The notes under the pieces are model-generated. The model saw nothing but the letters and a program-made list of their open reading frames with translations. It was not told the DNA's origin and ran no database searches. 64,000 nucleotides of DNA from Ruminococcus sp. (GTDB lineage Bacteria > Bacillota > Clostridia > Oscillospirales > Acutalibacteraceae): positions 57,453 through 121,452 of the forward strand of contig JAFTIP010000002.1 in the NCBI GenBank assembly GCA_017456845.1, written 5' to 3'. Shown piece after piece: positions 1 to 64,000 of this stretch; positions within the stretch are counted from its first letter, which is position 1; each line of letters starts with the position of its first letter. A program made the translations under genes and the position numbers.

Positions 1-393
1 AAGGTCAATATTAACGGCTCTGGGGTTATCCATTCCGTTTTCTACACCTGTCTTTGTAATTTCGTTAAACTCAACTCGGTTAGCATCGTTCATATCAAGA
101 CCGAGAATATATGCTAAATGCCATGAGATAGCCTCGCCTTCACGGTCAGGGTCAGTTGCAAGGTATACTTTGTCGCTTTTTGAAGCAAGCTTTTTAAGCT
201 CATCCACAAGCTTTTCCTTACCTTTTATAATCTCATATTTGGGGGCAAAGTTCTTTTTGATATCTACACTGAGTCTGGCAGAAGGCAAGTCTCTTACGTG
301 CCCCATAGATGCAATAACTTCATAGTCTTTGCCAAGGTATTTTTTAATTGTTTTAGCCTTTGCAGGCGACTCAACAATTACTAAATTTGACAT
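1..393 (-). CDS. topA: DNA topoisomerase I, N-terminal part (runs off window)
   Basis: Type IA topoisomerase that relaxes negative supercoils. The translated start [19 protein letters not shown] and the later [10 protein letters not shown] are the two halves of the Toprim metal-binding site. The ATG is preceded by GGAGG about 7 bases upstream. The gene lies directly downstream of dprA on the same strand, the usual dprA-topA order in Firmicutes. The 3' end, including the catalytic tyrosine, is outside the window. Confidence 0.95.
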
Positions 394-411
394 ATTAAAG
401 TATACCTCCAA

Positions 412-1578
412 TTATTTAATGGCATAAAGTCTGCCACCGGTATTTTCGATAAAATCCTTAAGTTCCAAAGATGATACAGCACGGATTACAACATAAGGCG
501 GAAGCCCGCTTTTCTCGGCTATATCATCAATATGAATCGGTTCAGAAGAAATACTCAGATAAACCTTTTTTTCTTCTTCGTTTAATGTATCTGTATTTTT
601 ATGAACAGGCACAGGCTTATTCTCAGAATGTGCCGTTATATTCTTATTTTTAGACGGAATTGTTTTGACTGCATTTTCAGTAAATGCTTCGGGCTCTGAA
701 TCAATAACTCCGTGATAATATTCACAAACGTCCTGCCAACATGTTATTGGCACTGCGCCTTCTTTTATGAGCTGGTTTGAACCTGCGGAAAATGGAGAAT
801 CTACGTTGCCCATTACAGCAAAAACGTCCTTACCTTGCTTCAAAGCAAAGTCAACGGTTATCATAGAACCGCTTTTCTTGGGAGCTTCCACAACGATAAC
901 ACCGTTTGAAAGTGCTGAGATAATTCGATTACGCTGCGGAAAATTATGAGAAACAGCAGGAGAACCCGGCGGATACTCTGAAACCAAAGCACCGGTTAAA
1001 GCGATAGCATTGCGAAGCTCTTTATTCTCTAACAGATAGTCGTAATCTATACCGCAACCTAAAACACAAACAGCTGTGCCCTTTTCCTGCAATACTCCCC
1101 TATGTGCCGCACAATCAATGCCAAGTGCACCGCCACTGACAACAACAAAACCTCTTTTAGAAAGGTTAGCACCTAAAGAAAGGGACGTGCGGATTCCGTA
1201 AACTGTAGCACGGCGTGTGCCGACAATAGATACAGAATCGGAATTTTCAAAATCAGGAAGTTCACCGCTTACATATATAACTGCAGGGGCATCAGAAATT
1301 TCACGAAGACGCTGAGGATATTTATCCATAGAAATGTCATAGACCTTATAATTAAGCTCTTCGCATCTTTTTAAAATATTCTCAGCATCGCTGAGCTTTG
1401 TCTTCATAAGCTTGGAAATTTCATTTTCGGTAAAGATTCCGCAAAGTCTAAGCTCTTGCTCGCCGCCTTTATATAGAAGTTCTATATCGGGATAAAGGCC
1501 ATAGATATACTTAACCTTTGTGTTACAGTAACCTATGCCCTGAGTAAGCCATATATAATAAAGAGTAGATTTATTCAT
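412..1578 (-). CDS. dprA: DNA-processing protein DprA
   Basis: RecA loader that protects incoming single-stranded DNA during natural transformation. At 388 residues it has family length. The Rossmann-like core (about residues 115-290) carries SVSIVGTRRATVYG and VVSGGALGIDCAAH, the classic DprA/Smf signature. The C-terminus looks like the winged-helix DML1-type domain found in many members. Its ATG overlaps the stop of the upstream methyltransferase gene by 4 bases (ATGA), implying coupled translation. topA follows 18 bases downstream. Confidence 0.95.
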   Translation of the reverse strand: MNKSTLYYIWLTQGIGYCNTKVKYIYGLYPDIELLYKGGEQELRLCGIFTENEISKLMKTKLSDAENILKRCEELNYKVYDISMDKYPQRLREISDAPAVIYVSGELPDFENSDSVSIVGTRRATVYGIRTSLSLGANLSKRGFVVVSGGALGIDCAAHRGVLQEKGTAVCVLGCGIDYDYLLENKELRNAIALTGALVSEYPPGSPAVSHNFPQRNRIISALSNGVIVVEAPKKSGSMITVDFALKQGKDVFAVMGNVDSPFSAGSNQLIKEGAVPITCWQDVCEYYHGVIDSEPEAFTENAVKTIPSKNKNITAHSENKPVPVHKNTDTLNEEEKKVYLSISSEPIHIDDIAEKSGLPPYVVIRAVSSLELKDFIENTGGRLYAIK

Positions 1579-2351
1579 CTAATCATTTCCCACATAATTA
1601 TTCCTGCAGCGGCTGCTGCGTTAAGGGATTCTGCATTGCCCTTCATAGGGATTGTGACAGGGTATGTACATTCACTCACCAAATCAGCTGTAAGACCATT
1701 ACCTTCATTACCGATGCACAGAAGTGTTGTGCCGTCATACTTAAACTCGGTAATGCTTGTTCCGTTTCGTACAACTGCCGCATAGGATTTACCCTGCTTA
1801 TTGAATTCCTTAACGAACTCGCATTCGTCATCACAAATAATGAAGGGGACTCTGAAAACAGCACCCATGCTTGCACGGCAAACCTTGGGACTTAAAATAT
1901 CACAACAATCTTTAGTGAGAATAATGCCAGAAATGCCCAGTGCATCGGCTGACCTTAATACGGCGCCGAGATTACTGGGGTCCTGCATATTCTGCAAAAG
2001 TACATACTTATTGTTTATTTTATCAAATTGAGGCTTATTGTCAAGTGCTTTTACAACACAAATCACACCCTGTGGGGTTTTTGTGTCGCTGAGCATACTA
2101 AATATATTAGGAGTTACAACATAGGAATTATTGGAATTTGCCTCTAATTCCTTAACTGCTTCTGGATATTTTTCAAGTGCATCTTCGGTACAGATAAATG
2201 TATCTATAGAAGCTTTACTTCGTACAGCATCTGTACAAAGGCGAATACCTTCCACTACAAATAAGCCCTGCTCCTTTCTGTACTTTGACTTTGAAAGAAG
2301 CTTGGAAATATTTTTTATGATTTTATTGTCTTTTGATGATATATTAAGCAT
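1575..2351 (-). CDS. TrmH/SpoU-family RNA 2'-O-ribose methyltransferase
   Basis: SAM-dependent SPOUT methyltransferase acting on rRNA or tRNA ribose 2'-OH. The N-terminal SpoU substrate-binding domain is followed by the knotted catalytic domain with LQNMQDPSNLGAVLRSADA (motif 1), CIGNEGNGL (motif 2) and IPMKGNAESLNAAAAAGI (motif 3). The 258 residues match RlmB-like members. It lies immediately downstream of rplT, as in many Firmicutes. The exact RNA target cannot be told from sequence. Confidence 0.9.
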   Translation of the reverse strand: MLNISSKDNKIIKNISKLLSKSKYRKEQGLFVVEGIRLCTDAVRSKASIDTFICTEDALEKYPEAVKELEANSNNSYVVTPNIFSMLSDTKTPQGVICVVKALDNKPQFDKINNKYVLLQNMQDPSNLGAVLRSADALGISGIILTKDCCDILSPKVCRASMGAVFRVPFIICDDECEFVKEFNKQGKSYAAVVRNGTSITEFKYDGTTLLCIGNEGNGLTADLVSECTYPVTIPMKGNAESLNAAAAAGIIMWEMIR

Positions 2352-2370
2352 ATTTCACCTACACGAAAGA

Positions 2371-2395
2371 TGCGCCCGACATAAAATCGGGCGCA
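2371..2395 (-). terminator. GC-rich hairpin between rplT and the TrmH gene
   Basis: The arms TGCGCCCGA and TCGGGCGCA form a perfect 9-bp stem with a 7-nt loop just after the rplT stop. On the minus strand it is followed by ATCTTTCG rather than a run of T, so termination is probably partial and some transcripts may read into the methyltransferase gene. Confidence 0.6.
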
Positions 2396-2408
2396 CTTTT
2401 AGCTTATT

Positions 2409-2756
2409 TTACTTTGTAACCTTCTCAACGAGCTGTGTGAAAGCTGCGGGATCTGCAATAGCGATCTCAGAAAGCATCTTTCTGTTGAGAGTGATGTTAG
2501 CCTTCTTAAGGCCGTTCATAAATGTGGAATAGTTTGTGCCGTTAGCTCTGCAAGCAGCGGAAATACGAGTAATCCAAAGACGACGGAAATCTCTCTTTCT
2601 CTGCTTTCTGCCGATATATGCATAGTTGCCGGACTTCATAACAGCCTGCTTAGCCATCTTGAAGTGTCTGGACTTAGCACCATAGTAGCCCTTAGCGAGC
2701 TTTAATACTTTATTTCTTCTTTTGCGAGTAGCCATCGCGCCTTTAACTCTTGCCAT
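2409..2756 (-). CDS. rplT: 50S ribosomal protein L20
   Basis: Primary 23S rRNA-binding assembly protein, 115 residues, very basic. It opens with [19 protein letters not shown] and contains the conserved block [20 protein letters not shown]. It is last in the infC-rpmI-rplT operon, 30 bases after rpmI. In Firmicutes, L20 binds the operon leader and represses it; a terminator-bearing leader is present upstream of infC here. The start has AGGAGGT-type spacing (minus-strand reading of acctccagg). Confidence 0.98.
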
Positions 2757-2786
2757 TGTATTTTACCTCCAGGTTTCTTTAGTTAA

Positions 2787-2984
2787 TTATTTGTAAGGAA
2801 TCAGACGCTTCATCTGCTTTACGTTTGTAGCATCTGCTACAGCTGTCTGACGAAGAACTCTCTTACGCTTTGTTGTCTTCTTGTTAAGAATGTGTCTCTT
2901 GTTAGCATGAGCGCGGATAACTTTACCGTTCTTAGAAACCTTAAAGCGCTTTTTAGCACCGCTGTGTGTTTTGATTTTGGGCAT
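2787..2984 (-). CDS. rpmI: 50S ribosomal protein L35
   Basis: Small basic ribosomal protein of 65 residues, with the standard start [20 protein letters not shown] and the [16 protein letters not shown] block. It lies between infC and rplT with short gaps, and AGGAGG precedes the ATG. Confidence 0.98.
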
Positions 2985-3006
2985 GATTAAATCCTCCTGT
3001 TAATTC

Positions 3007-3525
3007 TTACTTTACTGGTTTAGGGGCAAGGAACATCAGCATATTGCGACCTTCGAGTTTTGCAGGTTTTTCAATGTTAGCAACCTCAGCACAATCATTG
3101 GCAAAACGCTCCATAAGGTCATAGCCGAACTGGGAGTGGCCCATTTCTCTGCCTCTGAAACGGATAGAAACCTTTACCTTGTCGCCTTTAGATAAGAACT
3201 TGATGGCGGCATTCTTTTTGGTATCAAAGTCGTGAGTATCAATCTTAAGGGAAAGCTGAACTTCCTTGATGTTGATAACCTTCTGATTTTTCTTGGCTTC
3301 CTTTTCTTTCTTTGCCTGCTCGAAGCGGTACTTGCCGTAGTCCATAATTTTGCCAACGGGTGGCTTTGCCTGGGCAGCGATAAGCACCAAGTCAAGATTT
3401 TGGTCAAATGCGAGCTTGAGAGCAGCGTCAGATGACATAATGCCAAGCTGTGCACCGTCTGTGCCGATTACTCTGAGCTCGTCGCAACGAATTTTCTCGT
3501 TAATGAGAACTTCCTGTTTGCTAAT
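3007..3525 (-). CDS. infC: Translation initiation factor IF-3, AUU start
   Basis: IF-3 proofreads initiator tRNA and start codon choice on the 30S subunit. The N-terminal domain begins SKQEVLINEKIRCDELRVIG, and the C-terminal domain contains the SIRFRGREMGHSQFG block. The reading frame is open another 38 codons upstream from a GTG, but that stretch (cysteine/phenylalanine-rich) is not IF-3-like and spans the leader terminator. TGGAGGTGC lies 6-7 bases before an ATT in frame, matching the rare AUU start typical of infC, which IF-3 itself discriminates against. With this start the product is 172 residues, the normal length. Confidence 0.93.
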   Translation of the reverse strand: MSKQEVLINEKIRCDELRVIGTDGAQLGIMSSDAALKLAFDQNLDLVLIAAQAKPPVGKIMDYGKYRFEQAKKEKEAKKNQKVINIKEVQLSLKIDTHDFDTKKNAAIKFLSKGDKVKVSIRFRGREMGHSQFGYDLMERFANDCAEVANIEKPAKLEGRNMLMFLAPKPVK

Positions 3526-3677
3526 GTTAAAGCACCTCCAGTTTTGATAAAAACAAAGCGGACAGAAAAATCTGCCCGCACAATAATACAAGGATAATAT
3601 AAATAAAAATCCTGCAATATTGACCCGTGCAGACAGCACCCCACAGGTGAAAGCTATTCGCTTTGCTTTATTATTAC
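3526..3677 (-). promoter_or_regulatory. infC: infC operon leader with intrinsic terminator (L20-leader-like)
   Basis: About 150 nt separate the predicted transcription start from infC. Near its end (3558-3579) the arms GCGGGCAGA and TCTGTCCGC, with a 4-nt loop, are followed on the minus strand by TTTGTTTTT, an intrinsic terminator placed just before the ribosome binding site. In Bacillus-type bacteria, L20 binds such a leader and promotes termination. I did not derive the full alternative fold, so the L20-leader assignment rests on position and the terminator. Confidence 0.65.
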
Positions 3678-3683
3678 TTCAAG

Positions 3684-3712
3684 ATAATACACCTAAAATG
3701 CATATTTGTCAA
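3684..3712 (-). promoter_or_regulatory. Promoter of infC-rpmI-rplT operon
   Basis: Minus-strand TTGACA, a 17-bp spacer and TATTAT form a near-consensus vegetative promoter. It points into the infC leader and is back-to-back with the promoter of the CPBP protease gene. Confidence 0.85.
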
Positions 3713-3738
3713 GGATTTTTTTAATTTTTCCAAATAAA

Positions 3739-3767
3739 TTGCATTATTGGATTTTTAGTGATATAAT
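3739..3767 (+). promoter_or_regulatory. Promoter of CPBP protease-tadA operon
   Basis: TTGCAT, a 17-bp spacer and a perfect TATAAT. Transcription should begin near 3774, downstream of the first possible ATG (3771). This supports the later start at 3789 for the following gene. Confidence 0.8.
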
Positions 3768-3788
3768 ATTATGAATTGGAGTGATTAT

Positions 3789-4829
3789 ATGATTGACAAT
3801 GCATACAATGTTCCTCCTGTAAACGAGGAAGAATACCTGAAAATCCAAGCAAAGCAAAACGAAAAAAGGGCATTAAGAGGCAGAAGTATCTCCACAGGAC
3901 TTCTGAGCATAATCTGCCTTTCGGTTTTTTCCATACTTGCTGTTATTTTAAGCTCTGTTATGAGGACAGCATACGAAAATACACCCATGCTCCTTGATGA
4001 CAAGCTGAGTCTTATCCCCGATATGCTTTTAAACGCCTTGGTTTCATTAATAGGCTTTGGCGTAGTTGCGGTAATATTCGCTAAGGCAACAAAAACCGAC
4101 CTTAATGAAATTTTGCCAAGTGAGAAAATGTCTTTTAAAAAGCTTGCGGGTGTCGTTGCAATAGGCTTCACAGTTTGCATTACCGCTAATTATATTGCAC
4201 AGCTATTTTCTGTTGATTTAAGCATTTTCGGGTTAGAAACCATGTACAGTGATATGCAAACAGGAAGCACCTCGCTTTTAGAGCATATAACTTACATTGT
4301 TGCTGTATCTGCTGTTCCCGCTGTTACCGAAGAGTTTGTATACAGAGGATGCATAATGGGCAGACTGAGAAAATTTGGCGATGGCTTTGCACTTTTAACA
4401 TCTGCTATTCTATTCGGTATGATGCACGGAAACTTTACTCAGGCACCCTTTGCCTTTGTGGTGGGACTTGCCGCTGGTTGGGCTGTAATCTACACAAACT
4501 CTATTTTCCCTGCTATGATTATACATGGACTGAATAACTTTATGTCAGTAATTGCCGATATTTTTTACGAAAATTTAGAGCTTGCAGGTATAGATACGTT
4601 TTACGTTGACTTTGTTTATATGTGTATTTATGCTGCTGTGTTTGCTCTTGCGTTGGTAGCAGTATATAAGTTTTCTAAAAGCGATAAAAACTTCTGCAGC
4701 TTAAAAAAGTATGAAGGCGAGCTTACGTTCAGCGAAAGAATTAAAACATTCTTCACAAGTGTTACAGTAATCATCTTCCTTGTTATTACATTATTAGAGT
4801 GCATATCAACGCTTCAGGTAATTGAATAA
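3789..4829 (+). CDS. CPBP family intramembrane metalloprotease
   Basis: Polytopic membrane protein of the CAAX-protease/bacteriocin-processing (Abi) family. The three family motifs are visible: EEFVYRG (EExxxR), FGMMHGNF (FxxxH) and HGLNNF (HxxxN), which build the metal site inside the membrane; at least eight hydrophobic segments surround them. I chose the ATG with GGAGTG 5 bases upstream (346 residues), because an ATG 18 bases earlier would lie at or before the transcription start. The substrate is unknown. tadA overlaps its stop codon by one base. Confidence 0.88.
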   Translation: MIDNAYNVPPVNEEEYLKIQAKQNEKRALRGRSISTGLLSIICLSVFSILAVILSSVMRTAYENTPMLLDDKLSLIPDMLLNALVSLIGFGVVAVIFAKATKTDLNEILPSEKMSFKKLAGVVAIGFTVCITANYIAQLFSVDLSIFGLETMYSDMQTGSTSLLEHITYIVAVSAVPAVTEEFVYRGCIMGRLRKFGDGFALLTSAILFGMMHGNFTQAPFAFVVGLAAGWAVIYTNSIFPAMIIHGLNNFMSVIADIFYENLELAGIDTFYVDFVYMCIYAAVFALALVAVYKFSKSDKNFCSLKKYEGELTFSERIKTFFTSVTVIIFLVITLLECISTLQVIE

Positions 4830-5275
4830 TGGACAGATACGACTTTATGAGGCTTGCTCTTGAAGAAGCAAAAAAATGCGTTGAAACCAACGATGTGCCT
4901 GTTGGTGCTGTAATTGTTAAAGACGGAAAAGTTATTGCAACAGGCAGAAATCTTAAGGAACGTGATAATATAGGCGTTTTACACGCAGAAATTGTGGCTA
5001 TAACAAACGCCAACAAAATTTTAGGCTCAGCTAATCTTTCAGGTTGTGAGCTTTACGTAACCTTAGAACCCTGCCCTATGTGTGCAGGTGCAATTATTAA
5101 CTCTAAAATTGATAAAGTTGTTTTTGGTGCTTTTGACCTAAAAAACGGGGCTTGCTCAAGCGTTACAAATCTTTTTTCACTTCCCTTTACTCACCGCCCT
5201 CAATGCTTTGGCGGTATTATGGAAGATGAGTGCAGTAAAATACTGACTGAGTTTTTTAAATCAATACGCAAATGA
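4829..5275 (+). CDS. tadA: tRNA-specific adenosine-34 deaminase
   Basis: Converts A34 to inosine in tRNA-Arg(ACG). At 148 residues it has the expected zinc site: HAE at residues 52-54 (proton shuttle E54) and PCPMC at 81-85. The C-terminal helix is normal. Its ATG overlaps the stop of the protease gene (TAATG), so the two are co-translated. Confidence 0.93.
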   Translation: MDRYDFMRLALEEAKKCVETNDVPVGAVIVKDGKVIATGRNLKERDNIGVLHAEIVAITNANKILGSANLSGCELYVTLEPCPMCAGAIINSKIDKVVFGAFDLKNGACSSVTNLFSLPFTHRPQCFGGIMEDECSKILTEFFKSIRK

Positions 5276-5279
5276 TAAT

Positions 5280-5313
5280 CAGCCTGTAGCTTAAAACTAC
5301 AGGCTGTTATTTT
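5280..5313. terminator. Terminator between tadA and the convergent NUDIX gene
   Basis: AGCCTGTAG and CTACAGGCT form a 9-bp stem with a 7-nt loop, followed by GTTATTTTTT on the plus strand. It closes the tadA transcript and overlaps the 3' end of the convergent NUDIX gene. Confidence 0.85.
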
Positions 5314-5764
5314 TTCGCATTTCAATATATTTCTTTAAAGGAACTATGAGCGGAGGGGATATTTTATCAGGTATATTATCTATACTAAAAAACCGAGCAT
5401 CTGAGGCTTCGATTTTATCGGGATTAGGAGTTCCGCTGAACTTACGACAGATATAAACTATATCGATATTATGAACCTCATCGCCGTTTGGGTATGTATA
5501 GCGAGTATCCTCACCTGAAAATACCGAGAAAAGCTCAAGAGTTTCTGCAATAAGCCCGGTTTCCTCTAAAAGTTCACGGCATGCGGTGTCTTCTACCTTT
5601 TCGCCAAGCTCAACCGAGCCTCCTGCATAACCCCAACAACCGTTATCAGTTCTTTTAATCAGAAGAATTTCTCCTTTTTCGTTTTCTACGATTACACCTG
5701 TTCCACACTGAAGCAAAGGCTTATGACCTACAAATGAACGTAGCCACATAATATATCCGCTCAT
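5297..5764 (-). CDS. NUDIX hydrolase
   Basis: 155-residue pyrophosphohydrolase for nucleoside diphosphate derivatives; substrate unknown. The Nudix box GX5EX7REUXEEXGU is complete at about residues 48-70 (GGSVELGEKV followed by RELLEETG). A good ribosome binding site (AGAGGTGG) precedes the ATG. It appears monocistronic, between tadA (convergent) and tRNA-Ser. Confidence 0.88.
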   Translation of the reverse strand: MSGYIMWLRSFVGHKPLLQCGTGVIVENEKGEILLIKRTDNGCWGYAGGSVELGEKVEDTACRELLEETGLIAETLELFSVFSGEDTRYTYPNGDEVHNIDIVYICRKFSGTPNPDKIEASDARFFSIDNIPDKISPPLIVPLKKYIEMRKNNSL

Positions 5765-5782
5765 AATACCACCTCTAATATA

Positions 5783-5813
5783 TAAAAAAGCACCTGCTTA
5801 CAGCAAGTGCTTT
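5783..5813 (-). terminator. Terminator of tRNA-Ser
   Basis: On the minus strand AGCACTTGCT and AGCAGGTGCT pair over 10 bp (one G-U) around a 3-nt loop and are followed by TTTTTTTATA. It lies just downstream of the tRNA. Confidence 0.85.
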
Positions 5814-5815
5814 TC

Positions 5816-5908
5816 TGGCGCAGAGAAAGGGATTCGAACCCTTGGTACGGTTTTAGCCGTACACACGATTTCCAATCGTGCTCCTTCGGCCAGCTCGGAC
5901 ATCTCTGC
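5816..5908 (-). tRNA. tRNA-Ser(GGA)
   Basis: Class II tRNA with a long variable arm (TGTACGGC...CCGTACC). Acceptor arm GCAGAGA/TCTCTGC, discriminator G, encoded CCA, T-loop GGTTCGAATCC. The anticodon stem ACGATT-GGA-AATCGT gives anticodon GGA, reading UCC/UCU. Confidence 0.95.
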
Positions 5909-5925
5909 GTTTGACAACGTCAATT

Positions 5926-5954
5926 ATTATATAGCAACGAATCAAAAAAATCAA
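5926..5954 (-). promoter_or_regulatory. Promoter of tRNA-Ser
   Basis: Minus-strand TTGATT, 17-bp spacer, perfect TATAAT, 18 bases before the tRNA 5' end. Confidence 0.75.
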
Positions 5955-6049
5955 GTGTTTTTTTACATTTTTTGAAAATTTTCTTAGTTCGTCTTGCGAT
6001 TAATTGACCCGTGTCGTATAATTCCTCTTTAAAACAGCCGGGTAAAGTC

Positions 6050-6709
6050 TTATTCAAAGGGTTTCATTTCTTTGTTGAATACGCCTAAGCGAGTTATATC
6101 ATAGTAAACGTCAGAAGCCACGTAGCTTTCTAAAGCTTTAATTAGCAACTGAACATTGACGTTATTTGCACTGCCTGCAGGAAGCGTTACTGAAATATTA
6201 AGAGCATCACAACCAGGTAAAATTTCAATAAGCTTTAGGTACTCCGATATGTTCACGTCCTTAATACCGGACTTGGTCTTCTTTGGAACCAAATATTCAT
6301 CCAATTTCATAAGTTGACAAAGCTGTGTTTTAAGCTCATCGACTGACATAGCATCTGAATAAATCTTAGCGGTAAATTTGGCAAAAGCAATATCGCCGGG
6401 TTTCATCTTGCATTCGGTTGCGTCATAAACCCTGATACCATCAGGCAAAAAAGGATTCATAATCTCGGCAACCTTTGAAAGGTCGAAATCTTCGTCTAAA
6501 AAACGAACATCCATACATTCGGCCTCGCCTCTGACTCCTAAAGACAAAGGCAAAGGAAAAGTTATAAAGGGGTGGGGATTAAAGCCTTCGGTATACCAGA
6601 TGGGGAGCTTTGCTCTGAAAACTGTTCTGAGCATAACGCGGTTAAGGTCAAGATGAGAGATAAATCTGCACTCTTTATCCTTTTTAAACCATATTCTTAC
6701 ATTTTTCAT
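6050..6709 (-). CDS. DUF2344 (TIGR03936) radical-SAM-linked protein
   Basis: Belongs to the TIGR03936/DUF2344 family, recognised by the N-terminal block RFISHLDLNRVMLR followed by PIWYTEGFNPHPFITFPLPL. Members are partners of, or fused to, TIGR03960 radical SAM proteins; the biochemical role is not established. The start used is MKNVRIWFKK, which has GGAGGTG upstream; an in-frame ATG 78 bases earlier lies inside the upstream gene. With this start the two genes overlap by 26 bases. Confidence 0.85.
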   Translation of the reverse strand: MKNVRIWFKKDKECRFISHLDLNRVMLRTVFRAKLPIWYTEGFNPHPFITFPLPLSLGVRGEAECMDVRFLDEDFDLSKVAEIMNPFLPDGIRVYDATECKMKPGDIAFAKFTAKIYSDAMSVDELKTQLCQLMKLDEYLVPKKTKSGIKDVNISEYLKLIEILPGCDALNISVTLPAGSANNVNVQLLIKALESYVASDVYYDITRLGVFNKEMKPFE

Positions 6710-8540
6710 AGCAGACACCTCCCTTATATTTTGCCGCACCGCAAGCTGAGCATTTCTCTCTGCAATTCGGTGTCGTAGCACTTTCATATGCCTTCAGGCA
6801 TTCAGACTTTAGAAAACTCTTATTAACGCCGTAATCAATAAAATCCCATGGAAGGATTTCATCAAAGCTACGCTTACGGGACGTGTAGAATGTAGGTTCT
6901 ATACCACACTCATCAAAAATTTCTAACCATTTATCTATGGAAAAACAATCGCTCCAACCGTCAAAGTGAAAACCCTTTTCGCAGGCTTTAAGCATAACAG
7001 CACAAAGCTTTCTATCGCCTCTTGCAAACACACCCTCAAGGAATGTGGTGGCGGCATCGTGATAATTGAAAGTGATTTTTTTGGTTTTGATAGCATTCTT
7101 AACTACCATTTGCTTACGCTTGATTTCATCAATATCATCCTGAGCTTCCCACTGGAAAGGAGTAAAAGGCTTGGGAATAAAAGGAGAAGCTGAGCAGGTA
7201 ACGTTTACTCCTCTGCCCTTTGCCCTATTTTCACATCTGTAGAATGTGTTTACAACAGCTTGTCCAAGGTTTGCTATACCCTCTAAATCCTCATCGGTTT
7301 CGGTAGGCAAGCCTGTCATAAAGTAAAGCTTGATATTAGTCCAACCGCCGTTGAAAGCTGTGGCACAGGTTTCTAAAAGCTCATCCTCATGTACATTTTT
7401 ATTAATAGCATCACGAAGTCGCTGAGTACCTGCCTCAGGAGCAAAAGTAAGGCCTGACTTACGAACAGTTTTGATTTTGCTCATAATATCGTCGGTAAAA
7501 CCGTCTACACGAAGTGAAGGTAATGAAAGGCTAATCTTCTCTTCATTTGTCCACTCATTAAGTTTTGTAAGCAATGGTACAATCTGAGAGTAATCGCTGG
7601 AAGAAAGTGAAGTAAGAGAAACCTCGTCATAACCTGTATTTTTGCAAAGCTTATAACACTGCTCGCTGATGGTATCAATGGATTTTTCGCGGACAGGACG
7701 GTTCATAAAACCTGCCTGACAAAAACGGCAACCGCGAATACAACCGCGGAAAATCTCAGAAACTGCTCTGTCATGAACTATCTCCACGTTTGGAACAACA
7801 AAGCTTTCAGGGAAAAAAGCATTATCCATATCCATAACGATACGCTTATGAACCTTTTCGGGTGCACCAAATTTAGGGGTAAAGGCTTTGATTGTGCCGT
7901 CTTCGTTGTACTCTACGTCATAAAGAGCAGGAACATAAACGCCTTCAATCTGTGAAGCTTTAATTAAGAAATCCTGCTTTGATTCGCCATTTTTACGGCA
8001 TTCTCTGAAAAGCTCCATGACTTCAAGGTCTACCTCTTCACCTTCGCCAATAAAGAAAATATCAATAAAATCAGCTAAAGGTTCAGGGTTAGATGCACAA
8101 GCACCGCCTGCAACAACAATATTTTTAAGCTCAGTTCGTTCTTTTGAAAGCACAGGTACATTACCCATTTTAAGCATATTGAGAACGTTTGTGTAGGAAA
8201 GCTCATACTGCAGTGTAAAACCAATAAAATCAAACTCTGATAAAGCATCACCGCTTTCTAAAGCGTAGAGAGGGATGTTGTGCTTTAACATCTGCTCTTC
8301 CATATCGATCCAAGGCGCAAAAACACGCTCGCACCATATGTAAGGCACTGAGTTGAAAAGACTGTAAAGGATTTTCATACCTAAGTGAGACATTCCAACC
8401 TCATAGGTATCAGGAAAACAAAAGGCAAACCGCAAGTCTACCTCATCCTTATTTTTGATAACAGCATTAAGCTCGCCGCCTGTGTATTTACCGGGCTTCT
8501 GAACCTTTAATAATATTTTTTCGACTTCCTTAGGATACAT
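6684..8540 (-). CDS. TIGR03960 family B12-binding/radical SAM protein
   Basis: 618-residue protein. A cobalamin-binding-like N-terminal half is followed by a radical SAM domain with the cluster motif CIRGCRFCQAG (CxxxCxxC). The C-terminus has cysteine-rich ECLKAYES and CREKCSACG blocks. Part of a leftward operon: overlaps the M50 protease gene upstream and the DUF2344 gene downstream. The reaction is unknown for the family. The conserved pairing with DUF2344 suggests an RNA- or protein-modification role, but that is inference. Confidence 0.88.
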   Translation of the reverse strand: MYPKEVEKILLKVQKPGKYTGGELNAVIKNKDEVDLRFAFCFPDTYEVGMSHLGMKILYSLFNSVPYIWCERVFAPWIDMEEQMLKHNIPLYALESGDALSEFDFIGFTLQYELSYTNVLNMLKMGNVPVLSKERTELKNIVVAGGACASNPEPLADFIDIFFIGEGEEVDLEVMELFRECRKNGESKQDFLIKASQIEGVYVPALYDVEYNEDGTIKAFTPKFGAPEKVHKRIVMDMDNAFFPESFVVPNVEIVHDRAVSEIFRGCIRGCRFCQAGFMNRPVREKSIDTISEQCYKLCKNTGYDEVSLTSLSSSDYSQIVPLLTKLNEWTNEEKISLSLPSLRVDGFTDDIMSKIKTVRKSGLTFAPEAGTQRLRDAINKNVHEDELLETCATAFNGGWTNIKLYFMTGLPTETDEDLEGIANLGQAVVNTFYRCENRAKGRGVNVTCSASPFIPKPFTPFQWEAQDDIDEIKRKQMVVKNAIKTKKITFNYHDAATTFLEGVFARGDRKLCAVMLKACEKGFHFDGWSDCFSIDKWLEIFDECGIEPTFYTSRKRSFDEILPWDFIDYGVNKSFLKSECLKAYESATTPNCREKCSACGAAKYKGGVCYEKCKNMV

Positions 8541-9141
8541 TTTTTAACTCCTTTGAAACAAGTGTACATATTAAATAAAGCACTGCAAAAAGCAGCGAAT
8601 AATTATAACTCGAATTAAAAAGAAACAATAATCCGCATATTCCTACAGGTAACATAAAACACACCGTAAGCACGTTTAAAATTGTTTCTGACAATTTTAC
8701 TGAAAATCGCTTTTGTAAAAGTATTAAAACAATCTGACCGCCGTCTAAATATCTGACAGGCAAAAAATTAAAAGCACCTATCAATACGTTTGAAATAAAC
8801 AAGTCTCTAAAAAAATCCGCTTTAAACATTGCATGTAAAAGAAATGCTAATATTGAAAGCATAAAATTAACAGCGACACCGCCGATGTTAACTAAGAACT
8901 CAGCTTTATACGAAAGCATAGATAAATCAGCATTAATAGCAACATCGCCTAAATTAAAATTAACAGCTTTAAGTTTAGCCCCAGTAATTTTCATTACAAC
9001 AATGTGGCCCAACTCGTGAAGAAATGAAGATAATAAGCAGATTAGTACAGTTCCTCTTTTATCGCATAAAACAGCTAAGGAAAGAAAAGCAACCGCAGGA
9101 AACGAAAAATAAACGTCTACGCCAAAAAACTTAGCCTTCAT
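8530..9141 (-). CDS. M50 family site-2-type metalloprotease
   Basis: 203-residue membrane zinc protease resembling SpoIVFB. HELGH at about residue 42-46 is the zinc site, and YLDGGQ is the second ligand motif (DG). Five or six hydrophobic segments surround them. It overlaps the small membrane protein gene upstream by 11 bases, as spoIVFB follows spoIVFA in Bacillus. A sporulation-type role is inference. Confidence 0.85.
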   Translation of the reverse strand: MKAKFFGVDVYFSFPAVAFLSLAVLCDKRGTVLICLLSSFLHELGHIVVMKITGAKLKAVNFNLGDVAINADLSMLSYKAEFLVNIGGVAVNFMLSILAFLLHAMFKADFFRDLFISNVLIGAFNFLPVRYLDGGQIVLILLQKRFSVKLSETILNVLTVCFMLPVGICGLLFLFNSSYNYSLLFAVLYLICTLVSKELKNVS

Positions 9142-9472
9142 CAGGTGTTGAAAATACAGAAGAGAAATCCAAATTATCTAAATCGAAGTTATATACTACA
9201 GATTTTGAAATCTCACTCTGATACCAAGCTATTACTTTGTCATAAAGAGGAGTACTTAAGAATTTAATTATAAATACAAACAAAAGAACGCAAAGACTTA
9301 AGGTAAGCTGAATTGTAAGCACAGGATGCTTACTGTGCTTTTTTGATTTTGAAATTGCAACTTCCTCCAAAGTATCAACCTCGGGCTGTGTATACTCAGT
9401 TTTCACCACTGGAGTTGAAATACTTTGCCAATCATCATCAGAATAAACATTTCTGTTATTAAAGTTGTCCAT
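9131..9472 (-). CDS. Small single-pass membrane protein, unknown
   Basis: 113 residues: a polar N-terminus, a lysine-rich patch (KSKKHSKH), one membrane segment (TIQLTLSLCVLLFVFIIKFL) and a short extracytoplasmic tail. No family recognised. Its position directly before and overlapping a SpoIVFB-like protease suggests a partner such as the N-terminal half of SpoIVFA; the M23-like domain of SpoIVFA is absent. Confidence 0.7.
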   Translation of the reverse strand: MDNFNNRNVYSDDDWQSISTPVVKTEYTQPEVDTLEEVAISKSKKHSKHPVLTIQLTLSLCVLLFVFIIKFLSTPLYDKVIAWYQSEISKSVVYNFDLDNLDFSSVFSTPDEG

Positions 9473-9503
9473 AAAATCACCTGCTTAAATATATGCAGGG
9501 GAT

Positions 9504-10910
9504 TTAGAATTTTTGACCACCGAGGCGTGAAAAATCCTTTTTATTAAGCTGAACAAAGAAAATAACAGCCACAACCATTGCAACGTACTCAGCAATGGGA
9601 AAAGCAGCCCAAATTAAGTTTACACTTACACGAGAGAAAATAAAAGCAAGAGGCAGAATTAGAATAACCTGTCTTAAAAGCGACATGAGAAGGCTTCGAA
9701 CTCCCTTGCCTACCGACTGAAAAAGTGCAGTAAACACCACACCTACAGATGCTGGTAAAAAACAAAGACTGATTCTTCGTAACGCTACAATACCGATATC
9801 GATATAATCAGGCTCAAGCCCGAACAAATTAAGAAGCTCCTCAGGAAAAGCGTGAAACGCCATTGTTCCCAAAAGCATAATAACAGCGGCTATTGCAACT
9901 GCATATCGAAGGGTTTTCATCATACGTTCTTTAATTTTTGCTCCATAATTGTAGCCGATTATAGGAGAAATACCCTGATTAAGACCAAATACAGGCATAA
10001 ATACAAAGCTCTGCATTTTATAATAAACACCGTAAACTGTTTGTGCGGCAGTAGAAACGTCAGCACCATAAGCACCTGATGTTTTAATAATAAAGTTAAT
10101 GAGGGCAACCGTGAGCGAGCCTACAGCTTGCATAACAATACCCGACAGACCTACTTTATAGATATCCTTAATAACTCCAAACTCAAATTTAAAACCCTTG
10201 AACGAAATTCTGATTCCTGTATTTTTCTTAAACAGAATAATTATCAGATAAAACATAGCAATAAACTGACCCGCAACAGTCGCAATGGCAGCACCTCGTA
10301 CGCCCATTTCAGGAAAAAATCCAACACCGAATACTAAAAGCCAGTCAAGAATAATATTAATAACAGCTCCGATTATGTGAGAACTCATAGGCAGAAGCAT
10401 ATTACCGGTAGCCTGAATACATTTTTCCAACATAACCTGTACGAATGAGCCCAGAGAAAACACCAGAGCTATGGTAAGGTATTCTGTGCCATATGTAACA
10501 ATCTGCTCGCTTCCGCTATTAAGAAAAATCATAAACGGCTTTGATAAAAATATACCTATAATCGCAAAAACAACCCAAGTGGCAACAGCAAGCAACACGC
10601 CGTGTGTGGCGGCATATTCTGCCTCTTTACGCCTGCCTTCGCCTAAGCGTCTTGCAATAAGTGAGTTAACACCAACGGCAGTACCAACCGCAAACGCAAC
10701 CATTAAAAGCTGCATAGGGTACGCCAGCGATACCGCGGTAAGTGCATCCGAGTTACCGCCATAAGCACCAAGAAACATACTGTCAACCACATTATAAAGT
10801 GCCTGAATAAGCATCGAAAACATGGCAGGAATGCTCATTTTTAAAATAAGACCTAATACCGGCGCTGTGCCCATTCGCTCTGTGTTTTTATTTTTCATTG
10901 ATTTTTCCAT
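9504..10910 (-). CDS. MATE family efflux transporter
   Basis: 468-residue, 12-segment cation-coupled multidrug/toxin extrusion transporter. The N-half signature SIPAMFSMLIQALYNVVDSM with FLG and the mid-protein LNQGISPIIGYNYGA (second MatE half) are visible. Its ATG overlaps the last base of the VanZ-like gene stop. Substrate cannot be assigned. Confidence 0.92.
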   Translation of the reverse strand: MEKSMKNKNTERMGTAPVLGLILKMSIPAMFSMLIQALYNVVDSMFLGAYGGNSDALTAVSLAYPMQLLMVAFAVGTAVGVNSLIARRLGEGRRKEAEYAATHGVLLAVATWVVFAIIGIFLSKPFMIFLNSGSEQIVTYGTEYLTIALVFSLGSFVQVMLEKCIQATGNMLLPMSSHIIGAVINIILDWLLVFGVGFFPEMGVRGAAIATVAGQFIAMFYLIIILFKKNTGIRISFKGFKFEFGVIKDIYKVGLSGIVMQAVGSLTVALINFIIKTSGAYGADVSTAAQTVYGVYYKMQSFVFMPVFGLNQGISPIIGYNYGAKIKERMMKTLRYAVAIAAVIMLLGTMAFHAFPEELLNLFGLEPDYIDIGIVALRRISLCFLPASVGVVFTALFQSVGKGVRSLLMSLLRQVILILPLAFIFSRVSVNLIWAAFPIAEYVAMVVAVIFFVQLNKKDFSRLGGQKF

Positions 10911-11395
10911 TACTTTTCCTTCTCTGAATTCTTAGTTTTATGATTATGAATTAAAAGAGCTATAAAAAAAACTCCTACCACACCCAATAATGAACCTGTA
11001 AAATCTATTACCAAATCTGAGAACTGAAAGGCTCTGCCATCGGAGAATAATTGTATGCACTCGTCAATAACAGCTGTTGATACAGGCAGTAAAACTGAAA
11101 ATATCAGCGTTTTGGCTTTTATACCGAAAAAACTTAAAAAGGTAGACACCGAAAGAACGCCTAAAAGCCCAAACTCACCAAAATGTGCAAGAGTACGAAC
11201 AATGCTCTGATTAAATGTAAAATTAAGCTTAAGAGCAGCACATATACTATTAAGAAAAGCCATTACTCTGCCAGAATAAGCACTTGAAACCTGTGCCGTT
11301 TGTGCTGAATTTGAGAATATAAACACCACAAGAGAAAGTGTAAGCAAAACCAGCAGAATCCTCACCACTATAAGGTAGCTAAATTTAAATTTCAT
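10910..11395 (-). CDS. VanZ family membrane protein
   Basis: 161-residue four-helix membrane protein. The VanZ signature is seen in FSNSAQTAQVSS, HFGEFGLLGVL and DECIQLFSDGRAFQFSDLVID. VanZ-like proteins are linked to teicoplanin resistance in the van cluster, but isolated chromosomal copies have unknown roles. An ATG 12 bases upstream is almost at the predicted transcription start, so the later ATG with GGGTGAT upstream is preferred. Confidence 0.85.
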   Translation of the reverse strand: MKFKFSYLIVVRILLVLLTLSLVVFIFSNSAQTAQVSSAYSGRVMAFLNSICAALKLNFTFNQSIVRTLAHFGEFGLLGVLSVSTFLSFFGIKAKTLIFSVLLPVSTAVIDECIQLFSDGRAFQFSDLVIDFTGSLLGVVGVFFIALLIHNHKTKNSEKEK

Positions 11396-11416
11396 ATAAT
11401 CACCCATTTTAAGTAT

Positions 11417-11445
11417 ATTTTATCTAATTTAGGATGATATGTCAA
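11417..11445 (-). promoter_or_regulatory. Promoter of the vanZ-MATE operon
   Basis: Minus-strand TTGACA, 17-bp spacer, TAAAAT. It lies back-to-back with the promoter of the rightward gene. Confidence 0.8.
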
Positions 11446-11453
11446 TTTTATTG

Positions 11454-11482
11454 TTGTAAAATCTGAAAGAATATTATATAAT
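11454..11482 (+). promoter_or_regulatory. Promoter of the small multidrug export gene
   Basis: TTGTAA, 17-bp spacer, perfect TATAAT. Start of transcription near 11489 leaves a leader before the ATG at 11532. Confidence 0.7.
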
Positions 11483-11531
11483 ATTAAGTAATATGCCTAA
11501 GGCGTTACAGAAAACTTCACCGAGGTGGATT

Positions 11532-12101
11532 ATGCTTAGTAAAATCAGAACTATAGCTCTTTCGGCTGCTGCAACAATTGATGAAGAAAAGCTTGGCTTG
11601 ACCGAAAGAATAGTAAATACAATGGTAGGCTTGCTTGGCGGTTTTCCTGCTGAGCTGGTTGTTTTCATTATTTCTCTGTTCCCTATTCTGGAGTGCCGCG
11701 GCGGTATGATTGCCGCAAGCCTTCTGGGTGTTGACTACTGGGTTGCCGCTATTATAAGTGCTATTGGAAATCTTCTTCCTATTCCTTTTATCTTTTTATT
11801 TATTGAAAAGATATTTAATCTTATGAAGAAAACAAAGCATCTTGGCAAGCTTGTTAATAAGATTGAAGCAAAAGCCATGAGTAAGTCTGAAAAAATCACA
11901 AAATATAAGAGATTCGGGCTTCTTCTTTTCGTTGGTATTCCCCTTCCCGGTACAGGTGCGTGGACAGGTGCACTTATAGCCGTGCTTTTAAAGCTTAATC
12001 TTAAAGATTCTGTTATCAGTATACTTTTAGGCGTTATTATGGCTATGGGCATTATGTCCTTCATCACCTACGGAATTCCGTGGATTGTTACATTATTCTG
12101 A
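11532..12101 (+). CDS. Small multi-drug export protein (COG2426)
   Basis: 189-residue membrane protein of the Sm_multidrug_ex family. The central PILECRGGMIAASLLGV and the LLFVGIPLPGTGAWTGALIA motif define the family; four to five membrane segments. The function is not well tested despite the name. The start with GAGGTGG 5 bases upstream is preferred to an ATG 39 bases earlier, which sits at the transcription start. Confidence 0.85.
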   Translation: MLSKIRTIALSAAATIDEEKLGLTERIVNTMVGLLGGFPAELVVFIISLFPILECRGGMIAASLLGVDYWVAAIISAIGNLLPIPFIFLFIEKIFNLMKKTKHLGKLVNKIEAKAMSKSEKITKYKRFGLLLFVGIPLPGTGAWTGALIAVLLKLNLKDSVISILLGVIMAMGIMSFITYGIPWIVTLF

Positions 12102-12108
12102 TTATTTA

Positions 12109-12137
12109 GGGCAATTTTTATAATTGCCCATATTTTT
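12109..12137 (+). terminator. Hairpin terminator before the flavoprotein gene
   Basis: GGGCAATT and AATTGCCC with a 5-nt loop, followed by ATATTTTTTAG. It ends just before the ribosome binding site of the next gene and may only partly terminate, since no separate promoter is evident for that gene. Confidence 0.65.
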
Positions 12138-12148
12138 TAGGTGTTATT

Positions 12149-13366
12149 ATGAATAAACATTTTGATGTTGCTGTTATCGGCGGCGGTGCAGGCGGACTAT
12201 TCTTTACAGCACAAGCAGCAAACAAGCACAAAAATCTAAAAATTGCTGTTATCGAAAAAAATCAAAGAGTAGGTAAAAAGCTTTTGGTCACAGGTAACGG
12301 CAGATGCAACCTGACAAACTTATACGCAAACGAGTCGGATTATCACGGAAGCTTCGCACCTTTTATAAAGAATGTATTAGCTTCATGCTCTACTCAAAGG
12401 CTTCTTGAACTTTTCGCCGACATGGGACTTATAACAAGAGCAGACGACTTTGGCAGAGTGTATCCGAAATCAAACCAAGCAAGCTCTGTTCTGGACGTTT
12501 TACGCTTTAACTGCGATAAAGATAACGTTCACTTCTTATGTGAAAATAAGGCTTATAAGGTTGTTAAAGAAAACAATTTTTTCAAAATCACAACCGATAA
12601 AGAAAGTATTACTGCTGACAAAGTTATTTTTTCATCCGGCGGTGCAGCGGCACCGAAAGCAGGCGGAGATAAGTACGGATATGAACTGTTAAAATCACTT
12701 GGTCATACTATAATTACCCCCTCCCCTGCTTTATGTCCGATTAACGTTAAGTCAGAGTATATTAAGTCTCTTAAAGGTATACGTGTACAAGGTGAAATCA
12801 GTCTCATCTCGGGCAACAAAACAATCAGCACTGAAACAGGAGAAATCCAATTTACCGAAAATGCTCTTTCCGGTATTTGTGTTTTTAATTTATCTCAGTA
12901 CGTCGAAAAAGACAAAGACTACACATTAAGAATAAAGCTGATGCCTGAAACAGAGTTTAGCGAAATTATAGATATACTCAGCAACAATCAGAGGGTATTT
13001 GGCAAACTTGATGCCGAAAATATAATGACCGGTATTTTTCATAAAAGGATAGCTCAGGCACTTATAAAATCAGCAAGAATCAGCTTTGACAAAAAAGTTA
13101 AAGATTTAACCGAGCGTGAAATTAAAACCCTGGCAAAGCTTATCAACAACTTTGATTTTAATATATCAGGGCTTGCTGACTTTAACAATGCACAGTTAAC
13201 AAAAGGCGGAGTTAAAGGGGACGAAATCAACCCTGATACCATGGAAAGCAAGAAGATAAAAGGGCTTTATATTATTGGAGAAGCCATAGACTGCAACGGC
13301 GATTGCGGAGGATACAACCTACACTTTGCCTTTGCAACAGGATATATAGCGGCGATAGGATTATGA
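12149..13366 (+). CDS. HI0933/BaiN-family FAD-dependent oxidoreductase
   Basis: 405 residues. N-terminal FAD-binding dinucleotide fold VAVIGGGAGGLFFTAQA, then KKLLVTGNGRCNLTN and the C-terminal GLYIIGEAIDCNGDCGGYN, all typical of the HI0933 (YhiN/BaiN) flavoprotein family. Physiological substrate unknown here; BaiN itself acts in bile acid dehydroxylation, which is not implied. Overlaps the next flavoprotein gene by 4 bases. Confidence 0.9.
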   Translation: MNKHFDVAVIGGGAGGLFFTAQAANKHKNLKIAVIEKNQRVGKKLLVTGNGRCNLTNLYANESDYHGSFAPFIKNVLASCSTQRLLELFADMGLITRADDFGRVYPKSNQASSVLDVLRFNCDKDNVHFLCENKAYKVVKENNFFKITTDKESITADKVIFSSGGAAAPKAGGDKYGYELLKSLGHTIITPSPALCPINVKSEYIKSLKGIRVQGEISLISGNKTISTETGEIQFTENALSGICVFNLSQYVEKDKDYTLRIKLMPETEFSEIIDILSNNQRVFGKLDAENIMTGIFHKRIAQALIKSARISFDKKVKDLTEREIKTLAKLINNFDFNISGLADFNNAQLTKGGVKGDEINPDTMESKKIKGLYIIGEAIDCNGDCGGYNLHFAFATGYIAAIGL

Positions 13367-14937
13367 TTAAAGTAAAAAATCTTAAATTACCTGTAAACTA
13401 CACAGCAAATGACATTAAGCTTGCATTAACAAAAAGTCTTAAGCTTAAAGAAGAAAGCATTGAAAGCTTCAGACTTAGCAGATTAAGCATAGATGCAAGA
13501 AAAAAAGATAACGTTTTTTATAATGCAACGATTACGGCTAAGCTTAGAGTAAACGAAGATAGAATCCTTAGCAAGTTCCAAAACACAGAAAAGTACACCC
13601 CATACAGATACAGTTTTACACCTACAAAATCACTTAAAGAAAGACCCGTGGTAATCGGTAGCGGACCTGCAGGCCTTTTTGCGGCACTTTCTTTGGCAAG
13701 ATTCGGTGAAAAACCTATTGTTATCGAACGCGGTAAGGATGTTGACAAAAGAACAGAGGATGTAGAGCTTTTCTTTAAATATGCAATGCTGAGCACAACC
13801 TCAAACATCCAATTTGGCGAAGGCGGAGCGGGCACTTTTTCTGACGGTAAGCTTAACACAGGAACCAACGACAGCCGAGCCATCCAGGTGCTGAGAACTT
13901 TCGTAGAGTTTGGTGCTCAGGAAGAAATACTTATAAACGCCAAGCCTCATATCGGAACCGACGTGCTTAAGAACGTTATCAAAAACATCCGCAAAGAGAT
14001 AATATCTTTAGGCGGTGAGTTTTGGTTTGAGGCTACTGTTACCGACCTTGAGGTTAAGAACCACGAGCTTAAAAGTATTACGGTATTAAAAGGCAACAAT
14101 AAAGAAGTAATAGACACAAACTGCGCTGTACTGGCAATCGGTCACAGTGCAAGGGATACCTTTGAAATGCTTCTGAATAAAGGAATCATCCTTCAACAAA
14201 AACCTTTTTCAATGGGCGTAAGAATTGAACACAAGGCAAGTGAAATCAACAAATCCCAGTATGGAAGCTTCGCCCCTAAGCTTCCTACTGCTGACTATAA
14301 GCTTAATATAAAAGATTCTACAGGCAGAGGAGTATACACCTTCTGCATGTGTCCGGGAGGTTATGTTGTAAACGCCTCCAGCGAAGAAGGCATGCTTTGC
14401 ACTAACGGTATGAGTTACAGCAAAAGAGACGGCGATAACTCCAATTCAGCTATATTGGTAAGTATATATCCCCAAGATTTCGATTCAATCTCTCCCCTTG
14501 CAGGAGTTGAACTGCAAAGAGAAATTGAGCGTAAAGCTTTTGAACTTGGCGGCAAAGATTATTGTGCTCCTGTAGAAACCGTAGGCAGTTTTTTAAACGA
14601 AAGCAACAACAAAATCACAAGTGTAAAACCTACCATCAACCCCGGATACACCTTAGCAAAAATTGAAAGTATTTTTCCCGAATATATAAATAAGGGACTT
14701 AAAGATGGACTTTCAGGTTTTGCAAGGAAACTAAAGGCTTTTTCAGCTGAAGAAGCTGTGCTCACGGCGGCTGAAACAAGAAGCTCTTCACCTGTAAGAA
14801 TTGTAAGAGATGAAAGTTTGCAGGCACTTAACATCAAAGGTCTTTACCCTTGCGGTGAAGGTGCAGGCTATGCCGGAGGTATAGTATCTGCGGCAGTTGA
14901 CGGCATAAAATGTGCTGAAATGATTTTAACAAAATAA
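13363..14937 (+). CDS. COG2509 FAD-dependent dehydrogenase
   Basis: 524 residues. The N-terminal ~90 residues form the extra domain of this family; the FAD-binding fold follows (PVVIGSGPAGLFAALSLA) with NIQFGEGGAGTFSDGKLNT and C-terminal LYPCGEGAGYAGGIVSAA. It is an uncharacterised but widespread family. The start is the ATG overlapping the upstream stop (ATGA); an in-frame codon 60 bases earlier lies inside the previous gene. Confidence 0.9.
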   Translation: MIKVKNLKLPVNYTANDIKLALTKSLKLKEESIESFRLSRLSIDARKKDNVFYNATITAKLRVNEDRILSKFQNTEKYTPYRYSFTPTKSLKERPVVIGSGPAGLFAALSLARFGEKPIVIERGKDVDKRTEDVELFFKYAMLSTTSNIQFGEGGAGTFSDGKLNTGTNDSRAIQVLRTFVEFGAQEEILINAKPHIGTDVLKNVIKNIRKEIISLGGEFWFEATVTDLEVKNHELKSITVLKGNNKEVIDTNCAVLAIGHSARDTFEMLLNKGIILQQKPFSMGVRIEHKASEINKSQYGSFAPKLPTADYKLNIKDSTGRGVYTFCMCPGGYVVNASSEEGMLCTNGMSYSKRDGDNSNSAILVSIYPQDFDSISPLAGVELQREIERKAFELGGKDYCAPVETVGSFLNESNNKITSVKPTINPGYTLAKIESIFPEYINKGLKDGLSGFARKLKAFSAEEAVLTAAETRSSSPVRIVRDESLQALNIKGLYPCGEGAGYAGGIVSAAVDGIKCAEMILTK

Positions 14938-14941
14938 GTAA

Positions 14942-14976
14942 ACACCTGAGTTAGATAAAGTACTCAGGTGTTTTTC
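14942..14976. terminator. Bidirectional terminator
   Basis: ACACCTGAGT and ACTCAGGTGT (10 bp) followed by TTTTC on the plus strand. It separates the flavoprotein operon from the convergent ClC gene. Confidence 0.85.
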
Positions 14977-14977
14977 T

Positions 14978-16579
14978 TTAAATAACATTATCGATGTGCT
15001 CGTCAAAATCTTGAGATCCTACAATTGAAAGTAGTTCTTCCTTAGTGGCAGGTTCATCATAAGTGGAATATCTGATGTGGAGTATATCACCGGACTTAAG
15101 CTGTTTACCGCCGTGCACATCAACCTCAGCATCTGAGTCTTCCCTTTTAACAGACAAAACAAAAAGATTGCTTGGCCATAAAATGTCGCGAATTTGCTTG
15201 CCTACTGCAAAGGAATTCAACTCAACTTCTACAAAGGTATCATAAACCTTGCACTCTTTACCGTGGTAATAATTTTCCACGGTATTATCAAGAGCAATAT
15301 CTGTTATAGACTGAACACCAAACATTTCAGTAATAACGTAAGAAATACAAGTAGCTACAATCACCGGTAGAATGTAACCGCTGCATGAAAGTGCCTCTAT
15401 AGCAAAAACCATGGCAGTAAAAGGCGTTTTCATCATTCCCGAAATGCATGCAGAAATTCCAAGCACAACAATAAAGGTATAAAACTCCTCGCTTACTCCA
15501 AGGGTAACAAGACCTTTACCGGTCAGTGCCGCAACTGTAGCACCAATTGCCATTATAGGAAGAAATAATCCTCCTGTAATTCCGCAAGAATTGGCTGAAA
15601 AGGTAAGGGTTGTCCTGATTAACAGTATGGCAACAAGCATTACAAAAGCAGGTGAAGAAACCATTAGCTCATCAATAAGATGATGGCCTGTTGATACAAA
15701 AGAAAAAGAGCATAGACCCGCAATCAAGGTTAATACATATACAGCAAATATCTTATACTTATGAGGTACAGAAGACAGCTTTTTGTTAACTACAAAGCTT
15801 ATAAACTTATAGTACTTAAGAATAATAACGGCAAGAACACCAACCACAATACCGACAATAACGGGAATCCATATATGACTGATTTTAACCTCGGGTAAAG
15901 CAATCTCATGAAATAGACGAGTATTAATATTAAAGAACAACGAAAGAATTTCAGTAGTAATATGGGCAAACATTACAGAGGTTGATGCAACAATCATTAT
16001 CATAGGAGAGAAGCTTTGGTGAGCTTCCTCAAGAGCAAAAACAATACCCGAAACAGGGGCACCGGTTGCAACAGAAAAACCTGCACAGGAACCGCCTGTC
16101 ATGGAATAACGGCTCCAGACTCTGTGCTTCTTTAAAAGCGGCGAAACACTTGCACCGCCCAAAAGTGTACCCATCTGAACCGAAGGACCTTCGTTACCCA
16201 AAGGAACACCGATTAAAAAGGACAAAAGCGATAGAAAAAAAACACCAACTGTATGTGTAAACCACTTAAAAGGAAGTACTCCTCTTAATATACCAATAGA
16301 AGTTGGGATTCCGCCGCCCTTAAGATTAGGTACCTTTTTATAAAGAAACGACAGTAATATGGATAAACCAATAAAGCCGACAATCACCAATGCAATCCAA
16401 TAAGGATTAGTTCTCAAAAAACTATAGCCAGATTCAGACACACCGATTACTATACCGGCACACACTTTGTAACTGGTTATAACAAGAGCTGTAAGTACAC
16501 CTGTTATAGAACCAAACACAAAGGCAGGGCATACCAAATTAATAAAATAGTTGATATAATTTTTAAACTTAGCACTCAT
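14978..16579 (-). CDS. clcA: ClC family chloride channel/transporter
   Basis: 533-residue ClC protein with a C-terminal TrkA-C (RCK_C) domain (about the last 80 residues, ending in HIRYSTYDE). The selectivity-filter motifs are GGGIPTS (GSGIP position), GNEGPSVQMG (GxEGP, with the gating glutamate present) and GGLFLP (GxFxP). The gating glutamate suggests a Cl-/H+ antiporter. The first of the three motifs has Gly in place of Ser. The start MSAKFKNYIN has GAGGAAAT upstream; an in-frame ATG 69 bases earlier is less likely. Confidence 0.9.
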   Translation of the reverse strand: MSAKFKNYINYFINLVCPAFVFGSITGVLTALVITSYKVCAGIVIGVSESGYSFLRTNPYWIALVIVGFIGLSILLSFLYKKVPNLKGGGIPTSIGILRGVLPFKWFTHTVGVFFLSLLSFLIGVPLGNEGPSVQMGTLLGGASVSPLLKKHRVWSRYSMTGGSCAGFSVATGAPVSGIVFALEEAHQSFSPMIMIVASTSVMFAHITTEILSLFFNINTRLFHEIALPEVKISHIWIPVIVGIVVGVLAVIILKYYKFISFVVNKKLSSVPHKYKIFAVYVLTLIAGLCSFSFVSTGHHLIDELMVSSPAFVMLVAILLIRTTLTFSANSCGITGGLFLPIMAIGATVAALTGKGLVTLGVSEEFYTFIVVLGISACISGMMKTPFTAMVFAIEALSCSGYILPVIVATCISYVITEMFGVQSITDIALDNTVENYYHGKECKVYDTFVEVELNSFAVGKQIRDILWPSNLFVLSVKREDSDAEVDVHGGKQLKSGDILHIRYSTYDEPATKEELLSIVGSQDFDEHIDNVI

Positions 16580-16631
16580 AATATTTCCTCGAACCTCTAA
16601 GAATATGATTATTATACCACTAATAATACAA

Positions 16632-16638
16632 ATTGCAA
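16632..16638. other. Candidate attL core ATTGCAA
   Basis: ATTGCAA occurs here, just outside the integrase terminator, and again at 60995-61001 just beyond the last phage terminator. The pair would bound a 44.4-kb prophage. Seven bases is short, although serine recombinases need only a small common core. Position is the main support. Confidence 0.35.
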
Positions 16639-16648
16639 GAATGCACAA

Positions 16649-16676
16649 AAAAACGGCAAGTCATCACTTACCGTTT
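16649..16676 (-). terminator. Terminator of the serine recombinase gene
   Basis: On the minus strand ACGGTAAGT and ACTTGCCGT (8 of 9 paired, GATG loop) are followed by TTTTTTTG. It overlaps the end of the recombinase gene and marks the left end of the prophage. Confidence 0.8.
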
Positions 16677-18184
16677 TTGGTGGAACATAACGCACGGCAT
16701 ACGAACTCTGCACCCTCGGTGCCGAGGCTGTCAACCTCGGCCAGGGTAATGGTACGCTTATCACCGGAATAGTTAAAGGTTATGGTTACTTTATCATCAT
16801 ACACAAACACGGCATTTACAAAGGTTTGCACCAGCTGCTTTTGGCACTCCGGATCCTTTATGTTTTTATCCCGCATTTCATATAAGAAAAATAAAATGTG
16901 ATCACGGGTGAGCTGCCAGGACCGTACAAGCTCAAGGTGCGAAAGCTCGGCCTCGATTTCCGCACGCTGTGCATCCAACTCATCCATACGCTTTTTGGTG
17001 GCATCGTTGAATATGCCAGCCTCAATAGCTTTTATAATATTGGCGGTGGCCTTATCCACCTCGGCCATTTTCCGCTTTAAGGCATCGGCAAGATCATTAT
17101 CCGCATTTTGCTCCTGGTAGTACGCAAAAACACCATCGGCAATAAACTCCAGCAGCTCCTCATCATTGAGCAGATCCACAACAGCGTTAAGCACAATGCC
17201 CTCGATCCACTCCTGCCGCACGGCTTTTTTGTGGCAGGTACGCTCCCGCTTACGCTTGGTGCAGATATAATAATTATGCTTGGCACCGGTTTTGCTGGTA
17301 CCACTTTCACCCACCATATTGGAGCCACAATGCCCACAGAAAAGTTTATCAGTTAGAATATAATCAGCACGGCTCCAGGTGTGCGCCGGTGCCCTTTTGT
17401 TTACTTTTAGCATTTCCTGCACCTTTGCAAATGTTTCCACATCAATTATGGCCGGCACGCCGCCCTCAATTCTTATATCATCCTTATAGGTATATACACC
17501 GATATACTTTTCATTTTTAAGCATTGAGTGCAGGCTGTTTTTGGTGAACTTACCGCCCCGGAGGGTACGGAGCCCACGGTTGTTGAGCTCGGTAACAATT
17601 TCTGTAACGGTGCTGCCCTTGGCGTACATATCAAACACCAAGCGGACAGTTGGCGCCGTTTCCGGATCTATCACAAATTTTTTAGTGGCAGGATCCGTTT
17701 TGTACCCCAGAGGCCTATTGCCCCCGGTGCTTTGGCATTTTTCAGCACTTGCCCGTTGGCCACGCAGGATATTTTGGGAAAGCTGGAGGCTGTAATATTC
17801 AGCCATACCCTCAAGCACGCTTTCCAAAATAACACCCTCCGGGCTGTCTGGGATGCTTTCAGCAACATATACCACCTTTACACCATTCTTTTTACAGCGG
17901 TATTTATTGAAAGCGATCTCCTCACGGTTACGCCCAAAGCGATCTATTTTCCACAATATTATTGTATCAAACTGCTTTTTGGCCGTATCTTTGAGCATTT
18001 CCTGGAATTGCTCACGGTTATCATTGCGGCCCGTCATTGCTCTGTCGCAGTATTCTTTTACGATGGTAAGCCCGTGTGCTGCCGCATACTTGTAGGCCTC
18101 GGCAAGCTGCCCCTCAATACTTTGCTCACCCTGCCTGTGGCTGGAGTACCGGGCATAAACCACCGCTATACGCTTTTTGCTCAT
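16664..18184 (-). CDS. Large serine recombinase (phage integrase)
   Basis: 506 residues. The N-terminal resolvase domain has YARYSS with the nucleophile serine at about residue 14, plus WKIDRFGRNREE. The recombinase domain (about residues 170-270) contains RPLGYK and GKFTKNSLHSMLKNEKYIG. A zinc ribbon follows (CGHCGSNMV...CTKRKRERTC), then a coiled-coil and C-terminal segment. It catalyses attP x attB integration. The ATG overlaps the stop of the upstream gene (ATGA); a TTG 54 bases upstream in frame lies within that gene and is not preferred. Leftmost gene of the prophage. Confidence 0.95.
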   Translation of the reverse strand: MSKKRIAVVYARYSSHRQGEQSIEGQLAEAYKYAAAHGLTIVKEYCDRAMTGRNDNREQFQEMLKDTAKKQFDTIILWKIDRFGRNREEIAFNKYRCKKNGVKVVYVAESIPDSPEGVILESVLEGMAEYYSLQLSQNILRGQRASAEKCQSTGGNRPLGYKTDPATKKFVIDPETAPTVRLVFDMYAKGSTVTEIVTELNNRGLRTLRGGKFTKNSLHSMLKNEKYIGVYTYKDDIRIEGGVPAIIDVETFAKVQEMLKVNKRAPAHTWSRADYILTDKLFCGHCGSNMVGESGTSKTGAKHNYYICTKRKRERTCHKKAVRQEWIEGIVLNAVVDLLNDEELLEFIADGVFAYYQEQNADNDLADALKRKMAEVDKATANIIKAIEAGIFNDATKKRMDELDAQRAEIEAELSHLELVRSWQLTRDHILFFLYEMRDKNIKDPECQKQLVQTFVNAVFVYDDKVTITFNYSGDKRTITLAEVDSLGTEGAEFVCRALCSTKNGK

Positions 18185-18585
18185 ACTGTTGTTGCTGCTT
18201 TCCGCAGACGGAGGCAGCCCTTTGCGTATTCTACCCAATAGGGTATAACGGCAATAATTGCCTCAAGTGGTGCATCTTTCATATCGTGAACATCAAGGGG
18301 TGATATAAAATACTGTATGCTACCAAACCGCTTACGCAGGTGCACGGTACCAATTATGCCCGCAGGGCAATTAAGGCGTATGCTGCCGCTACCCATACGC
18401 TCTGCGGTAAAATAATCAACTGAAAGGCCCTCCAGGTGCAGGCTTTCCTCCAACGCTATAAAAAACTGTTTTTCAAAATCGTTGGTTGCTGTTTCTTTTG
18501 CTGACCTCGACACAAGGGATGCCAACAGCGTGCTTGTGGGTGCGGGCATTACAACAACCTCCGGCTTTTTGCGTTTACCAAACAT
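18181..18585 (-). CDS. Unknown protein translationally coupled to the integrase
   Basis: 134 residues, no recognised domain. It is basic at the N-terminus (MFGKRKKPE) and has a mid-region with a possible beta-rich fold (GSGSIRLNCPAGIIGTVHL). AGGAGGTG precedes the ATG and its stop overlaps the integrase start, so it is made with the integrase from the lysogenic side. A role in integration control, for example as a directionality partner, is only a guess from this coupling. Confidence 0.75.
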   Translation of the reverse strand: MFGKRKKPEVVVMPAPTSTLLASLVSRSAKETATNDFEKQFFIALEESLHLEGLSVDYFTAERMGSGSIRLNCPAGIIGTVHLRKRFGSIQYFISPLDVHDMKDAPLEAIIAVIPYWVEYAKGCLRLRKAATTV

Positions 18586-18623
18586 ATATACACCTCCTGC
18601 CTCGGCTCTGCCGGGGCTTTTTT

Positions 18624-19013
18624 TTATTTTGCAAGATCGGCAGCATAGGCAAGCAGCTGTGCCTGCTTTACCACATCCAACTTGCTGAAAATCTCAAGCA
18701 GGGCAAGCTCCTGCTCGGTGAGCTTTTTCTCGGATCCGTTGATTATGGTAACAGGTGCGTGCGTATGCCCAATGATGCCGTGGTTATCCTGCACGGTTTG
18801 TACGCTTACCTCCTCATCATTGGTGAGGTATTCAACTGTAACGCCGAAATAATCAGCAATTGCCTTGATCTTATCCGGGCGGGGTTTAGATCCGTTTTTC
18901 CACCCGGTAATGGATGCCTTATTGATAGATAAGCCGGGGATCTTTTTGCTTATAGAGGATATGGAAAACCCCGCATTTTCACATAGCTCTTTGATCTTTT
19001 CATAGGTAGTCAT
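18624..19013 (-). CDS. XRE-family phage repressor
   Basis: 129 residues. N-terminal helix-turn-helix of the Cro/CI type (residues 1-65: GFSISSISKKIPGLSINKAS, then ITGWKNGSKPRPDKIKAIAD and YFGVTVEYL). The short C-terminal part lacks a LexA-type peptidase, so induction would not be by self-cleavage. GGAGGG precedes the chosen ATG; a codon 12 bases upstream overlaps that site. It is divergent from the early operon with operator-like repeats between, which fits a lysogeny repressor. Confidence 0.88.
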   Translation of the reverse strand: MTTYEKIKELCENAGFSISSISKKIPGLSINKASITGWKNGSKPRPDKIKAIADYFGVTVEYLTNDEEVSVQTVQDNHGIIGHTHAPVTIINGSEKKLTEQELALLEIFSKLDVVKQAQLLAYAADLAK

Positions 19014-19025
19014 AACGCCCTCCAA

Positions 19026-19224
19026 AAATAAAAACTAAACTTTTCCAAACTTTTTTTGCAAAAACGCTTGACAACCAAACCAAACTATGCTATACTTAAC
19101 TCAACCAAACAAAAGGGTGCAACAAAGGAGCCCCTGCTGATGGTTGTTTTTTCGGCAGCGGTTTGGTGGTATATCGTTTTTGTTGGCACTAAACATTATA
19201 CCACTAAACTAAACCAAAGTCAAG
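19026..19224 (+). promoter_or_regulatory. Divergent control region with repeated AACCAAAC-type motifs
   Basis: Between the repressor and the first early gene, related motifs recur: CTAAAC and CCAAAC near 19034-19050, ACCAAACCAAAC at 19074-19085 inside the promoter spacer, AACCAAAC at 19102-19110, and ACTAAACTAAACCAAAG near 19202-19219. The arms GTGGTATA (19166-19173) and TATACCAC (19197-19204) form an inverted repeat in the early leader. These are plausible repressor operators; no binding evidence is available. Confidence 0.6.
19068..19096 (+). promoter_or_regulatory. Early rightward promoter
   Basis: TTGACA, 17-bp spacer, TATACT. The operator-like ACCAAACCAAAC lies inside the spacer, so repressor binding would block polymerase. 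Confidence 0.85.
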
Positions 19225-19242
19225 TGAAAGGAGGTATTTTGT

Positions 19243-19422
19243 TTGGAAATGTTTTATAGCTGCGAGCAGGTCGCAGACCGCTACGGGGTAAAGATTAGTA
19301 CAGTTTGGGCGTGGATCCGTGAGAAAAAGCTCCCGGCTGTAAAAATCGGCAGGACCTACAAAGTAAAAGCAGAGGACCTTGAGGCCTTTGAAAAATCTAA
19401 CCAAACCATTGCAGACGAATAA
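19243..19422 (+). CDS. Excisionase-family (HTH_17) DNA-binding protein
   Basis: 59 residues, first early gene. The sequence SCEQVADRYGVKISTVWAWI followed by REKKLPAVKIGRTYKVKAED is the winged MerR/Xis-like helix-turn-helix of the excisionase family. A TTG start with AAAGGAGGT 7 bases upstream is used; an ATG two codons later is too far from the site. It could aid excision with the serine recombinase or act as an AlpA-like activator. Confidence 0.8.
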   Translation: MEMFYSCEQVADRYGVKISTVWAWIREKKLPAVKIGRTYKVKAEDLEAFEKSNQTIADE

Positions 19423-19437
19423 GGAGGCCACGCCCGT

Positions 19438-19614
19438 ATGATACCCGTACCAAGTACAACCCAAAAACCTGCCGGCATTGAGGCCAAGATCTTATTTGCC
19501 CGTTTTACAGACCGCATAAAGGCTTGGTATGAGGATCCGGCAAACAAACGCCGCTTTGAGGAGTGGCAGAAAAGGAGGGAGGCAAATGACCGCCCAAGAG
19601 TATTACGCTCGTAA
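19438..19614 (+). CDS. Small phage protein, unknown
   Basis: 58 residues, charged, with a segment IKAWYEDPANKRRFEEWQKR typical of small phage early proteins but of no known function. AAGGAGG precedes the ATG. Its 3' end overlaps the start of the transglycosylase gene by 29 bases. Confidence 0.65.
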   Translation: MIPVPSTTQKPAGIEAKILFARFTDRIKAWYEDPANKRRFEEWQKRREANDRPRVLRS

Positions 19615-20272
19615 GCGTAAAAAGCAGCGTGAGCAACGCATTGCAATACTTACCGTTATTGGTATAGTGCTTTTGATCTTTGGGCTCGGCGTGCTTTTCG
19701 GTTGGCATCTGGGAACGGCCCACGCTGTGGAGCCGATACCGGCACAGCTTACCGAGCAAGCCAAAGCAACCCCACAGATCACTCCCAAAGCAGAAACACC
19801 CCGCTTTGAGCTTGTGGCAGACACGCCGAGCATTACCACCTGCAACCTTATTGTAAGTGAGGGCAACGCTTTAAGCCTGGAGCTGCAAAAGATTATGCTG
19901 GAAAAATGTGAGGAGTACGGTGTGCCCTACGCCCTGGCACTTGCTTTGGCTGACCAGGAAACACGCTTTGATCCCGATGCTGTAAGCAGCACCAATGATT
20001 ATGGGCTTATGCAAATTAACAGCATCAATTTTGAATGGCTCCAAGAGAGAGGCATTGATCCGCTGACCTACGAGGGAAACATTGAGGCGGGCGTGCTTAT
20101 TCTTTCCAAAGCCATTAACCGCTACGGCGATTATGGGCTTGCACTTATGGCTTATAACTGCGGTGATACCGGAGCAAAAAGGCTGTGGGATGCAGGTACA
20201 TACAGCACCAAATACTCCAGAGAGGTTTTGGAGCGTTACAACAAATGGGTGCAGATTGTGGAGGGCAAATAA
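19586..20272 (+). CDS. Membrane-anchored lytic transglycosylase (SLT fold)
   Basis: 228 residues: a basic N-terminus (RKRKKQREQR), one membrane segment (IAILTVIGIVLLIFGLGVLF), a linker, and from about residue 95 an SLT domain with the catalytic glutamate in ALADQETRFDP and the conserved DYGLMQIN and YNCG motifs. It cleaves peptidoglycan glycan strands. GGAGGGAG lies before the ATG. A cell-wall enzyme is unusual in the early region; it may help DNA entry, superinfection control or remodelling rather than lysis. Confidence 0.85.
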   Translation: MTAQEYYARKRKKQREQRIAILTVIGIVLLIFGLGVLFGWHLGTAHAVEPIPAQLTEQAKATPQITPKAETPRFELVADTPSITTCNLIVSEGNALSLELQKIMLEKCEEYGVPYALALALADQETRFDPDAVSSTNDYGLMQINSINFEWLQERGIDPLTYEGNIEAGVLILSKAINRYGDYGLALMAYNCGDTGAKRLWDAGTYSTKYSREVLERYNKWVQIVEGK

Positions 20273-20455
20273 ATGGCCTATTACCACACCTGCCCAGAGT
20301 GCGGGGCCAATTTGGATCCCTGCGAAAAATGCGATTGTCAAACAATAAAAAACAATATAACCAAGGAGGCTAACGAAAATGTTAGAAATGAAGATCACCA
20401 TTGCCGCCCCGGATCTGGCGGCAGCCATCAACAACCTTGCCGTGGCACTTGCTAA
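20273..20455 (+). CDS. Small zinc-ribbon phage protein
   Basis: Begins MAYYHTCPECGANLDPCEKC with CPEC...CEKC, a small zinc-ribbon common in Firmicutes phages. The start abuts the previous stop. The frame runs 77 bases into the next gene, so the last ~25 residues are read out of frame with it; relatives usually end soon after the second cysteine pair, so the 3' end may have been altered. Confidence 0.6.
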   Translation: MAYYHTCPECGANLDPCEKCDCQTIKNNITKEANENVRNEDHHCRPGSGGSHQQPCRGTC

Positions 20456-20915
20456 CGGCAGCACCGTACCCGCTGAAAAGCCCGCAAAGGCTGAAAAGCA
20501 GACCGAGGCAAAGGTTGCCGCACAGCAGGCACAGGCACCCGTAAACTCTATGCAGGCACCTGGTGCACCTTTGAGTGCGACACCTGCCCAGACCGTGGCA
20601 CCTGTGGCTAATGTTCCCGTTGCACCCGCTGTGGTACAGCAGGCGGCACCCACTGTGGCACCGGTAGCACAGGCACCTATTGCCCAGGCTCCCGTAATGC
20701 TCCAGCAGCCCGCTGCACCCGCAGTACCCACCGGAGCACCTACCTACACCCTGGAAATGATTGCAAGAGCCGGCACGGCACTTGTAGATGCCGGCAAGAT
20801 GGATGCACTTTGTGGCCTGCTTGCCAAGTACGGGGTTGAGGCTCTTACCGCATTGGATCCCGCACAGTACGGCAACTTTGCAAACGATTTGAGAGCCCTT
20901 GGCGCACAGATTTAA
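20379..20915 (+). CDS. Phage protein with Ala/Pro/Gln-rich linker
   Basis: 178 residues. The conserved N-terminus MKITIAAPDLAAAINNLAVAL recurs in many Firmicutes phages next to DUF2815 and Pol genes. A long low-complexity linker (APVAQAPIAQAPV type) follows, then a globular C-terminus (YTLEMIARAGTALVDAGKMD...) resembling that of the recombination/annealing accessory group. No defined function. Confidence 0.75.
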   Translation: MLEMKITIAAPDLAAAINNLAVALANGSTVPAEKPAKAEKQTEAKVAAQQAQAPVNSMQAPGAPLSATPAQTVAPVANVPVAPAVVQQAAPTVAPVAQAPIAQAPVMLQQPAAPAVPTGAPTYTLEMIARAGTALVDAGKMDALCGLLAKYGVEALTALDPAQYGNFANDLRALGAQI

Positions 20916-20924
20916 GGGGGGGGG
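20916..20924 (+). promoter_or_regulatory. G9 tract serving as ribosome binding site
   Basis: Nine consecutive G start one base after the stop of the previous gene and end 7 bases before the DUF2800 ATG. Length changes would alter Shine-Dalgarno spacing. Confidence 0.6.
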
Positions 20925-20931
20925 TAAGATT

Positions 20932-22137
20932 ATGCCGACACCGGAAAAACACGCTCTGCTGTCTGCATCCTCTGCCTCACGCTGGCTGCATTGCACAGCC
21001 GCCCCTCGATTTGAGGAGCAATTCCCGGAAAAAACCTCGGAATACGCAGAGGAGGGCCGACTTGCCCACGCTATTTGTGAGCTCAAGGTAATTAAGAAAT
21101 TTACCAACCGAATTACACCCCGCACCTACTCCACCCGCCTTAACAAGCTCAAAAAGGATCCGCTGTACACCGATGAAATGGATAAAACATCGGATCTGTA
21201 TGTTGAGCACCTTACCGAAAAGGCTATGACCTATGACAGCACGCCCAGCGTTGCCGTTGAGGTACAGGTTGATTTTGCCGAATATGTACCGGAGGGCTTT
21301 GGTACCTGCGATTGCATTATGATCGGCGGCGATACCCTCAACATTACCGACTATAAGCACGGCAAAGGCGTGCCTGTATCGGCAGAGGGCAACGCACAAA
21401 TGAGGCTTTACGCCCTCGGTGCTTTGAAACGCTACGCACCTATTTACGGCAACACCATTAAAAATGTGTGTATGACCATTGACCAGCCCCGCATCCAGGA
21501 TGAGCCCAGCACCGAAACCATAACCGTTGAGGAGCTGCGTGCTTGGGGTGAAAGCATCAAGCCTATTGCCGCCAAGGCGTATATGGGCCTCGGTGATTTC
21601 TGCCCCGGTGAGCACTGCCGTTTTTGCAGAGGCAAGGCACAATGCAAAGCCCGTGCTGCCATTAACACAGCCCTTGAGGAGTTTAAGGACTGCGTACCGC
21701 AGAACGGTGAAAAGCCGCCCCTCTTTGGCCAGGGAGTGCTTACGGATGAGGAGATCGGTGATCTGCTTGTAAGGGGTAAGGAGCTTGTGGCCTGGTATAA
21801 GGACCTTGAGGAGTACGCACTTAACGCCCTGCTTAACGGCGGTACCATCCCCGGATGGAAAGCGGTAGCAGGCAGGAGCAACCGTACATTTACGGACACG
21901 GATGCAGCCGTTGCGGCTGTTATCGCTGCCGGGTACGATGAGGCCCTTGTTTATGAGCGTAAGCCCAAAACCCTTACCGAGCTTGAGAAACTTATGGGCA
22001 AGGCCGAATTTGCCGCCAAATTGGGTGCCTATGTGGTTAAGCCTTTGGGCAAGCCCACCCTTGCACCTATGACCGACAAACGAGAGCCTTACAGCCCTGC
22101 CGCCGCCGATTTTGCGGAGGTGGCAAACAATGGATAA
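20932..22137 (+). CDS. DUF2800 protein (PD-(D/E)XK nuclease-like)
   Basis: 401 residues. TCDCIMIGGDTLNITDYKHG carries the D...DYK catalytic pattern of Cas4/RecB-type nucleases, and CPGEHCRFCRGKAQC is a cysteine cluster like the iron-sulphur clasp of that group. It probably takes part in phage recombination with the DUF2815 protein. The ATG is preceded by nine G residues (20916-20924), which act as the ribosome binding site. Confidence 0.85.
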   Translation: MPTPEKHALLSASSASRWLHCTAAPRFEEQFPEKTSEYAEEGRLAHAICELKVIKKFTNRITPRTYSTRLNKLKKDPLYTDEMDKTSDLYVEHLTEKAMTYDSTPSVAVEVQVDFAEYVPEGFGTCDCIMIGGDTLNITDYKHGKGVPVSAEGNAQMRLYALGALKRYAPIYGNTIKNVCMTIDQPRIQDEPSTETITVEELRAWGESIKPIAAKAYMGLGDFCPGEHCRFCRGKAQCKARAAINTALEEFKDCVPQNGEKPPLFGQGVLTDEEIGDLLVRGKELVAWYKDLEEYALNALLNGGTIPGWKAVAGRSNRTFTDTDAAVAAVIAAGYDEALVYERKPKTLTELEKLMGKAEFAAKLGAYVVKPLGKPTLAPMTDKREPYSPAAADFAEVANNG

Positions 22138-22516
22138 CACACAGCTTACCGTGCTTGTAGAGCGTTGTGTTATGCAGATAAACCCGGATCCGTTTTTCGA
22201 TAACAGCACCCTGGCAAACATCCGTAAATTATTCCGTTATGTTTTCCAGGAGCCGGACCGTAACACGGAAACCATTGCAGCCCTCGGCGGGTACCTGCCC
22301 GCCAAGGTTGCAGAAACCAAAGCAGCGTGGCACCAGGCGGGTGTTGACTACACCAACGGCTTTGTAGATACCAAATACAAGTATGATCTCAAATGCCGAG
22401 AAAAGCAAGCCATTGAGCGTGCCAACAAAAAGATGCTTGCCGCTGTAAAGCGTGCAAAAGCCAAGCACGAAAAATATGTAAAAATTTTGGCTGCCTTTGA
22501 GGCCGCCGCAAAATGA
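22130..22516 (+). CDS. Phage protein, unknown
   Basis: 128 residues, helical and lysine-rich at the C-terminus (ANKKMLAAVKRAKAKHEKY). Its ATG overlaps the DUF2800 stop by 8 bases with GGAGGTGG upstream. No recognised domain; it lies in the recombination/replication block. Confidence 0.7.
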   Translation: MDNTQLTVLVERCVMQINPDPFFDNSTLANIRKLFRYVFQEPDRNTETIAALGGYLPAKVAETKAAWHQAGVDYTNGFVDTKYKYDLKCREKQAIERANKKMLAAVKRAKAKHEKYVKILAAFEAAAK

Positions 22517-22534
22517 CCAAGGAGGCATAAAATT

Positions 22535-22850
22535 ATGCGTTTCAATGAGAACATCCCCCCCCCGTATGAGTGAGGCCCGCAAAAAGGCCGAGGCAAAAAA
22601 CGCCGCCTGTGATTTTCTGCTTGACCTTATGCTTGAGAGCGATATGCCGGAGGAGCGTAAGGTTGGCCTGCACATTATGAAAGCTGCAAGAAACCTGCAC
22701 GAGGCTATCAGCAATATTGTTGGTGAGTATGCGGATCCCACCAAAGAGGTACCGTATGAAACCGCCAAGCAGGTTGCTGAATACCTCGGCCTGGTACACA
22801 CAGGCATTATGCAATTTATGGAAACCCAAAACAACCAATGTACTGAATGA
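22535..22850 (+). CDS. Helical phage protein interrupted by a C9 tract near its start
   Basis: The ATG with the good ribosome binding site (AAGGAGGCAT) opens MRFNENIPPP and then stops after two codons, because of nine C at 22555-22563. In the next frame the protein continues MSEARKKAEAKNAACDFLLD to the stop at 22850 (94 residues from the ATG at 22566). Removing one C would join the two. As it stands translation would need the poorly served internal ATG. It may be phase-variable, or the tract length may be a sequencing error. Function unknown. Confidence 0.6.
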
Positions 22851-22875
22851 AATTTATATCAAAGGAGATCAAGTT

Positions 22876-23616
22876 ATGTATCAAAACATTGCAACCAAAG
22901 TATTAACCGGTGAGGTACGCCTTTCCTATGTCAACCTCATCACACCCAGAGCCGCACAGCAGGGCGGTGAGCCTAAATACAGCGTAACGCTGCTTATTCC
23001 CAAGAGCGATAACGCCACCAAGATGGATATTGACAACTCCATCCGTGCGGCGTATGAGGAGGGCGTAAGCAAAAAGTGGGGCGGCGCACATCCCCAGCCC
23101 AAGGTTATTGTGCACGATGGCGATGGTTTACGCCCCTCCGGCTTGCCTTTCGGTGAGGAGTGCAAAGGCTGCTGGGTAATTACCGCATCCACCAAGAACA
23201 AGCCCCAGGTGGTTGGCATTGATAATGTCAACTGTGAGCTTGCCCCCAACGATATTTACAGCGGTATGTATGCCCGTGTAACCCTCAACTTTTTTGCCTA
23301 CGATACGGCAGGCAGCAAGGGCGTTGGCTGTGGCCTCGGTAATGTTATGAAAACCAGGGATGGTGAGCCCCTTTCCGGTGGTGCATCCGCTGCCAGCGAT
23401 TTTGCAGACTTTAACACAATGCCTGCGGCGGCTCCTGCTTACGGCACCGCACCCGCTTACGGTGCACAGCCCAATTATGCGGCACCCGCAACCCCTACCT
23501 ACCAGGCTCCTGCGGCTCCGGCTTACCAGCAGCCTGCACCCCAGCAGTACGCACAGCCCGCAGCTCCCCAGCAGGGCGGCGTAAGGATCAACCCCATTAC
23601 CGGACAGCCGATGTAA
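22876..23616 (+). CDS. DUF2815 family protein (SSB-like)
   Basis: 246 residues. The N-terminal ~190 residues are the DUF2815 domain (VRLSYVNLITPRAAQQGGEP, then GMYARVTLNFFAYD), predicted to be an OB-fold single-strand DNA-binding protein in Firmicutes phages. The C-terminal tail is an Ala/Pro/Tyr/Gln low-complexity stretch with repeats of the type PAYG and PAAPAYQQ, ending GGVRINPITGQPM. AAAGGAGAT precedes the ATG. Confidence 0.85.
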   Translation: MYQNIATKVLTGEVRLSYVNLITPRAAQQGGEPKYSVTLLIPKSDNATKMDIDNSIRAAYEEGVSKKWGGAHPQPKVIVHDGDGLRPSGLPFGEECKGCWVITASTKNKPQVVGIDNVNCELAPNDIYSGMYARVTLNFFAYDTAGSKGVGCGLGNVMKTRDGEPLSGGASAASDFADFNTMPAAAPAYGTAPAYGAQPNYAAPATPTYQAPAAPAYQQPAPQQYAQPAAPQQGGVRINPITGQPM

Positions 23617-23804
23617 ACGGGTACGGGATCTGGAACGGCGTAACAAAACGCTTTGTGTTTGGTATAAACGAGCCCACCGAGCAAAAGGCCCTGCGTGCTT
23701 TTCGCTCGGTGGCCGGCAAAGCCTTTTATGCGTGGCGTTACACCGTTAAGAGAATACCCACAGGGTGGGTAAACCCCAAAAACCCAAACTACCAAAGGAG
23801 GTAA
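23616..23804 (+). pseudogene. Protein-like frame without a start codon
   Basis: From the end of the DUF2815 gene one frame reads NGYGIWNGVTKRFVFGINEP, continues EQKALRAFRSVAGKAFYAWR and ends at TAA 23802-23804. It looks like a genuine small phage protein (about 60 residues), but no ATG, GTG or TTG opens it upstream. It may be a remnant, use an unusual start, or be produced by a frameshift from the DUF2815 gene (ATGTAAAC at the junction). Confidence 0.45.
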
Positions 23805-23810
23805 AGAATT

Positions 23811-25793
23811 ATGCACCACTTGAGCATTGACCTTGAAACATACTCAAGCGTGCCGATTGGAAAAGCCGGCGCCCAAAAGTACATTGCAAGCCCCGACTTT
23901 GAGATCCTGCTCTTCGCCTATTCCTTGGACGGCTCACCGGTTGTATGCGTGGACTTTGCCCAGGGTGAAATGCTGCCACAGGAAATTGCAAACGCATTGA
24001 CCTCCCCGGACTACATAAAACACGCATACAATGCTCCCTTTGAGTGGGGCTGCTTGTCAAAGTATATTGGCAGGCAGCTCCCACCGGAGCAATGGCGTTG
24101 CACAATGTTCCACGGCCTTTACGCTGGCTATACGGCGGGCCTGGAGGCCACAGGGCGGGCGTTAGGCCTTGCAGAGGATAAACGCAAGCTCAATACAGGT
24201 AAAGCCCTTATACGCTATTTCTGCGTGCCCTGTGCCCCCTCAAAGGCAAATGGTATGCGTACACGAAACTACCCCCACCATAACCCGGAGCGTTGGCAGT
24301 TATTCAAAGAGTATTGCTGCCAGGATGTTGTTACGGAAATGGAAATTGAGAGGCGGCTTTCGGCAATACCCGTACCGGACTTTGTGCAAAAGGAATGGGA
24401 AACGGATCTCATTATCAACAGCCGAGGCGTGGCGGTTGATATGGAAATGGTTGAGGGTGCCCTGGAGCTTGGTGCTACGGTCCGAAACAGCCTTATGACA
24501 GAGGCAATGCAAATATCCGGGCTGAATAACCCCAACAGCGTAAAGCAGCTTGCTGCTTGGCTTGAGGAGGAAACCGGTGAGGAGGTTGCCGCCCTGCGTA
24601 AGGACACCGTGGCAAAGATGCTTGCCCGTGATGATAACAGCCCCCAGGTACAGCGTATGCTTGAGATCCGGCAGGAGCTTGGCAAGACCAGTACCAAAAA
24701 ATATGATGCCATTGAGGTGGCTGTGTGCCCGGATGGGCGTGTGCGTGGGCTCTTGCAGTTTTACGGAGCCAACCGCACCGGCAGATGGGCGGGCCGTTTG
24801 GTGCAGGTACAAAACCTGCCCCGTACCTATACGGAGCCTTTGGAGCTTGCCCGTGAACTTGTCAAGGGTAGAAACCTAAACGCTCTCAAGGCAATTTACG
24901 GCAGCATCCCGGACACATTAAGCCAACTTATACGCACAGCCTTTATAGCACCGCCTGGGCACATACTCATTGATGCTGACTTTTCAGCCATTGAGGCCCG
25001 TGTTATATCGTGGCTTGCTGGTGAGGAGTGGCGCCTTGAGGTTTTCCGCACCCACGGCAAAATATATGAGGCCTCTGCATCCCAAATGTTTGGTGTGCCC
25101 CTTGAGCTTATCAAAAAGGGCAACCCCGAATATGCCCTCCGACAAAAGGGCAAGGTTGCAGAGCTTGCACTTGGCTACCAAGGCAGTACCGGTGCACTTA
25201 TCAATATGGGTGCTCTTGATATGGGCATCCCGGAGGAGGATCTGCCGGATATTGTAACCCGTTGGCGTGATGCCAACCGGCGCATAAGGGATCTGTGGTA
25301 CAAAATGGATGCCGCCGCCGTGCAGATTATCACCCAGGGTGGAGCCGTTGGCGTAAACAATGTGGTTATTGCCCGTGAGTTTAACTACGAGCAAGGCACC
25401 GATTGTATGACCATAACGCTACCCTCCGGGCGTAAGCTCTATTACATTGAGCCCCAAATTGGCCAAAACCAATGGGGCAACCCGTCAATATCGTATATGG
25501 GTATGGACCAGACCACAAAGAAATGGAAACGCATAGAAACCTACGGCGGCAAGCTCGTGGAGAACTGTGTGCAAGCCATTGCCCGTGATTGTCTGGCACA
25601 GGCAATTGAGCACCTTGAGGCTGCCGGCCTGCCCGTTATATTCCACATACACGATGAGGTTGTTATTGATTGCAACCCCGATGCCGCCACCCTGGAGGAT
25701 GTGGTTAAGATCATTGCACAGCCCATACCCTGGGCTCCAGATCTGCCGCTGGGTGCGGATGGCTGGGTTGGCCAATTCTTTAAGAAAGACTAA
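23811..25793 (+). CDS. Phage family A DNA polymerase
   Basis: 660 residues. The N-terminal 3'-5' exonuclease begins HHLSIDLETYSSVPIGKAG (D-x-E motif). The polymerase domain has motif A IDADFSAIEARVISWLAGEE (about residue 385), motif B QKGKVAELALGYQGSTGAL and motif C IHDEVVID (about residue 612). The 5'-nuclease domain of cellular Pol I is absent, as usual for phage enzymes. AAGGAGGT precedes the ATG. This is the replicative polymerase of the prophage. Confidence 0.93.
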   Translation: MHHLSIDLETYSSVPIGKAGAQKYIASPDFEILLFAYSLDGSPVVCVDFAQGEMLPQEIANALTSPDYIKHAYNAPFEWGCLSKYIGRQLPPEQWRCTMFHGLYAGYTAGLEATGRALGLAEDKRKLNTGKALIRYFCVPCAPSKANGMRTRNYPHHNPERWQLFKEYCCQDVVTEMEIERRLSAIPVPDFVQKEWETDLIINSRGVAVDMEMVEGALELGATVRNSLMTEAMQISGLNNPNSVKQLAAWLEEETGEEVAALRKDTVAKMLARDDNSPQVQRMLEIRQELGKTSTKKYDAIEVAVCPDGRVRGLLQFYGANRTGRWAGRLVQVQNLPRTYTEPLELARELVKGRNLNALKAIYGSIPDTLSQLIRTAFIAPPGHILIDADFSAIEARVISWLAGEEWRLEVFRTHGKIYEASASQMFGVPLELIKKGNPEYALRQKGKVAELALGYQGSTGALINMGALDMGIPEEDLPDIVTRWRDANRRIRDLWYKMDAAAVQIITQGGAVGVNNVVIAREFNYEQGTDCMTITLPSGRKLYYIEPQIGQNQWGNPSISYMGMDQTTKKWKRIETYGGKLVENCVQAIARDCLAQAIEHLEAAGLPVIFHIHDEVVIDCNPDAATLEDVVKIIAQPIPWAPDLPLGADGWVGQFFKKD

Positions 25794-25812
25794 AAACCAA
25801 GGAGGCATACAG

Positions 25813-26022
25813 ATGCAAACATTAAAGGATCGTGATCCGCAGGAGTTTGCGGGGCTTGTAGGACTTTACCACCTTGCCATTGAGCAGGTAAACGCTCCCG
25901 ATTATGAACGGGTAGCACCCCCCCCGCAGGATAAAACACCCGGCGCCCTTATTGATGCTTGGGGCCTTGAGTGCTTTAAGCTCGGTTTTGAAATGGGCAT
26001 CCAACTGGCACAGAATGAATAA
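25813..26022 (+). CDS. Small phage protein, unknown
   Basis: 69 residues; no domain recognised. It contains an in-frame C8 tract (25918-25925, encoding Pro-Pro-Pro). GGAGGCAT precedes the ATG. Lies between the polymerase and Dam genes. Confidence 0.65.
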   Translation: MQTLKDRDPQEFAGLVGLYHLAIEQVNAPDYERVAPPPQDKTPGALIDAWGLECFKLGFEMGIQLAQNE

Positions 26023-26036
26023 AAGGAGGATCGGCA

Positions 26037-26177
26037 ATGCAGTATATGGGCGGCAAAAGCCGTATTGCCCGCAGCATTGCTAACATAATCAATGAGGTAC
26101 CAAGGTGGAAAATCAAGAATAGCAACACCGTTGGCACAGATCCTCAACTCTGCGGGGGGGGGGGCTTGCTTTGTTAG
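26037..26177 (+). pseudogene. Duplicate 5' end of a dam gene
   Basis: The ATG with the good AAAGGAGGATC ribosome site reads MQYMGGKSRIARSIANIIN, a clear Dam N-terminus, then runs out of frame to a stop at 26175-26177. A second Dam N-terminus starts 55 bases later in the next frame. Both starts are preceded by CA (CAATG), so the junction could have arisen by recombination of two dam alleles at that short identity. Removing one G from the G11 tract at 26154-26164 would fuse this start to the Dam body. Confidence 0.6.
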
Positions 26178-26829
26178 TCTTTTCTGCGGTAGCTGCTCCG
26201 TTGAGAGCAAAATAACCGGTTATGACCGCATCATCCTAAACGATAAGCACGAGTATTTGATCTCAATGTTAAAGGGTGTACAGCAAGGTTACGAATTGCC
26301 GGAAACCATAACGGAGGATCAGTACCAATATATACGAGCCAACAAGGATGCGGATCCCGTGCTCACAGGCTTTGTGGGTTTTGGGTGCAGCTTTGGTGGC
26401 AAGTGGTTTGGCGGTTACGCCAGGAATAAGGGCGGCACCAATTACGCAGCCCAAAGCAAAAGATCATTGTTAAAAGATATGGCCACGCTCGGCGGTGCAG
26501 AGTTTATTTGTGGCGATTATCGCAAAGTACCGATACCGCCCGGAGCCGTTGTGTATGCGGATCCACCGTATGCAGACACCACGGGCTATAACGGTGAGAA
26601 ATTTGACAGCAAAGAGTTTTGGCGGGCAATGCGGTTGCTTGCTGACACCGGGCACACCGTTTACATAAGTGAGCAGACCGCCCCGCCAGACTTTGTATGT
26701 GTGTGGGAAAAGCCCTTTACCCGCACCCTCGACAGAAACAAGGGCAACCAATTTAAGGTAACAGAAAAGCTGTTTACCTACATATCACCGCTTTACCAAG
26801 GAGGCATAAACAATGATACCCTTTCCTAA
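26092..26829 (+). CDS. D12-class DNA adenine methyltransferase (Dam-like)
   Basis: 245 residues. N-terminal MRYQGGKSRIATPLAQILNS, SAM-binding FVSLFCGSCSVESK and catalytic ADPPYADTTGYN (DPPY) define a phage Dam-type N6-adenine methyltransferase, likely protecting phage DNA from restriction. A G11 tract encodes Gly residues before the SAM motif. This ATG has no evident ribosome site; the better one serves the out-of-frame duplicate start 55 bases upstream, so expression as written may be poor. Confidence 0.85.
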   Translation: MRYQGGKSRIATPLAQILNSAGGGACFVSLFCGSCSVESKITGYDRIILNDKHEYLISMLKGVQQGYELPETITEDQYQYIRANKDADPVLTGFVGFGCSFGGKWFGGYARNKGGTNYAAQSKRSLLKDMATLGGAEFICGDYRKVPIPPGAVVYADPPYADTTGYNGEKFDSKEFWRAMRLLADTGHTVYISEQTAPPDFVCVWEKPFTRTLDRNKGNQFKVTEKLFTYISPLYQGGINNDTLS

Positions 26830-27361
26830 TGGAAAATACAGCGTAATATACGCAGATCCTCCGTGGCGGTATAGTGATCGCAAATGCAACGGCAACGCAG
26901 AGGACCACTACCCCACAATGAAATTGGAGGATATATGCAACTTGCCCGTAAAGGATCTTGCCGCCGATAACTGCGTGCTTTTCCTTTGGGCTACATACCC
27001 AATGCTCAAGGAGGCTTTGCAAGTAATTGAGGCCTGGGGCTTTAAGTACAAAAGCATTGGCTTTCAATGGGTAAAACTCAACCGCAGCGGTAAAGGTTAC
27101 TTTTTCGGCCTTGGTAGATGGACCAGGGGCAACACAGAGCCCTGCCTCATTGCCGTAAAGGGTAAACCGAAAAGAGCCAGCAACAGCGTAAGCCAGCTTA
27201 TTTTTGCACCTTTGCGTGCACATTCACAAAAGCCAGACATCACCCGTGATAAGATCCGGGAGCTTATGGGGGGGGAGCACTCGTTCATAGAGTTATTTGC
27301 CCGCACCTCTGCTCCGGGGTGGACCGTTTGGGGAAACGAGGTTGAGAAATTTGAAAACTAA
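26813..27361 (+). CDS. MT-A70 family N6-adenine methyltransferase
   Basis: 182 residues. VIYADPPWRYSD carries the DPPW catalytic motif; TEPCLIAVKGKPKR and C-terminal SFIELFARTSAPGWTVWGNE are typical of phage MT-A70 enzymes. It overlaps the Dam gene by 17 bases. A G8 tract (27268-27275) encodes Gly-Gly in frame. Probable anti-restriction function. Confidence 0.9.
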   Translation: MIPFPNGKYSVIYADPPWRYSDRKCNGNAEDHYPTMKLEDICNLPVKDLAADNCVLFLWATYPMLKEALQVIEAWGFKYKSIGFQWVKLNRSGKGYFFGLGRWTRGNTEPCLIAVKGKPKRASNSVSQLIFAPLRAHSQKPDITRDKIRELMGGEHSFIELFARTSAPGWTVWGNEVEKFEN

Positions 27362-27719
27362 AATATACATTGCCGGCAAGATTACCGGCGATCCGGAATA
27401 TAAAGCAAAATTTGAGGCGGCAGCCGAGGCTTACAAAAAAAAGGGTTACACCGTGCTTAACCCCTCTTGGATGCCACAGGGTATGCAACCCGCTGACTAT
27501 ATGCGTATTTGCTTTGCAATGATCGACACAGCGGATGTGGTTGCTTTTATGCCTGGGTATGAAACAAGCCCCGGTGCACAGCTTGAGCTGCAATACTGCT
27601 TATACACCGATAAGAGCGTGAGGCTCCCGGAGTGCAAGCACCCGGTGCTTATCCGTGAGGGCAACGGCCCCATAGTTTGCAACAAATGCGGCGCCACCTT
27701 TAAGGAGGTAAAGATATGA
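27351..27719 (+). CDS. DUF4406 protein (nucleoside deoxyribosyltransferase-like)
   Basis: 122 residues starting at TTG (KTKIYIAGKITGDPEYKAKF), overlapping the MT-A70 stop by 11 bases; GAGG lies 10 bases upstream. The Rossmann-like fold with VLNPSWMPQGM and DVVAFMPGYETSPGAQLELQ is the DUF4406 pattern, related to nucleoside 2-deoxyribosyltransferases. An unusual C-terminal CxxC (CNKCGATF) suggests a metal site. Role in the phage unknown; possible nucleotide metabolism. Confidence 0.8.
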   Translation: MKTKIYIAGKITGDPEYKAKFEAAAEAYKKKGYTVLNPSWMPQGMQPADYMRICFAMIDTADVVAFMPGYETSPGAQLELQYCLYTDKSVRLPECKHPVLIREGNGPIVCNKCGATFKEVKI

Positions 27720-27913
27720 CCGAGCAGGAAAAAACGGCAATGAAAGCCGTGTTATACCTTGCAGAACGCAACCCCAGGCTCCGTATGGGCGGCACTTGGG
27801 TTGAGGATGTACACAATATGGAAACCTGCCAAAGGATACACTTTGTGGAGGCGGTGCGTATTGTTGAAAATATGCTTTATGGCTCCGAAAGTGAAACGGA
27901 GGTAAAACCTTGA
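27716..27913 (+). CDS. Small phage protein, unknown
   Basis: 65 residues, no recognised domain. Start overlaps the previous stop (ATGA) and its own stop overlaps the TTG start of the C5 methyltransferase frame, so it is translationally coupled on both sides. Confidence 0.6.
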   Translation: MTEQEKTAMKAVLYLAERNPRLRMGGTWVEDVHNMETCQRIHFVEAVRIVENMLYGSESETEVKP

Positions 27914-28539
27914 AACACTACGGCGATATTATGAAAATCAACGGAGCTGCTGTGGAGCCCGTCAATGTTGTTATTGGCGGCAGCCCTTGCCAGGATCTTT
28001 CCGTTGCCGGTAAGCAAGCAGGCTTACAGGGTGAACGGTCCGGGCTCTTTATGGAGCAACTGCGTGTAATAAAAGAAATGAGGAGGGCTGACAATGCCAG
28101 AGGTAGAACAGGAAAAGACACCCGCCCAAGGTATATGGTGTGGGAAAATGTGCCCGGAGCTTTCAGCTCCAACAAAGGAGCCGATTTCAGCATCGTGCTC
28201 CAAGAAACAGCAAAAGTGGCCTGCGAACAAGCCCCCGCTGTTCCTATCCCTAAAAACGGATGGCCTCCCGCAGGATGCCTCACCGATGTGGGAGGACAAT
28301 GGAGCATTGCGTGGAGAGTTCTTGATGCACAGTTTTGGGGCGTGCCCCAAAGACGAAAACGCATCGCACTTGTCGCAGATTTTGGAGGCCTCACCGCACC
28401 CGAAATACTCTTTGAGCGCCAAGGCGTGCCTGGGTATATTACGCCGTGCGGAAAAGAGGGGCAAGGTGCTCCCGGAAATATTGAAACAAGCACTAATACA
28501 GCAAGCATCCAGGGGGGGGGCTTATTGCATACAAGGTAA
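27910..28539 (+). CDS. C5 cytosine methyltransferase, catalytic N-terminal segment (permuted type)
   Basis: 209 codons from a TTG start. GGSPCQDLSVAGKQAG is motif IV with the catalytic cysteine, PRYMVWENVPGAFSS motif VI (ENV), and WGVPQRRKRIALVADFGG motif VIII. Motif I is missing here and appears instead at the end of the third segment, so the enzyme is circularly permuted as in related phage proteins. The frame stops soon after a G9 tract (28512-28520); homologous sequence continues in the +1 frame beyond it. Confidence 0.75.
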   Translation: MKHYGDIMKINGAAVEPVNVVIGGSPCQDLSVAGKQAGLQGERSGLFMEQLRVIKEMRRADNARGRTGKDTRPRYMVWENVPGAFSSNKGADFSIVLQETAKVACEQAPAVPIPKNGWPPAGCLTDVGGQWSIAWRVLDAQFWGVPQRRKRIALVADFGGLTAPEILFERQGVPGYITPCGKEGQGAPGNIETSTNTASIQGGGLLHTR

Positions 28540-29107
28540 CTGCATCGACAGAGCCGACACCGCAGGATGCAACGGCAAAGGATGGACCGAGGGAGTAAGC
28601 TACACCCTAAACACCATTGACCGCCCCGCTGTGCTCCCTTTTGTACCCGCCCTCCTCGATAATAACCCCGTAATATTTGAGCCAGGATCCTGCACTCGTG
28701 TTGGTGGGCATATCTGGCAAGATGGTAAAGCACCAGCTTTAAGAGCCGATGCAGGCGATAACCGCCCAGCCATAGCCCTTGAGCACCACCCTATGGATAA
28801 CCGTATAACCATAGCGGAGGATGGAATTGTGCAAACCCTCAACGCCCGTATGGGTACGGGGGGGGCAATGTTCCACTCGTTATGTGCTCTACCAAAACGC
28901 CATAGGCTCCCTTTGTGCGAGGGATGCCAAAGGAATAGGCAACCAATATGTGCAGGAAAGCAAGCTCATTATACAACTGCTTTAATGTTTGAAAATTACC
29001 AATTTGCAAATTGGCGCCCAGGTTGCGGCACGCTTAAAGCAAGCGGTGGCGATTATGGAGGAGGGAGTGAGAATTTACTTGTACAAGTATCAGTATTGGA
29101 ACGGTGA
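28094..29107 (+). CDS. Overlapping alternative-frame ORF in the C5 methyltransferase gene
   Basis: 337 codons open in the +1 frame. Up to 28520 it overlaps the catalytic segment yet still looks protein-like (SQILEASPHPKYSLSAKACL, then GILRRAEKRGKVLPEILKQA). After the G9 tract it reads the methyltransferase's target-recognition region (GWTEGVSYTLNTIDRPAVLP; CGTLKASGGDYGGGSENLLV). Between about 28866 and 28982 the better match is yet another frame (YQNAIGSLCARDAKGIGNQY). It may be a real overprinted product, part of a frameshifted enzyme, or decay. Confidence 0.45.
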   Translation: MPEVEQEKTPAQGIWCGKMCPELSAPTKEPISASCSKKQQKWPANKPPLFLSLKTDGLPQDASPMWEDNGALRGEFLMHSFGACPKDENASHLSQILEASPHPKYSLSAKACLGILRRAEKRGKVLPEILKQALIQQASRGGAYCIQGNCIDRADTAGCNGKGWTEGVSYTLNTIDRPAVLPFVPALLDNNPVIFEPGSCTRVGGHIWQDGKAPALRADAGDNRPAIALEHHPMDNRITIAEDGIVQTLNARMGTGGAMFHSLCALPKRHRLPLCEGCQRNRQPICAGKQAHYTTALMFENYQFANWRPGCGTLKASGGDYGGGSENLLVQVSVLER

Positions 29108-29657
29108 GCCGGTGGTTGACACTCTCACCGCCCGTAACGCAGGGGGGGGGCAAAGGATGCCAGACAAACAAAACTTTAATTGCGTGGTAGGCTTTCACCT
29201 ACTGCAAGATCCTATAAATGAAACAGACAAAACGCCCTGCTTATCAGCAGGCAGCTCAACCGGTGAGGCAACCCTTGGCATTGCCACGGAGTACATTGTA
29301 AGGCGGCTTACACCTTTGGAGTGTGAACGCCTGCAGGGTTTTCCGGATGGCTGGACCGATATAGGCGAATACACCGACAGCAAAGGCAAAGTACATAAAG
29401 AGTGTGCAGATAGTGCACGCTACAAGGCACTTGGCAACAGCATTGCCATACCGCCGTGGACTTATGTATTACAGCGGCTTTCCGTCTGCTGTGGTACGGA
29501 GGCAACAATGGCCAGCTTATTTGATGGCATCGGCGGTTTTCCTCTTATCTGGGAACGCATTAACGGCAAAGGCTCTTGCCTTTGGGCAAGTGAAATTGAG
29601 GACTTTCCCATTGCCGTTACAAAACACCATTTTCCGGAGGAGGTACCCGATGAGTAA
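28989..29657 (+). CDS. C5 cytosine methyltransferase, C-terminal segment
   Basis: Frame with motif IX/X-like IATEYIVRRLTPLECERLQG and YKALGNSIAIPPWTYVLQRL, followed by motif I TMASLFDGIGGFPLIWERI and CLWASEIEDFPIAVTK. Motif I at the C-terminus shows the permuted order. The first ~25 codons (KITNLQIGAQ...) are probably out of the true frame; the homologous part starts near YQYWNGEPVVDTLTARN. A G9 tract (29142-29150) is in frame. At least four frame changes separate this from the N-terminal segment. Confidence 0.65.
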   Translation: MKITNLQIGAQVAARLKQAVAIMEEGVRIYLYKYQYWNGEPVVDTLTARNAGGGQRMPDKQNFNCVVGFHLLQDPINETDKTPCLSAGSSTGEATLGIATEYIVRRLTPLECERLQGFPDGWTDIGEYTDSKGKVHKECADSARYKALGNSIAIPPWTYVLQRLSVCCGTEATMASLFDGIGGFPLIWERINGKGSCLWASEIEDFPIAVTKHHFPEEVPDE

Positions 29658-29859
29658 AATACCTTACAGAAATAGTGAGGGCTACGCAGATCCCACGGCA
29701 CACGCCGCCCTGGAGCCTATTGCCCAGGAGGAGGCAGCCCTTGAAAGCAAAGTAAACTTTTTAATAAAGGTGCTCAAATTCATTGCCAATGAGGCTGGGT
29801 TTGATGTAACCAACCGCATTGAATTATGCGACAGAAAAACCGGCAGGGTTTTTAAGTAA
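29650..29859 (+). CDS. Small phage protein, unknown
   Basis: 69 residues; overlaps the methyltransferase stop by 8 bases with GGAGGAGGT upstream. Helical with LESKVNFLIKVLKFIANEAG and C-terminal LCDRKTGRVFK. No domain recognised. A C8 tract (29861-29868) follows the stop. Confidence 0.65.
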   Translation: MSKIPYRNSEGYADPTAHAALEPIAQEEAALESKVNFLIKVLKFIANEAGFDVTNRIELCDRKTGRVFK

Positions 29860-29897
29860 GCCCCCCCCGTGGGTGAGGGCGGTAAGGAGTAACCGCT

Positions 29898-32303
29898 ATG
29901 CTAAATGATAGAAAAATAACCATATCAGCCGGAGCAAGCCGCCGTGCCACCCTTTGGACCGCACAAACGCTGCTTATATCGGAGTTATGGGAAAAGCTAA
30001 AAGTGCCGGCAAGGGGCACGGAAACCCTTGCAGAATATATGAGCCTCAAAAAGGCTCAACAGGATGAGCTCAAGGATATTGGCGGCTTTATGGGCGGTAC
30101 CCTTAACGGTCCACGCCGTAAAGCAAACAATGTTACCGGGCGTGATATTATCACCCTCGACCTTGACAACATCCCCGCAGGTGGCACGGATGATGTGCTG
30201 CGGCGTGTTGAGGCTCTGGGCTGTGGGTACTGCGTATATAGCACCCGTAAGCACCAGCCGGCGGCACCCCGCCTCCGTATTCTGCTGCCTATGGATAGGA
30301 CCGTAACCGCCGATGAGTATGAGCCTATTGCACGCAAAATGGGTGAATACATCGGCCTGGAGTTTGCGGATCCCACCACTTTTGAGGTAAGCCGCCTTAT
30401 GTATTGGCCCAGCTGCTGTGCTGACAGCCAATATGTTTACCTCACTGCAGATAGGCCCCTGCTTTCAGCGGATGGCTTGCTTGCTACATACGCAGATTGG
30501 CACGATATGACCACCTGGCCCGCTTTGCCGGGGCAGCAGGCGTTTACCAAGCTGGCGGTAAAACAAGGCGATCCGGAGGGCAAAAACGGCGTTGTGGGTG
30601 CTTTCTGCCGCACCTATGACATTTACCGTGCTATGGAGGAATTGATCCCCGGCATATATGAGCCCGTTGACACAATGCCCGGCAGATACACATACATTGG
30701 AGGCTCCACCACCGGCGGTGCTGTGCTGTATGATAACGGCAAATTTTTATACAGCCACCACGCAACGGATCCCTGCTCCGGCAGGCTCGTAAACGCCTTT
30801 GACCTGGTACGCCTCCACAAGTTTGCGGATGCAGACGATGAGGCACAGGCTGGCACACCCGCAAACCGTTTGCCCTCTTACGCTGCTATGTGTGAGTTTG
30901 CCACCGGCCTTGCCGATGTTGCAGGCCTTATGGCACAGGAGCGTTACGCAAACGCTGCCAAAGACTTTGAGGGCATTGGCCCCGATAATGCCGATGATCC
31001 TGCCAACTGGATGGCCTTACTTGAAACAAGCGCCCAGACCGGTGCAATAAAAGGCACCATAAACAATGTGCTTATTATCCTGGAGCACGATCCGATGCTC
31101 AAAGGCAAGTTTGCCCTTAACCAATTTGCCAACCGTGGTGAGGTGCTGGGGGCTCTGCCTTGGGATCAGCGTACCAAACGCCGCCTGTGGGATGATAACG
31201 ATAACCAGGGCCTTTATTGGTACATTGAAAAAGTGTATAAGATCACCGGCAACGGCAAAATTGATGGTGCACTTTCCCTCCATTCCAACCGTTTTGCTTT
31301 CAATGAGGTGCAGGACTACATAAACGGCCTCAAAGGCAAATGGGATGGTGTGCCCCGCCTCGATACACTTTTCATTGACTACCTCGGCGCAAAAGATACC
31401 GCATACAACCGTGCTGTTACCCGTAAGGCTTTTGTGGCCGCCATTGCCCGTGCTATGACACCCGGCTGCAAGTATGACAATATGGTTATTTTGACCGGCC
31501 CCCAGGGCCTTGGTAAAAGTACCCTTTTGGATAAAATGAGCCGTGGCTGGTTTAATGACAGCATACGCACCTTTGAGGGTAAGGAGGCCAGCGAATTGCT
31601 CCAGGGCGTTTGGCTGGTGGAGGTTGCGGAGCTTGATGCTTTCCGTAAAACGGATATTGCCCGCATTAAACAGTTTTTGTCTTTGAAAACAGACCGCTAC
31701 CGCCCCGCCTATGGCAGAAATGTTAAAGAGCTCCCACGCTGCTGTGTGTTCTTTGGCACCTGCAATGAAACAGAGTTTTTGCAGGATCCCACCGGCAACC
31801 GCCGTTTTTGGCCCGTTGACACCGGGGAGCAAAGGGGCACCAAAAGCGTGTTTAAGGAGCTTGATGATGAGGTGGATCAACTGTGGGCCGAGGCAAGTAT
31901 GCGGTGGCAGCTTGGTGAGCCGTTGTACTTATCCGGTGCCATTGAGGAGGATGCAAAGGCCAAGCAGGAGGAACACCGTGAGGCATCCAGCCGTGAGGGC
32001 ATTGTGCGTGAGTTTATGGATCGACAGGTGCCCGATGATTGGAGCAAATGGCCTCTTGATAAGCGGCGTATGTTCTGGGCAGGCGGTGTGCAGGGCAATG
32101 TTACCCTGGTGCCCCGTGATCGTGTATGTGCCCTTGAGATATGGTGCGAGGCTTTCGGCGGCTCCATTAAGGAAATGAAAAACGCCGACACCAGGGAGCT
32201 TAATGCGATTATTTCAGCGGTAAAAGGCTGGAAAAAATCACCCGGCACCCTGCACTTTGGCCCCTATGGCACGCAAAGAGGCTTTGTGCATAAAAGCATC
32301 TAA
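29898..32303 (+). CDS. VapE-type primase/helicase
   Basis: 801 residues. The N-terminal primase-like domain (ITLDLDNIPAGGTDDVLRRV, then CVYSTRKHQPAAPRLRILLP) is followed by the virulence-associated E helicase domain: Walker A GPQGLGKST near residue 530, then VWLVEVAELDAFRKTDIARI and FFGTCNETEFLQDPTGNRRF (sensor/arginine finger region). It initiates and drives phage replication. GGTAAGGAG precedes the ATG. An iteron-rich AT block begins right at its 3' end. Confidence 0.9.
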   Translation: MLNDRKITISAGASRRATLWTAQTLLISELWEKLKVPARGTETLAEYMSLKKAQQDELKDIGGFMGGTLNGPRRKANNVTGRDIITLDLDNIPAGGTDDVLRRVEALGCGYCVYSTRKHQPAAPRLRILLPMDRTVTADEYEPIARKMGEYIGLEFADPTTFEVSRLMYWPSCCADSQYVYLTADRPLLSADGLLATYADWHDMTTWPALPGQQAFTKLAVKQGDPEGKNGVVGAFCRTYDIYRAMEELIPGIYEPVDTMPGRYTYIGGSTTGGAVLYDNGKFLYSHHATDPCSGRLVNAFDLVRLHKFADADDEAQAGTPANRLPSYAAMCEFATGLADVAGLMAQERYANAAKDFEGIGPDNADDPANWMALLETSAQTGAIKGTINNVLIILEHDPMLKGKFALNQFANRGEVLGALPWDQRTKRRLWDDNDNQGLYWYIEKVYKITGNGKIDGALSLHSNRFAFNEVQDYINGLKGKWDGVPRLDTLFIDYLGAKDTAYNRAVTRKAFVAAIARAMTPGCKYDNMVILTGPQGLGKSTLLDKMSRGWFNDSIRTFEGKEASELLQGVWLVEVAELDAFRKTDIARIKQFLSLKTDRYRPAYGRNVKELPRCCVFFGTCNETEFLQDPTGNRRFWPVDTGEQRGTKSVFKELDDEVDQLWAEASMRWQLGEPLYLSGAIEEDAKAKQEEHREASSREGIVREFMDRQVPDDWSKWPLDKRRMFWAGGVQGNVTLVPRDRVCALEIWCEAFGGSIKEMKNADTRELNAIISAVKGWKKSPGTLHFGPYGTQRGFVHKSI

Positions 32304-32560
32304 CATTTTGCTCTAACAATTTGTTTTTGGTGTAGGAATGTTAGAAAACTAAAATCTAACATTTTTACACGCAAAAACAGGGTTTTGTTTAATTGTTAGG
32401 TTATTTGTTAGACCGCAAAACCGCATAAAATAAGGCTTTTTATTGATTTTCTAACATTCTAACATTTTTTACTATTAACTATTAAAAATAGAGAGTTTGA
32501 AAGAAATAAAACCGCCTAACCCGCCTAAATGCGGGCGTATATGCGTGCGTGCGAGAAAAA
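32294..32560. repeat. AT-rich iteron block, copy 1
   Basis: About 265 bp without a gene. CTAACATT/GTTAG elements recur: a 9-bp inverted repeat AATGTTAGA...TCTAACATT (32337-32373), AATTGTTAGG, TTGTTAG, the tandem pair TTCTAACAT TCTAACATTTTTT (32448-32470), and CCGCCTAACCCGCCTAA. A diverged second copy lies at 60694-60930 with the elements in the same order. The position next to VapE suggests a replication origin with iterons; a role in packaging or transcription is also possible. Confidence 0.7.
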
Positions 32561-32581
32561 CGGAAAAGGAGGCAATTTGCG

Positions 32582-32872
32582 ATGCTTGAGAGCGATGTTG
32601 AAAAACACCTTTGCAAGAGGGTTAAAGAGGAATTACACGGCTGGGCACTTAAATTTGTAAGCCCCGGACAAAACGGCGTACCGGATCGCATTGTGTTAGT
32701 GCCAATGGGGCGCATCTACTTTGTGGAAACAAAGGCCCCTGGTAAGAAACTGCGAAAATTACAAGAGTGGGTGTGCGGGCTTATTAAGGGTTTAGGCTTT
32801 GCCGTTTTAAGGTTAGACACCAAGGATAAGGTGGATGCCTTTGTAAGGGAGGTAATGAGCAATGGAATATAA
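32582..32872 (+). CDS. VRR-NUC domain nuclease
   Basis: 96 residues. GVPDRIVLVPMGRIYFVETK contains the PD...ExK catalytic core of the VRR-NUC family (Holliday-junction resolvase-like). Starts MLESDVEKHL with AAAAGGAGG upstream. Usually paired with the SNF2-like helicase as here (11-base overlap); acts in phage recombination/replication. Confidence 0.88.
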   Translation: MLESDVEKHLCKRVKEELHGWALKFVSPGQNGVPDRIVLVPMGRIYFVETKAPGKKLRKLQEWVCGLIKGLGFAVLRLDTKDKVDAFVREVMSNGI

Positions 32873-34241
32873 ACCGCATAACTACCAGGCCTATTGCATC
32901 CAGCGTATTGTTGAGGATCCGGCGGTTGGGTTGTTTTTACGGCCTGGCCTTGGCAAAACCTCAATAACGCTTTCAGCCATAAACATATTGCGGTACTACC
33001 GCTGGAGCGTGCGTAAGGCTTTGGTTGTAGCACCCAAAAAGGTGGCAGAGGGTACCTGGAGCAAAGAGGCAAACAAATGGGATCACCTGCAACACCTCCG
33101 TGTGGTAACGGTCCTGGGGAGTGCCACCAAACGCATTAAGGCACTCAACACCCCTGCGGATGTGTATGTTATTAACCGTGAAAATATCCCCTGGCTGGTT
33201 GACTATTACAAACAGGCGTGGCCGTTTGATATGGTGGTGCTTGATGAAAGCACGAGCTTTAAGAGCAGCAAAAGCAAACGCTTTAAGGCCTTAAAGCTGG
33301 TACGCCGCTTTATGCGTAAGGTTGTGCTGCTTACCGGCACACCATCCTCCAAAGGTATTGAGGACCTTTGGGCACAGATCTATTTGCTGGATGAGGGTGC
33401 AAGGCTGGGCAAGACCATTACGCAGTACCGCCAAATGTATTTTGATTGCAATACACACGGCGGGCATTTTACAGAATATAAGGCAAAAGACGGAGCCGAG
33501 GCTGCCGTGCTTAATGCAATAAGTGATATTTGCATCAGTATGAAAGCCGAGGACTACCTGGAGCTGCCTGCGTGCATTGACCACGAGATCCCTGTTGTGC
33601 TTGATGATAAAGCCCTTAAAGCCTACAACCAATTTGAGCGTGATCTGTTGCTTGAGGTAAATGAGGAGGTTATCACGGCCATCACCGCCGGTGTACTTAC
33701 CGGCAAACTGTTACAGTTTTGTGCCGGTGCCATTTATGACAATGACAAAAACACCGTGCACCTCCACGATTGCAAACTTGATGCGTATATGGAATTGCTG
33801 GAGCAGCTTAACGGTGAGCATTGTATCACCTTTTATGGCTTTCAACACGATAAGGATCGCATCCTTGAGGCTTTGGCTAAAACCAAGCTGCGGGTGCGTG
33901 TATATAAAGACACCAACGATGAGGATGATTGGAACGCCGGCAAAATTGATGTATTGCTGGTGCATCCTGCCAGCTGTGCCTATGGCCTTAACCTGCAAGC
34001 AGGTGGCCGGCACATAGTTTGGTTTACACCAAATTGGAGCTTTGAGCTTAATGACCAAGGCAAGTGCCGTTTGTGGCGGCAGGGCTCCACCTATGATAAG
34101 GTTTTTGTGCATTACCTTGTTGTACAGGGTTGCGTTGATGAGGATGTGCTTGCAGCGGTGCAGGACCGTGAGAGCACCCACGAAAATGTGATGAATGTAC
34201 TAAAAGCACGAATTAAGAAAGTAAAGGAGGCGGCAATATGA
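32862..34241 (+). CDS. SNF2-like DEAD/DEAH helicase
   Basis: 459 residues. Walker A FLRPGLGKTSITL (about residue 25), Walker B VVLDEST, motif III KVVLLTGTPSSKGIEDLW and C-terminal half CRLWRQGSTYDKVFVHYLV (motif VI, QxxR-like). Superfamily 2 helicase/translocase standard in Firmicutes phage replication modules beside VRR-NUC. Confidence 0.9.
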   Translation: MEYKPHNYQAYCIQRIVEDPAVGLFLRPGLGKTSITLSAINILRYYRWSVRKALVVAPKKVAEGTWSKEANKWDHLQHLRVVTVLGSATKRIKALNTPADVYVINRENIPWLVDYYKQAWPFDMVVLDESTSFKSSKSKRFKALKLVRRFMRKVVLLTGTPSSKGIEDLWAQIYLLDEGARLGKTITQYRQMYFDCNTHGGHFTEYKAKDGAEAAVLNAISDICISMKAEDYLELPACIDHEIPVVLDDKALKAYNQFERDLLLEVNEEVITAITAGVLTGKLLQFCAGAIYDNDKNTVHLHDCKLDAYMELLEQLNGEHCITFYGFQHDKDRILEALAKTKLRVRVYKDTNDEDDWNAGKIDVLLVHPASCAYGLNLQAGGRHIVWFTPNWSFELNDQGKCRLWRQGSTYDKVFVHYLVVQGCVDEDVLAAVQDRESTHENVMNVLKARIKKVKEAAI

Positions 34242-34651
34242 CACTCAAGGAATTATCACAGTTATACTACCTTAACCGTGAGATCGAAATGGATAAGGAA
34301 AGGCTGGAGGCTCTGCGTGCAAGAGCATCCGCACCGGGATCCCCCAACTATGACGGGATGCCGAAAAGCCCAAGCTATGAAAACAGGCTTGAGCGTTACA
34401 TTGCCGAGATCGTTGACCTTGAGGCCATCATATCTGCAAAAATCACCCAATGCCAACACGAGCGTAACAGGCTTGAGCGTTACATTGCGGATATACCGGA
34501 CAGCAACCTGCGTATGATCTTTACCCTGCGTTTTATCAATGGGCTTTCGTGGGTGCAGCTGGCTTTTAGCATCGGCGGTGATTGTACCGCAGACGGTGCA
34601 AGGATGGCGTGCAACCGGTACATAAAGAAAACCAACGAGCAAAATAATTAA
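34238..34651 (+). CDS. DUF1492-like late transcription regulator
   Basis: 137 residues. An N-terminal coiled coil (REIEMDKERLEALRAR) precedes a C-terminal sigma-70 region 4-like helix-turn-helix (LRMIFTLRFINGLSWVQLAF). Proteins of this kind sit just before terminase genes and are thought to switch on late transcription. It overlaps the helicase stop by 4 bases. A promoter and terminator-like leader follow it, matching that role. Confidence 0.8.
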   Translation: MTLKELSQLYYLNREIEMDKERLEALRARASAPGSPNYDGMPKSPSYENRLERYIAEIVDLEAIISAKITQCQHERNRLERYIADIPDSNLRMIFTLRFINGLSWVQLAFSIGGDCTADGARMACNRYIKKTNEQNN

Positions 34652-34663
34652 AAAATTTTTGTT

Positions 34664-34692
34664 TTGTTCGTTCTGTTCGTTTCATTTATGAT
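34664..34692 (+). promoter_or_regulatory. Possible late promoter
   Basis: TTGTTC, 17-bp spacer, TATGAT, with the direct repeat TGTTCGTTC TGTTCGTTT spanning the -35 area, a candidate site for the adjacent regulator. The promoter boxes are weak, consistent with activator dependence. Confidence 0.5.
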
Positions 34693-34742
34693 AAAATATA
34701 AACTGCGGGTATTGACCGATAAGGCAATGCCTCCTTGGTGGA

Positions 34743-34795
34743 ACAGCAGCGGGCACCTATTCTCCGGGTGCCTGCTGTCTGTTCTTTTTATTTTG
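34743..34795 (+). terminator. Terminator-like hairpin upstream of terS
   Basis: ACAGCA..GGCACC pairs with GGTGCC.TGCTGT (8-nt loop, small bulge), followed by CTGTTCTTTTTATTTTG. It lies between the late promoter and the terminase gene, so it either ends early transcripts or forms a late-gene attenuator. Confidence 0.7.
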
Positions 34796-34815
34796 TTACA
34801 AAGGAGCGTGAGCGT

Positions 34816-35304
34816 ATGGCAAAAGGTAAATACGAAAAGTGGCTTGAGCCAGACAGCTTGCTGCTGCTTGAGGCCTGGGCACGGGATGGCTTGACGGATG
34901 AGCAAATTGCCCACAATATGGGCATCACACGAGAAACATTAAGAGTGTGGAAAAATAAGTTTTCTGTCATTTCTGCCACCCTAAAAAGGGGCAAGGATGT
35001 TGTGGATATAGAGGTTGAAAACGCCTTGCTTAAAAGAGCCCTCGGATATACTTACACCGAAACTACAAAGGAAAGGGGCGTAAACCCCGAAACGGGCAAG
35101 GTGGAGCTTATAACCACCAAGGTTGTAACCAAAGAGGTTGTACCGGACACCACCGCCCAAATATTCTGGCTTAAAAACCGCCGCCCCGATCTGTGGCGTG
35201 ATAAGCAAAGTATGGAGCTATCCGGGGAGGTTAAAAACAACCCCTTTGCCGGTTTAACTACCGAGCAGCTTATTAAATTGGCCGATGCCGGTGATGATGA
35301 TTGA
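34816..35304 (+). CDS. terS: Terminase small subunit
   Basis: 162 residues. N-terminal helix-turn-helix (DGLTDEQIAHNMGITRETLR, VWKNKF), a central oligomerisation region, and C-terminal DTTAQIFWLKNRRPDLWRDK typical of phage TerS. Recognises the packaging site. AAAGGAGCG lies before the ATG. It overlaps terL by 4 bases. Confidence 0.88.
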   Translation: MAKGKYEKWLEPDSLLLLEAWARDGLTDEQIAHNMGITRETLRVWKNKFSVISATLKRGKDVVDIEVENALLKRALGYTYTETTKERGVNPETGKVELITTKVVTKEVVPDTTAQIFWLKNRRPDLWRDKQSMELSGEVKNNPFAGLTTEQLIKLADAGDDD

Positions 35305-36701
35305 GCACGGCAGCCGTTAAGCTGGGCGCCAAAATAGAGCTTGCAAGGCGTGATTTTTGGCGATATTGTAACCTCAAAGCTCCAAATTTTTATAAAAAAG
35401 ATCGGCAATTTTTGATTGATTTTTGCCACGATTTGCAGGACTTTTACCAAAGCGATGATGAGGTGCTTATTGTAAATATGCCGCCTCGACACGGCAAGAG
35501 CCGTACAGCCCAATGCTTTGTTGAGTGGATCCTGGGGCAAAACCAAACCGAAAAGATAATGACCGGCTCCTATAATGAAACGCTTTCCACCAGCTTTGCC
35601 AAAGGCGTGCGTAACAGCATTGCCGAGGAAAAGGCAGACGAAATGCGGGCCGTGTTTTCCGATGTATTCCCAGGCGTTAAAATCAAGCAAGGCGATGGTG
35701 CAATGAACTTGTGGAGCCTTGAGGGTGGTTATAACAATTACCTTGCAACCTCCCCCACGGGTACCGCCACAGGTTTTGGTGCATCCATTCTTATTATTGA
35801 CGATTTAATAAAATCGGCCCTTGAGGCTAACAACGCCGATACACTTGAGAAACATTGGGAGTGGTTTACCAATACAATGCTTTCCCGACTTGAGGAGGGC
35901 GGCAAGATCATAATCATAATGACACGCTGGCACAGTTTGGACCTTGCCGGGCGTGCGTTAGATTTTTATACAGAGGCAGGCGCCAAGGTGCGGCACATAT
36001 CGTACAAGGCCCTGCAAGACGATGGCACAATGCTGTGCCCGCAAATATTATCCCTACGCTCCTATAAATCAAAAATACGGGCTATGGGTGATGATATTGC
36101 ATCCGCAAACTACCAGCAGGAGCCCATTGACATTAAAGGCCGTTTGTATAGCAGCTTTAAGACCTATGACAAACTGCCCACCGATGCAAGCGGGCACTCG
36201 CTATTTACAGCGATCAAAAACTACACAGATACAGCCGACACCGGCGATGATTACCTTTGCAGCATAAGCTACGGCGTTTATAACAAAGAGGCTTATGTGC
36301 TTGATGTGCTTTATACCAAGGCACCTATGGAGGTAACAGAGCCGAAAACCGCCCAAATGCTTAAAACGGGTAATGTGGGCTGGGCTGACATTGAAAGTAA
36401 CAACGGCGGCAGAGGCTTTGCACGGTCCGTAACAAGGCACTTGGCTGCCCTGGGATCCAACCGCTGCCACATTGAGAGCTTTTACCAAAGCGAAAACAAA
36501 GAGGCCCGCATACTTTCAAATGCCACCTGGGTTATGGATCATATATATTTCCCGGCAAATTGGAAAGACCGATGGCCGGAATATTACGAGGCAATGAGCC
36601 GATACCAGCGTGAGGGCAAAAATGCACACGATGATGCACCCGATGCCACCACAGGTATTGCCGAGCGTATAAACAACGGCTCACATTACAGTTTTGATTA
36701 A
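35301..36701 (+). CDS. terL: Terminase large subunit
   Basis: 466 residues from TTG overlapping the terS stop. ATPase: Walker A-like PPRHGKSRTAQ (about residue 60), Walker B ILIIDD; nuclease domain: VGWADIESNNGGRGFARSV and the C-terminal HDDAPDATTGI aspartates. Packages DNA into proheads. The SPP1/PBSX-type head cluster follows. Confidence 0.93.
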   Translation: MSTAAVKLGAKIELARRDFWRYCNLKAPNFYKKDRQFLIDFCHDLQDFYQSDDEVLIVNMPPRHGKSRTAQCFVEWILGQNQTEKIMTGSYNETLSTSFAKGVRNSIAEEKADEMRAVFSDVFPGVKIKQGDGAMNLWSLEGGYNNYLATSPTGTATGFGASILIIDDLIKSALEANNADTLEKHWEWFTNTMLSRLEEGGKIIIIMTRWHSLDLAGRALDFYTEAGAKVRHISYKALQDDGTMLCPQILSLRSYKSKIRAMGDDIASANYQQEPIDIKGRLYSSFKTYDKLPTDASGHSLFTAIKNYTDTADTGDDYLCSISYGVYNKEAYVLDVLYTKAPMEVTEPKTAQMLKTGNVGWADIESNNGGRGFARSVTRHLAALGSNRCHIESFYQSENKEARILSNATWVMDHIYFPANWKDRWPEYYEAMSRYQREGKNAHDDAPDATTGIAERINNGSHYSFD

Positions 36702-36715
36702 AGGAGGCGGCAGCC

Positions 36716-38254
36716 GTGCAAGTGCTAAATTTTTACGATATGCCAACCAAAGTGCTGTTGATCGGCAAAATGGCTGCACATATCACTCCGGGAATGACAG
36801 ACAAGGAATTTTTGGAGCACGAAATAAAAACCTGGCTAAAATCACCGGAACGCTTAAAGCAGCTGGAGGGTGAGGCTTACTATGACGGTGAGCAAGCCAT
36901 CTTAAAGCGTAAGCGTACCGTTATTGGTGAGGATGGGAAACTTAAAGAGGTTGACAACCTGCCCAATAACCGCATCATTGATAACCAATATGCAAAAATG
37001 GTTGACCAAAAGGCAAATTACCTTTGTGGCCAGCCGTTTATTTTTGATACGAAAAACAAGGCTTTTGGTGAGGCACTTTCCAAGGTGTTTACCCAAAAGA
37101 TCCGCAGGGCCATCCGCATTGCCGCTGAAAAGGCATTGACCGGCGGCAAGGTGTGGGTGTTCCCTTACTACAAGGGCACCAACGAGCTTGCTATTGCTTT
37201 ATTCCCTGCACACGAGGTGCTGCCCCTCTGGGCTGACACCGAACACACCGAGCTCGATTGTGCTGTGCACTTTTTCCCCGTGTATGTGTATGACGATAAG
37301 GGCAACGAGGATATTGTGTACAAGGTTGAGGTTATCCACGGCGGCGGCATTGATCGCTTTGTGTGGGATAGCGGCAGCCTGGTATATGATAACGATGCAC
37401 CCTCCGGCTCCTACATCACCGTAACAGACGAAAAGACCGGCAAGGTGCAGGGCTATAATTGGGAACGCCTGCCGCTTATCTGCTTTAAGGCTAACCACAG
37501 AGAGATCCCGCTTATTTGCCGTGTTAAGTGCTTGCAGGATGCCCTCAACCTTATGCTTTCCAACTTTGTAAACAATATGGAGGAGGATGTGCACAACACC
37601 ATCCTGGTTATCCACAATTACGATGGTGAGGATCTGGGTGAGTTTAGGCGTAACCTGGCCACCTATGGCGCCGTTAAGGTACGCAGCTTTGAGGGCTCCG
37701 ATGGTGCGGTTGATACGCTTACCATTGAGGTAAACGCCGAGAATTACAAAACCATTATGGACCTGCTGAAAAAGGCCATAATTGAAAACGCCAAGGGCTA
37801 CGATGCCAAGGATGAGCGTATGGGTGGCACACCTAACCAAATGAATATACGCTCAATGTACTCCGATATTGACCTTGATGCAAACAGTATGGAAACCGAA
37901 TTTCAAGCAGCCTTTGAGGATCTGCTTTGGTTTGTGCGTGTGCACCTTGCTAACATTGGCGTGGGCGATTTCACCAACGAGGATGTAACGGTTGTATTTA
38001 ACCGTGATATTTTGGTGAATGAAACCGAGGCCATTGATAACTTTGTTAAGCAGGGCGGCAGGCTTTCCAATGAAACGCTTGTTAAGCAGCATCCGTGGGT
38101 TGACGATCCGGAGGAGGAGCTGGAGCGTATTGCCGGGGAGGATGAAAAGAAAGCCCAGGAGGCTTTGGCTGCGGATCCTTACCGTGCATCCTTTATGGCT
38201 ACCGCCAGAAAAACGCAGGAGCCCGCTGCTGGAGGCGGTGGCGTGAATGAATAA
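36716..38254 (+). CDS. Portal protein (SPP1 gp6-like)
   Basis: 512 residues from GTG with AAAGGAGGCGG upstream. N-terminal LKQLEGEAYYDGEQAILKRK and NNRIIDNQYAKMVDQKANYL are typical of the SPP1 gp6/DUF1073-like portals. Forms the dodecameric DNA channel. Overlaps the minor head gene by 8 bases. Confidence 0.9.
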   Translation: MQVLNFYDMPTKVLLIGKMAAHITPGMTDKEFLEHEIKTWLKSPERLKQLEGEAYYDGEQAILKRKRTVIGEDGKLKEVDNLPNNRIIDNQYAKMVDQKANYLCGQPFIFDTKNKAFGEALSKVFTQKIRRAIRIAAEKALTGGKVWVFPYYKGTNELAIALFPAHEVLPLWADTEHTELDCAVHFFPVYVYDDKGNEDIVYKVEVIHGGGIDRFVWDSGSLVYDNDAPSGSYITVTDEKTGKVQGYNWERLPLICFKANHREIPLICRVKCLQDALNLMLSNFVNNMEEDVHNTILVIHNYDGEDLGEFRRNLATYGAVKVRSFEGSDGAVDTLTIEVNAENYKTIMDLLKKAIIENAKGYDAKDERMGGTPNQMNIRSMYSDIDLDANSMETEFQAAFEDLLWFVRVHLANIGVGDFTNEDVTVVFNRDILVNETEAIDNFVKQGGRLSNETLVKQHPWVDDPEEELERIAGEDEKKAQEALAADPYRASFMATARKTQEPAAGGGGVNE

Positions 38255-39815
38255 CGCAGAATATTGGGCACGCCGCTTTAAGATTATGGAGGATGCCCTA
38301 AAAGATCAAGCCCTCGATTATGCGGAAAACCTTGAGAAACAGTTTGAGGCTGCTATCCGGGAAATTGATACGCAAATGCGGGCTTGGTACCAGCGTTTTG
38401 CAGTAAACAACCAAATAACTCTTGCCGAGGCACAGCGTATGCTTACCACCGATGAGCTCAAGGAGTTTATGTGGACCGTGCAGGAGTACATTGAAAAGGG
38501 CCGAGAAATGGGGCTCACCGGTGCGTGGATGAAAGAGCTTGAGAACGCATCGGCACGGGTGCACATTTCAAGATTGGATGCCCTTAAATTTCAACTACGG
38601 CAACAGGCAGAGGCGTTGACACAGGCAAGGATAAAAGCCACAACCAACGCCTCCAGCCTTGCCTATACAGAGAGTTACTACCACACCGCTTTTGAGGTAC
38701 AGCGTGGCCTTGGCGTGGGATGGACTATGCAGGCTCTTAATGAGGAGGCTGTAAAAAAGGTGCTTTCCCGCCCCTGGACCGTTGACAACCAAACATTTAC
38801 GGCACGCTGCTGGACCGATAAGGTAAAGCTGGTGGAAACCGTCAACCAGGAAATTACACAAATGATGGCACGAGGTGCCGCACCGGATAAAGCCATTGAG
38901 GCCATTGCAAAGCGGTTTAATACCAGCAAGAGCAATGCCGGGCGTGTGGTTATGACGGAAAGCGCCTATTTTTCAAGTGCAGCACAAAAAGATTGCTTTG
39001 AGGAGCTTGAGGTTGAGCTGTACAAGATTGTTGAAACCCTCGACATTAACACCTGCGATATTTGCGGGGATCTTGATGGGCGTGTGTACAAAATGGTTGA
39101 TTATGTGGTGGGCAGCACCGCCCCACCTTTTCACCCTTGGTGCCGTGGATGCACCGCCCCCTATTTTGCAGATATGGAGGGCATCGGTGAGAGGTACGCC
39201 CGTGATGCTGAAACCGGGGAGCGTTACGCCTTGCCCAAAGAAACCACATACAAGCAATGGCGTAAAATGCAAGACGATGCACACGGTGCCGGTTTTGTTG
39301 ACAAAAAACGCCGTATGAGCTATAATAGGAGTGCTGACAAGGGCCAATTTTCAGCCTACAAGGAGCGTTTGGGCTCCGAGGCACCCAAGACCTTTGCAGA
39401 CTTTCAAACGCTCAAATATGACAGCCCCGCAGCTTATACCGAGCTTTGCGGGCAGTACAGATACAAGGGCAAGGTACCAGAGGCAACCGCTGCCGATTAC
39501 AAGGCATACAAAGCCATTAAGGCAACCGGCGTAACGGGATCCGTAAGAGTACCGCCCAAACCCATTGACACCTCAACGCTCACCTTTAACGATGAGCACG
39601 CAGGCCGCCACGGCTGCACCCTGGAGGATGCGGTGGGTTATATCCAAAAAGCAAAGTGCTCCATCACCCGTAAGCGTTGGGATGGCTACCATACCAATTA
39701 TTACAGCCTTGACGGAGCCGCCTATGTGGCAGACGAAACGCACAAAATAAAAACGGCCTTTTCAAGTGCCGATTTTGACGAAATGACACAGCGCATTATG
39801 GAGGTATTCAAATGA
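38247..39815 (+). CDS. Minor head protein (SPP1 gp7/MuF-like) with toxin-like C-terminus
   Basis: 522 residues. The first ~320 form the phage head morphogenesis domain, with RVVMTESAYFSSAAQ and the zinc-binding CDICGDLDGRVY...HPWCRGCTAPYF. A linker leads to a C-terminal module (about residues 435-522) TFNDEHAGRHGCTLEDAVGY...NYYSLDGAAYVADETHKIKT resembling the PBECR-type barnase/EndoU/ColicinE5-RelE-like nuclease domains appended to MuF proteins. Such domains may be injected with the DNA. The toxin call is by resemblance only. Confidence 0.8.
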   Translation: MNNAEYWARRFKIMEDALKDQALDYAENLEKQFEAAIREIDTQMRAWYQRFAVNNQITLAEAQRMLTTDELKEFMWTVQEYIEKGREMGLTGAWMKELENASARVHISRLDALKFQLRQQAEALTQARIKATTNASSLAYTESYYHTAFEVQRGLGVGWTMQALNEEAVKKVLSRPWTVDNQTFTARCWTDKVKLVETVNQEITQMMARGAAPDKAIEAIAKRFNTSKSNAGRVVMTESAYFSSAAQKDCFEELEVELYKIVETLDINTCDICGDLDGRVYKMVDYVVGSTAPPFHPWCRGCTAPYFADMEGIGERYARDAETGERYALPKETTYKQWRKMQDDAHGAGFVDKKRRMSYNRSADKGQFSAYKERLGSEAPKTFADFQTLKYDSPAAYTELCGQYRYKGKVPEATAADYKAYKAIKATGVTGSVRVPPKPIDTSTLTFNDEHAGRHGCTLEDAVGYIQKAKCSITRKRWDGYHTNYYSLDGAAYVADETHKIKTAFSSADFDEMTQRIMEVFK

Positions 39816-39991
39816 AAACTGTACATTGCCCTGTCAAGGGCGATCAAATAAACGGCGATGATTGCCTCCTTATCTGCGATGTAGCGGATAGGCTTATAAA
39901 GCCGGAGGCTCTGCCGGAGGGCATTAAGTGGGATGAGCAGCAATGCAGAGTATGCAGGGCTTGCAAGTACCACGCAGACCTTGAGGAGTAA
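39812..39991 (+). CDS. Small cysteine-rich phage protein
   Basis: 59 residues: CPVKGDQINGDDCLLICDVA near the start and CRVCRACKYH near the end suggest zinc binding. ATG overlaps the minor head stop (ATGA). Function unknown. Confidence 0.65.
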   Translation: MKTVHCPVKGDQINGDDCLLICDVADRLIKPEALPEGIKWDEQQCRVCRACKYHADLEE

Positions 39992-40015
39992 ACCCCTCAC
40001 AATTTCCATATTGGT

Positions 40016-40054
40016 GTTAAAAGCATCGTGCTATTGCGGCACGGTGCTTTTTTC
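40016..40054 (+). terminator. Internal terminator in the head operon
   Basis: AAAAGCATCGTGC and GCACGGTGCTTTTTT (one or two wobbles, 7-nt loop) followed by T run. It sits between the minor head/zinc protein and the scaffold gene, so expression may be stepped here. Confidence 0.7.
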
Positions 40055-40166
40055 ATACACAAAATACCGCCGGCTCCAGCGGAATACAAGCAGGGCGTTG
40101 CAATACCGGGACTTGCCGGACAAAAAGGACAGCAACCAAACCAAAACCATAAGGAGGTAAACAAAA

Positions 40167-40814
40167 ATGCTGGATTGGTTAAAAACCATACTTGGTGATG
40201 CTTACACGGAGGAAATTGATGCCAAAGTATCAGCTGAAATTGGCAAAAACTTTGTTTCCAAAGTGGACTTTAACCAGGTGAACACCGCAAAGAAAAAGGC
40301 CGAGGATGATGTTAAGGCAAGAGATCAGCAGCTGGAGGACCTTAAAAAGTCAACCGGCGATGTTGATGCACTCAAGCAGCAGATCACCGACCTGCAAACC
40401 CAAAACGCCGCTGACAAGCAGGCACACGAGGCAGAGCTTGCAAGGATCCGCTTGGATAACGCTGTTGAGGCCGCCCTTGCCACAGCAGGTGCAAAGAATG
40501 TAACCGCTGCAAAGGCTTTGCTTGCAGATTTCCTCAAGGATGCCAAAGTGGCCGATGATGGTACCGTCAAGGGCTTAACGGCAGAAATTGAAACCTTGGC
40601 CAAGGCCGAGGGCACAGCCTTTATGTTTGAGGCGGCAAACACACAGCAGCCTGGTTTTAAGGGTATGACACCCGGAAACCCTGGCGGCAACACTCCCCCC
40701 GCAGGTACAGACACCTACGAGGCACGCCTTGCCGAGGCAAGAAAAACCGGCAACACCGCCGCAGCCGTTGCTGTCAAGCGTGAGGCAGCGGATAACGGCG
40801 TTTATTTACTCTAA
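40167..40814 (+). CDS. Phage scaffolding protein
   Basis: 215 residues. Long coiled coil (KKKAEDDVKARDQQLEDLKK and on to residue ~105) then a helical region and a Gly/Pro-rich C-terminus, the layout of GP20-type minor structural scaffolds. Directly precedes the capsid gene, with AAGGAGGT before its ATG. Shapes the prohead and is then lost. Confidence 0.85.
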   Translation: MLDWLKTILGDAYTEEIDAKVSAEIGKNFVSKVDFNQVNTAKKKAEDDVKARDQQLEDLKKSTGDVDALKQQITDLQTQNAADKQAHEAELARIRLDNAVEAALATAGAKNVTAAKALLADFLKDAKVADDGTVKGLTAEIETLAKAEGTAFMFEAANTQQPGFKGMTPGNPGGNTPPAGTDTYEARLAEARKTGNTAAAVAVKREAADNGVYLL

Positions 40815-40842
40815 AATTTTTTGAAAGGACAGGTAAAAAATT

Positions 40843-41805
40843 ATGCCTAATAATGTAACTGGAACGGGCAACACCTGGAATTTGCCCAACTATGCGGGTG
40901 AGCTGTTTACTTGCTCCCCTACCAAAACCCCCTTGCTTTCTATGATCGGCGGCCTTTCCGGCGGCTTGAAAACTGAAAGCGATGAGTTTGCAACCGGCGT
41001 GCTCTATGAGTTCCCGGAGGCAAAGCAGCCCGGTATTTCCGAAACTGCATCCGAAACCGCACCCGCTGCCACAGCCCTTGGCCGTGAGCAGAAAACCAAT
41101 GTAACCCAGATTTTCCACGAAACGATCTCTATGACCTACGCAAAGCAGGCCAACCGTGGCAGACTTTCCGGCCTCAACATTGCCGGCCAGAGTGCAAACC
41201 CCGCCAACGATCTTGATTGGCAGATTGCACGCCGCCTGGAAAAGATCGCTCGTGATGTTGAGTACACTTTCATCAATGGCGTGTACCAGAAAGCCACAAG
41301 CGCAGACGAGCCCAACAAAACCCGTGGTATGCTTGAGCTTTGTAAGGATAACAACACCATCGCTGCTGGCGGTGCTGCTATTTCCTTGGCTCTGCTCAAG
41401 GCTCTTTACAAGCAGATGGCCGATGCCGGCGCATCTTTCGGCAATATGGTGCTTTTCTGCAACTCTTTCCAGAAACAGGCGATCACGGCCCTTTACGAGA
41501 GCCAGCTCGGTTATAACACCCCTGCTTCCCGTTCCGTTGGTGGTATGAACATCACCGAGATCGAAAACGATTTCTTTAAGATGGGCATCTGCTACGATCC
41601 CTTTATGCCTGCTGACCAGATCCTTATTGCGGATATTTCCGCTATGGCTCCTGTGTTCCAGGATGTACCCGGTAAGGGCGTGCTTTTCCTTGAGGATCTT
41701 GCAAAGACCGGTGCCGCTGACCGTAAGCAGATTTACGGCGAGATCGGCCTTGCTCACGGTCCTGCTTTCCTCCACGCAACTATTACGGGGCTTGCAACTG
41801 AATAA
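40843..41805 (+). CDS. Major capsid protein (SU10/DUF5309-like)
   Basis: 320 residues. WNLPNYAGELFTCSPTKTPL and VLYEFPEAKQPGISETASET at the N-terminus and a conserved LLKALYKQMADAGASFGNMV core resemble the SU10/DUF5309 HK97-fold capsids. Position after the scaffold supports this. GAAAGGACAGG precedes the ATG. Confidence 0.85.
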   Translation: MPNNVTGTGNTWNLPNYAGELFTCSPTKTPLLSMIGGLSGGLKTESDEFATGVLYEFPEAKQPGISETASETAPAATALGREQKTNVTQIFHETISMTYAKQANRGRLSGLNIAGQSANPANDLDWQIARRLEKIARDVEYTFINGVYQKATSADEPNKTRGMLELCKDNNTIAAGGAAISLALLKALYKQMADAGASFGNMVLFCNSFQKQAITALYESQLGYNTPASRSVGGMNITEIENDFFKMGICYDPFMPADQILIADISAMAPVFQDVPGKGVLFLEDLAKTGAADRKQIYGEIGLAHGPAFLHATITGLATE

Positions 41806-41819
41806 GGAGGGGTGCTGTT

Positions 41820-42098
41820 ATGTTTAAGATCACCAGCAATGCAAAGCACGGCGGCATCTGGGATGCAGCCAGCAAGCGTGTTGTAAAGGAATTTGAAACC
41901 GACAACGCCACCCTGGCCGAGCAGTTTAAGGCACAGGGCTGTACCGTTGAGGAGGTTGAGGTTACACTCGACAAGCTCAATGTGGCACAGCTGAAAAAGT
42001 ACGCAAAGGATAACGGCATTGACATTGGCGATGCCACCACAAAGGATGCGATCCTTGAGGCTATCAATGCCGCTTTGAGTGCCAACCCTAACGAATAA
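41820..42098 (+). CDS. Small head protein with HeH/Rho-N-like domain
   Basis: 92 residues. C-terminal LDKLNVAQLKKYAKDNGIDI followed by TKDAILEAINAAL is the short LEM/HeH (SAP-like) helical motif found in small head genes after the capsid. Exact role unknown. AAGGAGGGG upstream. Confidence 0.7.
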   Translation: MFKITSNAKHGGIWDAASKRVVKEFETDNATLAEQFKAQGCTVEEVEVTLDKLNVAQLKKYAKDNGIDIGDATTKDAILEAINAALSANPNE

Positions 42099-42115
42099 GC
42101 AAGGAGGTGCAGCAG

Positions 42116-42520
42116 ATGGCTGACATTTACACGGATGTTGTGGCAAGGCTTGCAAGCCTTGGCTATGCAGTAACCGCAACAGACACACCGGATGCTGCCG
42201 TTACTTATTCCATTAACCGTGCCGCCGAAAAAATTAAGGTGAACATCAACCGCACGGAAATACCGGAGGGGCTGTACTACACCCACATTGATATGGCGGT
42301 GGGCTTATTCCTTAAAGACAAAAAGGACACCAACCAGCTTGGTGCAAATTTTGACTTTACGGCGCCCGCCAAAAAGATCACCGAGGGCGATGTTTCCGTT
42401 GAGTTTACGGGTGCATCGGATGGCAGCCTTACGCCGGAGGCAAGGTTTGATAATATGGTGCATACCTTTATCAACCCGCCACAAAGCGTTTTTGCCGCTT
42501 TTAGGAGGCTTAAATGGTGA
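42116..42520 (+). CDS. Head-tail connector (gp6-like)
   Basis: 134 residues: small helical adaptor protein (IYTDVVARLASLGYAVTATD) of the kind that binds the portal. AAGGAGGTG overlaps an earlier in-frame GTG, so the ATG 9 bases later is taken as start. Overlaps the next gene by 7 bases. Assignment mainly by position. Confidence 0.65.
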   Translation: MADIYTDVVARLASLGYAVTATDTPDAAVTYSINRAAEKIKVNINRTEIPEGLYYTHIDMAVGLFLKDKKDTNQLGANFDFTAPAKKITEGDVSVEFTGASDGSLTPEARFDNMVHTFINPPQSVFAAFRRLKW

Positions 42521-42885
42521 GGGGTATAAACTCCTTTGCCGCCGCTGTAAAAAGCCTCTGGCGTGGCGTGTGCACCGTTACGGTGCGTAAAAACGAAACC
42601 AATGAGGCCAACGGGCGTACAGAGGCAAAGGAGGTTGACCTTTGCACAAACGAGCCCTGCCGTATTTCTTTTGATACGGTCCAGGTAACGGAGCCCTCCA
42701 ACGGCGCCGCCCAAATAAAGCAAACCGTTACGCTGTTTATTGATCCGGCTGTTTCTATCCCGGCAGGATCCAAAATCACCGTAACGCAGAACGGCACCAC
42801 CGGGGTGTATGAGCAAAGCGGTAAGGCTGCGGTTTATTCCGCACATAAGGAAATACCGCTTGAGCTCTTTAAGGGGTGGGCGTAA
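42514..42885 (+). CDS. Head closure/stopper protein
   Basis: 123 residues, beta-rich (VTVRKNETNEANGRTEAKEV...IPAGSKITVTQNG), like the head-tail joining proteins that follow the adaptor in SPP1/PBSX-type phages. Stop overlaps the next ATG (TAATG). Assignment by order and size. Confidence 0.6.
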   Translation: MVRGINSFAAAVKSLWRGVCTVTVRKNETNEANGRTEAKEVDLCTNEPCRISFDTVQVTEPSNGAAQIKQTVTLFIDPAVSIPAGSKITVTQNGTTGVYEQSGKAAVYSAHKEIPLELFKGWA

Positions 42886-43388
42886 TGGCAAAATGGGGCA
42901 AAGCAGATTTTGAGCAATTCAAGCAATTACAGGATCGCCTCCAAAGGCTGGAGCGTATTGATCTTGATAAATTTTGCAGGGATGTATCAAAGGAGCTTGC
43001 CGCCCGTTTGCTTGCACTCGTTATACCCCGCACCCCCGTTGGTGTGTACCCAGAGGGTACCGGCAAGAATGGCGGCACATTAAGGCGTGGATGGACCGGC
43101 GGCAAAAACGCTGGTGCAAGAGCCTATGCCCAAAGCCTGCCAATTACAAAGGTGGGCAACACATACACCATTGAGGTTATAAACCCCGTGGAGTATGCAA
43201 GCTATGTGGAATTTGGGCACAGACAGACACCAGGCCGTTTTGTACCCGCTATTGGAAAACGCCTCAAAGCATCGTGGGTTGATGGGCAGTATTTCCTCAC
43301 CGTATCGGAGGAGGAGCTGCAGCGGTTGGCCCCGGTGATTATACAGCGGAAACTCGATCAATTACTCCGGGAGGTTTTCAATGGCTGA
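42885..43388 (+). CDS. HK97 gp10-like neck protein
   Basis: 167 residues. RLLALVIPRTPVGVYPEGTG, GTLRRGWTGGK and EYASYVEFGHRQTPGRFVPA are the gp10/tail-completion signature (YVEFGH). The start directly overlaps the previous stop. Confidence 0.85.
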   Translation: MAKWGKADFEQFKQLQDRLQRLERIDLDKFCRDVSKELAARLLALVIPRTPVGVYPEGTGKNGGTLRRGWTGGKNAGARAYAQSLPITKVGNTYTIEVINPVEYASYVEFGHRQTPGRFVPAIGKRLKASWVDGQYFLTVSEEELQRLAPVIIQRKLDQLLREVFNG

Positions 43389-43821
43389 AATAAGTTATAA
43401 CAGCATTTTTGACGGGGTAACACTTGCCCTGCATCGTGCGTTTCCAGCGGTGCAGATCCACGGCAGGACCGTTAAGCAAGACCTGCATCCCGGTGATTTC
43501 AATGTGTTGCCGATCACCCCACAACATAGTGGGCAGATGGGCTCCCGTGCAAATCGCAGCATTACCTTTGATGTTATTTATTATGCCACCGAGGGTGGCG
43601 GGCGTGAGGAGTGCCTGGAAAAGGCAAACCTCTTACCCAAAGCCATTGGCACTATAACCACCCCGGAGGGTGATAAGGTGCACGGCACCGGCTTTGAAAG
43701 TACCATTGAGGATGGTGTGCTGCATTGCATTGTGCGGTACCCCCATTTTGTCTATGAAAAGGCAACCGGGGATGCTATGGAAACACTAATAATTAATACG
43801 GAAACACTAATAATTAAATAG
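43381..43821 (+). CDS. Tail terminator-like protein
   Basis: 146 residues, DUF6838-like tail terminator/completion protein by order and pattern (NRSITFDVIYYATEGGGREE, then ANLLPKAIGTI). Its last codons carry a tandem duplication: the segment ETLII(N/K) is encoded twice by repeats of GGAAACACTAATAATTAA, suggesting recent slippage. Confidence 0.65.
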   Translation: MAEISYNSIFDGVTLALHRAFPAVQIHGRTVKQDLHPGDFNVLPITPQHSGQMGSRANRSITFDVIYYATEGGGREECLEKANLLPKAIGTITTPEGDKVHGTGFESTIEDGVLHCIVRYPHFVYEKATGDAMETLIINTETLIIK

Positions 43822-43832
43822 GAGGCTTGGCT

Positions 43833-44015
43833 ATGGCAACAAAGACCAATGCGGAGGCTGTGGCTCCCGTGCACACAAAGGCACAGCTGCTTGCCTCAAA
43901 GAAATACGCCAACAGGCAGGATATTATCAACGCCCTGCTTGAGGATGGCAAGACCTATACCACCGCCCAGGTGGATGCGTTGATTGAAAAATTTATGAAA
44001 GGACAGGTAAAGTAA
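43833..44015 (+). CDS. Small phage protein before the sheath
   Basis: 60 residues: LLASKKYANRQDIINALLED and YTTAQVDALIEKFMKGQVK. This short helical protein regularly precedes sheath genes in PBSX-like clusters; function unknown. The ATG with AGGAGGC upstream is preferred to an in-frame TTG two codons earlier. Confidence 0.65.
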   Translation: MATKTNAEAVAPVHTKAQLLASKKYANRQDIINALLEDGKTYTTAQVDALIEKFMKGQVK

Positions 44016-44016
44016 T

Positions 44017-45336
44017 ATGGCACACGGTGGCGGCACCTGGCTTACCCAAAATAAGGTAATGCCCGGTACTTATATCAATTTTACCAGTTTGGCCAGGGCT
44101 GCGGCGGCTCTTTCCGATAGAGGCCTTGCAGCAGCACCCTTTGAGCTGAATTGGGGCCCGGAGGGTACCATCTTTGAGGTAACATCCGGCGATTTCCAGA
44201 AAAACAGCAAGGCTATTTTCGGCTACGGCTACGATGCCCCGGAAATGCTTGCATTGCGTGAGATTTTCTGCCACGCAACCAAAGTTTATTGCTACCGCTT
44301 GGGTAGTGGTGGCGCAAAGGCCTCTAACACCTACGGCACCGCAAAGCACCCTGGCACCCGTGGTAATGACATTACCATTGCCATTGTGGCAAATGTTGAC
44401 CTTGAGGGCGCTTACGATGTAACCACATATATTGGTGGCTCTGCGTATGAAACCCAGACCGTTACAACGGCGGCTGATCTTGTTGATAATGACTTTGTTA
44501 TTTTCAAAAAGGATGCCCAGCTTGCTGGTACAGCAGGTATGGAAATGAAAAACGGCACCAATGCTGTTGTTTCTGGTGAGGATCACCAGGCTTTCCTTGA
44601 CAAGATCGAAAGCTACGCATTTAACGCACTCTGCTGCCCCAGCAACGATGCAACTGTTGTAAAGCTGTATGCAAAATTTGCGGAGCGTATGCGTGATGCT
44701 GTGGGCTCCAAATTCCAGCTGATCGCTTGGCAGCCGGAGGCTGACTACGAGGGCGTTATTGGCGTTTGGAATGAAACAACCCACCCCTCGATTACCACCG
44801 AAAACAAGCACACCCTTGTTTATTGGGTGGCTGGCGCACAGGCGGCGGTTGCTGTCAATAAATCGCTCACCAATTCCGTTTATGATGGTGAGCTCATTGT
44901 GGATGTGGAGTACACCCAGGCAGAGCTTGAGGCTTTCATTAAAGCCGGCAAGTTTATGTTCCACAATGTAAACGGCACGGTGCGTGTTTTGGAGGATATT
45001 AACACCCTCGTTACCCTCACGGATGAAAAGGGCGTTGATTTCCAAAGCAACCAGACCGTAAGAGTGTGCGACCAGAGCGCAAACGATATTGCGGTGCTCT
45101 TTAATACCCGTTACCTCGGACAGGTACCGAATGATGCCTCCGGGCGTGCAACGCTTTGGAATGACATTGTTAAGTATTTCCAGGAAATGGAGCGCATCCG
45201 TGCTGTTGAGGACTTTGATCCCGATGTTTTGGCGGTGGATGTGGGCGACACCAAAAAGGCTGTGCTGCTCACGCTCAACGGCCTTTCCATTGTCAATGCA
45301 ATGGGCCAGCTCTATATGAGCATTATTTTGAAGTAA
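44017..45336 (+). CDS. Tail sheath protein
   Basis: 439 residues. MPGTYINFTSLARAAAALSD at the N-terminus and the C-terminal YTQAELEAFIKAGKFMFHNV with FNTRYLGQVPNDASGRATLW are characteristic of PBSX XkdK-like contractile sheaths. It shows the phage has a myovirus-type tail. Confidence 0.93.
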   Translation: MAHGGGTWLTQNKVMPGTYINFTSLARAAAALSDRGLAAAPFELNWGPEGTIFEVTSGDFQKNSKAIFGYGYDAPEMLALREIFCHATKVYCYRLGSGGAKASNTYGTAKHPGTRGNDITIAIVANVDLEGAYDVTTYIGGSAYETQTVTTAADLVDNDFVIFKKDAQLAGTAGMEMKNGTNAVVSGEDHQAFLDKIESYAFNALCCPSNDATVVKLYAKFAERMRDAVGSKFQLIAWQPEADYEGVIGVWNETTHPSITTENKHTLVYWVAGAQAAVAVNKSLTNSVYDGELIVDVEYTQAELEAFIKAGKFMFHNVNGTVRVLEDINTLVTLTDEKGVDFQSNQTVRVCDQSANDIAVLFNTRYLGQVPNDASGRATLWNDIVKYFQEMERIRAVEDFDPDVLAVDVGDTKKAVLLTLNGLSIVNAMGQLYMSIILK

Positions 45337-45349
45337 GGAGGCGGCGTAA

Positions 45350-45826
45350 GTGAGTAATACAAAGATTATGGCAACCAATGATGCTCCGGTTGCGAAATTT
45401 GCCGAGGTATTTGTTACCCTTGATGGTAAGCGTTATGCAATGCTTATGTGTAAAAACTTTGAGGGCAAGGCCAGCATTTCCAACCAGGATGTGCCCCGTA
45501 TGGGCTCCATCATTATGGGTAAGAAACCCACCACCGTTGAGCTTTCTTTCTCAATGACCATCTACAAGTGCACCGAGATTTTTGATGATGTGCTTGACAC
45601 ATTCATTAAAACCGGTGTAATGCCCACTATGGACATCCAGACCTCCAACGAGGATCCGGCAACCTCTATGGGCCGCACAACCAAGGTTTACAATGATTGT
45701 GTGCTCGATGGCGATGTGCTGCTTTCGTTGGCAGGCTCCGAGGATGATTTCATTGAGCAGGAGATCAGCGGCTTTGCAGGCGGTTTTACACGCCCCGAAA
45801 AGTACAAAAACCCGGCTTATATGTAA
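45350..45826 (+). CDS. Tail tube protein (XkdM-like, DUF2001)
   Basis: 158 residues from GTG with AAGGAGGCGG upstream. The beta-rich sequence DVPRMGSIIMGKKPTTVELS and LLSLAGSEDDFIEQEISGFA match the XkdM tube family. Follows the sheath as usual. Confidence 0.88.
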   Translation: MSNTKIMATNDAPVAKFAEVFVTLDGKRYAMLMCKNFEGKASISNQDVPRMGSIIMGKKPTTVELSFSMTIYKCTEIFDDVLDTFIKTGVMPTMDIQTSNEDPATSMGRTTKVYNDCVLDGDVLLSLAGSEDDFIEQEISGFAGGFTRPEKYKNPAYM

Positions 45827-45855
45827 GCCACAAAAATTAAGGAGGTAATTGCTTT

Positions 45856-46284
45856 ATGGCAAAATCATTGAGTGCTTTTATGGCACAGAACGCTAAAAAG
45901 GTTGAAAACCGCAAAATTGTTGCATCCACCCGCTTTGTCGGTGAGGATGGTAAGCCTATGGAATGGGAGATCGCTTGCATTACCGCAGGTGAAAACCAGA
46001 AGATCCGCAAAAGCTGTATGAGGAGCGTACCGGTAAGCGGTAAGCGTGGCCAGTACACGCAGGAGTTTGATAACGCCGGCTACCAGGCAAAACTTGCCGT
46101 AAGGTGTACGGTGTTCCCGGATCTCAACGATGCAGAATTGCAGGAAAGTTACGGCGTTATGGGCGCCGAGCAGCTCATTTCCGCTATGCTTACCGGCGGC
46201 GAATTTGATGAGTACATTTCCGCACTCCTCGACCTTAACGGTTTTACCGATATGGGCGATCTGGTGGATGAGGCAAAAAACTAA
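45856..46284 (+). CDS. Tail assembly chaperone (XkdN-like), upstream frame
   Basis: 142 residues. SLSAFMAQNAKKVENRKIVA and EIACITAGENQKIRKSCMRS identify an XkdN-type chaperone. The last codons GCA AAA AAC before TAA form the slippery heptamer A AAA AAC (46275-46281) in the correct phase for a -1 shift, which would fuse this protein to the next frame, as in lambda gpG-gpGT. Confidence 0.88.
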   Translation: MAKSLSAFMAQNAKKVENRKIVASTRFVGEDGKPMEWEIACITAGENQKIRKSCMRSVPVSGKRGQYTQEFDNAGYQAKLAVRCTVFPDLNDAELQESYGVMGAEQLISAMLTGGEFDEYISALLDLNGFTDMGDLVDEAKN

Positions 46285-46469
46285 TATTGGAGGGTGAGGC
46301 CGAGGCAAACTATGCCTATTACGCCCTCCACAAATTCCGCTGGAAACCCTCGGAATTTTTGGCGTTAGATCCGTATGAGCAGGCTTTTGTTGTGGCCGCC
46401 ATTGATGTACGGGTTGACAAAGAAAAGAAAGAGGCGGCAGCGGCAAAACGAAAAGCAAAACGGCGATAG
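46276..46469 (+). CDS. Tail assembly chaperone extension reached by -1 frameshift
   Basis: After slipping on A AAA AAC the ribosome reads LILEGEAEANYAYYALHKFR, WKPSEFLALDPYEQAFVVAA and a basic tail to TAA, about 62 codons. This matches the short second half of PBSX-type chaperones (bulky aromatic YYALHKFRW and then a Lys/Arg/Ala tail). A weak in-frame TTG at 46287 could start it separately, but there is no spaced ribosome site. Confidence 0.85.
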
Positions 46470-46519
46470 CAGCAGGGCCTTAACGGTCCTGCTGTTGTTT
46501 TGCCGGAAAGGAGGTACTT

Positions 46520-48889
46520 ATGGGTGCTGTTAGATCGCAGCTTGTTATCAATGACGGTATGACCTCCGCATTAAGGCGTATAAACAAGGCTATGAGCTTG
46601 ATGATTGGCAACTTTGAGGCCGTACAGCGTGCCTCCGGCCAAAGCATTAACACCTCAAACCTTAACGCCGCACGGCAGGAAATTGGCAGAGCCAATGCCC
46701 AGCTTGATGTTATGGAGCAAAACTACCGTGCAATAAACGATCAACAGAACAACCTCAACAGAGGCCTAAACACCGGCACCAAAAATGCTGGTGGGCTTTT
46801 AAGTAAAATTAAAAGTGTGGCTGCTGCGTACCTCGGTATGAAAGGCATAACTGCAACGGTTGGACTTTCGGACACTATGACAAGCAACCGAGCCCGCCTG
46901 GAGCTCATTGTTGACGATGGCGGCAGCGTTGCGGAGCTTGAGCAAAAGATTTACGCCTCTGCACAAAGAGCCCGTGCAGGCTTTACGGAAACAATGGCCA
47001 CAGTATCAAAGCTGGGGCTTGTAGCCGGTAATGCTTTCAAAAGCAACGATGAGATCATTGCTTTCCAAGAGCTGGTAAACAAAAACTTTGTTGTGGGCGG
47101 TGCATCCGCTACCGAGCAGGCATCTGCTATGTATCAGCTAACCCAGGCAATGGGCTCCGGGCGCTTGCAGGGCGATGAGTACAGATCCATTATTGAAAAT
47201 GCCCCCTTGCTTGCAAAAAGCATTGAGGACTATATGCGGAATGTGCAGGGAGCCACCGGCACAATGAAAGATTGGGCATCGGAGGGTAAACTTACCGCCG
47301 ATGTTATTAAGGCGGCTGTTTTCAATTCTGCGGATGAGGTTGAGGAGCGTTTCAACAATATGCCCAAGACCTGGAGCCAGGTGTGGACCTCGATGAAAAA
47401 CCGAGCCATTAAGGCTATGGATCCTGTGCTTGTTAAAATCAATCAGCTTGCAAATAACGCAAAGGTGCAAAAGACCATAAACGGGCTTGTAAACGGCTTT
47501 GCCCTCGTTGCCAATGTGGCTGCGGGAGCGTTTGAGGTTATCAGCAATATATACGCATTTATGAGTGATAACTGGAGCACGATTGGCCCCATAATTATGG
47601 GCGTGGTTGCCGCCCTCTTGCTTTACAAGGGTGCTGTGCTTGCCATTACCGCCATTGAAACCATTTCAGCGGTGGTAAAGGGCGTGCTTGCAGCCGCCCA
47701 AATGATGCAAACGGGTGCGACCTTTGCCGCTACGGCGGCACAATACGGCTTAAATGCCGCCCTGTGGGCTTGCCCCATTACCTGGATCATTGCCCTCATT
47801 ATTGCATTGATCGTTGTTTTCGTTATCTTTACGGAGCAGATCACCGGTGCAATTTGGTGGCTGGGTGCTCTTTTCAAAAATGTTGGCCTGTGGATCGCAA
47901 ATTGTGGTTTGGCAGCTTGGCAGGTTATAAAAAATGTGGGGCTTTGGTTTGCTAACCTCGGCCTTGCTATCTGGCAAGTAATTAAAAACATCGGGGCTTG
48001 GTTTGCAAACCTTGGTGCAAGTGCGTGGGCCATCATCAAAAATACCGGTTTGTGGTTTGCAAACCTCGGTATGGGCATCTGGAATGTGCTCAAGGCTGCG
48101 GCAAGCAATGTGGGTACCGCTTTCAAAAACGCTTGGATCGGCATCCAAATTGGTTTTTGGTCTATGCTGGATGTTATTATGCAGGGCATTAAATCTTTGG
48201 CTGAAAAGGCCAATAAGTGCCTTGGTTGGATGGGTGTAAACATTGACACCTCCGGCCTCGATTTTGCATCCAAGAAAATTGACGAGCTGAACGGCAAAAA
48301 GGAAAGCTACGAGAGCATAAGCGATGCGTGGGCAGAGGGCTTTAACACCTTTGCGTATGACAGCGTAAGCGATGCGTGGAACTCCCACGATTATGGCAGC
48401 GTTGGTGATGCAATGGGCACCTTTGACTATGGCAGCGTTGGTGATGCTTTCAACACCTTTGACACATTCCAAGACGGTTGGGGCTCCGATGCCTACGCCG
48501 CAGGTGCAGAGGTTGGCGCCGGCATTAAGGACTGGATGGGTGATAATCTTTCTGTAAACGGCATCCTTGAAAAAATGGGCGTAAGCACCGGACCGGAAAC
48601 AACGGATCCGTTGGGTTACGGTAGCACCCTGGATGATATTGCAGGCGATACCCAGAGCCTTGCCGGTAGCACCGATAAAACCACGGAGGAGCTTGCGTAC
48701 TTGCGTGATATTGCGGAGCAGGAGGCTATTAACCGCTTTACTACCGCAGAGGTTAAAATTGATATGACGGGAATGACAAACCGCATTGACAGCAACCTCG
48801 ATATCGATGGCGTTGTTGGCCAGCTTACCGATGGCTTTGTTGATGCGTTGAGTACCGCAGCAGAGGGGGTGCACGACGATGAGTTATAA
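46520..48889 (+). CDS. Tape measure protein
   Basis: 789 residues with GGAAAGGAGGT upstream. The N-terminal tape-measure domain (EYRSIIENAPLLAKSIEDYM with FNNMPKTWSQVWTSMKNRA) sets tail length; two or three long hydrophobic stretches lie near 360-450. Residues ~450-540 hold five repeats around WFANLG (IKNxGLWFANLGxxxWxx), and ~590-655 hold YGSVGDA-type repeats. The repeats point to recombination-driven length change. Confidence 0.93.
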   Translation: MGAVRSQLVINDGMTSALRRINKAMSLMIGNFEAVQRASGQSINTSNLNAARQEIGRANAQLDVMEQNYRAINDQQNNLNRGLNTGTKNAGGLLSKIKSVAAAYLGMKGITATVGLSDTMTSNRARLELIVDDGGSVAELEQKIYASAQRARAGFTETMATVSKLGLVAGNAFKSNDEIIAFQELVNKNFVVGGASATEQASAMYQLTQAMGSGRLQGDEYRSIIENAPLLAKSIEDYMRNVQGATGTMKDWASEGKLTADVIKAAVFNSADEVEERFNNMPKTWSQVWTSMKNRAIKAMDPVLVKINQLANNAKVQKTINGLVNGFALVANVAAGAFEVISNIYAFMSDNWSTIGPIIMGVVAALLLYKGAVLAITAIETISAVVKGVLAAAQMMQTGATFAATAAQYGLNAALWACPITWIIALIIALIVVFVIFTEQITGAIWWLGALFKNVGLWIANCGLAAWQVIKNVGLWFANLGLAIWQVIKNIGAWFANLGASAWAIIKNTGLWFANLGMGIWNVLKAAASNVGTAFKNAWIGIQIGFWSMLDVIMQGIKSLAEKANKCLGWMGVNIDTSGLDFASKKIDELNGKKESYESISDAWAEGFNTFAYDSVSDAWNSHDYGSVGDAMGTFDYGSVGDAFNTFDTFQDGWGSDAYAAGAEVGAGIKDWMGDNLSVNGILEKMGVSTGPETTDPLGYGSTLDDIAGDTQSLAGSTDKTTEELAYLRDIAEQEAINRFTTAEVKIDMTGMTNRIDSNLDIDGVVGQLTDGFVDALSTAAEGVHDDEL

Positions 48890-49580
48890 ATGCTATTTGT
48901 TTGGCCAGCTTATGCCGGAAACACCGAGCAAGCTGACCGTTAAGATCAAAGGCAAAAACAAAACGCTGGAGCTGCTTAATGAGGGTGAAATAAACTTTTT
49001 ACGCACTCCGGGGCTCACCGAGATCACCCTGCCGCTGACATTCCCGATGCTGACCGGCTCCCGCCGCCCAGAGTATTACCTTAACCTTTTGGAAAAGACA
49101 AAGACCGGCAGGAGCACAACGCAGTTTATTATGACCAGAACAACGCCAAACGGCAGGCTGCTTTTTGATACCAATATTAAGGTAAGCGTGGAGGACTACA
49201 CCATTACAGAAAGTGCCACAAACGGCCTGGATGTATCGGTGGAGGTAAACCTCAAGCAATACCGTGATTATGGTACCAAAACCATTAAGGTTGAAACGGA
49301 GGCCAAGAAAACCACCGCAGCAGTTACACAGCAGACACAAACCCAAAAGCAAACCACTACCACAAAGACCGCAACTGTAACAAAGGAACGGGCAACAACT
49401 ACCGCCCCCAAGGCTACCACCTACACCGTTAAAAAGGGTGATACGCTCTGGGGCGTTGCAAAAAAGTTTTTAGGAAATGGTGCAAAGTACAACCTCATTT
49501 TCAATGCAAATAAGGATAAGATCAAAAACCCTAACCTTATCTATGTGGGGCAAACTTTCACCATCCCACAGGTTAAGTAA
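48879..49580 (+). CDS. Baseplate/tail protein with LysM domain (XkdP-like)
   Basis: 233 residues. An N-terminal tail domain (INFLRTPGLTEITLPLTFPM), a Thr/Gln/Lys-rich linker (KQTTTTKTATVTKERATTT) and a C-terminal LysM domain TYTVKKGDTLWGVAKKFLGN. XkdP binds peptidoglycan and follows the tape measure in PBSX. Overlaps the tape measure gene by 11 bases. Confidence 0.9.
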   Translation: MSYKCYLFGQLMPETPSKLTVKIKGKNKTLELLNEGEINFLRTPGLTEITLPLTFPMLTGSRRPEYYLNLLEKTKTGRSTTQFIMTRTTPNGRLLFDTNIKVSVEDYTITESATNGLDVSVEVNLKQYRDYGTKTIKVETEAKKTTAAVTQQTQTQKQTTTTKTATVTKERATTTAPKATTYTVKKGDTLWGVAKKFLGNGAKYNLIFNANKDKIKNPNLIYVGQTFTIPQVK

Positions 49581-50545
49581 TGACCTATGAGCTTTTGATA
49601 CAACACGGTAAAACCATTATGTACCCGCCCATTGTTGACGGTGTAACGGTGGAATGGGAACGGCAGGGGCAGCCCGGCAAACTCACCTTTGAGGTTATCA
49701 AAACGGAAAACCTCTCTTTTGAGGAGGGCGATCCTTGCCGTTTCTCGGTGGATGGTGAGCCGTTGTTTTACGGGTTTGTGTTCGATAAATCACGATCCGG
49801 CAGTAGCCCCGAAAAGGTTAAGGTTACTGTGTACGATCAGCTGTATTACCTTAAAAACAAAGATACCTATGTGTACAGCAATAAAACAGCCACAGAGGTT
49901 GTTAAAATGATTGCAGAGGACTTTGGGCTTAACCTCGGCACCCTGGATGATACCGGTTATAAAATCGAAACCAGGACAGAGGAAAACACAAGCCTCTTTG
50001 ACATTATACAAAACGCTTTGGATGCCACCACAAAGGCAAAAACAGAGATGTATGTGCTCTATGACAAAGCGGGCAAGCTAATGCTTACCAACATTGGCAA
50101 TATGAAATTGGGCATCGTAATTAACGAGGAAACAGCCGGCAATTACGAATACAAAAGCAGCATTGCCGATAACACATACAACAGAATAAAATTGCTCTAT
50201 GAGGACAGCGATGCCGGCACCCGCCAGGTGTACATTGCCCAGGATAGCTCCAACATTAACAAGTGGGGTGTATTGCAGTATTATGAAAAATTGAACGATG
50301 CGACCAATGCCAAAACAATGGCAGATGCCTTGCTCAAACTCTATAATGCAAAAACCCGCACCTTGAAAATATCGGATGCCTTGGGTGATACCAGGGTAAG
50401 AGCCGGTACAATGCTGGTGGTTATGCTTGGGCTGGGTGATATAAACCTCTCAAATTTCCTTTTGGTTGAGCAGGTAAAACACACCTTTTTCAACGGCCAG
50501 CACCTTATGGAGTTAAAACTGCGAGGTGGTAAATTTGTCGCTTGA
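49580..50545 (+). CDS. Baseplate hub protein (XkdQ-like)
   Basis: 321 residues. RQGQPGKLTFEVIKTENLSF and the mid-region SLFDIIQNALDATTKAKTEM with NTYNRIKLLYEDSD are typical of XkdQ/gp27-like hubs. Start overlaps the LysM gene stop by one base (TAATG). Confidence 0.88.
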   Translation: MTYELLIQHGKTIMYPPIVDGVTVEWERQGQPGKLTFEVIKTENLSFEEGDPCRFSVDGEPLFYGFVFDKSRSGSSPEKVKVTVYDQLYYLKNKDTYVYSNKTATEVVKMIAEDFGLNLGTLDDTGYKIETRTEENTSLFDIIQNALDATTKAKTEMYVLYDKAGKLMLTNIGNMKLGIVINEETAGNYEYKSSIADNTYNRIKLLYEDSDAGTRQVYIAQDSSNINKWGVLQYYEKLNDATNAKTMADALLKLYNAKTRTLKISDALGDTRVRAGTMLVVMLGLGDINLSNFLLVEQVKHTFFNGQHLMELKLRGGKFVA

Positions 50546-50930
50546 TATAAACACACTTGTAAAAGCGGTAAAGCGTGCCGCCGTTGATGCTGTGATGGCA
50601 CAAAAGCCAATGGCGTTTTGTCTGGGTGAGGTTGTTTCAGCCTCCCCCTTAAAAATATCCATTGACCAAAAAATGACACTCACGGCGGCGCAGCTCATAC
50701 TCACCAATGCGGTGCGTGATTATGTGGTGTATATGACCGTTGACCACAGCACCGAAAGCACAAGCGGCGGCAGCGGGGATGCCTCCTTTTCCTCCCACAG
50801 CCATAAGTACACCGGTAAGAAAAAGTACACGGTGCACCTGGGGCTTAAAAAGGGTGAAAAGGTTATCCTGCTCCGGTGCGATGGTGGGCAAAAATTTATT
50901 GTCTTTGACAGAGTGGAGGTGCCCAAGTAA
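50535..50930 (+). CDS. DUF2577 baseplate protein (XkdR-like)
   Basis: 131 residues from TTG with GAGGTGG upstream (SLDINTLVKAVKRAAVDAVM). KPMAFCLGEVVSASPLKISI and GLKKGEKVILLRCDGGQKFI are the DUF2577 hallmarks. An in-frame GTG three codons earlier is part of the ribosome site. Confidence 0.85.
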   Translation: MSLDINTLVKAVKRAAVDAVMAQKPMAFCLGEVVSASPLKISIDQKMTLTAAQLILTNAVRDYVVYMTVDHSTESTSGGSGDASFSSHSHKYTGKKKYTVHLGLKKGEKVILLRCDGGQKFIVFDRVEVPK

Positions 50931-51349
50931 TGGCTGAAATGCGATTTTTGCCGCAAACCGGTGATGATATTGACCTTATGGAGTTTGCCATTGAGGAACA
51001 GCCCAGCCACACCTACAAGCTGGATATAGACAAAGGGCGTATAAGAGGTATGACGGATGAGGCAGATGCGATGCTCCAGGCCGTTTACCTTATCCTATCC
51101 GTGGAAAGGTACCAATACCCCATATATTCCTACAACTACGGCGTGGAGCTTGCTGACCTCATAGGACAGCCCAAAGATTATGTAATGAGTGAGGCAAAGC
51201 GCCGAATTACCGAGGCCCTAACGCAGGATGATCGCATTGAGAGCGTTGACGAATGGGCTTTTGAAACCACTAAAAAATCAGTTATTGTTACCTTTACGGT
51301 GCATACGATTTTTGGCGATATTGAAACAACAAAGGAGGTGGCGGTATGA
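50930..51349 (+). CDS. DUF2634 baseplate protein (XkdS-like)
   Basis: 139 residues: IRGMTDEADAMLQAVYLILS with YQYPIYSYNYGVELADLIGQ identify DUF2634, the gp25/wedge-like protein. Overlaps both neighbours. Confidence 0.9.
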   Translation: MAEMRFLPQTGDDIDLMEFAIEEQPSHTYKLDIDKGRIRGMTDEADAMLQAVYLILSVERYQYPIYSYNYGVELADLIGQPKDYVMSEAKRRITEALTQDDRIESVDEWAFETTKKSVIVTFTVHTIFGDIETTKEVAV

Positions 51350-52575
51350 GCTTATTTGAGGATCGTACCTTTGAAAACTTGCTTGCAAGTGCACTTGCAA
51401 GGGTAAGCCCCACCCTGGATAAGAGGGAGGGCTCCCTCGTGTATAACGGCAATGCCCCGGCAATGGCAGAGCTGGCACAGTTATACATTGGCCTGGACTT
51501 TGTTTTTACGGCCACTTATATTGCCACCGCACCCCGTGAGTACCTTATTGAGCGTGCAAAGGATCGTGGTATGGCGCCCAAAGCGGCAAGTGCTGCGGTA
51601 TTCCGTGCAGAGTTTAATATTGAGGTGCCCGCAGGTGCACGCTTTTCCTGTGAGGATCTTAACTTTTATGTGGCAGAGCGTATGCCTACCGATGAGGACA
51701 CGGCAACGGGCTTGAGCCACAAGGTTATTTGCGAAACCGCCGGCACGGTTGCCAATGACTACACCGGGGCACTTATCCCCATTGAGTACATTGACGGGCT
51801 GGCATCCGCAAACCTCGTTGAGCTGCTTATCCCCGGTGATGATGAGGAAGATACGGAGGTATTTAGGCAAAGGATCCTGGATGCCCTCCAATCGCAGGCG
51901 TTTGGTGGAAACCAAGCAGATTACAAGCAAAAAGTTTTGAGCATTGATGGTGTGGCCGCCGTTAAGGTGCACCCCGTATGGAACGCCGACACCCCGCCCG
52001 CTGCCTTTATTCCCTCCGAGGCGGTGCAGGCGTGGTTTGCCGGTGGTATGGCCGGTGTAACCGACACGGCGGCAAAGGAATGGATCACAGCCATTTACAA
52101 TGCTGCCATCAATAAAAAGCTCACGGTGGGCGGCACGGTCCGCTTGGTGGTTATGGCTGCCAACAACTCTGCACCCTCGGAGCTTTTGCTTGAAACCGTA
52201 CAAACCACTATTGATCCCACGCAAAATGCCGGTGAGGGTATGGGGCTTGCCCCTATTGGCCACATCGTTAAGGTGGATGGTGTTAAGCTCCAAACCATTA
52301 ACATTACCACCAACATTGTGCTTACGGCAGGCTGGGTGTGGGCCAACGCAAAGCCCTACATTGAGGAGGTTATTGATAACTATTTCAATGAGCTTGCCGA
52401 GGCCTGGGAAAGCAGCACCAACCTGGTTGTGCGTATTTCCCAAATTGAAAGCCGTATCCTGCAAGAGTGCTCCGCTTTTGTTATGGATATATCCGGCACG
52501 CAGATCAATGGCGGCAACGCCAATATAACACTTGGTGAGGACTACATCCCCGTGCGAGGTGTTATAAATGAATGA
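51346..52575 (+). CDS. Baseplate J-like protein (XkdT)
   Basis: 409 residues. RVSPTLDKREGSLVYNGNAP at the N-terminus and PGDDEEDTEVFRQRILDALQ with GVAAVKVHPVWN in the core define baseplate J/gp47. Forms the baseplate wedge. Confidence 0.93.
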   Translation: MSLFEDRTFENLLASALARVSPTLDKREGSLVYNGNAPAMAELAQLYIGLDFVFTATYIATAPREYLIERAKDRGMAPKAASAAVFRAEFNIEVPAGARFSCEDLNFYVAERMPTDEDTATGLSHKVICETAGTVANDYTGALIPIEYIDGLASANLVELLIPGDDEEDTEVFRQRILDALQSQAFGGNQADYKQKVLSIDGVAAVKVHPVWNADTPPAAFIPSEAVQAWFAGGMAGVTDTAAKEWITAIYNAAINKKLTVGGTVRLVVMAANNSAPSELLLETVQTTIDPTQNAGEGMGLAPIGHIVKVDGVKLQTINITTNIVLTAGWVWANAKPYIEEVIDNYFNELAEAWESSTNLVVRISQIESRILQECSAFVMDISGTQINGGNANITLGEDYIPVRGVINE

Positions 52576-53188
52576 TAGAAAATTGATTGACTACCTCCCG
52601 CCCGTATTGCAGGCCGTGCTTGAGTATGTGCAGATAACTGCCGCACAGCAGCCGGAGTTTGAGCTGGCTTGGGATGCCCTTAACTTTGTTATGGATAATC
52701 AATTTATTGATACCGCAACCGAGGAGGGCGTTGCAGTATGGGAAAAGGAGCTCAACATTATCCCCCTTAATACGGAAACGCTGGAGGAGCGTAAGCAGCG
52801 TATAAAAACCGCCTGGACCTATGGCGTGGTTTATACCTATAATTGGCTGGTGAATTGGTTAAAAACCTCCTGCGGTGATACACGCCGCTTGCCCACCGTC
52901 AATGAGTACACGCTCCGGGCAGCGTTGCCCGTTTCTGTTGACTACATAAGAATTTTGGAGGATATGAGGCGGTATGTATCGGCCAATGTGCTTATAGATC
53001 CCCTCATCCTGCTTACCAAAATTGAAATGACACACTTTGCAGGTGCCGCTTTCCGGCACTCGGTGCGCCAGACAATGCAAACGCCTGCCTGGGATATGGA
53101 TAACATAAACCTTTTGACAGACGAAAACGGCATTGTGCTTATGGAGGAGGCAGGCAGCAAAATACTTTATGAGGAGGTTGTTGTATGA
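52568..53188 (+). CDS. DUF2313 baseplate protein (XkdU/YmfQ-like)
   Basis: 206 residues: LIDYLPPVLQAVLEYVQITA, then VAVWEKELNIIPLNTETLEE and RKQRIKTAWTYGVVYT define the YmfQ/DUF2313 family that follows baseplate J. Overlaps both neighbours by a few bases. Confidence 0.9.
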   Translation: MNDRKLIDYLPPVLQAVLEYVQITAAQQPEFELAWDALNFVMDNQFIDTATEEGVAVWEKELNIIPLNTETLEERKQRIKTAWTYGVVYTYNWLVNWLKTSCGDTRRLPTVNEYTLRAALPVSVDYIRILEDMRRYVSANVLIDPLILLTKIEMTHFAGAAFRHSVRQTMQTPAWDMDNINLLTDENGIVLMEEAGSKILYEEVVV

Positions 53189-54468
53189 CACCTAACTTAA
53201 CGGATGCCGGCAAAAATCTTTTGCTCCGGGCATTAACAGGTGAAACCATCACCTTTACCAAAATACAGCTTGGTAACGGTCCTGCTCAAGATGCGAAAGC
53301 GGCAACGGGGCTGGTAAACCCCCTGCTTACTGTTGAGCTTTCCAAAATCGAGGTGGGTGAGGAATATGTTACCCTTACAGCTGCATTTACCAACGGTACC
53401 GTTGTGAGTGGCTTTCATATCACGGAGGCGGGCTTTTATGCCAAGGATCCGGATGATGAAACCAAGGAGCTTTTGTATGCCCTTGGCAACGAGGATGAAA
53501 GCACAGCCGACTATGTACCGAACAATGCAAACCGCATCCTTGAAATGGAGTTTAACGCCCTGCTTTTCATAGGCGATGCGGAAAATGTGGCGGCGGCAAT
53601 TAACAGCTCCCTTGTTTATGCCTCTGCTGCTGACCTTGAGGCACACACCGGAAATATGGAAAACCCGCACGGCGTTACAAAGGAGCAGGTGGGGCTTGGT
53701 AATGTTCCCAACAAGAGCACCAACGATCAAACGCCCACCTATGAAACCGCAACCTCCTTTGCAACCCTTACCTCCGGTGAAAAGTTAAGCACCGCCTTTG
53801 GAAAAATCAAGCTGGCGATCACCAACCTTATTAGCCACATCGGTAACAGGAGCAACCCGCACGGTGTAACAGCCGCACAGGTAAATGCGGCGGCAAAGGC
53901 TCACACGCACAATGCCTCCGACATTAACGCCGGTACGGTGCCCGTTGCCCGTGGCGGTACAGGTGCAAGCTCTTTCCCCTCCGGTGCTTTGGTGCGTGGC
54001 ACGGGTGGTACCACCTTATCCTATTTAAGGGGCGTGGGTGCCTTATATTCAAAATCAACAGGTGCACCGCAGTTTGGCACGCTCCCCATTTCTATGGGCG
54101 GCACGGGCGTTACCACGCTCAACGCTTTGCTTGAGCTCGTTGCTGAAAACCTTTTCGTTACCGGTATGTATGACGGTAACAATGTGCAGGGGCGCACCAT
54201 TGATCTGGGCTTTACCCCCAAAGCCGTATTGCTTATGGATGCAGAGGGTAATACCCACGATGATATTGACGATCTGCACGGTGGCTTGGCATTGTCTGGC
54301 TACAATGTTATAAGCCGTAACGCCTCTAACACCTACACCACAACCTGGAGCAATTACTATTGCGTGCTGGGCATTGTGAGTGGCGGTTTTAGAGTGAATT
54401 ACTACACCAGCAATGAGATCCGATCCAACGAAAGCGGCCACCGCTATTATTACATCGCATTTAGATAA
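53185..54468 (+). CDS. Tail fibre protein (tail-collar N-terminus)
   Basis: 427 residues. N-terminal LTDAGKNLLLRALTGETITF is the phage tail-collar fibre domain (DUF3751). NPHGVTKEQVGLGNVPN and NPHGVTAAQVNAAAKAHTHN are shaft repeats found in fibres. VARGGTGASSFPSGALVRGT-type segments occur near the middle. The C-terminus (from about 330) is a beta-rich tip (MYDGNNVQGRTIDLGFTPKA). Probable receptor contact. Confidence 0.88.
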   Translation: MTPNLTDAGKNLLLRALTGETITFTKIQLGNGPAQDAKAATGLVNPLLTVELSKIEVGEEYVTLTAAFTNGTVVSGFHITEAGFYAKDPDDETKELLYALGNEDESTADYVPNNANRILEMEFNALLFIGDAENVAAAINSSLVYASAADLEAHTGNMENPHGVTKEQVGLGNVPNKSTNDQTPTYETATSFATLTSGEKLSTAFGKIKLAITNLISHIGNRSNPHGVTAAQVNAAAKAHTHNASDINAGTVPVARGGTGASSFPSGALVRGTGGTTLSYLRGVGALYSKSTGAPQFGTLPISMGGTGVTTLNALLELVAENLFVTGMYDGNNVQGRTIDLGFTPKAVLLMDAEGNTHDDIDDLHGGLALSGYNVISRNASNTYTTTWSNYYCVLGIVSGGFRVNYYTSNEIRSNESGHRYYYIAFR

Positions 54469-54470
54469 GA

Positions 54471-54478
54471 GGGGGGGG
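54471..54478 (+). promoter_or_regulatory. G8 tract serving as ribosome binding site
   Basis: Eight G directly after the fibre stop codon, 8 bases before the next ATG, act as the Shine-Dalgarno. Same design as 20916-20924. Confidence 0.6.
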
Positions 54479-54486
54479 TAAAGTAA

Positions 54487-54711
54487 ATGTACACAGTTTT
54501 AAGAGAGGATGGAAACTACCTCAACAATGGCCAGGGTACTTACAATGAGTATATTGTGGATAACATTGAGGATGTGGCAACTTTGCCCACCGGTAAAGAT
54601 AACAAGAGCATCAACAGACCACGCCCAGGCAGCACCGCACTTGTAGCAAATGCAGGTATGGTGTATGTACTCAATAATGCCCGTGAGTGGGTTGTGCTTG
54701 TAGAGGGGTGA
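54487..54711 (+). CDS. Small tail-region protein, unknown
   Basis: 74 residues (MYTVLREDGNYLNNGQGTYN...GMVYVLNNAREWVVLVEG). The VYVLNNAREW end resembles short fibre-associated head-tip proteins but no domain is assigned. Read from a G8 ribosome site. Confidence 0.65.
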   Translation: MYTVLREDGNYLNNGQGTYNEYIVDNIEDVATLPTGKDNKSINRPRPGSTALVANAGMVYVLNNAREWVVLVEG

Positions 54712-54715
54712 TAAT

Positions 54716-54901
54716 ATGGCAAATATGGCTGTATTGATCCCCACACCAAAGGACAATAACCCCATAACCCTTTTACTTATGCGAAAAGGCAAAAACGCAG
54801 TAATTGAGCCACCTGCTGGGTACGGCTTTATTGCTGACGAAAACAACAGGCTCCTCCGTGATGAACGGGGAGCCTATTTAATTGAAAACAAGGAGGACTA
54901 A
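54716..54901 (+). CDS. Small tail-region protein, unknown
   Basis: 61 residues (PPAGYGFIADENNRLLRDER near the C-terminus). Lies 4 bases after the previous gene and just before the retroelement target gene. A role as fibre chaperone or cap is possible but unsupported. Confidence 0.6.
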   Translation: MANMAVLIPTPKDNNPITLLLMRKGKNAVIEPPAGYGFIADENNRLLRDERGAYLIENKED

Positions 54902-54907
54902 ACCACT

Positions 54908-56689
54908 ATGGCAAATACTGTTTCGGTTGTTGAAAAACCCATCCCCGAAAAAGTAAGCAAAGAGGCTTATGTGCTTGGCATCCAGGATGATGGATCCGGC
55001 AAGCAAGCCCTTTACCGCTTGCCCCTTAATGAGGTGCGTGCAAACGGTGCAAATGACCTGTTTATTATCCCGGCTCTTATTGAGCAGTACGGCACCAAGC
55101 AGGCATTTACCGTGTTTGTAAACGCTAATGCCGAATATGACAGCCTCACAAACCTTGCTGACCGCTTTTTTAAGGCCGCTGCCTCTGCGGTTACGCAAAC
55201 CTATACCTCACAATTTTACCGCTACAACACCAGCAACACCTCCCTGGGCACCAAGATGGCTGACAATGAGGGGCTTGTTTGTACCCCCTCCACCATTGCA
55301 ACCGCTGGCCAGGATGATTATGCAGACCTCCCGCTGTTTGCCTGCTTTGATGTAAATTACACCATTGATGCAAACAGCCTTGAGCCCGTTATCCACGCCA
55401 TCAAGGGCGTTTACGGTGCATTTACTGCACAGCCGGTGGATAGCCTCGTGGGTGTTATGCAAATGACCGGCTATGTACGCCGCACCAGCGATGAAACCAC
55501 AAAAACCGTGGAATACAAGGCACAGTATGCCGAGGGCTTTATGCCTCTGCCGGAGGCTGTGCGTGCATCCGATAACGGCGTGCGTGGTTTTGTTATTCAC
55601 GCCAAGTACGCCGCAGGTTATGATGCAAACGGCTTGCTTTCCAGCGTTTCCGGTGTACAGCCCGCAACATACCGCCCCGGCTCCGAGGGCTCAACCTCGA
55701 TCAGCCACAACGGCCAAATTAACCTTTGGCGTGCAAGGGGCAACCAGTACGCAGGCTCCAGTATGTGCGATAACGCATTTATGCAGCTTATGCTTGAGAT
55801 CAAGTACGCAAACCTTGGTAACGCCGGTGTAATGAGTGGGTGTAGATATTACTACACTACCACAGCCATTGCGGCTGTGTCGGAAAGCGGCGTAAACCGC
55901 ATTGTGCTTACTGCATCCAATGCCAATTACTTTATTGTCGGCTCCCGTGTTTCCATCGGCACCGGCACAGACCGTGGCAAAGCCACCTGCTACGATGTAC
56001 ACGACATTGCCACCGTTGCAAGCATTGAGGATGTTACCATTGATGGCACAGCCTATAAGGCCGTTGTGTTAGACACAGAGGCCGTTTTCAATACGGAGGC
56101 AGGTGTGCATTACCTTGTACCGCAACCGTGGGCTACGGGCTCCACAGACGGTGTACAGGGCAACGATGGCAGCCCCACCAACAACACCAGCGGCAAGGAG
56201 CCTTTTAAGATCCAGGGCATTGAGGTAATGCTCGGTATGTACGAGGTGCTTGCCGATATTACCCTTTGCGAGGATGCAGAGGTGGGCTACACCGTTTATG
56301 CGGACCGTAAGGCGGCAGACATTGTAAGCAGCAAGGCAGGCGCCAACGCTGTTACGCTTGGCATTATTCCCAAAGAGGAGGCGGCTGCGTGGAAATACAA
56401 CGCAGAGCTTAATTGGGATGCCAACAACCAGGAAAGTTATATGATCCCCACACAGTTTGCGGGTAGCTCAACAACCGGCTACCGTTCAGCCACATACCGT
56501 GATGCTTTGGCTACCGTTGGCTGGCGTGAGTGGCTGGCCTTTGGTTATCTGAACAATGGCGGCTTCAGCGGCCTTGCTTGTGCTAATTTGTTCTATGGCC
56601 TCGGCAATGCTAGCTGGGCCGTCGGCGCCCGCCCGTGTGGATCCGGTGGCAACCGGGGTGAATTTACGCCGGCTGTGGCCGGCGTATAA
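54908..56689 (+). CDS. Diversity-generating retroelement target (putative receptor-binding tail protein)
   Basis: 593 residues with AAGGAGG upstream. No domain is recognised over most of the length; the last ~60 residues (WREWLAFGYLNNGGFSGLAC...GARPCGSGGNRGEF) look like the C-type-lectin-like fold of DGR variable proteins. The variable repeat lies in this C-terminus. Residues that differ from the template-encoded ones are L543, Y547, F553, F562, Y563, S569, A571 and V572. Position after the tail fibre suggests host-receptor binding whose specificity is diversified. Confidence 0.88.
   Translation: MANTVSVVEKPIPEKVSKEAYVLGIQDDGSGKQALYRLPLNEVRANGANDLFIIPALIEQYGTKQAFTVFVNANAEYDSLTNLADRFFKAAASAVTQTYTSQFYRYNTSNTSLGTKMADNEGLVCTPSTIATAGQDDYADLPLFACFDVNYTIDANSLEPVIHAIKGVYGAFTAQPVDSLVGVMQMTGYVRRTSDETTKTVEYKAQYAEGFMPLPEAVRASDNGVRGFVIHAKYAAGYDANGLLSSVSGVQPATYRPGSEGSTSISHNGQINLWRARGNQYAGSSMCDNAFMQLMLEIKYANLGNAGVMSGCRYYYTTTAIAAVSESGVNRIVLTASNANYFIVGSRVSIGTGTDRGKATCYDVHDIATVASIEDVTIDGTAYKAVVLDTEAVFNTEAGVHYLVPQPWATGSTDGVQGNDGSPTNNTSGKEPFKIQGIEVMLGMYEVLADITLCEDAEVGYTVYADRKAADIVSSKAGANAVTLGIIPKEEAAAWKYNAELNWDANNQESYMIPTQFAGSSTTGYRSATYRDALATVGWREWLAFGYLNNGGFSGLACANLFYGLGNASWAVGARPCGSGGNRGEFTPAVAGV
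56530..56636 (+). repeat. DGR variable repeat (VR)
   Basis: 107 bp matching the template repeat at 56751-56857 except at 12 positions, every one an adenine in the template (7 changed to T, 4 to G, 1 to C). Ends in a pure G/C run CGGCGCCCGCCC (56623-56634), the expected IMH-like element. One base beyond the aligned end, G56637 faces C56858, a non-adenine difference that would separate IMH from IMH*. Confidence 0.93.
56665..56686 (+). promoter_or_regulatory. Hairpin/cruciform just after the variable repeat
   Basis: TACGCCGGC and GCCGGCGTA form a perfect 9-bp stem with a TGTG loop, ending at the target stop codon. A stem of this size with a 4-nt loop downstream of VR is required for efficient homing in the Bordetella phage DGR. 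Confidence 0.8.
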
Positions 56690-56707
56690 GAGGGGCGGTA
56701 GCCCCTC
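56690..56707 (+). other. Second hairpin between VR and TR
   Basis: GAGGGGC and GCCCCTC form a perfect 7-bp stem with a GGTA loop. It has no following T run, so it is probably not a terminator but part of the DGR RNA or a processing site. Confidence 0.6.
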
Positions 56708-56750
56708 AATAAGGGATGTACTGTGGACCCTCGTGCCCTTTGTCCTTGCT

Positions 56751-56857
56751 GTGGCAGGCCTTTGGTAATCTGAACAATGGCGGCAACAGCGGCCTTGCTT
56801 GTGCTAATTTGAACAATGGCCTCGGCAATGCTAACTGGAACATCGGCGCCCGCCCAT
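56751..56857 (+). repeat. DGR template repeat (TR)
   Basis: Non-coding copy of the VR. 24 adenines in 107 bases; 12 differ in VR, while all 83 other bases are identical. Adenine-rich AAC/AAT codons correspond to the variable residues, as usual for a DGR template. It lies between the target and the reverse transcriptase in the same orientation. A 90-codon frame running through it from 56716 is not considered a gene. Confidence 0.93.
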
Positions 56858-56861
56858 CTGG

Positions 56862-57060
56862 TAAAAGATATTTTATTTATTACGCAGTACATTTGATGGC
56901 AACATCACGGGTGGAAACACCCGCCTCGGCTAATTACCGAAAATTGAGATGTAACCGGCACCGCTTTTGCGGCAGCGGTGGTGTATGAGGCCACCGCCGG
57001 AGGTTAGTAGAAAAACCGAAAGCCTTTGTGCTCAACCAGACGATCATAAGGAGGGATAGC
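56862..57060 (+). ncRNA. Probable 3' part of the DGR template RNA
   Basis: About 200 bases between the TR and the reverse transcriptase with no gene. It contains hairpins such as GGGTGGAAACACCC (56909-56922) and GGCACCGC...GCGGCAGCGGTG near 56957-56981. In the studied DGRs, RNA extending from TR towards the RT primes cDNA synthesis. Exact ends not determinable here. Confidence 0.5.
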
Positions 57061-58170
57061 GTGAAAACCTATTGTAAAAAGGTTGACATCACCGATCCCG
57101 ATACAATAGAGCCGTGGGTGTACCTGTGCATAACGGATCCCAAAAAGCGAAACCGCCCAGGTTTTAAGCGTTTGAGCAGCCGTTATGGCGGCGCCCACGG
57201 TATAGCGGTTGAGATCACCGAGCGTATAAAACGCCGTGATCTTGACCTGCCACCTATTCAGTATCGTAACCGGATAGACAAGAGCAGCGGAAAAGAACGC
57301 AGGCTCGGTATTGAAAGTGCTATGCAGCAATGTATGAACTATGTAGCCGTGTATGCACTTATGCCTATGTTAAAGGCAAAGGTTGGCGTGTTCCAATGTG
57401 CAAGCATCCCGGAGCGTGGCCAAATTTATGGCAAAAAGGTGCTTGAAAAGTGGATCCGCAAAGATCCCAAAGGCACTAAATACTATGACAAAATGGATGT
57501 GCGGCATTGCTTTGAAAGCATTACCTGCCGCACGATCCGTAAATTACTTGAGCGTGATATACGCAAAAACCCAACCCTCGTGTGGTTTGTCTGTGCTCTT
57601 ATCAGTACATACGAGAGTGGGCTTTCCATAGGCAGCTTTTTAAGCCAATGGCTATGTAACTATGTTATGAGTTACGCATACCATTACGCCTCGGAGCAAA
57701 TGTGCAAGGTACGCCGTGGAAAACAGCAGCACCTTATCACCCACATACTTATGTTTATGGATGATGTGATTATGTTCTCTGCATCAAAGCGGGATCTCAA
57801 ACTTGCCGCAAAGCAATTTGAGGAGTACCTATTCACGCAGCTTGGGCTTTGCATAAAGCCTAACCACCACATAAAGCTCACAGCGGAGGAGCCTCCAGAT
57901 ATGATGGGCTTTGTGGTAAGCAAGGAATGTACAACGATAAGGGCACGCACCTTTATAAAAGCACGGCGTGCCCTTATACGAGCCTGGAGGCGTATGCAGG
58001 CAGGTTTGCAAATATTCCTGCAAAACGCCCGCCGTATCGTTTCCTATAAGGGCTATTTTGTACATACCAACTCCCAAAGGGTTGCCCTTGCCCTACACCT
58101 CAAGGCGGTTTTCAAAGCCGCTACAAGGGTAATAAGTATAAATGCAAAGAGAGGACAGGTACCAGTATGA
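57061..58170 (+). CDS. DGR reverse transcriptase
   Basis: 369 residues from GTG with AAGGAGGG upstream. RT blocks: RRLGIESAMQQCMNYVAVYA, catalytic KYYDKMDVRHCFESI (D146), the DGR-type IGSFLSQWLCNY (IGxxxSQ in place of QGxxxSP; residues 190-200), FMDD at 232-235 and GFVVS near 290. It copies TR with adenine misincorporation for transfer into VR. Its stop overlaps the next ORF (ATGA), so it is embedded in the late operon. No accessory avd gene is visible nearby. Confidence 0.93.
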   Translation: MKTYCKKVDITDPDTIEPWVYLCITDPKKRNRPGFKRLSSRYGGAHGIAVEITERIKRRDLDLPPIQYRNRIDKSSGKERRLGIESAMQQCMNYVAVYALMPMLKAKVGVFQCASIPERGQIYGKKVLEKWIRKDPKGTKYYDKMDVRHCFESITCRTIRKLLERDIRKNPTLVWFVCALISTYESGLSIGSFLSQWLCNYVMSYAYHYASEQMCKVRRGKQQHLITHILMFMDDVIMFSASKRDLKLAAKQFEEYLFTQLGLCIKPNHHIKLTAEEPPDMMGFVVSKECTTIRARTFIKARRALIRAWRRMQAGLQIFLQNARRIVSYKGYFVHTNSQRVALALHLKAVFKAATRVISINAKRGQVPV

Positions 58171-58556
58171 TTGCAAAAGCGTGTTTTACAGAACGCCCGG
58201 AAAACATCAAGTATATGGTTTTACCCTCCGGGGATGCAGATCTCTGGATGCGTAAGAACATTGCCGAGGTTGTGGATCCGGAAACCAACGAGGTAAGCTA
58301 TGTGGCCGATGAGGCGTATATGCGTACCGATGCCACGGAGGCAGAAATTGCCGCCGACTTTGAGGGGTGGTTTGAAACCGCCTCGGCCTGGGAGCCTCCG
58401 GTGCCGGAAAAGAAACCGGAAACCGAAAACAAGCGTATTGTTGCCCTTGAGGAGGATGTTGCCAGCTTGAAAGCGGCAAACGCAGACCTCACCAAGCAAA
58501 ACGCTGTGCTCCAGGAGGAATTGCAGGCAACCAAAATTATTTTGGGGGTGGAGTAA
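58167..58556 (+). CDS. Tail-region protein with C-terminal coiled coil
   Basis: 129 residues. The N-terminal half (ERPENIKYMVLPSGDADLWM with VSYVADEAYMRTDATEAEIA) is common after fibre genes in Clostridia phages. A Pro/Glu linker and a leucine-zipper-like coil (VALEEDVASLKAANADLTKQ) follow. Function unknown. Confidence 0.7.
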   Translation: MIAKACFTERPENIKYMVLPSGDADLWMRKNIAEVVDPETNEVSYVADEAYMRTDATEAEIAADFEGWFETASAWEPPVPEKKPETENKRIVALEEDVASLKAANADLTKQNAVLQEELQATKIILGVE

Positions 58557-58961
58557 ATGACACTTACAGAATATGCAAGGCAGTTACGCCCCCTCATTGA
58601 AAAGGCAGCCCAAAGCCTGCCGGATGAGGATGCCCTCAACGGCGTTGCTCTGTTTCCGCATTGGGCGGTTGGTGTAGCGTACACCGCCGGCCAAAAGGTG
58701 CAGTACAACGGGGTGCTTTACACCGTTTTGCAGGCCCACACCTCACAGGAAACCTGGACACCGACAGCAGCACCCAGCTTATTTGCAAAGGTGCTCATCC
58801 CGGATCCTACGGTTATCCCCGAATGGGAACAGCCCGACAGCACAAACGGGTACAGCAAGGGTGATAAGGTTATGTACAACGGCGTTGTATATGAAAGCCT
58901 TATTGATGGCAATGTGTGGAGCCCGGAGGCTTACCCTGCTGGCTGGCAGGTTGTTGAGTAA
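58557..58961 (+). CDS. Protein with two CBM5/12-like (chitin-binding type) repeats
   Basis: 134 residues. After a helical N-terminus there are two related modules: YTAGQKVQYNGVLYTVLQAH and YSKGDKVMYNGVVYESLIDG, each with the aromatic pattern of CBM5/12 ChtBD3 domains. Likely binds surface glycans and belongs to the tail tip or lysis region. Confidence 0.75.
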   Translation: MTLTEYARQLRPLIEKAAQSLPDEDALNGVALFPHWAVGVAYTAGQKVQYNGVLYTVLQAHTSQETWTPTAAPSLFAKVLIPDPTVIPEWEQPDSTNGYSKGDKVMYNGVVYESLIDGNVWSPEAYPAGWQVVE

Positions 58962-58975
58962 GGAGGGCCACAGCG

Positions 58976-59350
58976 TTGTATGTAGATGCACAAACAATAA
59001 TCACAGCGGGGGCGGTATTAACTGCCCTCGTTGGCTTTGTAACCCTGGGCTGGAAACTCTTTAAGTGGATAAACCACCAAAAGGAGCAAGACCAGGAAAT
59101 TACCAACATTAAGGTACAGCACGCCAAAGATATTGCCGACCTCAAGACACAGCACGCAAAGGACATTGCGGATGTAAGGGCTATGCACCATAAGGACACC
59201 GAGGGCATACAGGAGGAGCAAACGCTGGTGGTATATGGTTTGCTGGCTTGCCTTAAAGGCCTTGCAGAGCAGGGCTGTGATGGCCCCGTATCGGAGGCTA
59301 TTGACCGCATAGAAAAACACATCAATAAAAAAGCCCACGGGCAAGAATAA
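58976..59350 (+). CDS. Single-pass membrane protein with coiled coil, lysis region
   Basis: 124 residues from TTG with AAGGAGGG upstream. One N-terminal membrane segment (IITAGAVLTALVGFVTLGWK), then a coiled coil with the tandem repeat AKDIADLKTQH AKDIADVRAMH. Position before amidase and holin suggests a lysis accessory or holin-like protein; no family assigned. Confidence 0.7.
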   Translation: MYVDAQTIITAGAVLTALVGFVTLGWKLFKWINHQKEQDQEITNIKVQHAKDIADLKTQHAKDIADVRAMHHKDTEGIQEEQTLVVYGLLACLKGLAEQGCDGPVSEAIDRIEKHINKKAHGQE

Positions 59351-59365
59351 AAGGAGGATCCTAAT

Positions 59366-60454
59366 ATGGCATTTTTGACACCGGACAAAATCCGTGTTGA
59401 GCACGGGCTTGTTATCAAGGAAAAAATCATCCCCTGGGGTGCCGTATGGCCCAAGAATTGGAACGGCAATAAAAAGGGCGATCAGTACAAAGCGGATCGC
59501 CTGCTTTCCGGCGGCACCGGTAAGGTTGCGGAGGTTACGATCCACAACACCAACGATATCGAGGAGGCAAAGGGTACCAACGATGCAGAGCAGTACGCCC
59601 GTGCTGTTTGGCCCAACGCCAATATGGGCGATGTGCGTGTGCACTATTTCATTGATGAAACGGATTGCTGGCAGCAGCTCCGTGAGGATGAGGTGGGCTG
59701 GCACGCCGCCGATGGCAGAGGCCCCGGCAATGAAACCACGCTTTCCATTGAGATCATTATGGATGGCAGCGGTAGCACCGCCGACCTTGCAGCCGAGGAC
59801 AGAGGTGCCCTGTTGGCTGCTATTCTGCTCAACCGCCACGGCCTGGGCATTGACAAGCTGACCACCCATCAGCGTTGGTACAGCAAAAAGTATTGCCCGG
59901 CGTATATCCTCCCGCATTGGGATGCTTTCAAGGCAAAGGTTGAAAAGTACCTCAAGCAGATCCAGGGCGTTACCGAAACCCCAGCAGAGAGCACCGATGC
60001 CCTTTATAGAGTGCAAACGGGTGCCTTTGCTAAAAAGGCCAATGCGGATGCACTTGCAGCCGAATTAAAGGCCAAGGGCTTTGCCACCTACATTGTGCAG
60101 GTGGGCGGGCTCTACAAGGTACAGGTTGGTGCCTATAAGGTTAAGGGCAACGCCACCAATATGCTTAACAAGATTAAGGCTGCCGGGTACGATGCTTTTA
60201 TTACCATCAATGCAAGCACCGCCCCTGCATCCGCTGAAAAGCCCGCTGTGGCGTTTTCCGAGGGTGATAAGGTAAAATGTAACGCTGGTGTAAAAACCTT
60301 TGCAAACGGCAGCAAAATGGCATCCTGGGTGCCTACGGCCACGCTGTATGTGCGTGGCGTTGAGGATGAGGGCAAGATCCTGCTCGTTAGCACCGAAAAA
60401 ACCAAAAAGGTATATACGGGGCGTGTGAACGCATCCGATGTACATAAAATTTAA
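59366..60454 (+). CDS. Endolysin: N-acetylmuramoyl-L-alanine amidase with SPOR domain
   Basis: 362 residues. Amidase_2/PGRP domain (VTIHNTNDIEEAKGTNDAEQ, VHYFIDETDCWQQLREDEVG WHAADG, TTHQRWYSKKYCPAYIL) with zinc ligands H and C visible. A SPOR domain follows (LYRVQTGAFAKKANADALAA, LYKVQVGAYKVKGNATNML) and a C-terminal SH3-like stretch (VPTATLYVRGVEDEGKILLV). Cleaves peptidoglycan at lysis. AAAGGAGGATC upstream. Confidence 0.93.
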   Translation: MAFLTPDKIRVEHGLVIKEKIIPWGAVWPKNWNGNKKGDQYKADRLLSGGTGKVAEVTIHNTNDIEEAKGTNDAEQYARAVWPNANMGDVRVHYFIDETDCWQQLREDEVGWHAADGRGPGNETTLSIEIIMDGSGSTADLAAEDRGALLAAILLNRHGLGIDKLTTHQRWYSKKYCPAYILPHWDAFKAKVEKYLKQIQGVTETPAESTDALYRVQTGAFAKKANADALAAELKAKGFATYIVQVGGLYKVQVGAYKVKGNATNMLNKIKAAGYDAFITINASTAPASAEKPAVAFSEGDKVKCNAGVKTFANGSKMASWVPTATLYVRGVEDEGKILLVSTEKTKKVYTGRVNASDVHKI

Positions 60455-60469
60455 CGGAGGTTTTCAACT

Positions 60470-60688
60470 ATGAAGAATTGGAAACAGAAATTGACCAGCA
60501 GAAAGTTTTGGGTTGCCGTTGTGGGCTTTGTTGTGCCCCTTTTGATCGCTTTTGGCGTTGCTGAAAGCGTGGCAACCGAGGTGGCATCCATTATTATGGC
60601 CGGTGCATCGGTGGTGGCTTACATCATCGGTGAGGGCCTGGTGGATGCCAGCAACGCCGGCAGCGGCGGCACCGATACGGAGGAGTAA
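60470..60688 (+). CDS. Phage holin
   Basis: 72 residues, basic N-terminus (MKNWKQKLTSRKFWVAV), two membrane segments (VAVVGFVVPLLIAFGV; ATEVASIIMAGASVVAYII) and a polar acidic tail, as in phi-LC3-type holins. Follows the endolysin; last phage gene. Confidence 0.88.
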   Translation: MKNWKQKLTSRKFWVAVVGFVVPLLIAFGVAESVATEVASIIMAGASVVAYIIGEGLVDASNAGSGGTDTEE

Positions 60689-60693
60689 AAGCC

Positions 60694-60930
60694 TCTAACA
60701 AAAGTGCGGTGCAAAATGTTTTATGCGTAAAATTGTTAGAAACATTCTAACATTTTGCGGCGTGAATTGTTAGGCGGTTTGTTTTGCGGAAAAACCAAGC
60801 TATAACAAGGTTTATTGTGCTTTTCTAACATTCTAACATTTTTTATATAATGATTATGAAATAGGAGGTTTTGAGGGTGATTTTACCGCCTAACCGCCTA
60901 ACTGCACGCTATACACGCACACGCACGAGA
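60694..60930. repeat. AT-rich iteron block, copy 2
   Basis: Non-coding. Element order matches copy 1 at 32294-32560: palindrome TGTTAGAA-ACA-TTCTAACA (60734-60752), AATTGTTAGG, a GGxxTTTTT-type run, TTTTCTAACATTCTAACATT (60821-60840), then CCGCCTAACCGCCTAACTGC and CGCACACGCACGAGA. The two copies are clearly related but diverged, 28.4 kb apart. No gene seen in the block. Confidence 0.7.
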
Positions 60931-60940
60931 GAAAGACAAA

Positions 60941-60978
60941 AACGCCCAGGAGCCTTTGCGCCCCTGGGCGTTTTTTTA
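60941..60978 (+). terminator. Terminator at the right end of the prophage
   Basis: AACGCCCAGG pairs with CCTGGGCGTT around a short GC-containing loop and is followed by TTTTTTATTT. Ends the late operon just inside the proposed attR. Confidence 0.88.
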
Positions 60979-60994
60979 TTTGGTTGGTATGCTT

Positions 60995-61001
60995 ATTGCA
61001 A
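60995..61001. other. Candidate attR core ATTGCAA
   Basis: Matches the ATTGCAA at 16632-16638. Lies between the last phage terminator and tRNA-Ala. Short match; tentative. Confidence 0.35.
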
Positions 61002-61055
61002 ACACATTACGCCACACCGCTATGGTAAGCGGTGCGGGTTCGTATGTGTGCGTTA

Positions 61056-61131
61056 TGGTGGAGACGAAGAGGTTTGAACTCTCGACCTTTCGAATGCGAA
61101 CCGACGGCTCTGCCAACTGAGCTACGTCCCC
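61056..61131 (-). tRNA. tRNA-Ala(CGC)
   Basis: Acceptor GGGGACG/CGTCTCC contains the G3-U70 pair that marks alanine tRNAs; D arm GCTCAGTTGGCAGAGC; anticodon loop TTCGCAT (anticodon CGC, reading GCG); T loop TTCAAAC; CCA encoded. The first pair of the anticodon stem (G27/A43) is mismatched, a small oddity. It lies immediately right of the prophage. Confidence 0.88.
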
Positions 61132-61163
61132 GTATATTGCGTTAATATTATGAGATAATAAAC

Positions 61164-61190
61164 AAAAAGGAGTTGACAAAAGTCAACTCC
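61164..61190 (-). terminator. Terminator of the dockerin gene
   Basis: GGAGTTGAC and GTCAACTCC (9 bp, 4-nt loop) followed on the minus strand by TTTTTG. Confidence 0.85.
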
Positions 61191-61217
61191 TAAATGTGTT
61201 TGTTTTTTAGGTGAAAA

Positions 61218-62381
61218 TTAAGCTACTGTGTAAGAAATTGTGCCTGTAGCTGCATCCCATGTGAATGTAGCTGTACCAGCAGGAACAAAAAGCTTATCAG
61301 TTGTAGCATAGTCAGTTGCGAGAACTGCACTTGTTACATCTTTGCCGAGCCAACCGTTTGTCCAGTAAATTGTACCATTCTCATCCTGAACAGCAACATA
61401 GCTCTCGGCTGTTAATGTAACTGTAACAACGCCATCTACAAAAGCGTAGCTTGTGTCATAAATGTCAGCGCTATTGATCCAGCCTACGAGATAGAAAGCA
61501 ACCTCATCAGCTGTAGCCTCATCCTTTGTAGCAGGCTCAACAGGAGTCTCTTCGTCCTTTGTTGCGGGCTCAACAGGAGTCTCTTCGTCCTTTGTAGCCT
61601 CGTCCTGTGTTGCAGGAGCAGTTACGAACTCAACAATAGCCTTCTCGCCATCGAAGCCGATGATTACTGTAGCGTTGTCAACGAGTACCTCAACCTTAGC
61701 GTTTGCACCGCCGTTAGCAGCGTTGCCCTCGAGGTTAAAGTCGGGGTTGCCCCATGCACCGTTCTCAACAACCTTGAACTCGTATGTACCTGCAGCAATA
61801 CCTGTGAAAGTAATGCTCCATGTGCCATCGCCGTCGTCAGTCATTACGTTCTGAGCGGGATCCCAGTTAACACCACAAAGACCCTCAGCACCAGCTACTG
61901 TGTAGAACTTAGCAGGCTCGTCAGCTGTTGCTTCGTCCTTTGTAGCATCCTCATCGGGAGTTGCCTCGCCGGGAGTAGACTCTTCGGGAGTTGCCTCACC
62001 GGGTGTGGACTCCTCAGGAGTTGCCTCGCCGGGTGTAGCCTCATCAGCTGTAGCCATGGGCTTGCCAATGTTCTGGTTTGCATCCTCGAACTTAGCAATC
62101 CACTTCTGGATAGCTGTAGCGTCCTTAACGTTTACATCGCCATCTTCGTAAGCGTCAGCAACTTCTACCTGAGCTTCGTCAAGAGTTGCGAGCTTAGCAA
62201 TAGCCTTCTGGATGAGAGTAGCGTCCTGGATTGTAACCTTACCGTCGAAGTTTACGTCACCTAAAATTGCTACCTGAGCCTCAGTTGTTGTCTCAGCAGC
62301 AGATGCGCAAAGACCAAAAACGGATACAGCCATAGCGAGAACCATGAGAACTGCAACGATTTTTGCGAACTGATTTTTCAT
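61218..62381 (-). CDS. Secreted dockerin protein with starch-binding-like domains
   Basis: 387 residues. Signal peptide MKNQFAKIVAVLMVLAMAVS to ...CASA. A type I dockerin follows (residues ~40-100): GDVNFDGKVTIQDATLIQKA and EDGDVNVKDATAIQKWI, two calcium-binding repeats. Then a linker of ESTPGEATPE repeats, a domain like X25 pullulanase/starch-binding modules (GLCGVNWDPAQNVMTDDGDG to VTAPA), a second linker (KDEETPVEPAT repeated), and a C-terminal beta domain FYLVGWINSADIYDTSYAFV. It would dock on a cohesin scaffold, as in the R. bromii amylosome. The start with AGGAG spacing is the second ATG. Confidence 0.85.
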   Translation of the reverse strand: MKNQFAKIVAVLMVLAMAVSVFGLCASAAETTTEAQVAILGDVNFDGKVTIQDATLIQKAIAKLATLDEAQVEVADAYEDGDVNVKDATAIQKWIAKFEDANQNIGKPMATADEATPGEATPEESTPGEATPEESTPGEATPDEDATKDEATADEPAKFYTVAGAEGLCGVNWDPAQNVMTDDGDGTWSITFTGIAAGTYEFKVVENGAWGNPDFNLEGNAANGGANAKVEVLVDNATVIIGFDGEKAIVEFVTAPATQDEATKDEETPVEPATKDEETPVEPATKDEATADEVAFYLVGWINSADIYDTSYAFVDGVVTVTLTAESYVAVQDENGTIYWTNGWLGKDVTSAVLATDYATTDKLFVPAGTATFTWDAATGTISYTVA

Positions 62382-62428
62382 AGTTTTCATCTCCTAACAT
62401 AATTTTTACAGAATAAACTGCTTGGTTT

Positions 62429-62457
62429 ATTATACTACTATAAAAACAGAAAATCAA
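62429..62457 (-). promoter_or_regulatory. Promoter of the dockerin gene
   Basis: Minus-strand TTGATT, 17-bp spacer, perfect TATAAT. The leader contains AATAAACtgcttgGTTTATT, a small hairpin. Confidence 0.75.
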
Positions 62458-62508
62458 GAGAAATATTAATATTTTTTCAAAACATTGTAGAAATATATTT
62501 TTGCTATA

Positions 62509-62536
62509 TTGCTTTTTTGTAGCAATGTGCTATAAT
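62509..62536 (+). promoter_or_regulatory. Promoter of the SecB-like gene
   Basis: TTGCTT, 16-bp spacer, perfect TATAAT, about 35 bases before the ATG. AAGGAGATG follows as ribosome site. Confidence 0.65.
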
Positions 62537-62570
62537 TTAAACAAAATTTACCTATTAAGGAGATGTTTTC

Positions 62571-62972
62571 ATGGCTTGTTGCGAGCTAAAAGCCTACACG
62601 GTTTCTGATATAAACTTTTTTAACCGACCTGCCCCCAACGTACAGATTAAAATTGGCAATAAATTCTCTTATAATGTTAAATACCCAAAGGACGGACAAG
62701 GTAACATCTGCCGAGGCGAGTTTGAGGTTGAAACAGGCGACACCTCTGATGACAAGAAGCTTAACATAAAAGTAGTTGTTGTAGGTATTTTCTCTTATGC
62801 ACCTGGCGCTACTAAAGAAATGATCCACACCGAAAGCTTCAAAATTCTTTACCCTTACGTTAAAGCTTTGGTTACAACCGTAACTGCAAATGCAGGTATA
62901 AAACCTATAATTATTCCTAATATAGATATTGATTCTCAGAATATTTATAGAATTGATGGCAGTCAGCAGTAA
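62571..62972 (+). CDS. SecB-like chaperone
   Basis: 133 residues. The second half (ESFKILYPYVKALVTTVTAN, AGIKPIIIPNIDI) closely follows the SecB C-terminal pattern FPYxRxxISxxxxxxGxPPLxLPPI, and the first half is beta-rich as in the SecB fold. SecB binds unfolded preproteins for SecA or acts in toxin-antitoxin systems; no toxin gene is adjacent. It stands alone with its own promoter. Confidence 0.65.
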   Translation: MACCELKAYTVSDINFFNRPAPNVQIKIGNKFSYNVKYPKDGQGNICRGEFEVETGDTSDDKKLNIKVVVVGIFSYAPGATKEMIHTESFKILYPYVKALVTTVTANAGIKPIIIPNIDIDSQNIYRIDGSQQ

Positions 62973-62989
62973 ATATGACATAATTTTTG

Positions 62990-63019
62990 TTGACAAATCC
63001 GTTAGCGCTATGGTCTAAT
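62990..63019 (+). promoter_or_regulatory. Promoter of tRNA-Gly
   Basis: Perfect TTGACA, 18-bp spacer, TCTAAT, 18 bases before the tRNA. Confidence 0.7.
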
Positions 63020-63037
63020 CATTGGCGTTGACGATAC

Positions 63038-63111
63038 GCGGATGTAGTTTAGTGGTAGAACTTCAGCCTTCCAAGCTGATCGTGAGGGTTCGATTCCCTT
63101 CATCCGCTCCA
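63038..63111 (+). tRNA. tRNA-Gly(TCC)
   Basis: Acceptor GCGGATG/CATCCGC, anticodon stem TCAGC/GCTGA around CTTCCAA (anticodon TCC, reading GGA), T loop GGTTCGATTCC, discriminator T, encoded CCA. Confidence 0.95.
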
Positions 63112-63117
63112 TAAAGA

Positions 63118-63150
63118 CAAGGTACCCATCAGGGTACCTTGTTTTTATTT
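63118..63150 (+). terminator. Terminator of tRNA-Gly
   Basis: CAAGGTACCC and GGGTACCTTG (10 bp, ATCA loop) followed by TTTTTATTT. Confidence 0.9.
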
Positions 63151-63156
63151 CACTTA

Positions 63157-63300
63157 GGATGAAGGGAATCGAAAGGGCGTAAAGAAAACAGTCCGGTGGA
63201 CTGTTTTTAGCCCGTGGATTTAAGCTGTTTCTTCACCACTATGCGAATTATCAAGCGATATGATGTTTTTCGCATTAACCGAAGGCACTTCATCCGCTTC
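63157..63300 (+). repeat. Structured repeat unit A
   Basis: Starts with GGATGAAGGGAATCGAAAG, whose first 17 bases are the exact reverse complement of the tRNA-Gly T-arm/acceptor 3' strand. A nested hairpin follows: outer GGGC/GCCC (63175-63178 with 63210-63213) and inner AAACAGTCC/GGACTGTTT (63186-63194 with 63198-63206) with a GGT loop. The unit ends in CTTCATCCGC, a direct copy of the tRNA 3' end. No coding frame. Confidence 0.75.
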
Positions 63301-63304
63301 GCTT

Positions 63305-63449
63305 ATGGATGGAATCGAAAGACCGTTAATAAAATGTGCCGGTGGCACATTTTTAGGTCGTGGGTTTGAGCCGACTCTTCCCTATTATGCGGATTATTTG
63401 GCGAAATCTTTGTTTATTCATATATGAGCATACTTCATCCGCTCCATAG
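63305..63449 (+). repeat. Structured repeat unit B
   Basis: Same layout as unit A: GGATGGAATCGAAAG start (4-base deletion), outer helix GACC/GGTC (63321-63324 with 63356-63359), inner helix AAATGTGCC/GGCACATTT (63332-63340 with 63344-63352), GGT loop, and an end CTTCATCCGCTCCATA copying the tRNA-Gly 3' end with CCA. Helix sequences differ from unit A by paired changes. Confidence 0.75.
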
Positions 63450-63452
63450 AAA

Positions 63453-63488
63453 ATAAAGGTATCCTGTAAAGGGTACCTTTATTTTTTA
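63453..63488 (+). terminator. Terminator after repeat unit B
   Basis: ATAAAGGTATCC and GGGTACCTTTAT (12 bp, one G-U, 6-nt loop) followed by TTTTTATA. Same style as the tRNA-Gly terminator and following the same CATCCGCTCCAT sequence, so tRNA end plus terminator seem duplicated. Confidence 0.85.
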
Positions 63489-63499
63489 TATAAACGTTA

Positions 63500-63590
63500 G
63501 ATGAAGGGAATCGAAAGACCGTTAGAAAACAGTACGGTGGACTGTTTCTTAACGCTTCTCACCCTCTCAGGGTTCGAATCCCACATTGAT
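63500..63590 (+). repeat. Structured repeat unit C (degenerate)
   Basis: GATGAAGGGAATCGAAAGACC start, inner helix AAACAGTAC/GGACTGTTT with one mismatch and the same GGT loop; the outer helix is lost. It runs into GGGTTCGAATCCC, a T-arm-like sequence (63570-63582), perhaps the remnant of another tRNA. Confidence 0.6.
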
Positions 63591-63593
63591 ATA

Positions 63594-63624
63594 AAAATAG
63601 CCCGTACTTTCGTGCGGGCTATTT
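63594..63624 (-). terminator. Terminator of tRNA-Gln
   Basis: Minus strand AAATAGCCCGCAC and GTACGGGCTATTT (one G/A change tolerated as wobble-like) followed by TTATA. Ends the leftward tRNA-Gln transcript. Confidence 0.8.
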
Positions 63625-63700
63625 TGGCTGGGCTGGCGGGATTCGAACCCACGGGATGACGGAGTCAAAGTCCGTTGCCTTACCGCGTGGCTACAGCCCA
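63625..63700 (-). tRNA. tRNA-Gln(TTG)
   Basis: Acceptor TGGGCTG/CAGCCCA with U at position 1 as in glutamine tRNAs, anticodon stem ACGGA/TCCGT around CTTTGAC (anticodon TTG), T loop GGTTCGAATCC, discriminator G, encoded CCA. Confidence 0.95.
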
Positions 63701-63752
63701 ATATTCAATTTGCTAATTTATACTACCATAATACCTAAGAAAAATCAAGTAT

Positions 63753-63781
63753 AAAAGCCTCCGAAAAACTCGGAGGCTTTT
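63753..63781 (-). terminator. Terminator of the Lys-His-Arg tRNA transcript
   Basis: AAAAGCCTCCGA and TCGGAGGCTTTT, 12-bp stem with a short A-rich loop, and T residues on the minus strand. Confidence 0.85.
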
Positions 63782-63856
63782 GGTGATCCATCGGAGATTC
63801 GAACTCCGGACACCTTGATTAAAAGTCAAGTGCTCTGCCAACTGAGCTAATGGATC
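63781..63856 (-). tRNA. tRNA-Lys(TTT)
   Basis: Acceptor GATCCAT/ATGGATC, D arm GCTCAGTTGGCAGAGC, anticodon stem CTTGA/TCAAG around CTTTTAA (anticodon TTT), discriminator A, encoded CCA. Confidence 0.95.
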
Positions 63857-63859
63857 AAA

Positions 63860-63937
63860 TGGGGTGGCTAGCCGGATTCGAACCGGCGGTCTCCAGGGCC
63901 ACAACCTGGCGCTTTAACCAACTAAGCTATAGTCACC
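63860..63937 (-). tRNA. tRNA-His(GTG)
   Basis: Extra G at position -1 opposite C73, the histidine identity pair; anticodon stem CCAGG/CCTGG around TTGTGGC (anticodon GTG). Acceptor GTGACTA/TAGCCAC has one A-C mismatch at position 4-69. CCA encoded. Confidence 0.93.
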
Positions 63938-63940
63938 ATA

Positions 63941-64000
63941 TGGCGCGCCAACAGGGACTCGAACCCCGGACCTACTGCTTAGAAGGCAGTTGCTCTATCC
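63941..64000 (-). tRNA. tRNA-Arg(TCT), 5' end outside window
   Basis: 3' acceptor TTGGCGC, discriminator G, CCA; T loop GGTTCGAGTCC; anticodon stem ACTGC/GCAGT around CTTCTAA (anticodon TCT, reading AGA). The D arm is cut by the window edge. Confidence 0.88.

Follow-up and report, generated by a model that had tools for sequence, protein, structure and literature searches.

An intact and probably working diversity-generating retroelement in a contractile-tailed clostridial prophage, with likely group I introns in the templates of distant relatives

The stretch of DNA analysed here (64,000 nucleotides; hereafter, the window) very probably carries an intact, probably working diversity-generating retroelement (DGR) that belongs to a prophage with a contractile tail; the host genome is probably that of a gut clostridium. 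As listed in Table 1, we found every part of the complete DGR claimed in an earlier note on this DNA: a pair of template (TR) and variable (VR) repeats, a reverse transcriptase (RT) beside TR, and VR at the 3' end of a target gene. Target gene, VR, TR and RT all lie on the + strand, in one direction as had been stated. The element is a classical DGR, with no recognisable Avd nearby.

Table 1. Features of the DGR and of the surrounding prophage (positions in the window)
Feature	Position	Strand	Description
Tail sheath (contractile tail)	44017..45336	+	phrog_279, E = 1.9e-118
Baseplate wedge subunit	51346..52575	+	phrog_6, E = 1.3e-50
Tail fibre gene, upstream of target	53185..54468	+	phrog_7037 'tail fiber protein', E = 1e-31
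DGR target gene	54908..56689	+	ORF, 593 aa; VR at 3' end
Variable repeat (VR)	56530..56636	+	codons 542-576 of 593, 3' end of target ORF
Putative IMH-like end of VR	56624..56640	+	GGCGCCCGCCC, then G versus A in TR
Hairpin 1	56665..56686	+	9-bp stem TACGCCGGC/GCCGGCGTA, 4-nt loop
Hairpin 2	56690..56707	+	7-bp stem GAGGGGC/GCCCCTC, loop GGTA, directly 3' of stop codon
Template repeat (TR)	56751..56857	+	AAY-rich codons, uninterrupted, single copy
Spacer RNA region, TR to RT	56857..57060	+	predicted RNA pairing
DGR reverse transcriptase	57061..58170	+	369 aa; GTG start; IGSFLSQ; FMDD at 57754-57765
Carbohydrate-binding-module protein near DGR	58557-58961		CBM_5_12, E = 5.6e-21

Over 107 aligned bases, VR and TR mismatched at 12 of the 24 template adenines (seven changes to T, four to G and one to C) and at none of the 83 other bases, so that the adenine-directed pattern previously claimed holds in both coordinates and counts. 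The substitutions alter eight residues, again as claimed, and leave one codon synonymous; counting the TR codons with a non-synonymous adenine gives up to 13 variable residues. The base directly past this run (56637) is a non-A mismatch, and over 111 bases 12 of 13 mismatches fall at A (hypergeometric P = 8e-9). As a control, one strand of the whole window was scanned for A-only mismatches at offsets of 60-5999, keeping the longest run per offset. With A as the template base, the best run comprised 83 non-A bases and the runner-up 22. The maximum was 20 for C or G and 55 for T, the latter being the same repeat pair read backwards, because seven of the changes are A-to-T. TR and VR are each single copy, and no further copy of either was found in the assembly, which is 93% complete.

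Two of the 12 adenine differences may represent fixed changes instead of recent ones. Relatives whose run extends to TR A56856/VR G56635 (L002, L004, L005-L007, L009 and L014) likewise show A/G there, and in L003 and L008 T of TR stands opposite G of VR. At TR A56756, VR was non-A in all seven loci having A there.

The setting is that of a contractile-tailed prophage, as proposed earlier: contractile-tail modules (sheath and baseplate wedge) were found, and the target does follow the tail fibre gene. A comparison of 14501-18900 with 60601-63800 for the prophage ends yielded no common repeat of at least 14 bases. The prophage has a serine recombinase; such an enzyme would leave short att cores.

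The target gene has relatives in seven other loci (69-93% amino-acid identity). Of its two PHROG matches, phrog_17147 (E = 1.9e-109) is a family of unknown function and phrog_5302 (E = 2.3e-12) is labelled 'tail protein'. The C-type-lectin fold suggested for the C-terminal part of the target was not confirmed: against PDB sequences the single match was irrelevant (E = 0.57), nothing in Pfam rose above cut-off, and the structure model, with a mean pLDDT of 34, was useless for fold assignment. Gene order and the known phage DGRs suggest that the target is a virion protein, presumably a receptor-binding tip, and that its variation may serve receptor binding and switching of host range or tropism. 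Alternatively, the diversified protein might act in virion decoration, in binding gut mucus or sugars, or in some surface function of the lysogen. Neither fold nor receptor evidence points to host recognition, and a carbohydrate-binding-module protein is encoded nearby, which leaves such a role some room; nevertheless, the position directly past the tail fibre and baseplate genes and the 'tail protein' match make it rather unlikely.

With AAGGAGG ahead of it, GTG 57061 is the most likely start of the RT, in preference to 57028. The RT gene is the only RVT_1 gene in the assembly (E = 1.3e-10) and matched phrog_1423 (E = 1.9e-54), whose label, 'Reverse transcriptase', is no more specific. Curated NCBIfam RT models matched it, all under their cut-offs, and so did PADLOC RT models of CRISPR, DRT and retron type. 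Against PDB profiles, the best of seven matches was 8ub7 (E = 9.8e-13), which we take to be the RT of the Bordetella phage DGR. This match, together with the IGSFLSQ motif, indicates that the RT beside TR is of the DGR type. The active site described earlier proved undisrupted, the frame being open and FMDD kept in the window and in the six close relatives aligned.

A scan of eight proteins, the RT and the target among them, gave no match to Avd, and PF22296 had no match anywhere in the assembly. On contig C55, PF05635 gave a match that scored under its cut-off (E = 1.2e-6) and is truncated by the contig end, so a four-helix protein could still be encoded elsewhere in the genome. An accessory protein, Avd or a substitute, is common in DGRs and not universal, and for this reason we did not use the missing Avd to exclude a DGR. 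Passages of PMC12875486 describe Avd as essential in BPP-1.

At and behind the end of VR, the window shows features that recall those of that phage. By analogy, the GC-rich end of VR is IMH-like; VR carries G at the differing position in relatives too, so the difference is recurrent. Downstream of VR stand two tandem stems conserved in eight loci. In hairpin 1, located 28 bp past VR and just ahead of the stop codon, both sides changed in two of the nine pairs, with no breaks. The stem of hairpin 2 is invariant, and its GGTA loop, present in six of the eight loci, fits GRNA, the loop consensus of phage DGR hairpins as given in part of PMC3240598. In the spacer, UCUGGU (56857-56862) can pair with ACCAGA (57035-57040) in a closing helix conserved in 8/8 loci, one of whose six pairs is compensated in two of them. 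Of 26 predicted spacer pairs, six had compensated changes and eight were broken in at least one locus.

The target-TR-RT order is common to the close relatives, which bear signs of past writing. Between the window and L014, substitutions amounted to 22.9% in VR, 6.5% in TR, 1.8% in the VR-TR interval and 8.4% in RT; 19 of the 24 VR differences lay at template A, the other five being the TRs' own non-A differences. This comparison indicates that VR was written, in the window's lineage or in that of L014, after the two split. Non-adenine changes were also transmitted: at 21 of the 23 TR columns that vary among loci without any A, each of the eight loci had a VR mirroring its own TR, and lineage-specific non-A changes of TR were mirrored in the own VR in 233 of 239 pairwise cases. 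As a separate observation, a sister of the window DGR occurs in a goat-caecum MAG, apparently of another genus of the same family.

One could still regard the A-only differences as a fossil, left by a prophage element that recently stopped working, for example for want of an accessory protein. Prophages can decay, and no Avd is recognisable nearby. However, the element has an intact, conserved RT, TR, hairpin pair and spacer, all non-A bases of the 107-base VR still match TR, VR was apparently written after the split from L014, and the close relatives keep the gene order; we thus consider a dead element quite improbable. A plain duplication without any retroelement, its A differences due to chance or selection, has a negligible probability, since, although duplications occur, it is refuted by the counts in eight distinct TR/VR pairs (differences at 109 of 178 template adenines versus 3 of 638 other template bases; Fisher P = 5e-83), besides the P value for the window and the adjoining RT with 8ub7 as its nearest solved relative. 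By the same counts, the differences in sister VRs are almost confined to adenines rather than spread over other positions, which favours a DGR.

For the DGR of the window, which we hold to be probably working, the following course may be envisaged. An RNA covering TR and the structured spacer would be made, and RT would copy it to cDNA with misincorporation at template adenines, as the A-only differences show indirectly. The cDNA would then replace VR, with the GC-rich, IMH-like end of VR and the downstream hairpins as guides if BPP-1 is a valid model. Non-adenine changes of TR would pass to VR unaltered, as seen in relatives. The outcome would be up to 13 varied residues close to the C-terminus of a virion protein whose gene closely follows that of the tail fibre.

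The element resembles that of BPP-1 (mtd/avd/TR/brt) in its unidirectional array of target with 3' VR, TR and RT, and in its A-only TR/VR differences. Further likenesses, to features described in parts of PMC3240598 and PMC12875486, are the GC-rich 3' end, where the difference is putatively of IMH/IMH* type, the GC-rich hairpin with a GRNA loop past VR, and the structured RNA of the TR-RT spacer. In contrast to BPP-1, no Avd was found in the window DGR, the RT has FMDD instead of YMDD, and there are two tandem hairpins, with the GRNA one 53 bp past VR; passages of PMC3240598 give 4-34 bp for that distance.

Phage records matching the target numbered seven, all human-faecal, at 27-39% identity. 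Five of them (MT836575, MT835485, MT839517, MT835469 and MT835477) also matched the RT (29-38%), although these gut-phage DGRs are less than 40% identical to ours in both RT and target. DGRs of Faecalibacterium prophages likewise have RT, TR and VR, according to part of PMC11792537. In the Faecalibacterium phage FP_Epona, RT was 27% identical and one stretch was 74% identical to 87 bases of the window TR; at E<=1e-5 the target itself had no match among Faecalibacterium phages. The window thus adds one more well-conserved DGR without recognisable Avd, from a temperate phage of probably gut clostridia, useful for comparing hairpin and spacer-RNA rules.

In a survey of 92 contigs (hand count), an A-only TR/VR pair was found in 73 and none in 19; in 13 of the latter, fewer than 800 bases separate RT from the upstream edge of the contig. 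In L050, the repeat pair had non-A mismatches. Three of the 73 (the IMG/VR contigs L011, L012 and L023, distant relatives of the window DGR) had a TR split by an insert of 187-193 nt that is missing from VR. Full-length alignment to Rfam RF00028 scored 37.2 bits (E = 4e-6) for L011 and L012 and 21.6 bits (E = 0.29) for L023, all below the gathering score of 50. P1 forms by pairing of GGU|AA with UUGCC, with U.G at the 5' splice site; P3 and P7 of the P3-P8 core form as well, and the terminal base is G. Between L011 and L023 we counted nine compensatory double changes (P2, P3, P5a, P6a and P9); the pairs failing in L023 were one in P5, one in P9 and one in P8 (a gap), and the register used for P4 was off, giving two bad pairs in both L011 and L023. 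The ends were set by group I rules, the sequence itself allowing a shift of two bases.

These features mark the insert as a probable group I intron, whose self-splicing is suggested by the intron-free, adenine-mutated VR. In two of the three contigs, TR and intron are identical and all differences between the VRs, which occur in both exons, fall at template adenines; therefore, retrohoming apparently used spliced RNA. We consider it likely that a small, ORF-less intron sits naturally in these TRs and that its spliced RNA was retrohomed and, as a separate event, that in at least one contig, L078, cDNA homed into TR. Reportedly, Guo et al. (2008) placed an engineered self-splicing intron in the TR of BPP-1. 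The logic is common to both cases, an intron in TR and an intron-free VR implying an RNA intermediate, but the intron is natural in L011, L012 and L023. Such an intron provides a natural test for the RNA intermediate, and for splicing as a limit on diversification: lying between transcription and diversification, it could gate the latter.

Scanning for the junction pattern at the same TR site returned 14 stretches, three of them the known contigs and the other 11 without an intron core, and a search of 391 genomes of the class for the L011-type RT gave only the window's own genome at E<=1e-60. The TR of the window itself showed neither intron nor rewriting. The intron tree required three changes with L010 coded as intron-less, although that contig begins at the end of TR.

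In L078, the contig's own TR is changed at adenines, which is why it counts among the 19 without a pair. Apparently, TR was here the site to which the cDNA homed, and the template was rewritten; this bears on the premise, stated in part of PMC3240598, that TR remains unchanged.

The element in the window is well supported as an ordinary diversity-generating retroelement (DGR); its chief interest lies in the intron-bearing and template-rewritten relatives that were found through it. Over the 107-base run in which its variable repeat (VR) aligns with its template repeat (TR), mismatches fall at 12 of the 24 template adenines and at none of the 83 other bases, the adenine-directed pattern described in the earlier note; seven of the changes are to T, four to G and one to C. 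They alter eight residues, as had been claimed, plus one codon synonymously. When the whole window was scanned on one strand at offsets of 60-5999, each base in turn being the permitted mismatch, the TR/VR run obtained with A comprised 83 non-A bases and the next best 22; C and G gave at most 20, and T gave 55, this being the same pair viewed from the VR. The assembly (93% complete) holds a single TR, a single VR and a single RVT_1 gene.

Coordinates of the window features and of those in related contigs
Feature	Location	Strand	Remark
VR	56530-56636		3' end of target gene 54908-56689
TR	56751-56857		221 bases downstream of VR
Reverse transcriptase (RT)	57061-58170		GTG start behind AAGGAGG
129-aa gene	58167-58556		overlaps RT stop codon
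Small CBM_5_12 protein	58557-58961		between RT and lysis genes
tRNA-Ala (CGC)	61056-61131		just past lysis genes
Serine recombinase	16664-18238	minus
Split TR, distant relatives	L011:5474-5776, L012:5474-5776, L023:1611-1907
TR compared between two contigs	L077:2687-2796, L078:2687-2796
TR of close relative	L002:1752-1862
Repeat pair	L050:2436-2791		upstream of RT relative
Group I core	L040:~3374-3499	reverse complement	contig 3300030497_000094

Activity was judged from close relatives, namely eight IMG/VR contigs (L002-L009, one partial), whose RTs show 78-93% identity in the best segment, and L014, from a goat-caecum Clostridia MAG. L014 is apparently the same contig as one in G225, which belongs to another genus within the window's family. 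In eight distinct pairs, compared over 102-base cores set by motif (L006 and L007, identical to L005, were left out), TR and VR differed at 109 of 178 template adenines and at 3 of 638 other bases (one in L003, two in L009). Among 23 A-free columns where TRs vary between loci, the VR tracked its own TR in all loci at 21, and pairwise in 233 of 239 cases. Between the window and L014, divergence was 22.9% in the VR, 6.5% in the TR, 1.8% in the interval between them, 8.4% in the RT and 5-10% in the target upstream of the VR, and the five VR differences off template adenines were the TRs' own. These comparisons show that sequence information has passed from TR to VR since the lineages separated. 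Two of the 12 window differences look fixed among relatives: A56856 of the TR, facing G in the VR, recurs as A/G in L002, L004, L005-L007, L009 and L014 (L003 and L008 have T in the TR and G in the VR), and at the first template adenine the VR is non-A in 7/7 loci having A there. Freshly mutated sites would thus number nearer 10 than 12.

The RT matched RVT_1 and phrog_1423 ('Reverse transcriptase'), and a profile search of PDB chains gave as best match 8ub7, which we take to be a DGR RT; NCBIfam and PADLOC models for other RT classes matched more weakly. The IGSFLSQ and FMDD motifs noticed earlier are both intact, FMDD being common to seven aligned close-clade RTs (window, L002, L003, L004, L005, L008 and L014), whereas the clade of the distant relative L011 has YMDD. 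The accessory protein Avd was found neither among the scanned proteins near the RT nor by profile search of the assembly. The genome may still encode a four-helix protein elsewhere, since a PF05635 match below its cut-off is truncated by the end of C55, another contig of the assembly. Given the lack of Avd, the product of the 129-aa gene, whose sole PHROG match is weak and to a family of unknown function, is a candidate RT partner.

Two tandem stems 3' of the VR are kept in eight loci: stem 1 (9 bp, two pairs compensated) lies just upstream of the stop codon, and stem 2 (7 bp; loop GGTA in 6/8 loci) directly 3' of it. Phage DGR hairpins, according to PMC3240598, have a GRNA loop and lie 4-34 bp after the VR; the loop of stem 2 fits, but at 53 bp past the VR this stem lies beyond that range, whereas stem 1 lies at 28 bp. 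An RNA domain 3' of the TR is closed by a helix (UCUGGU/ACCAGA) in 8/8 loci, and of its 26 predicted pairs six show compensated changes and eight are broken in at least one locus.

The contractile-tailed prophage setting also holds, with terminase, portal, head proteins, tail sheath, tape measure, baseplate and tail fibre upstream of the DGR and an amidase endolysin downstream. The tRNA-Ala gene lies at the presumed right end of the prophage; attachment sites were not found, and repeat comparison gave no repeat at the left end matching it. The small protein beside the lysis genes carries a carbohydrate-binding module (E 5.6e-21). Seven phage records, all from human faeces, match the target protein at 27-39% identity, five of them with an RT match too. 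Sequence searches with the target gave no relevant match for a C-type-lectin fold, and its AlphaFold model (8 sequences) had a mean pLDDT of 34; a role in host recognition, and tropism switching, may be supposed.

Among more distant relatives (RT about 39-43% identical), three contigs (L011, L012 and L023) have a TR split at one site, after position 64, by an insert of 193 nt (L011, L012) or 187 nt (L023), while the VR is continuous, with no insert. With the insert omitted, TR and VR mismatch at 16, 16 and 15 positions, respectively, all at A bar one in L023. Rfam matched the inserts at full length to a group I intron, but short of the gathering score of 50: L011 and L012 each reached 37.2 bits (E 4e-6), L023 21.6 bits (E 0.29). 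Permissive searches of 23 loci (22 contigs) gave such matches in these three only, and the window has none at the gathering score. P1 has its U.G at the predicted 5' splice junction, the 3' end is G, and P3 and P7 form; nine pair-preserving double changes distinguish L011 from L023, in which one pair each of P5, P9 and P8 (the last through a gap) fails. P4, set in a register that was off, shows two mispairs in both sequences. The insert ends, which by sequence alone could shift by two bases, were set by group I rules. Compared with shuffles, the fold of the L011 insert and its short flanking sequence has z -4.3, and every forward frame of the insert contains a stop. By hand count, a TR/VR pair was detected in 73 of the 92 contigs examined, and three of those 73 bear the intron; pattern scans of IMG/VR found no further TR intron. 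A related group I core (80% over 128 bases) sits in an apparent coding region of L040, where tblastn found no DGR RT.

L011 and L012 come, by their contig names, from different metagenomes, and they agree at every one of the 303 nt that make up TR and insert. Their VRs show 13 differences, all at template adenines, five upstream and eight downstream of the junction; the remainder of the 5.3 kb compared shows 26. Because TR and insert are identical while the VRs differ on both sides, writing apparently continued with the intron present, on both sides of the junction, without the intron being carried over into the VR. Alternatively, the same intron was gained recently and independently in L011 and L012. 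Splicing of the TR RNA before it is written into the VR seems the likely reading. In the RT tree, L023 stands beside the intron-less L024, and L011/L012 beside the intron-less L022 (L010, whose contig begins at the TR end, is not usable for intron state); the intron thus comes and goes.

An intron was reportedly once engineered into the BPP-1 TR. In the open literature searched, no paper mentions a template repeat and a group I intron together with diversity-generating retroelements; the novelty of a natural TR intron is provisional, because subscription papers lay mostly outside the search. Passages of PMC9610469, PMC10136315 and PMC8987985 report none.

Other relatives, which are metagenome assemblies, appear to have rewritten templates. 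L077 and L078 show no difference outside TR and VR over a 3,100-base stretch, yet the two TRs disagree at 13 sites, each an adenine in that of L077, and the two VRs at 17. Of 111 TR positions compared, L002 departs from the window at seven, each an adenine and each within positions 77-92 in the 3' half, where the L002 TR equals its own VR. Such changes look like cDNA homing into the TR, or VR-to-TR conversion. In L050, a repeat pair 88% identical, with mismatches beyond A too, is possibly another eroded template.
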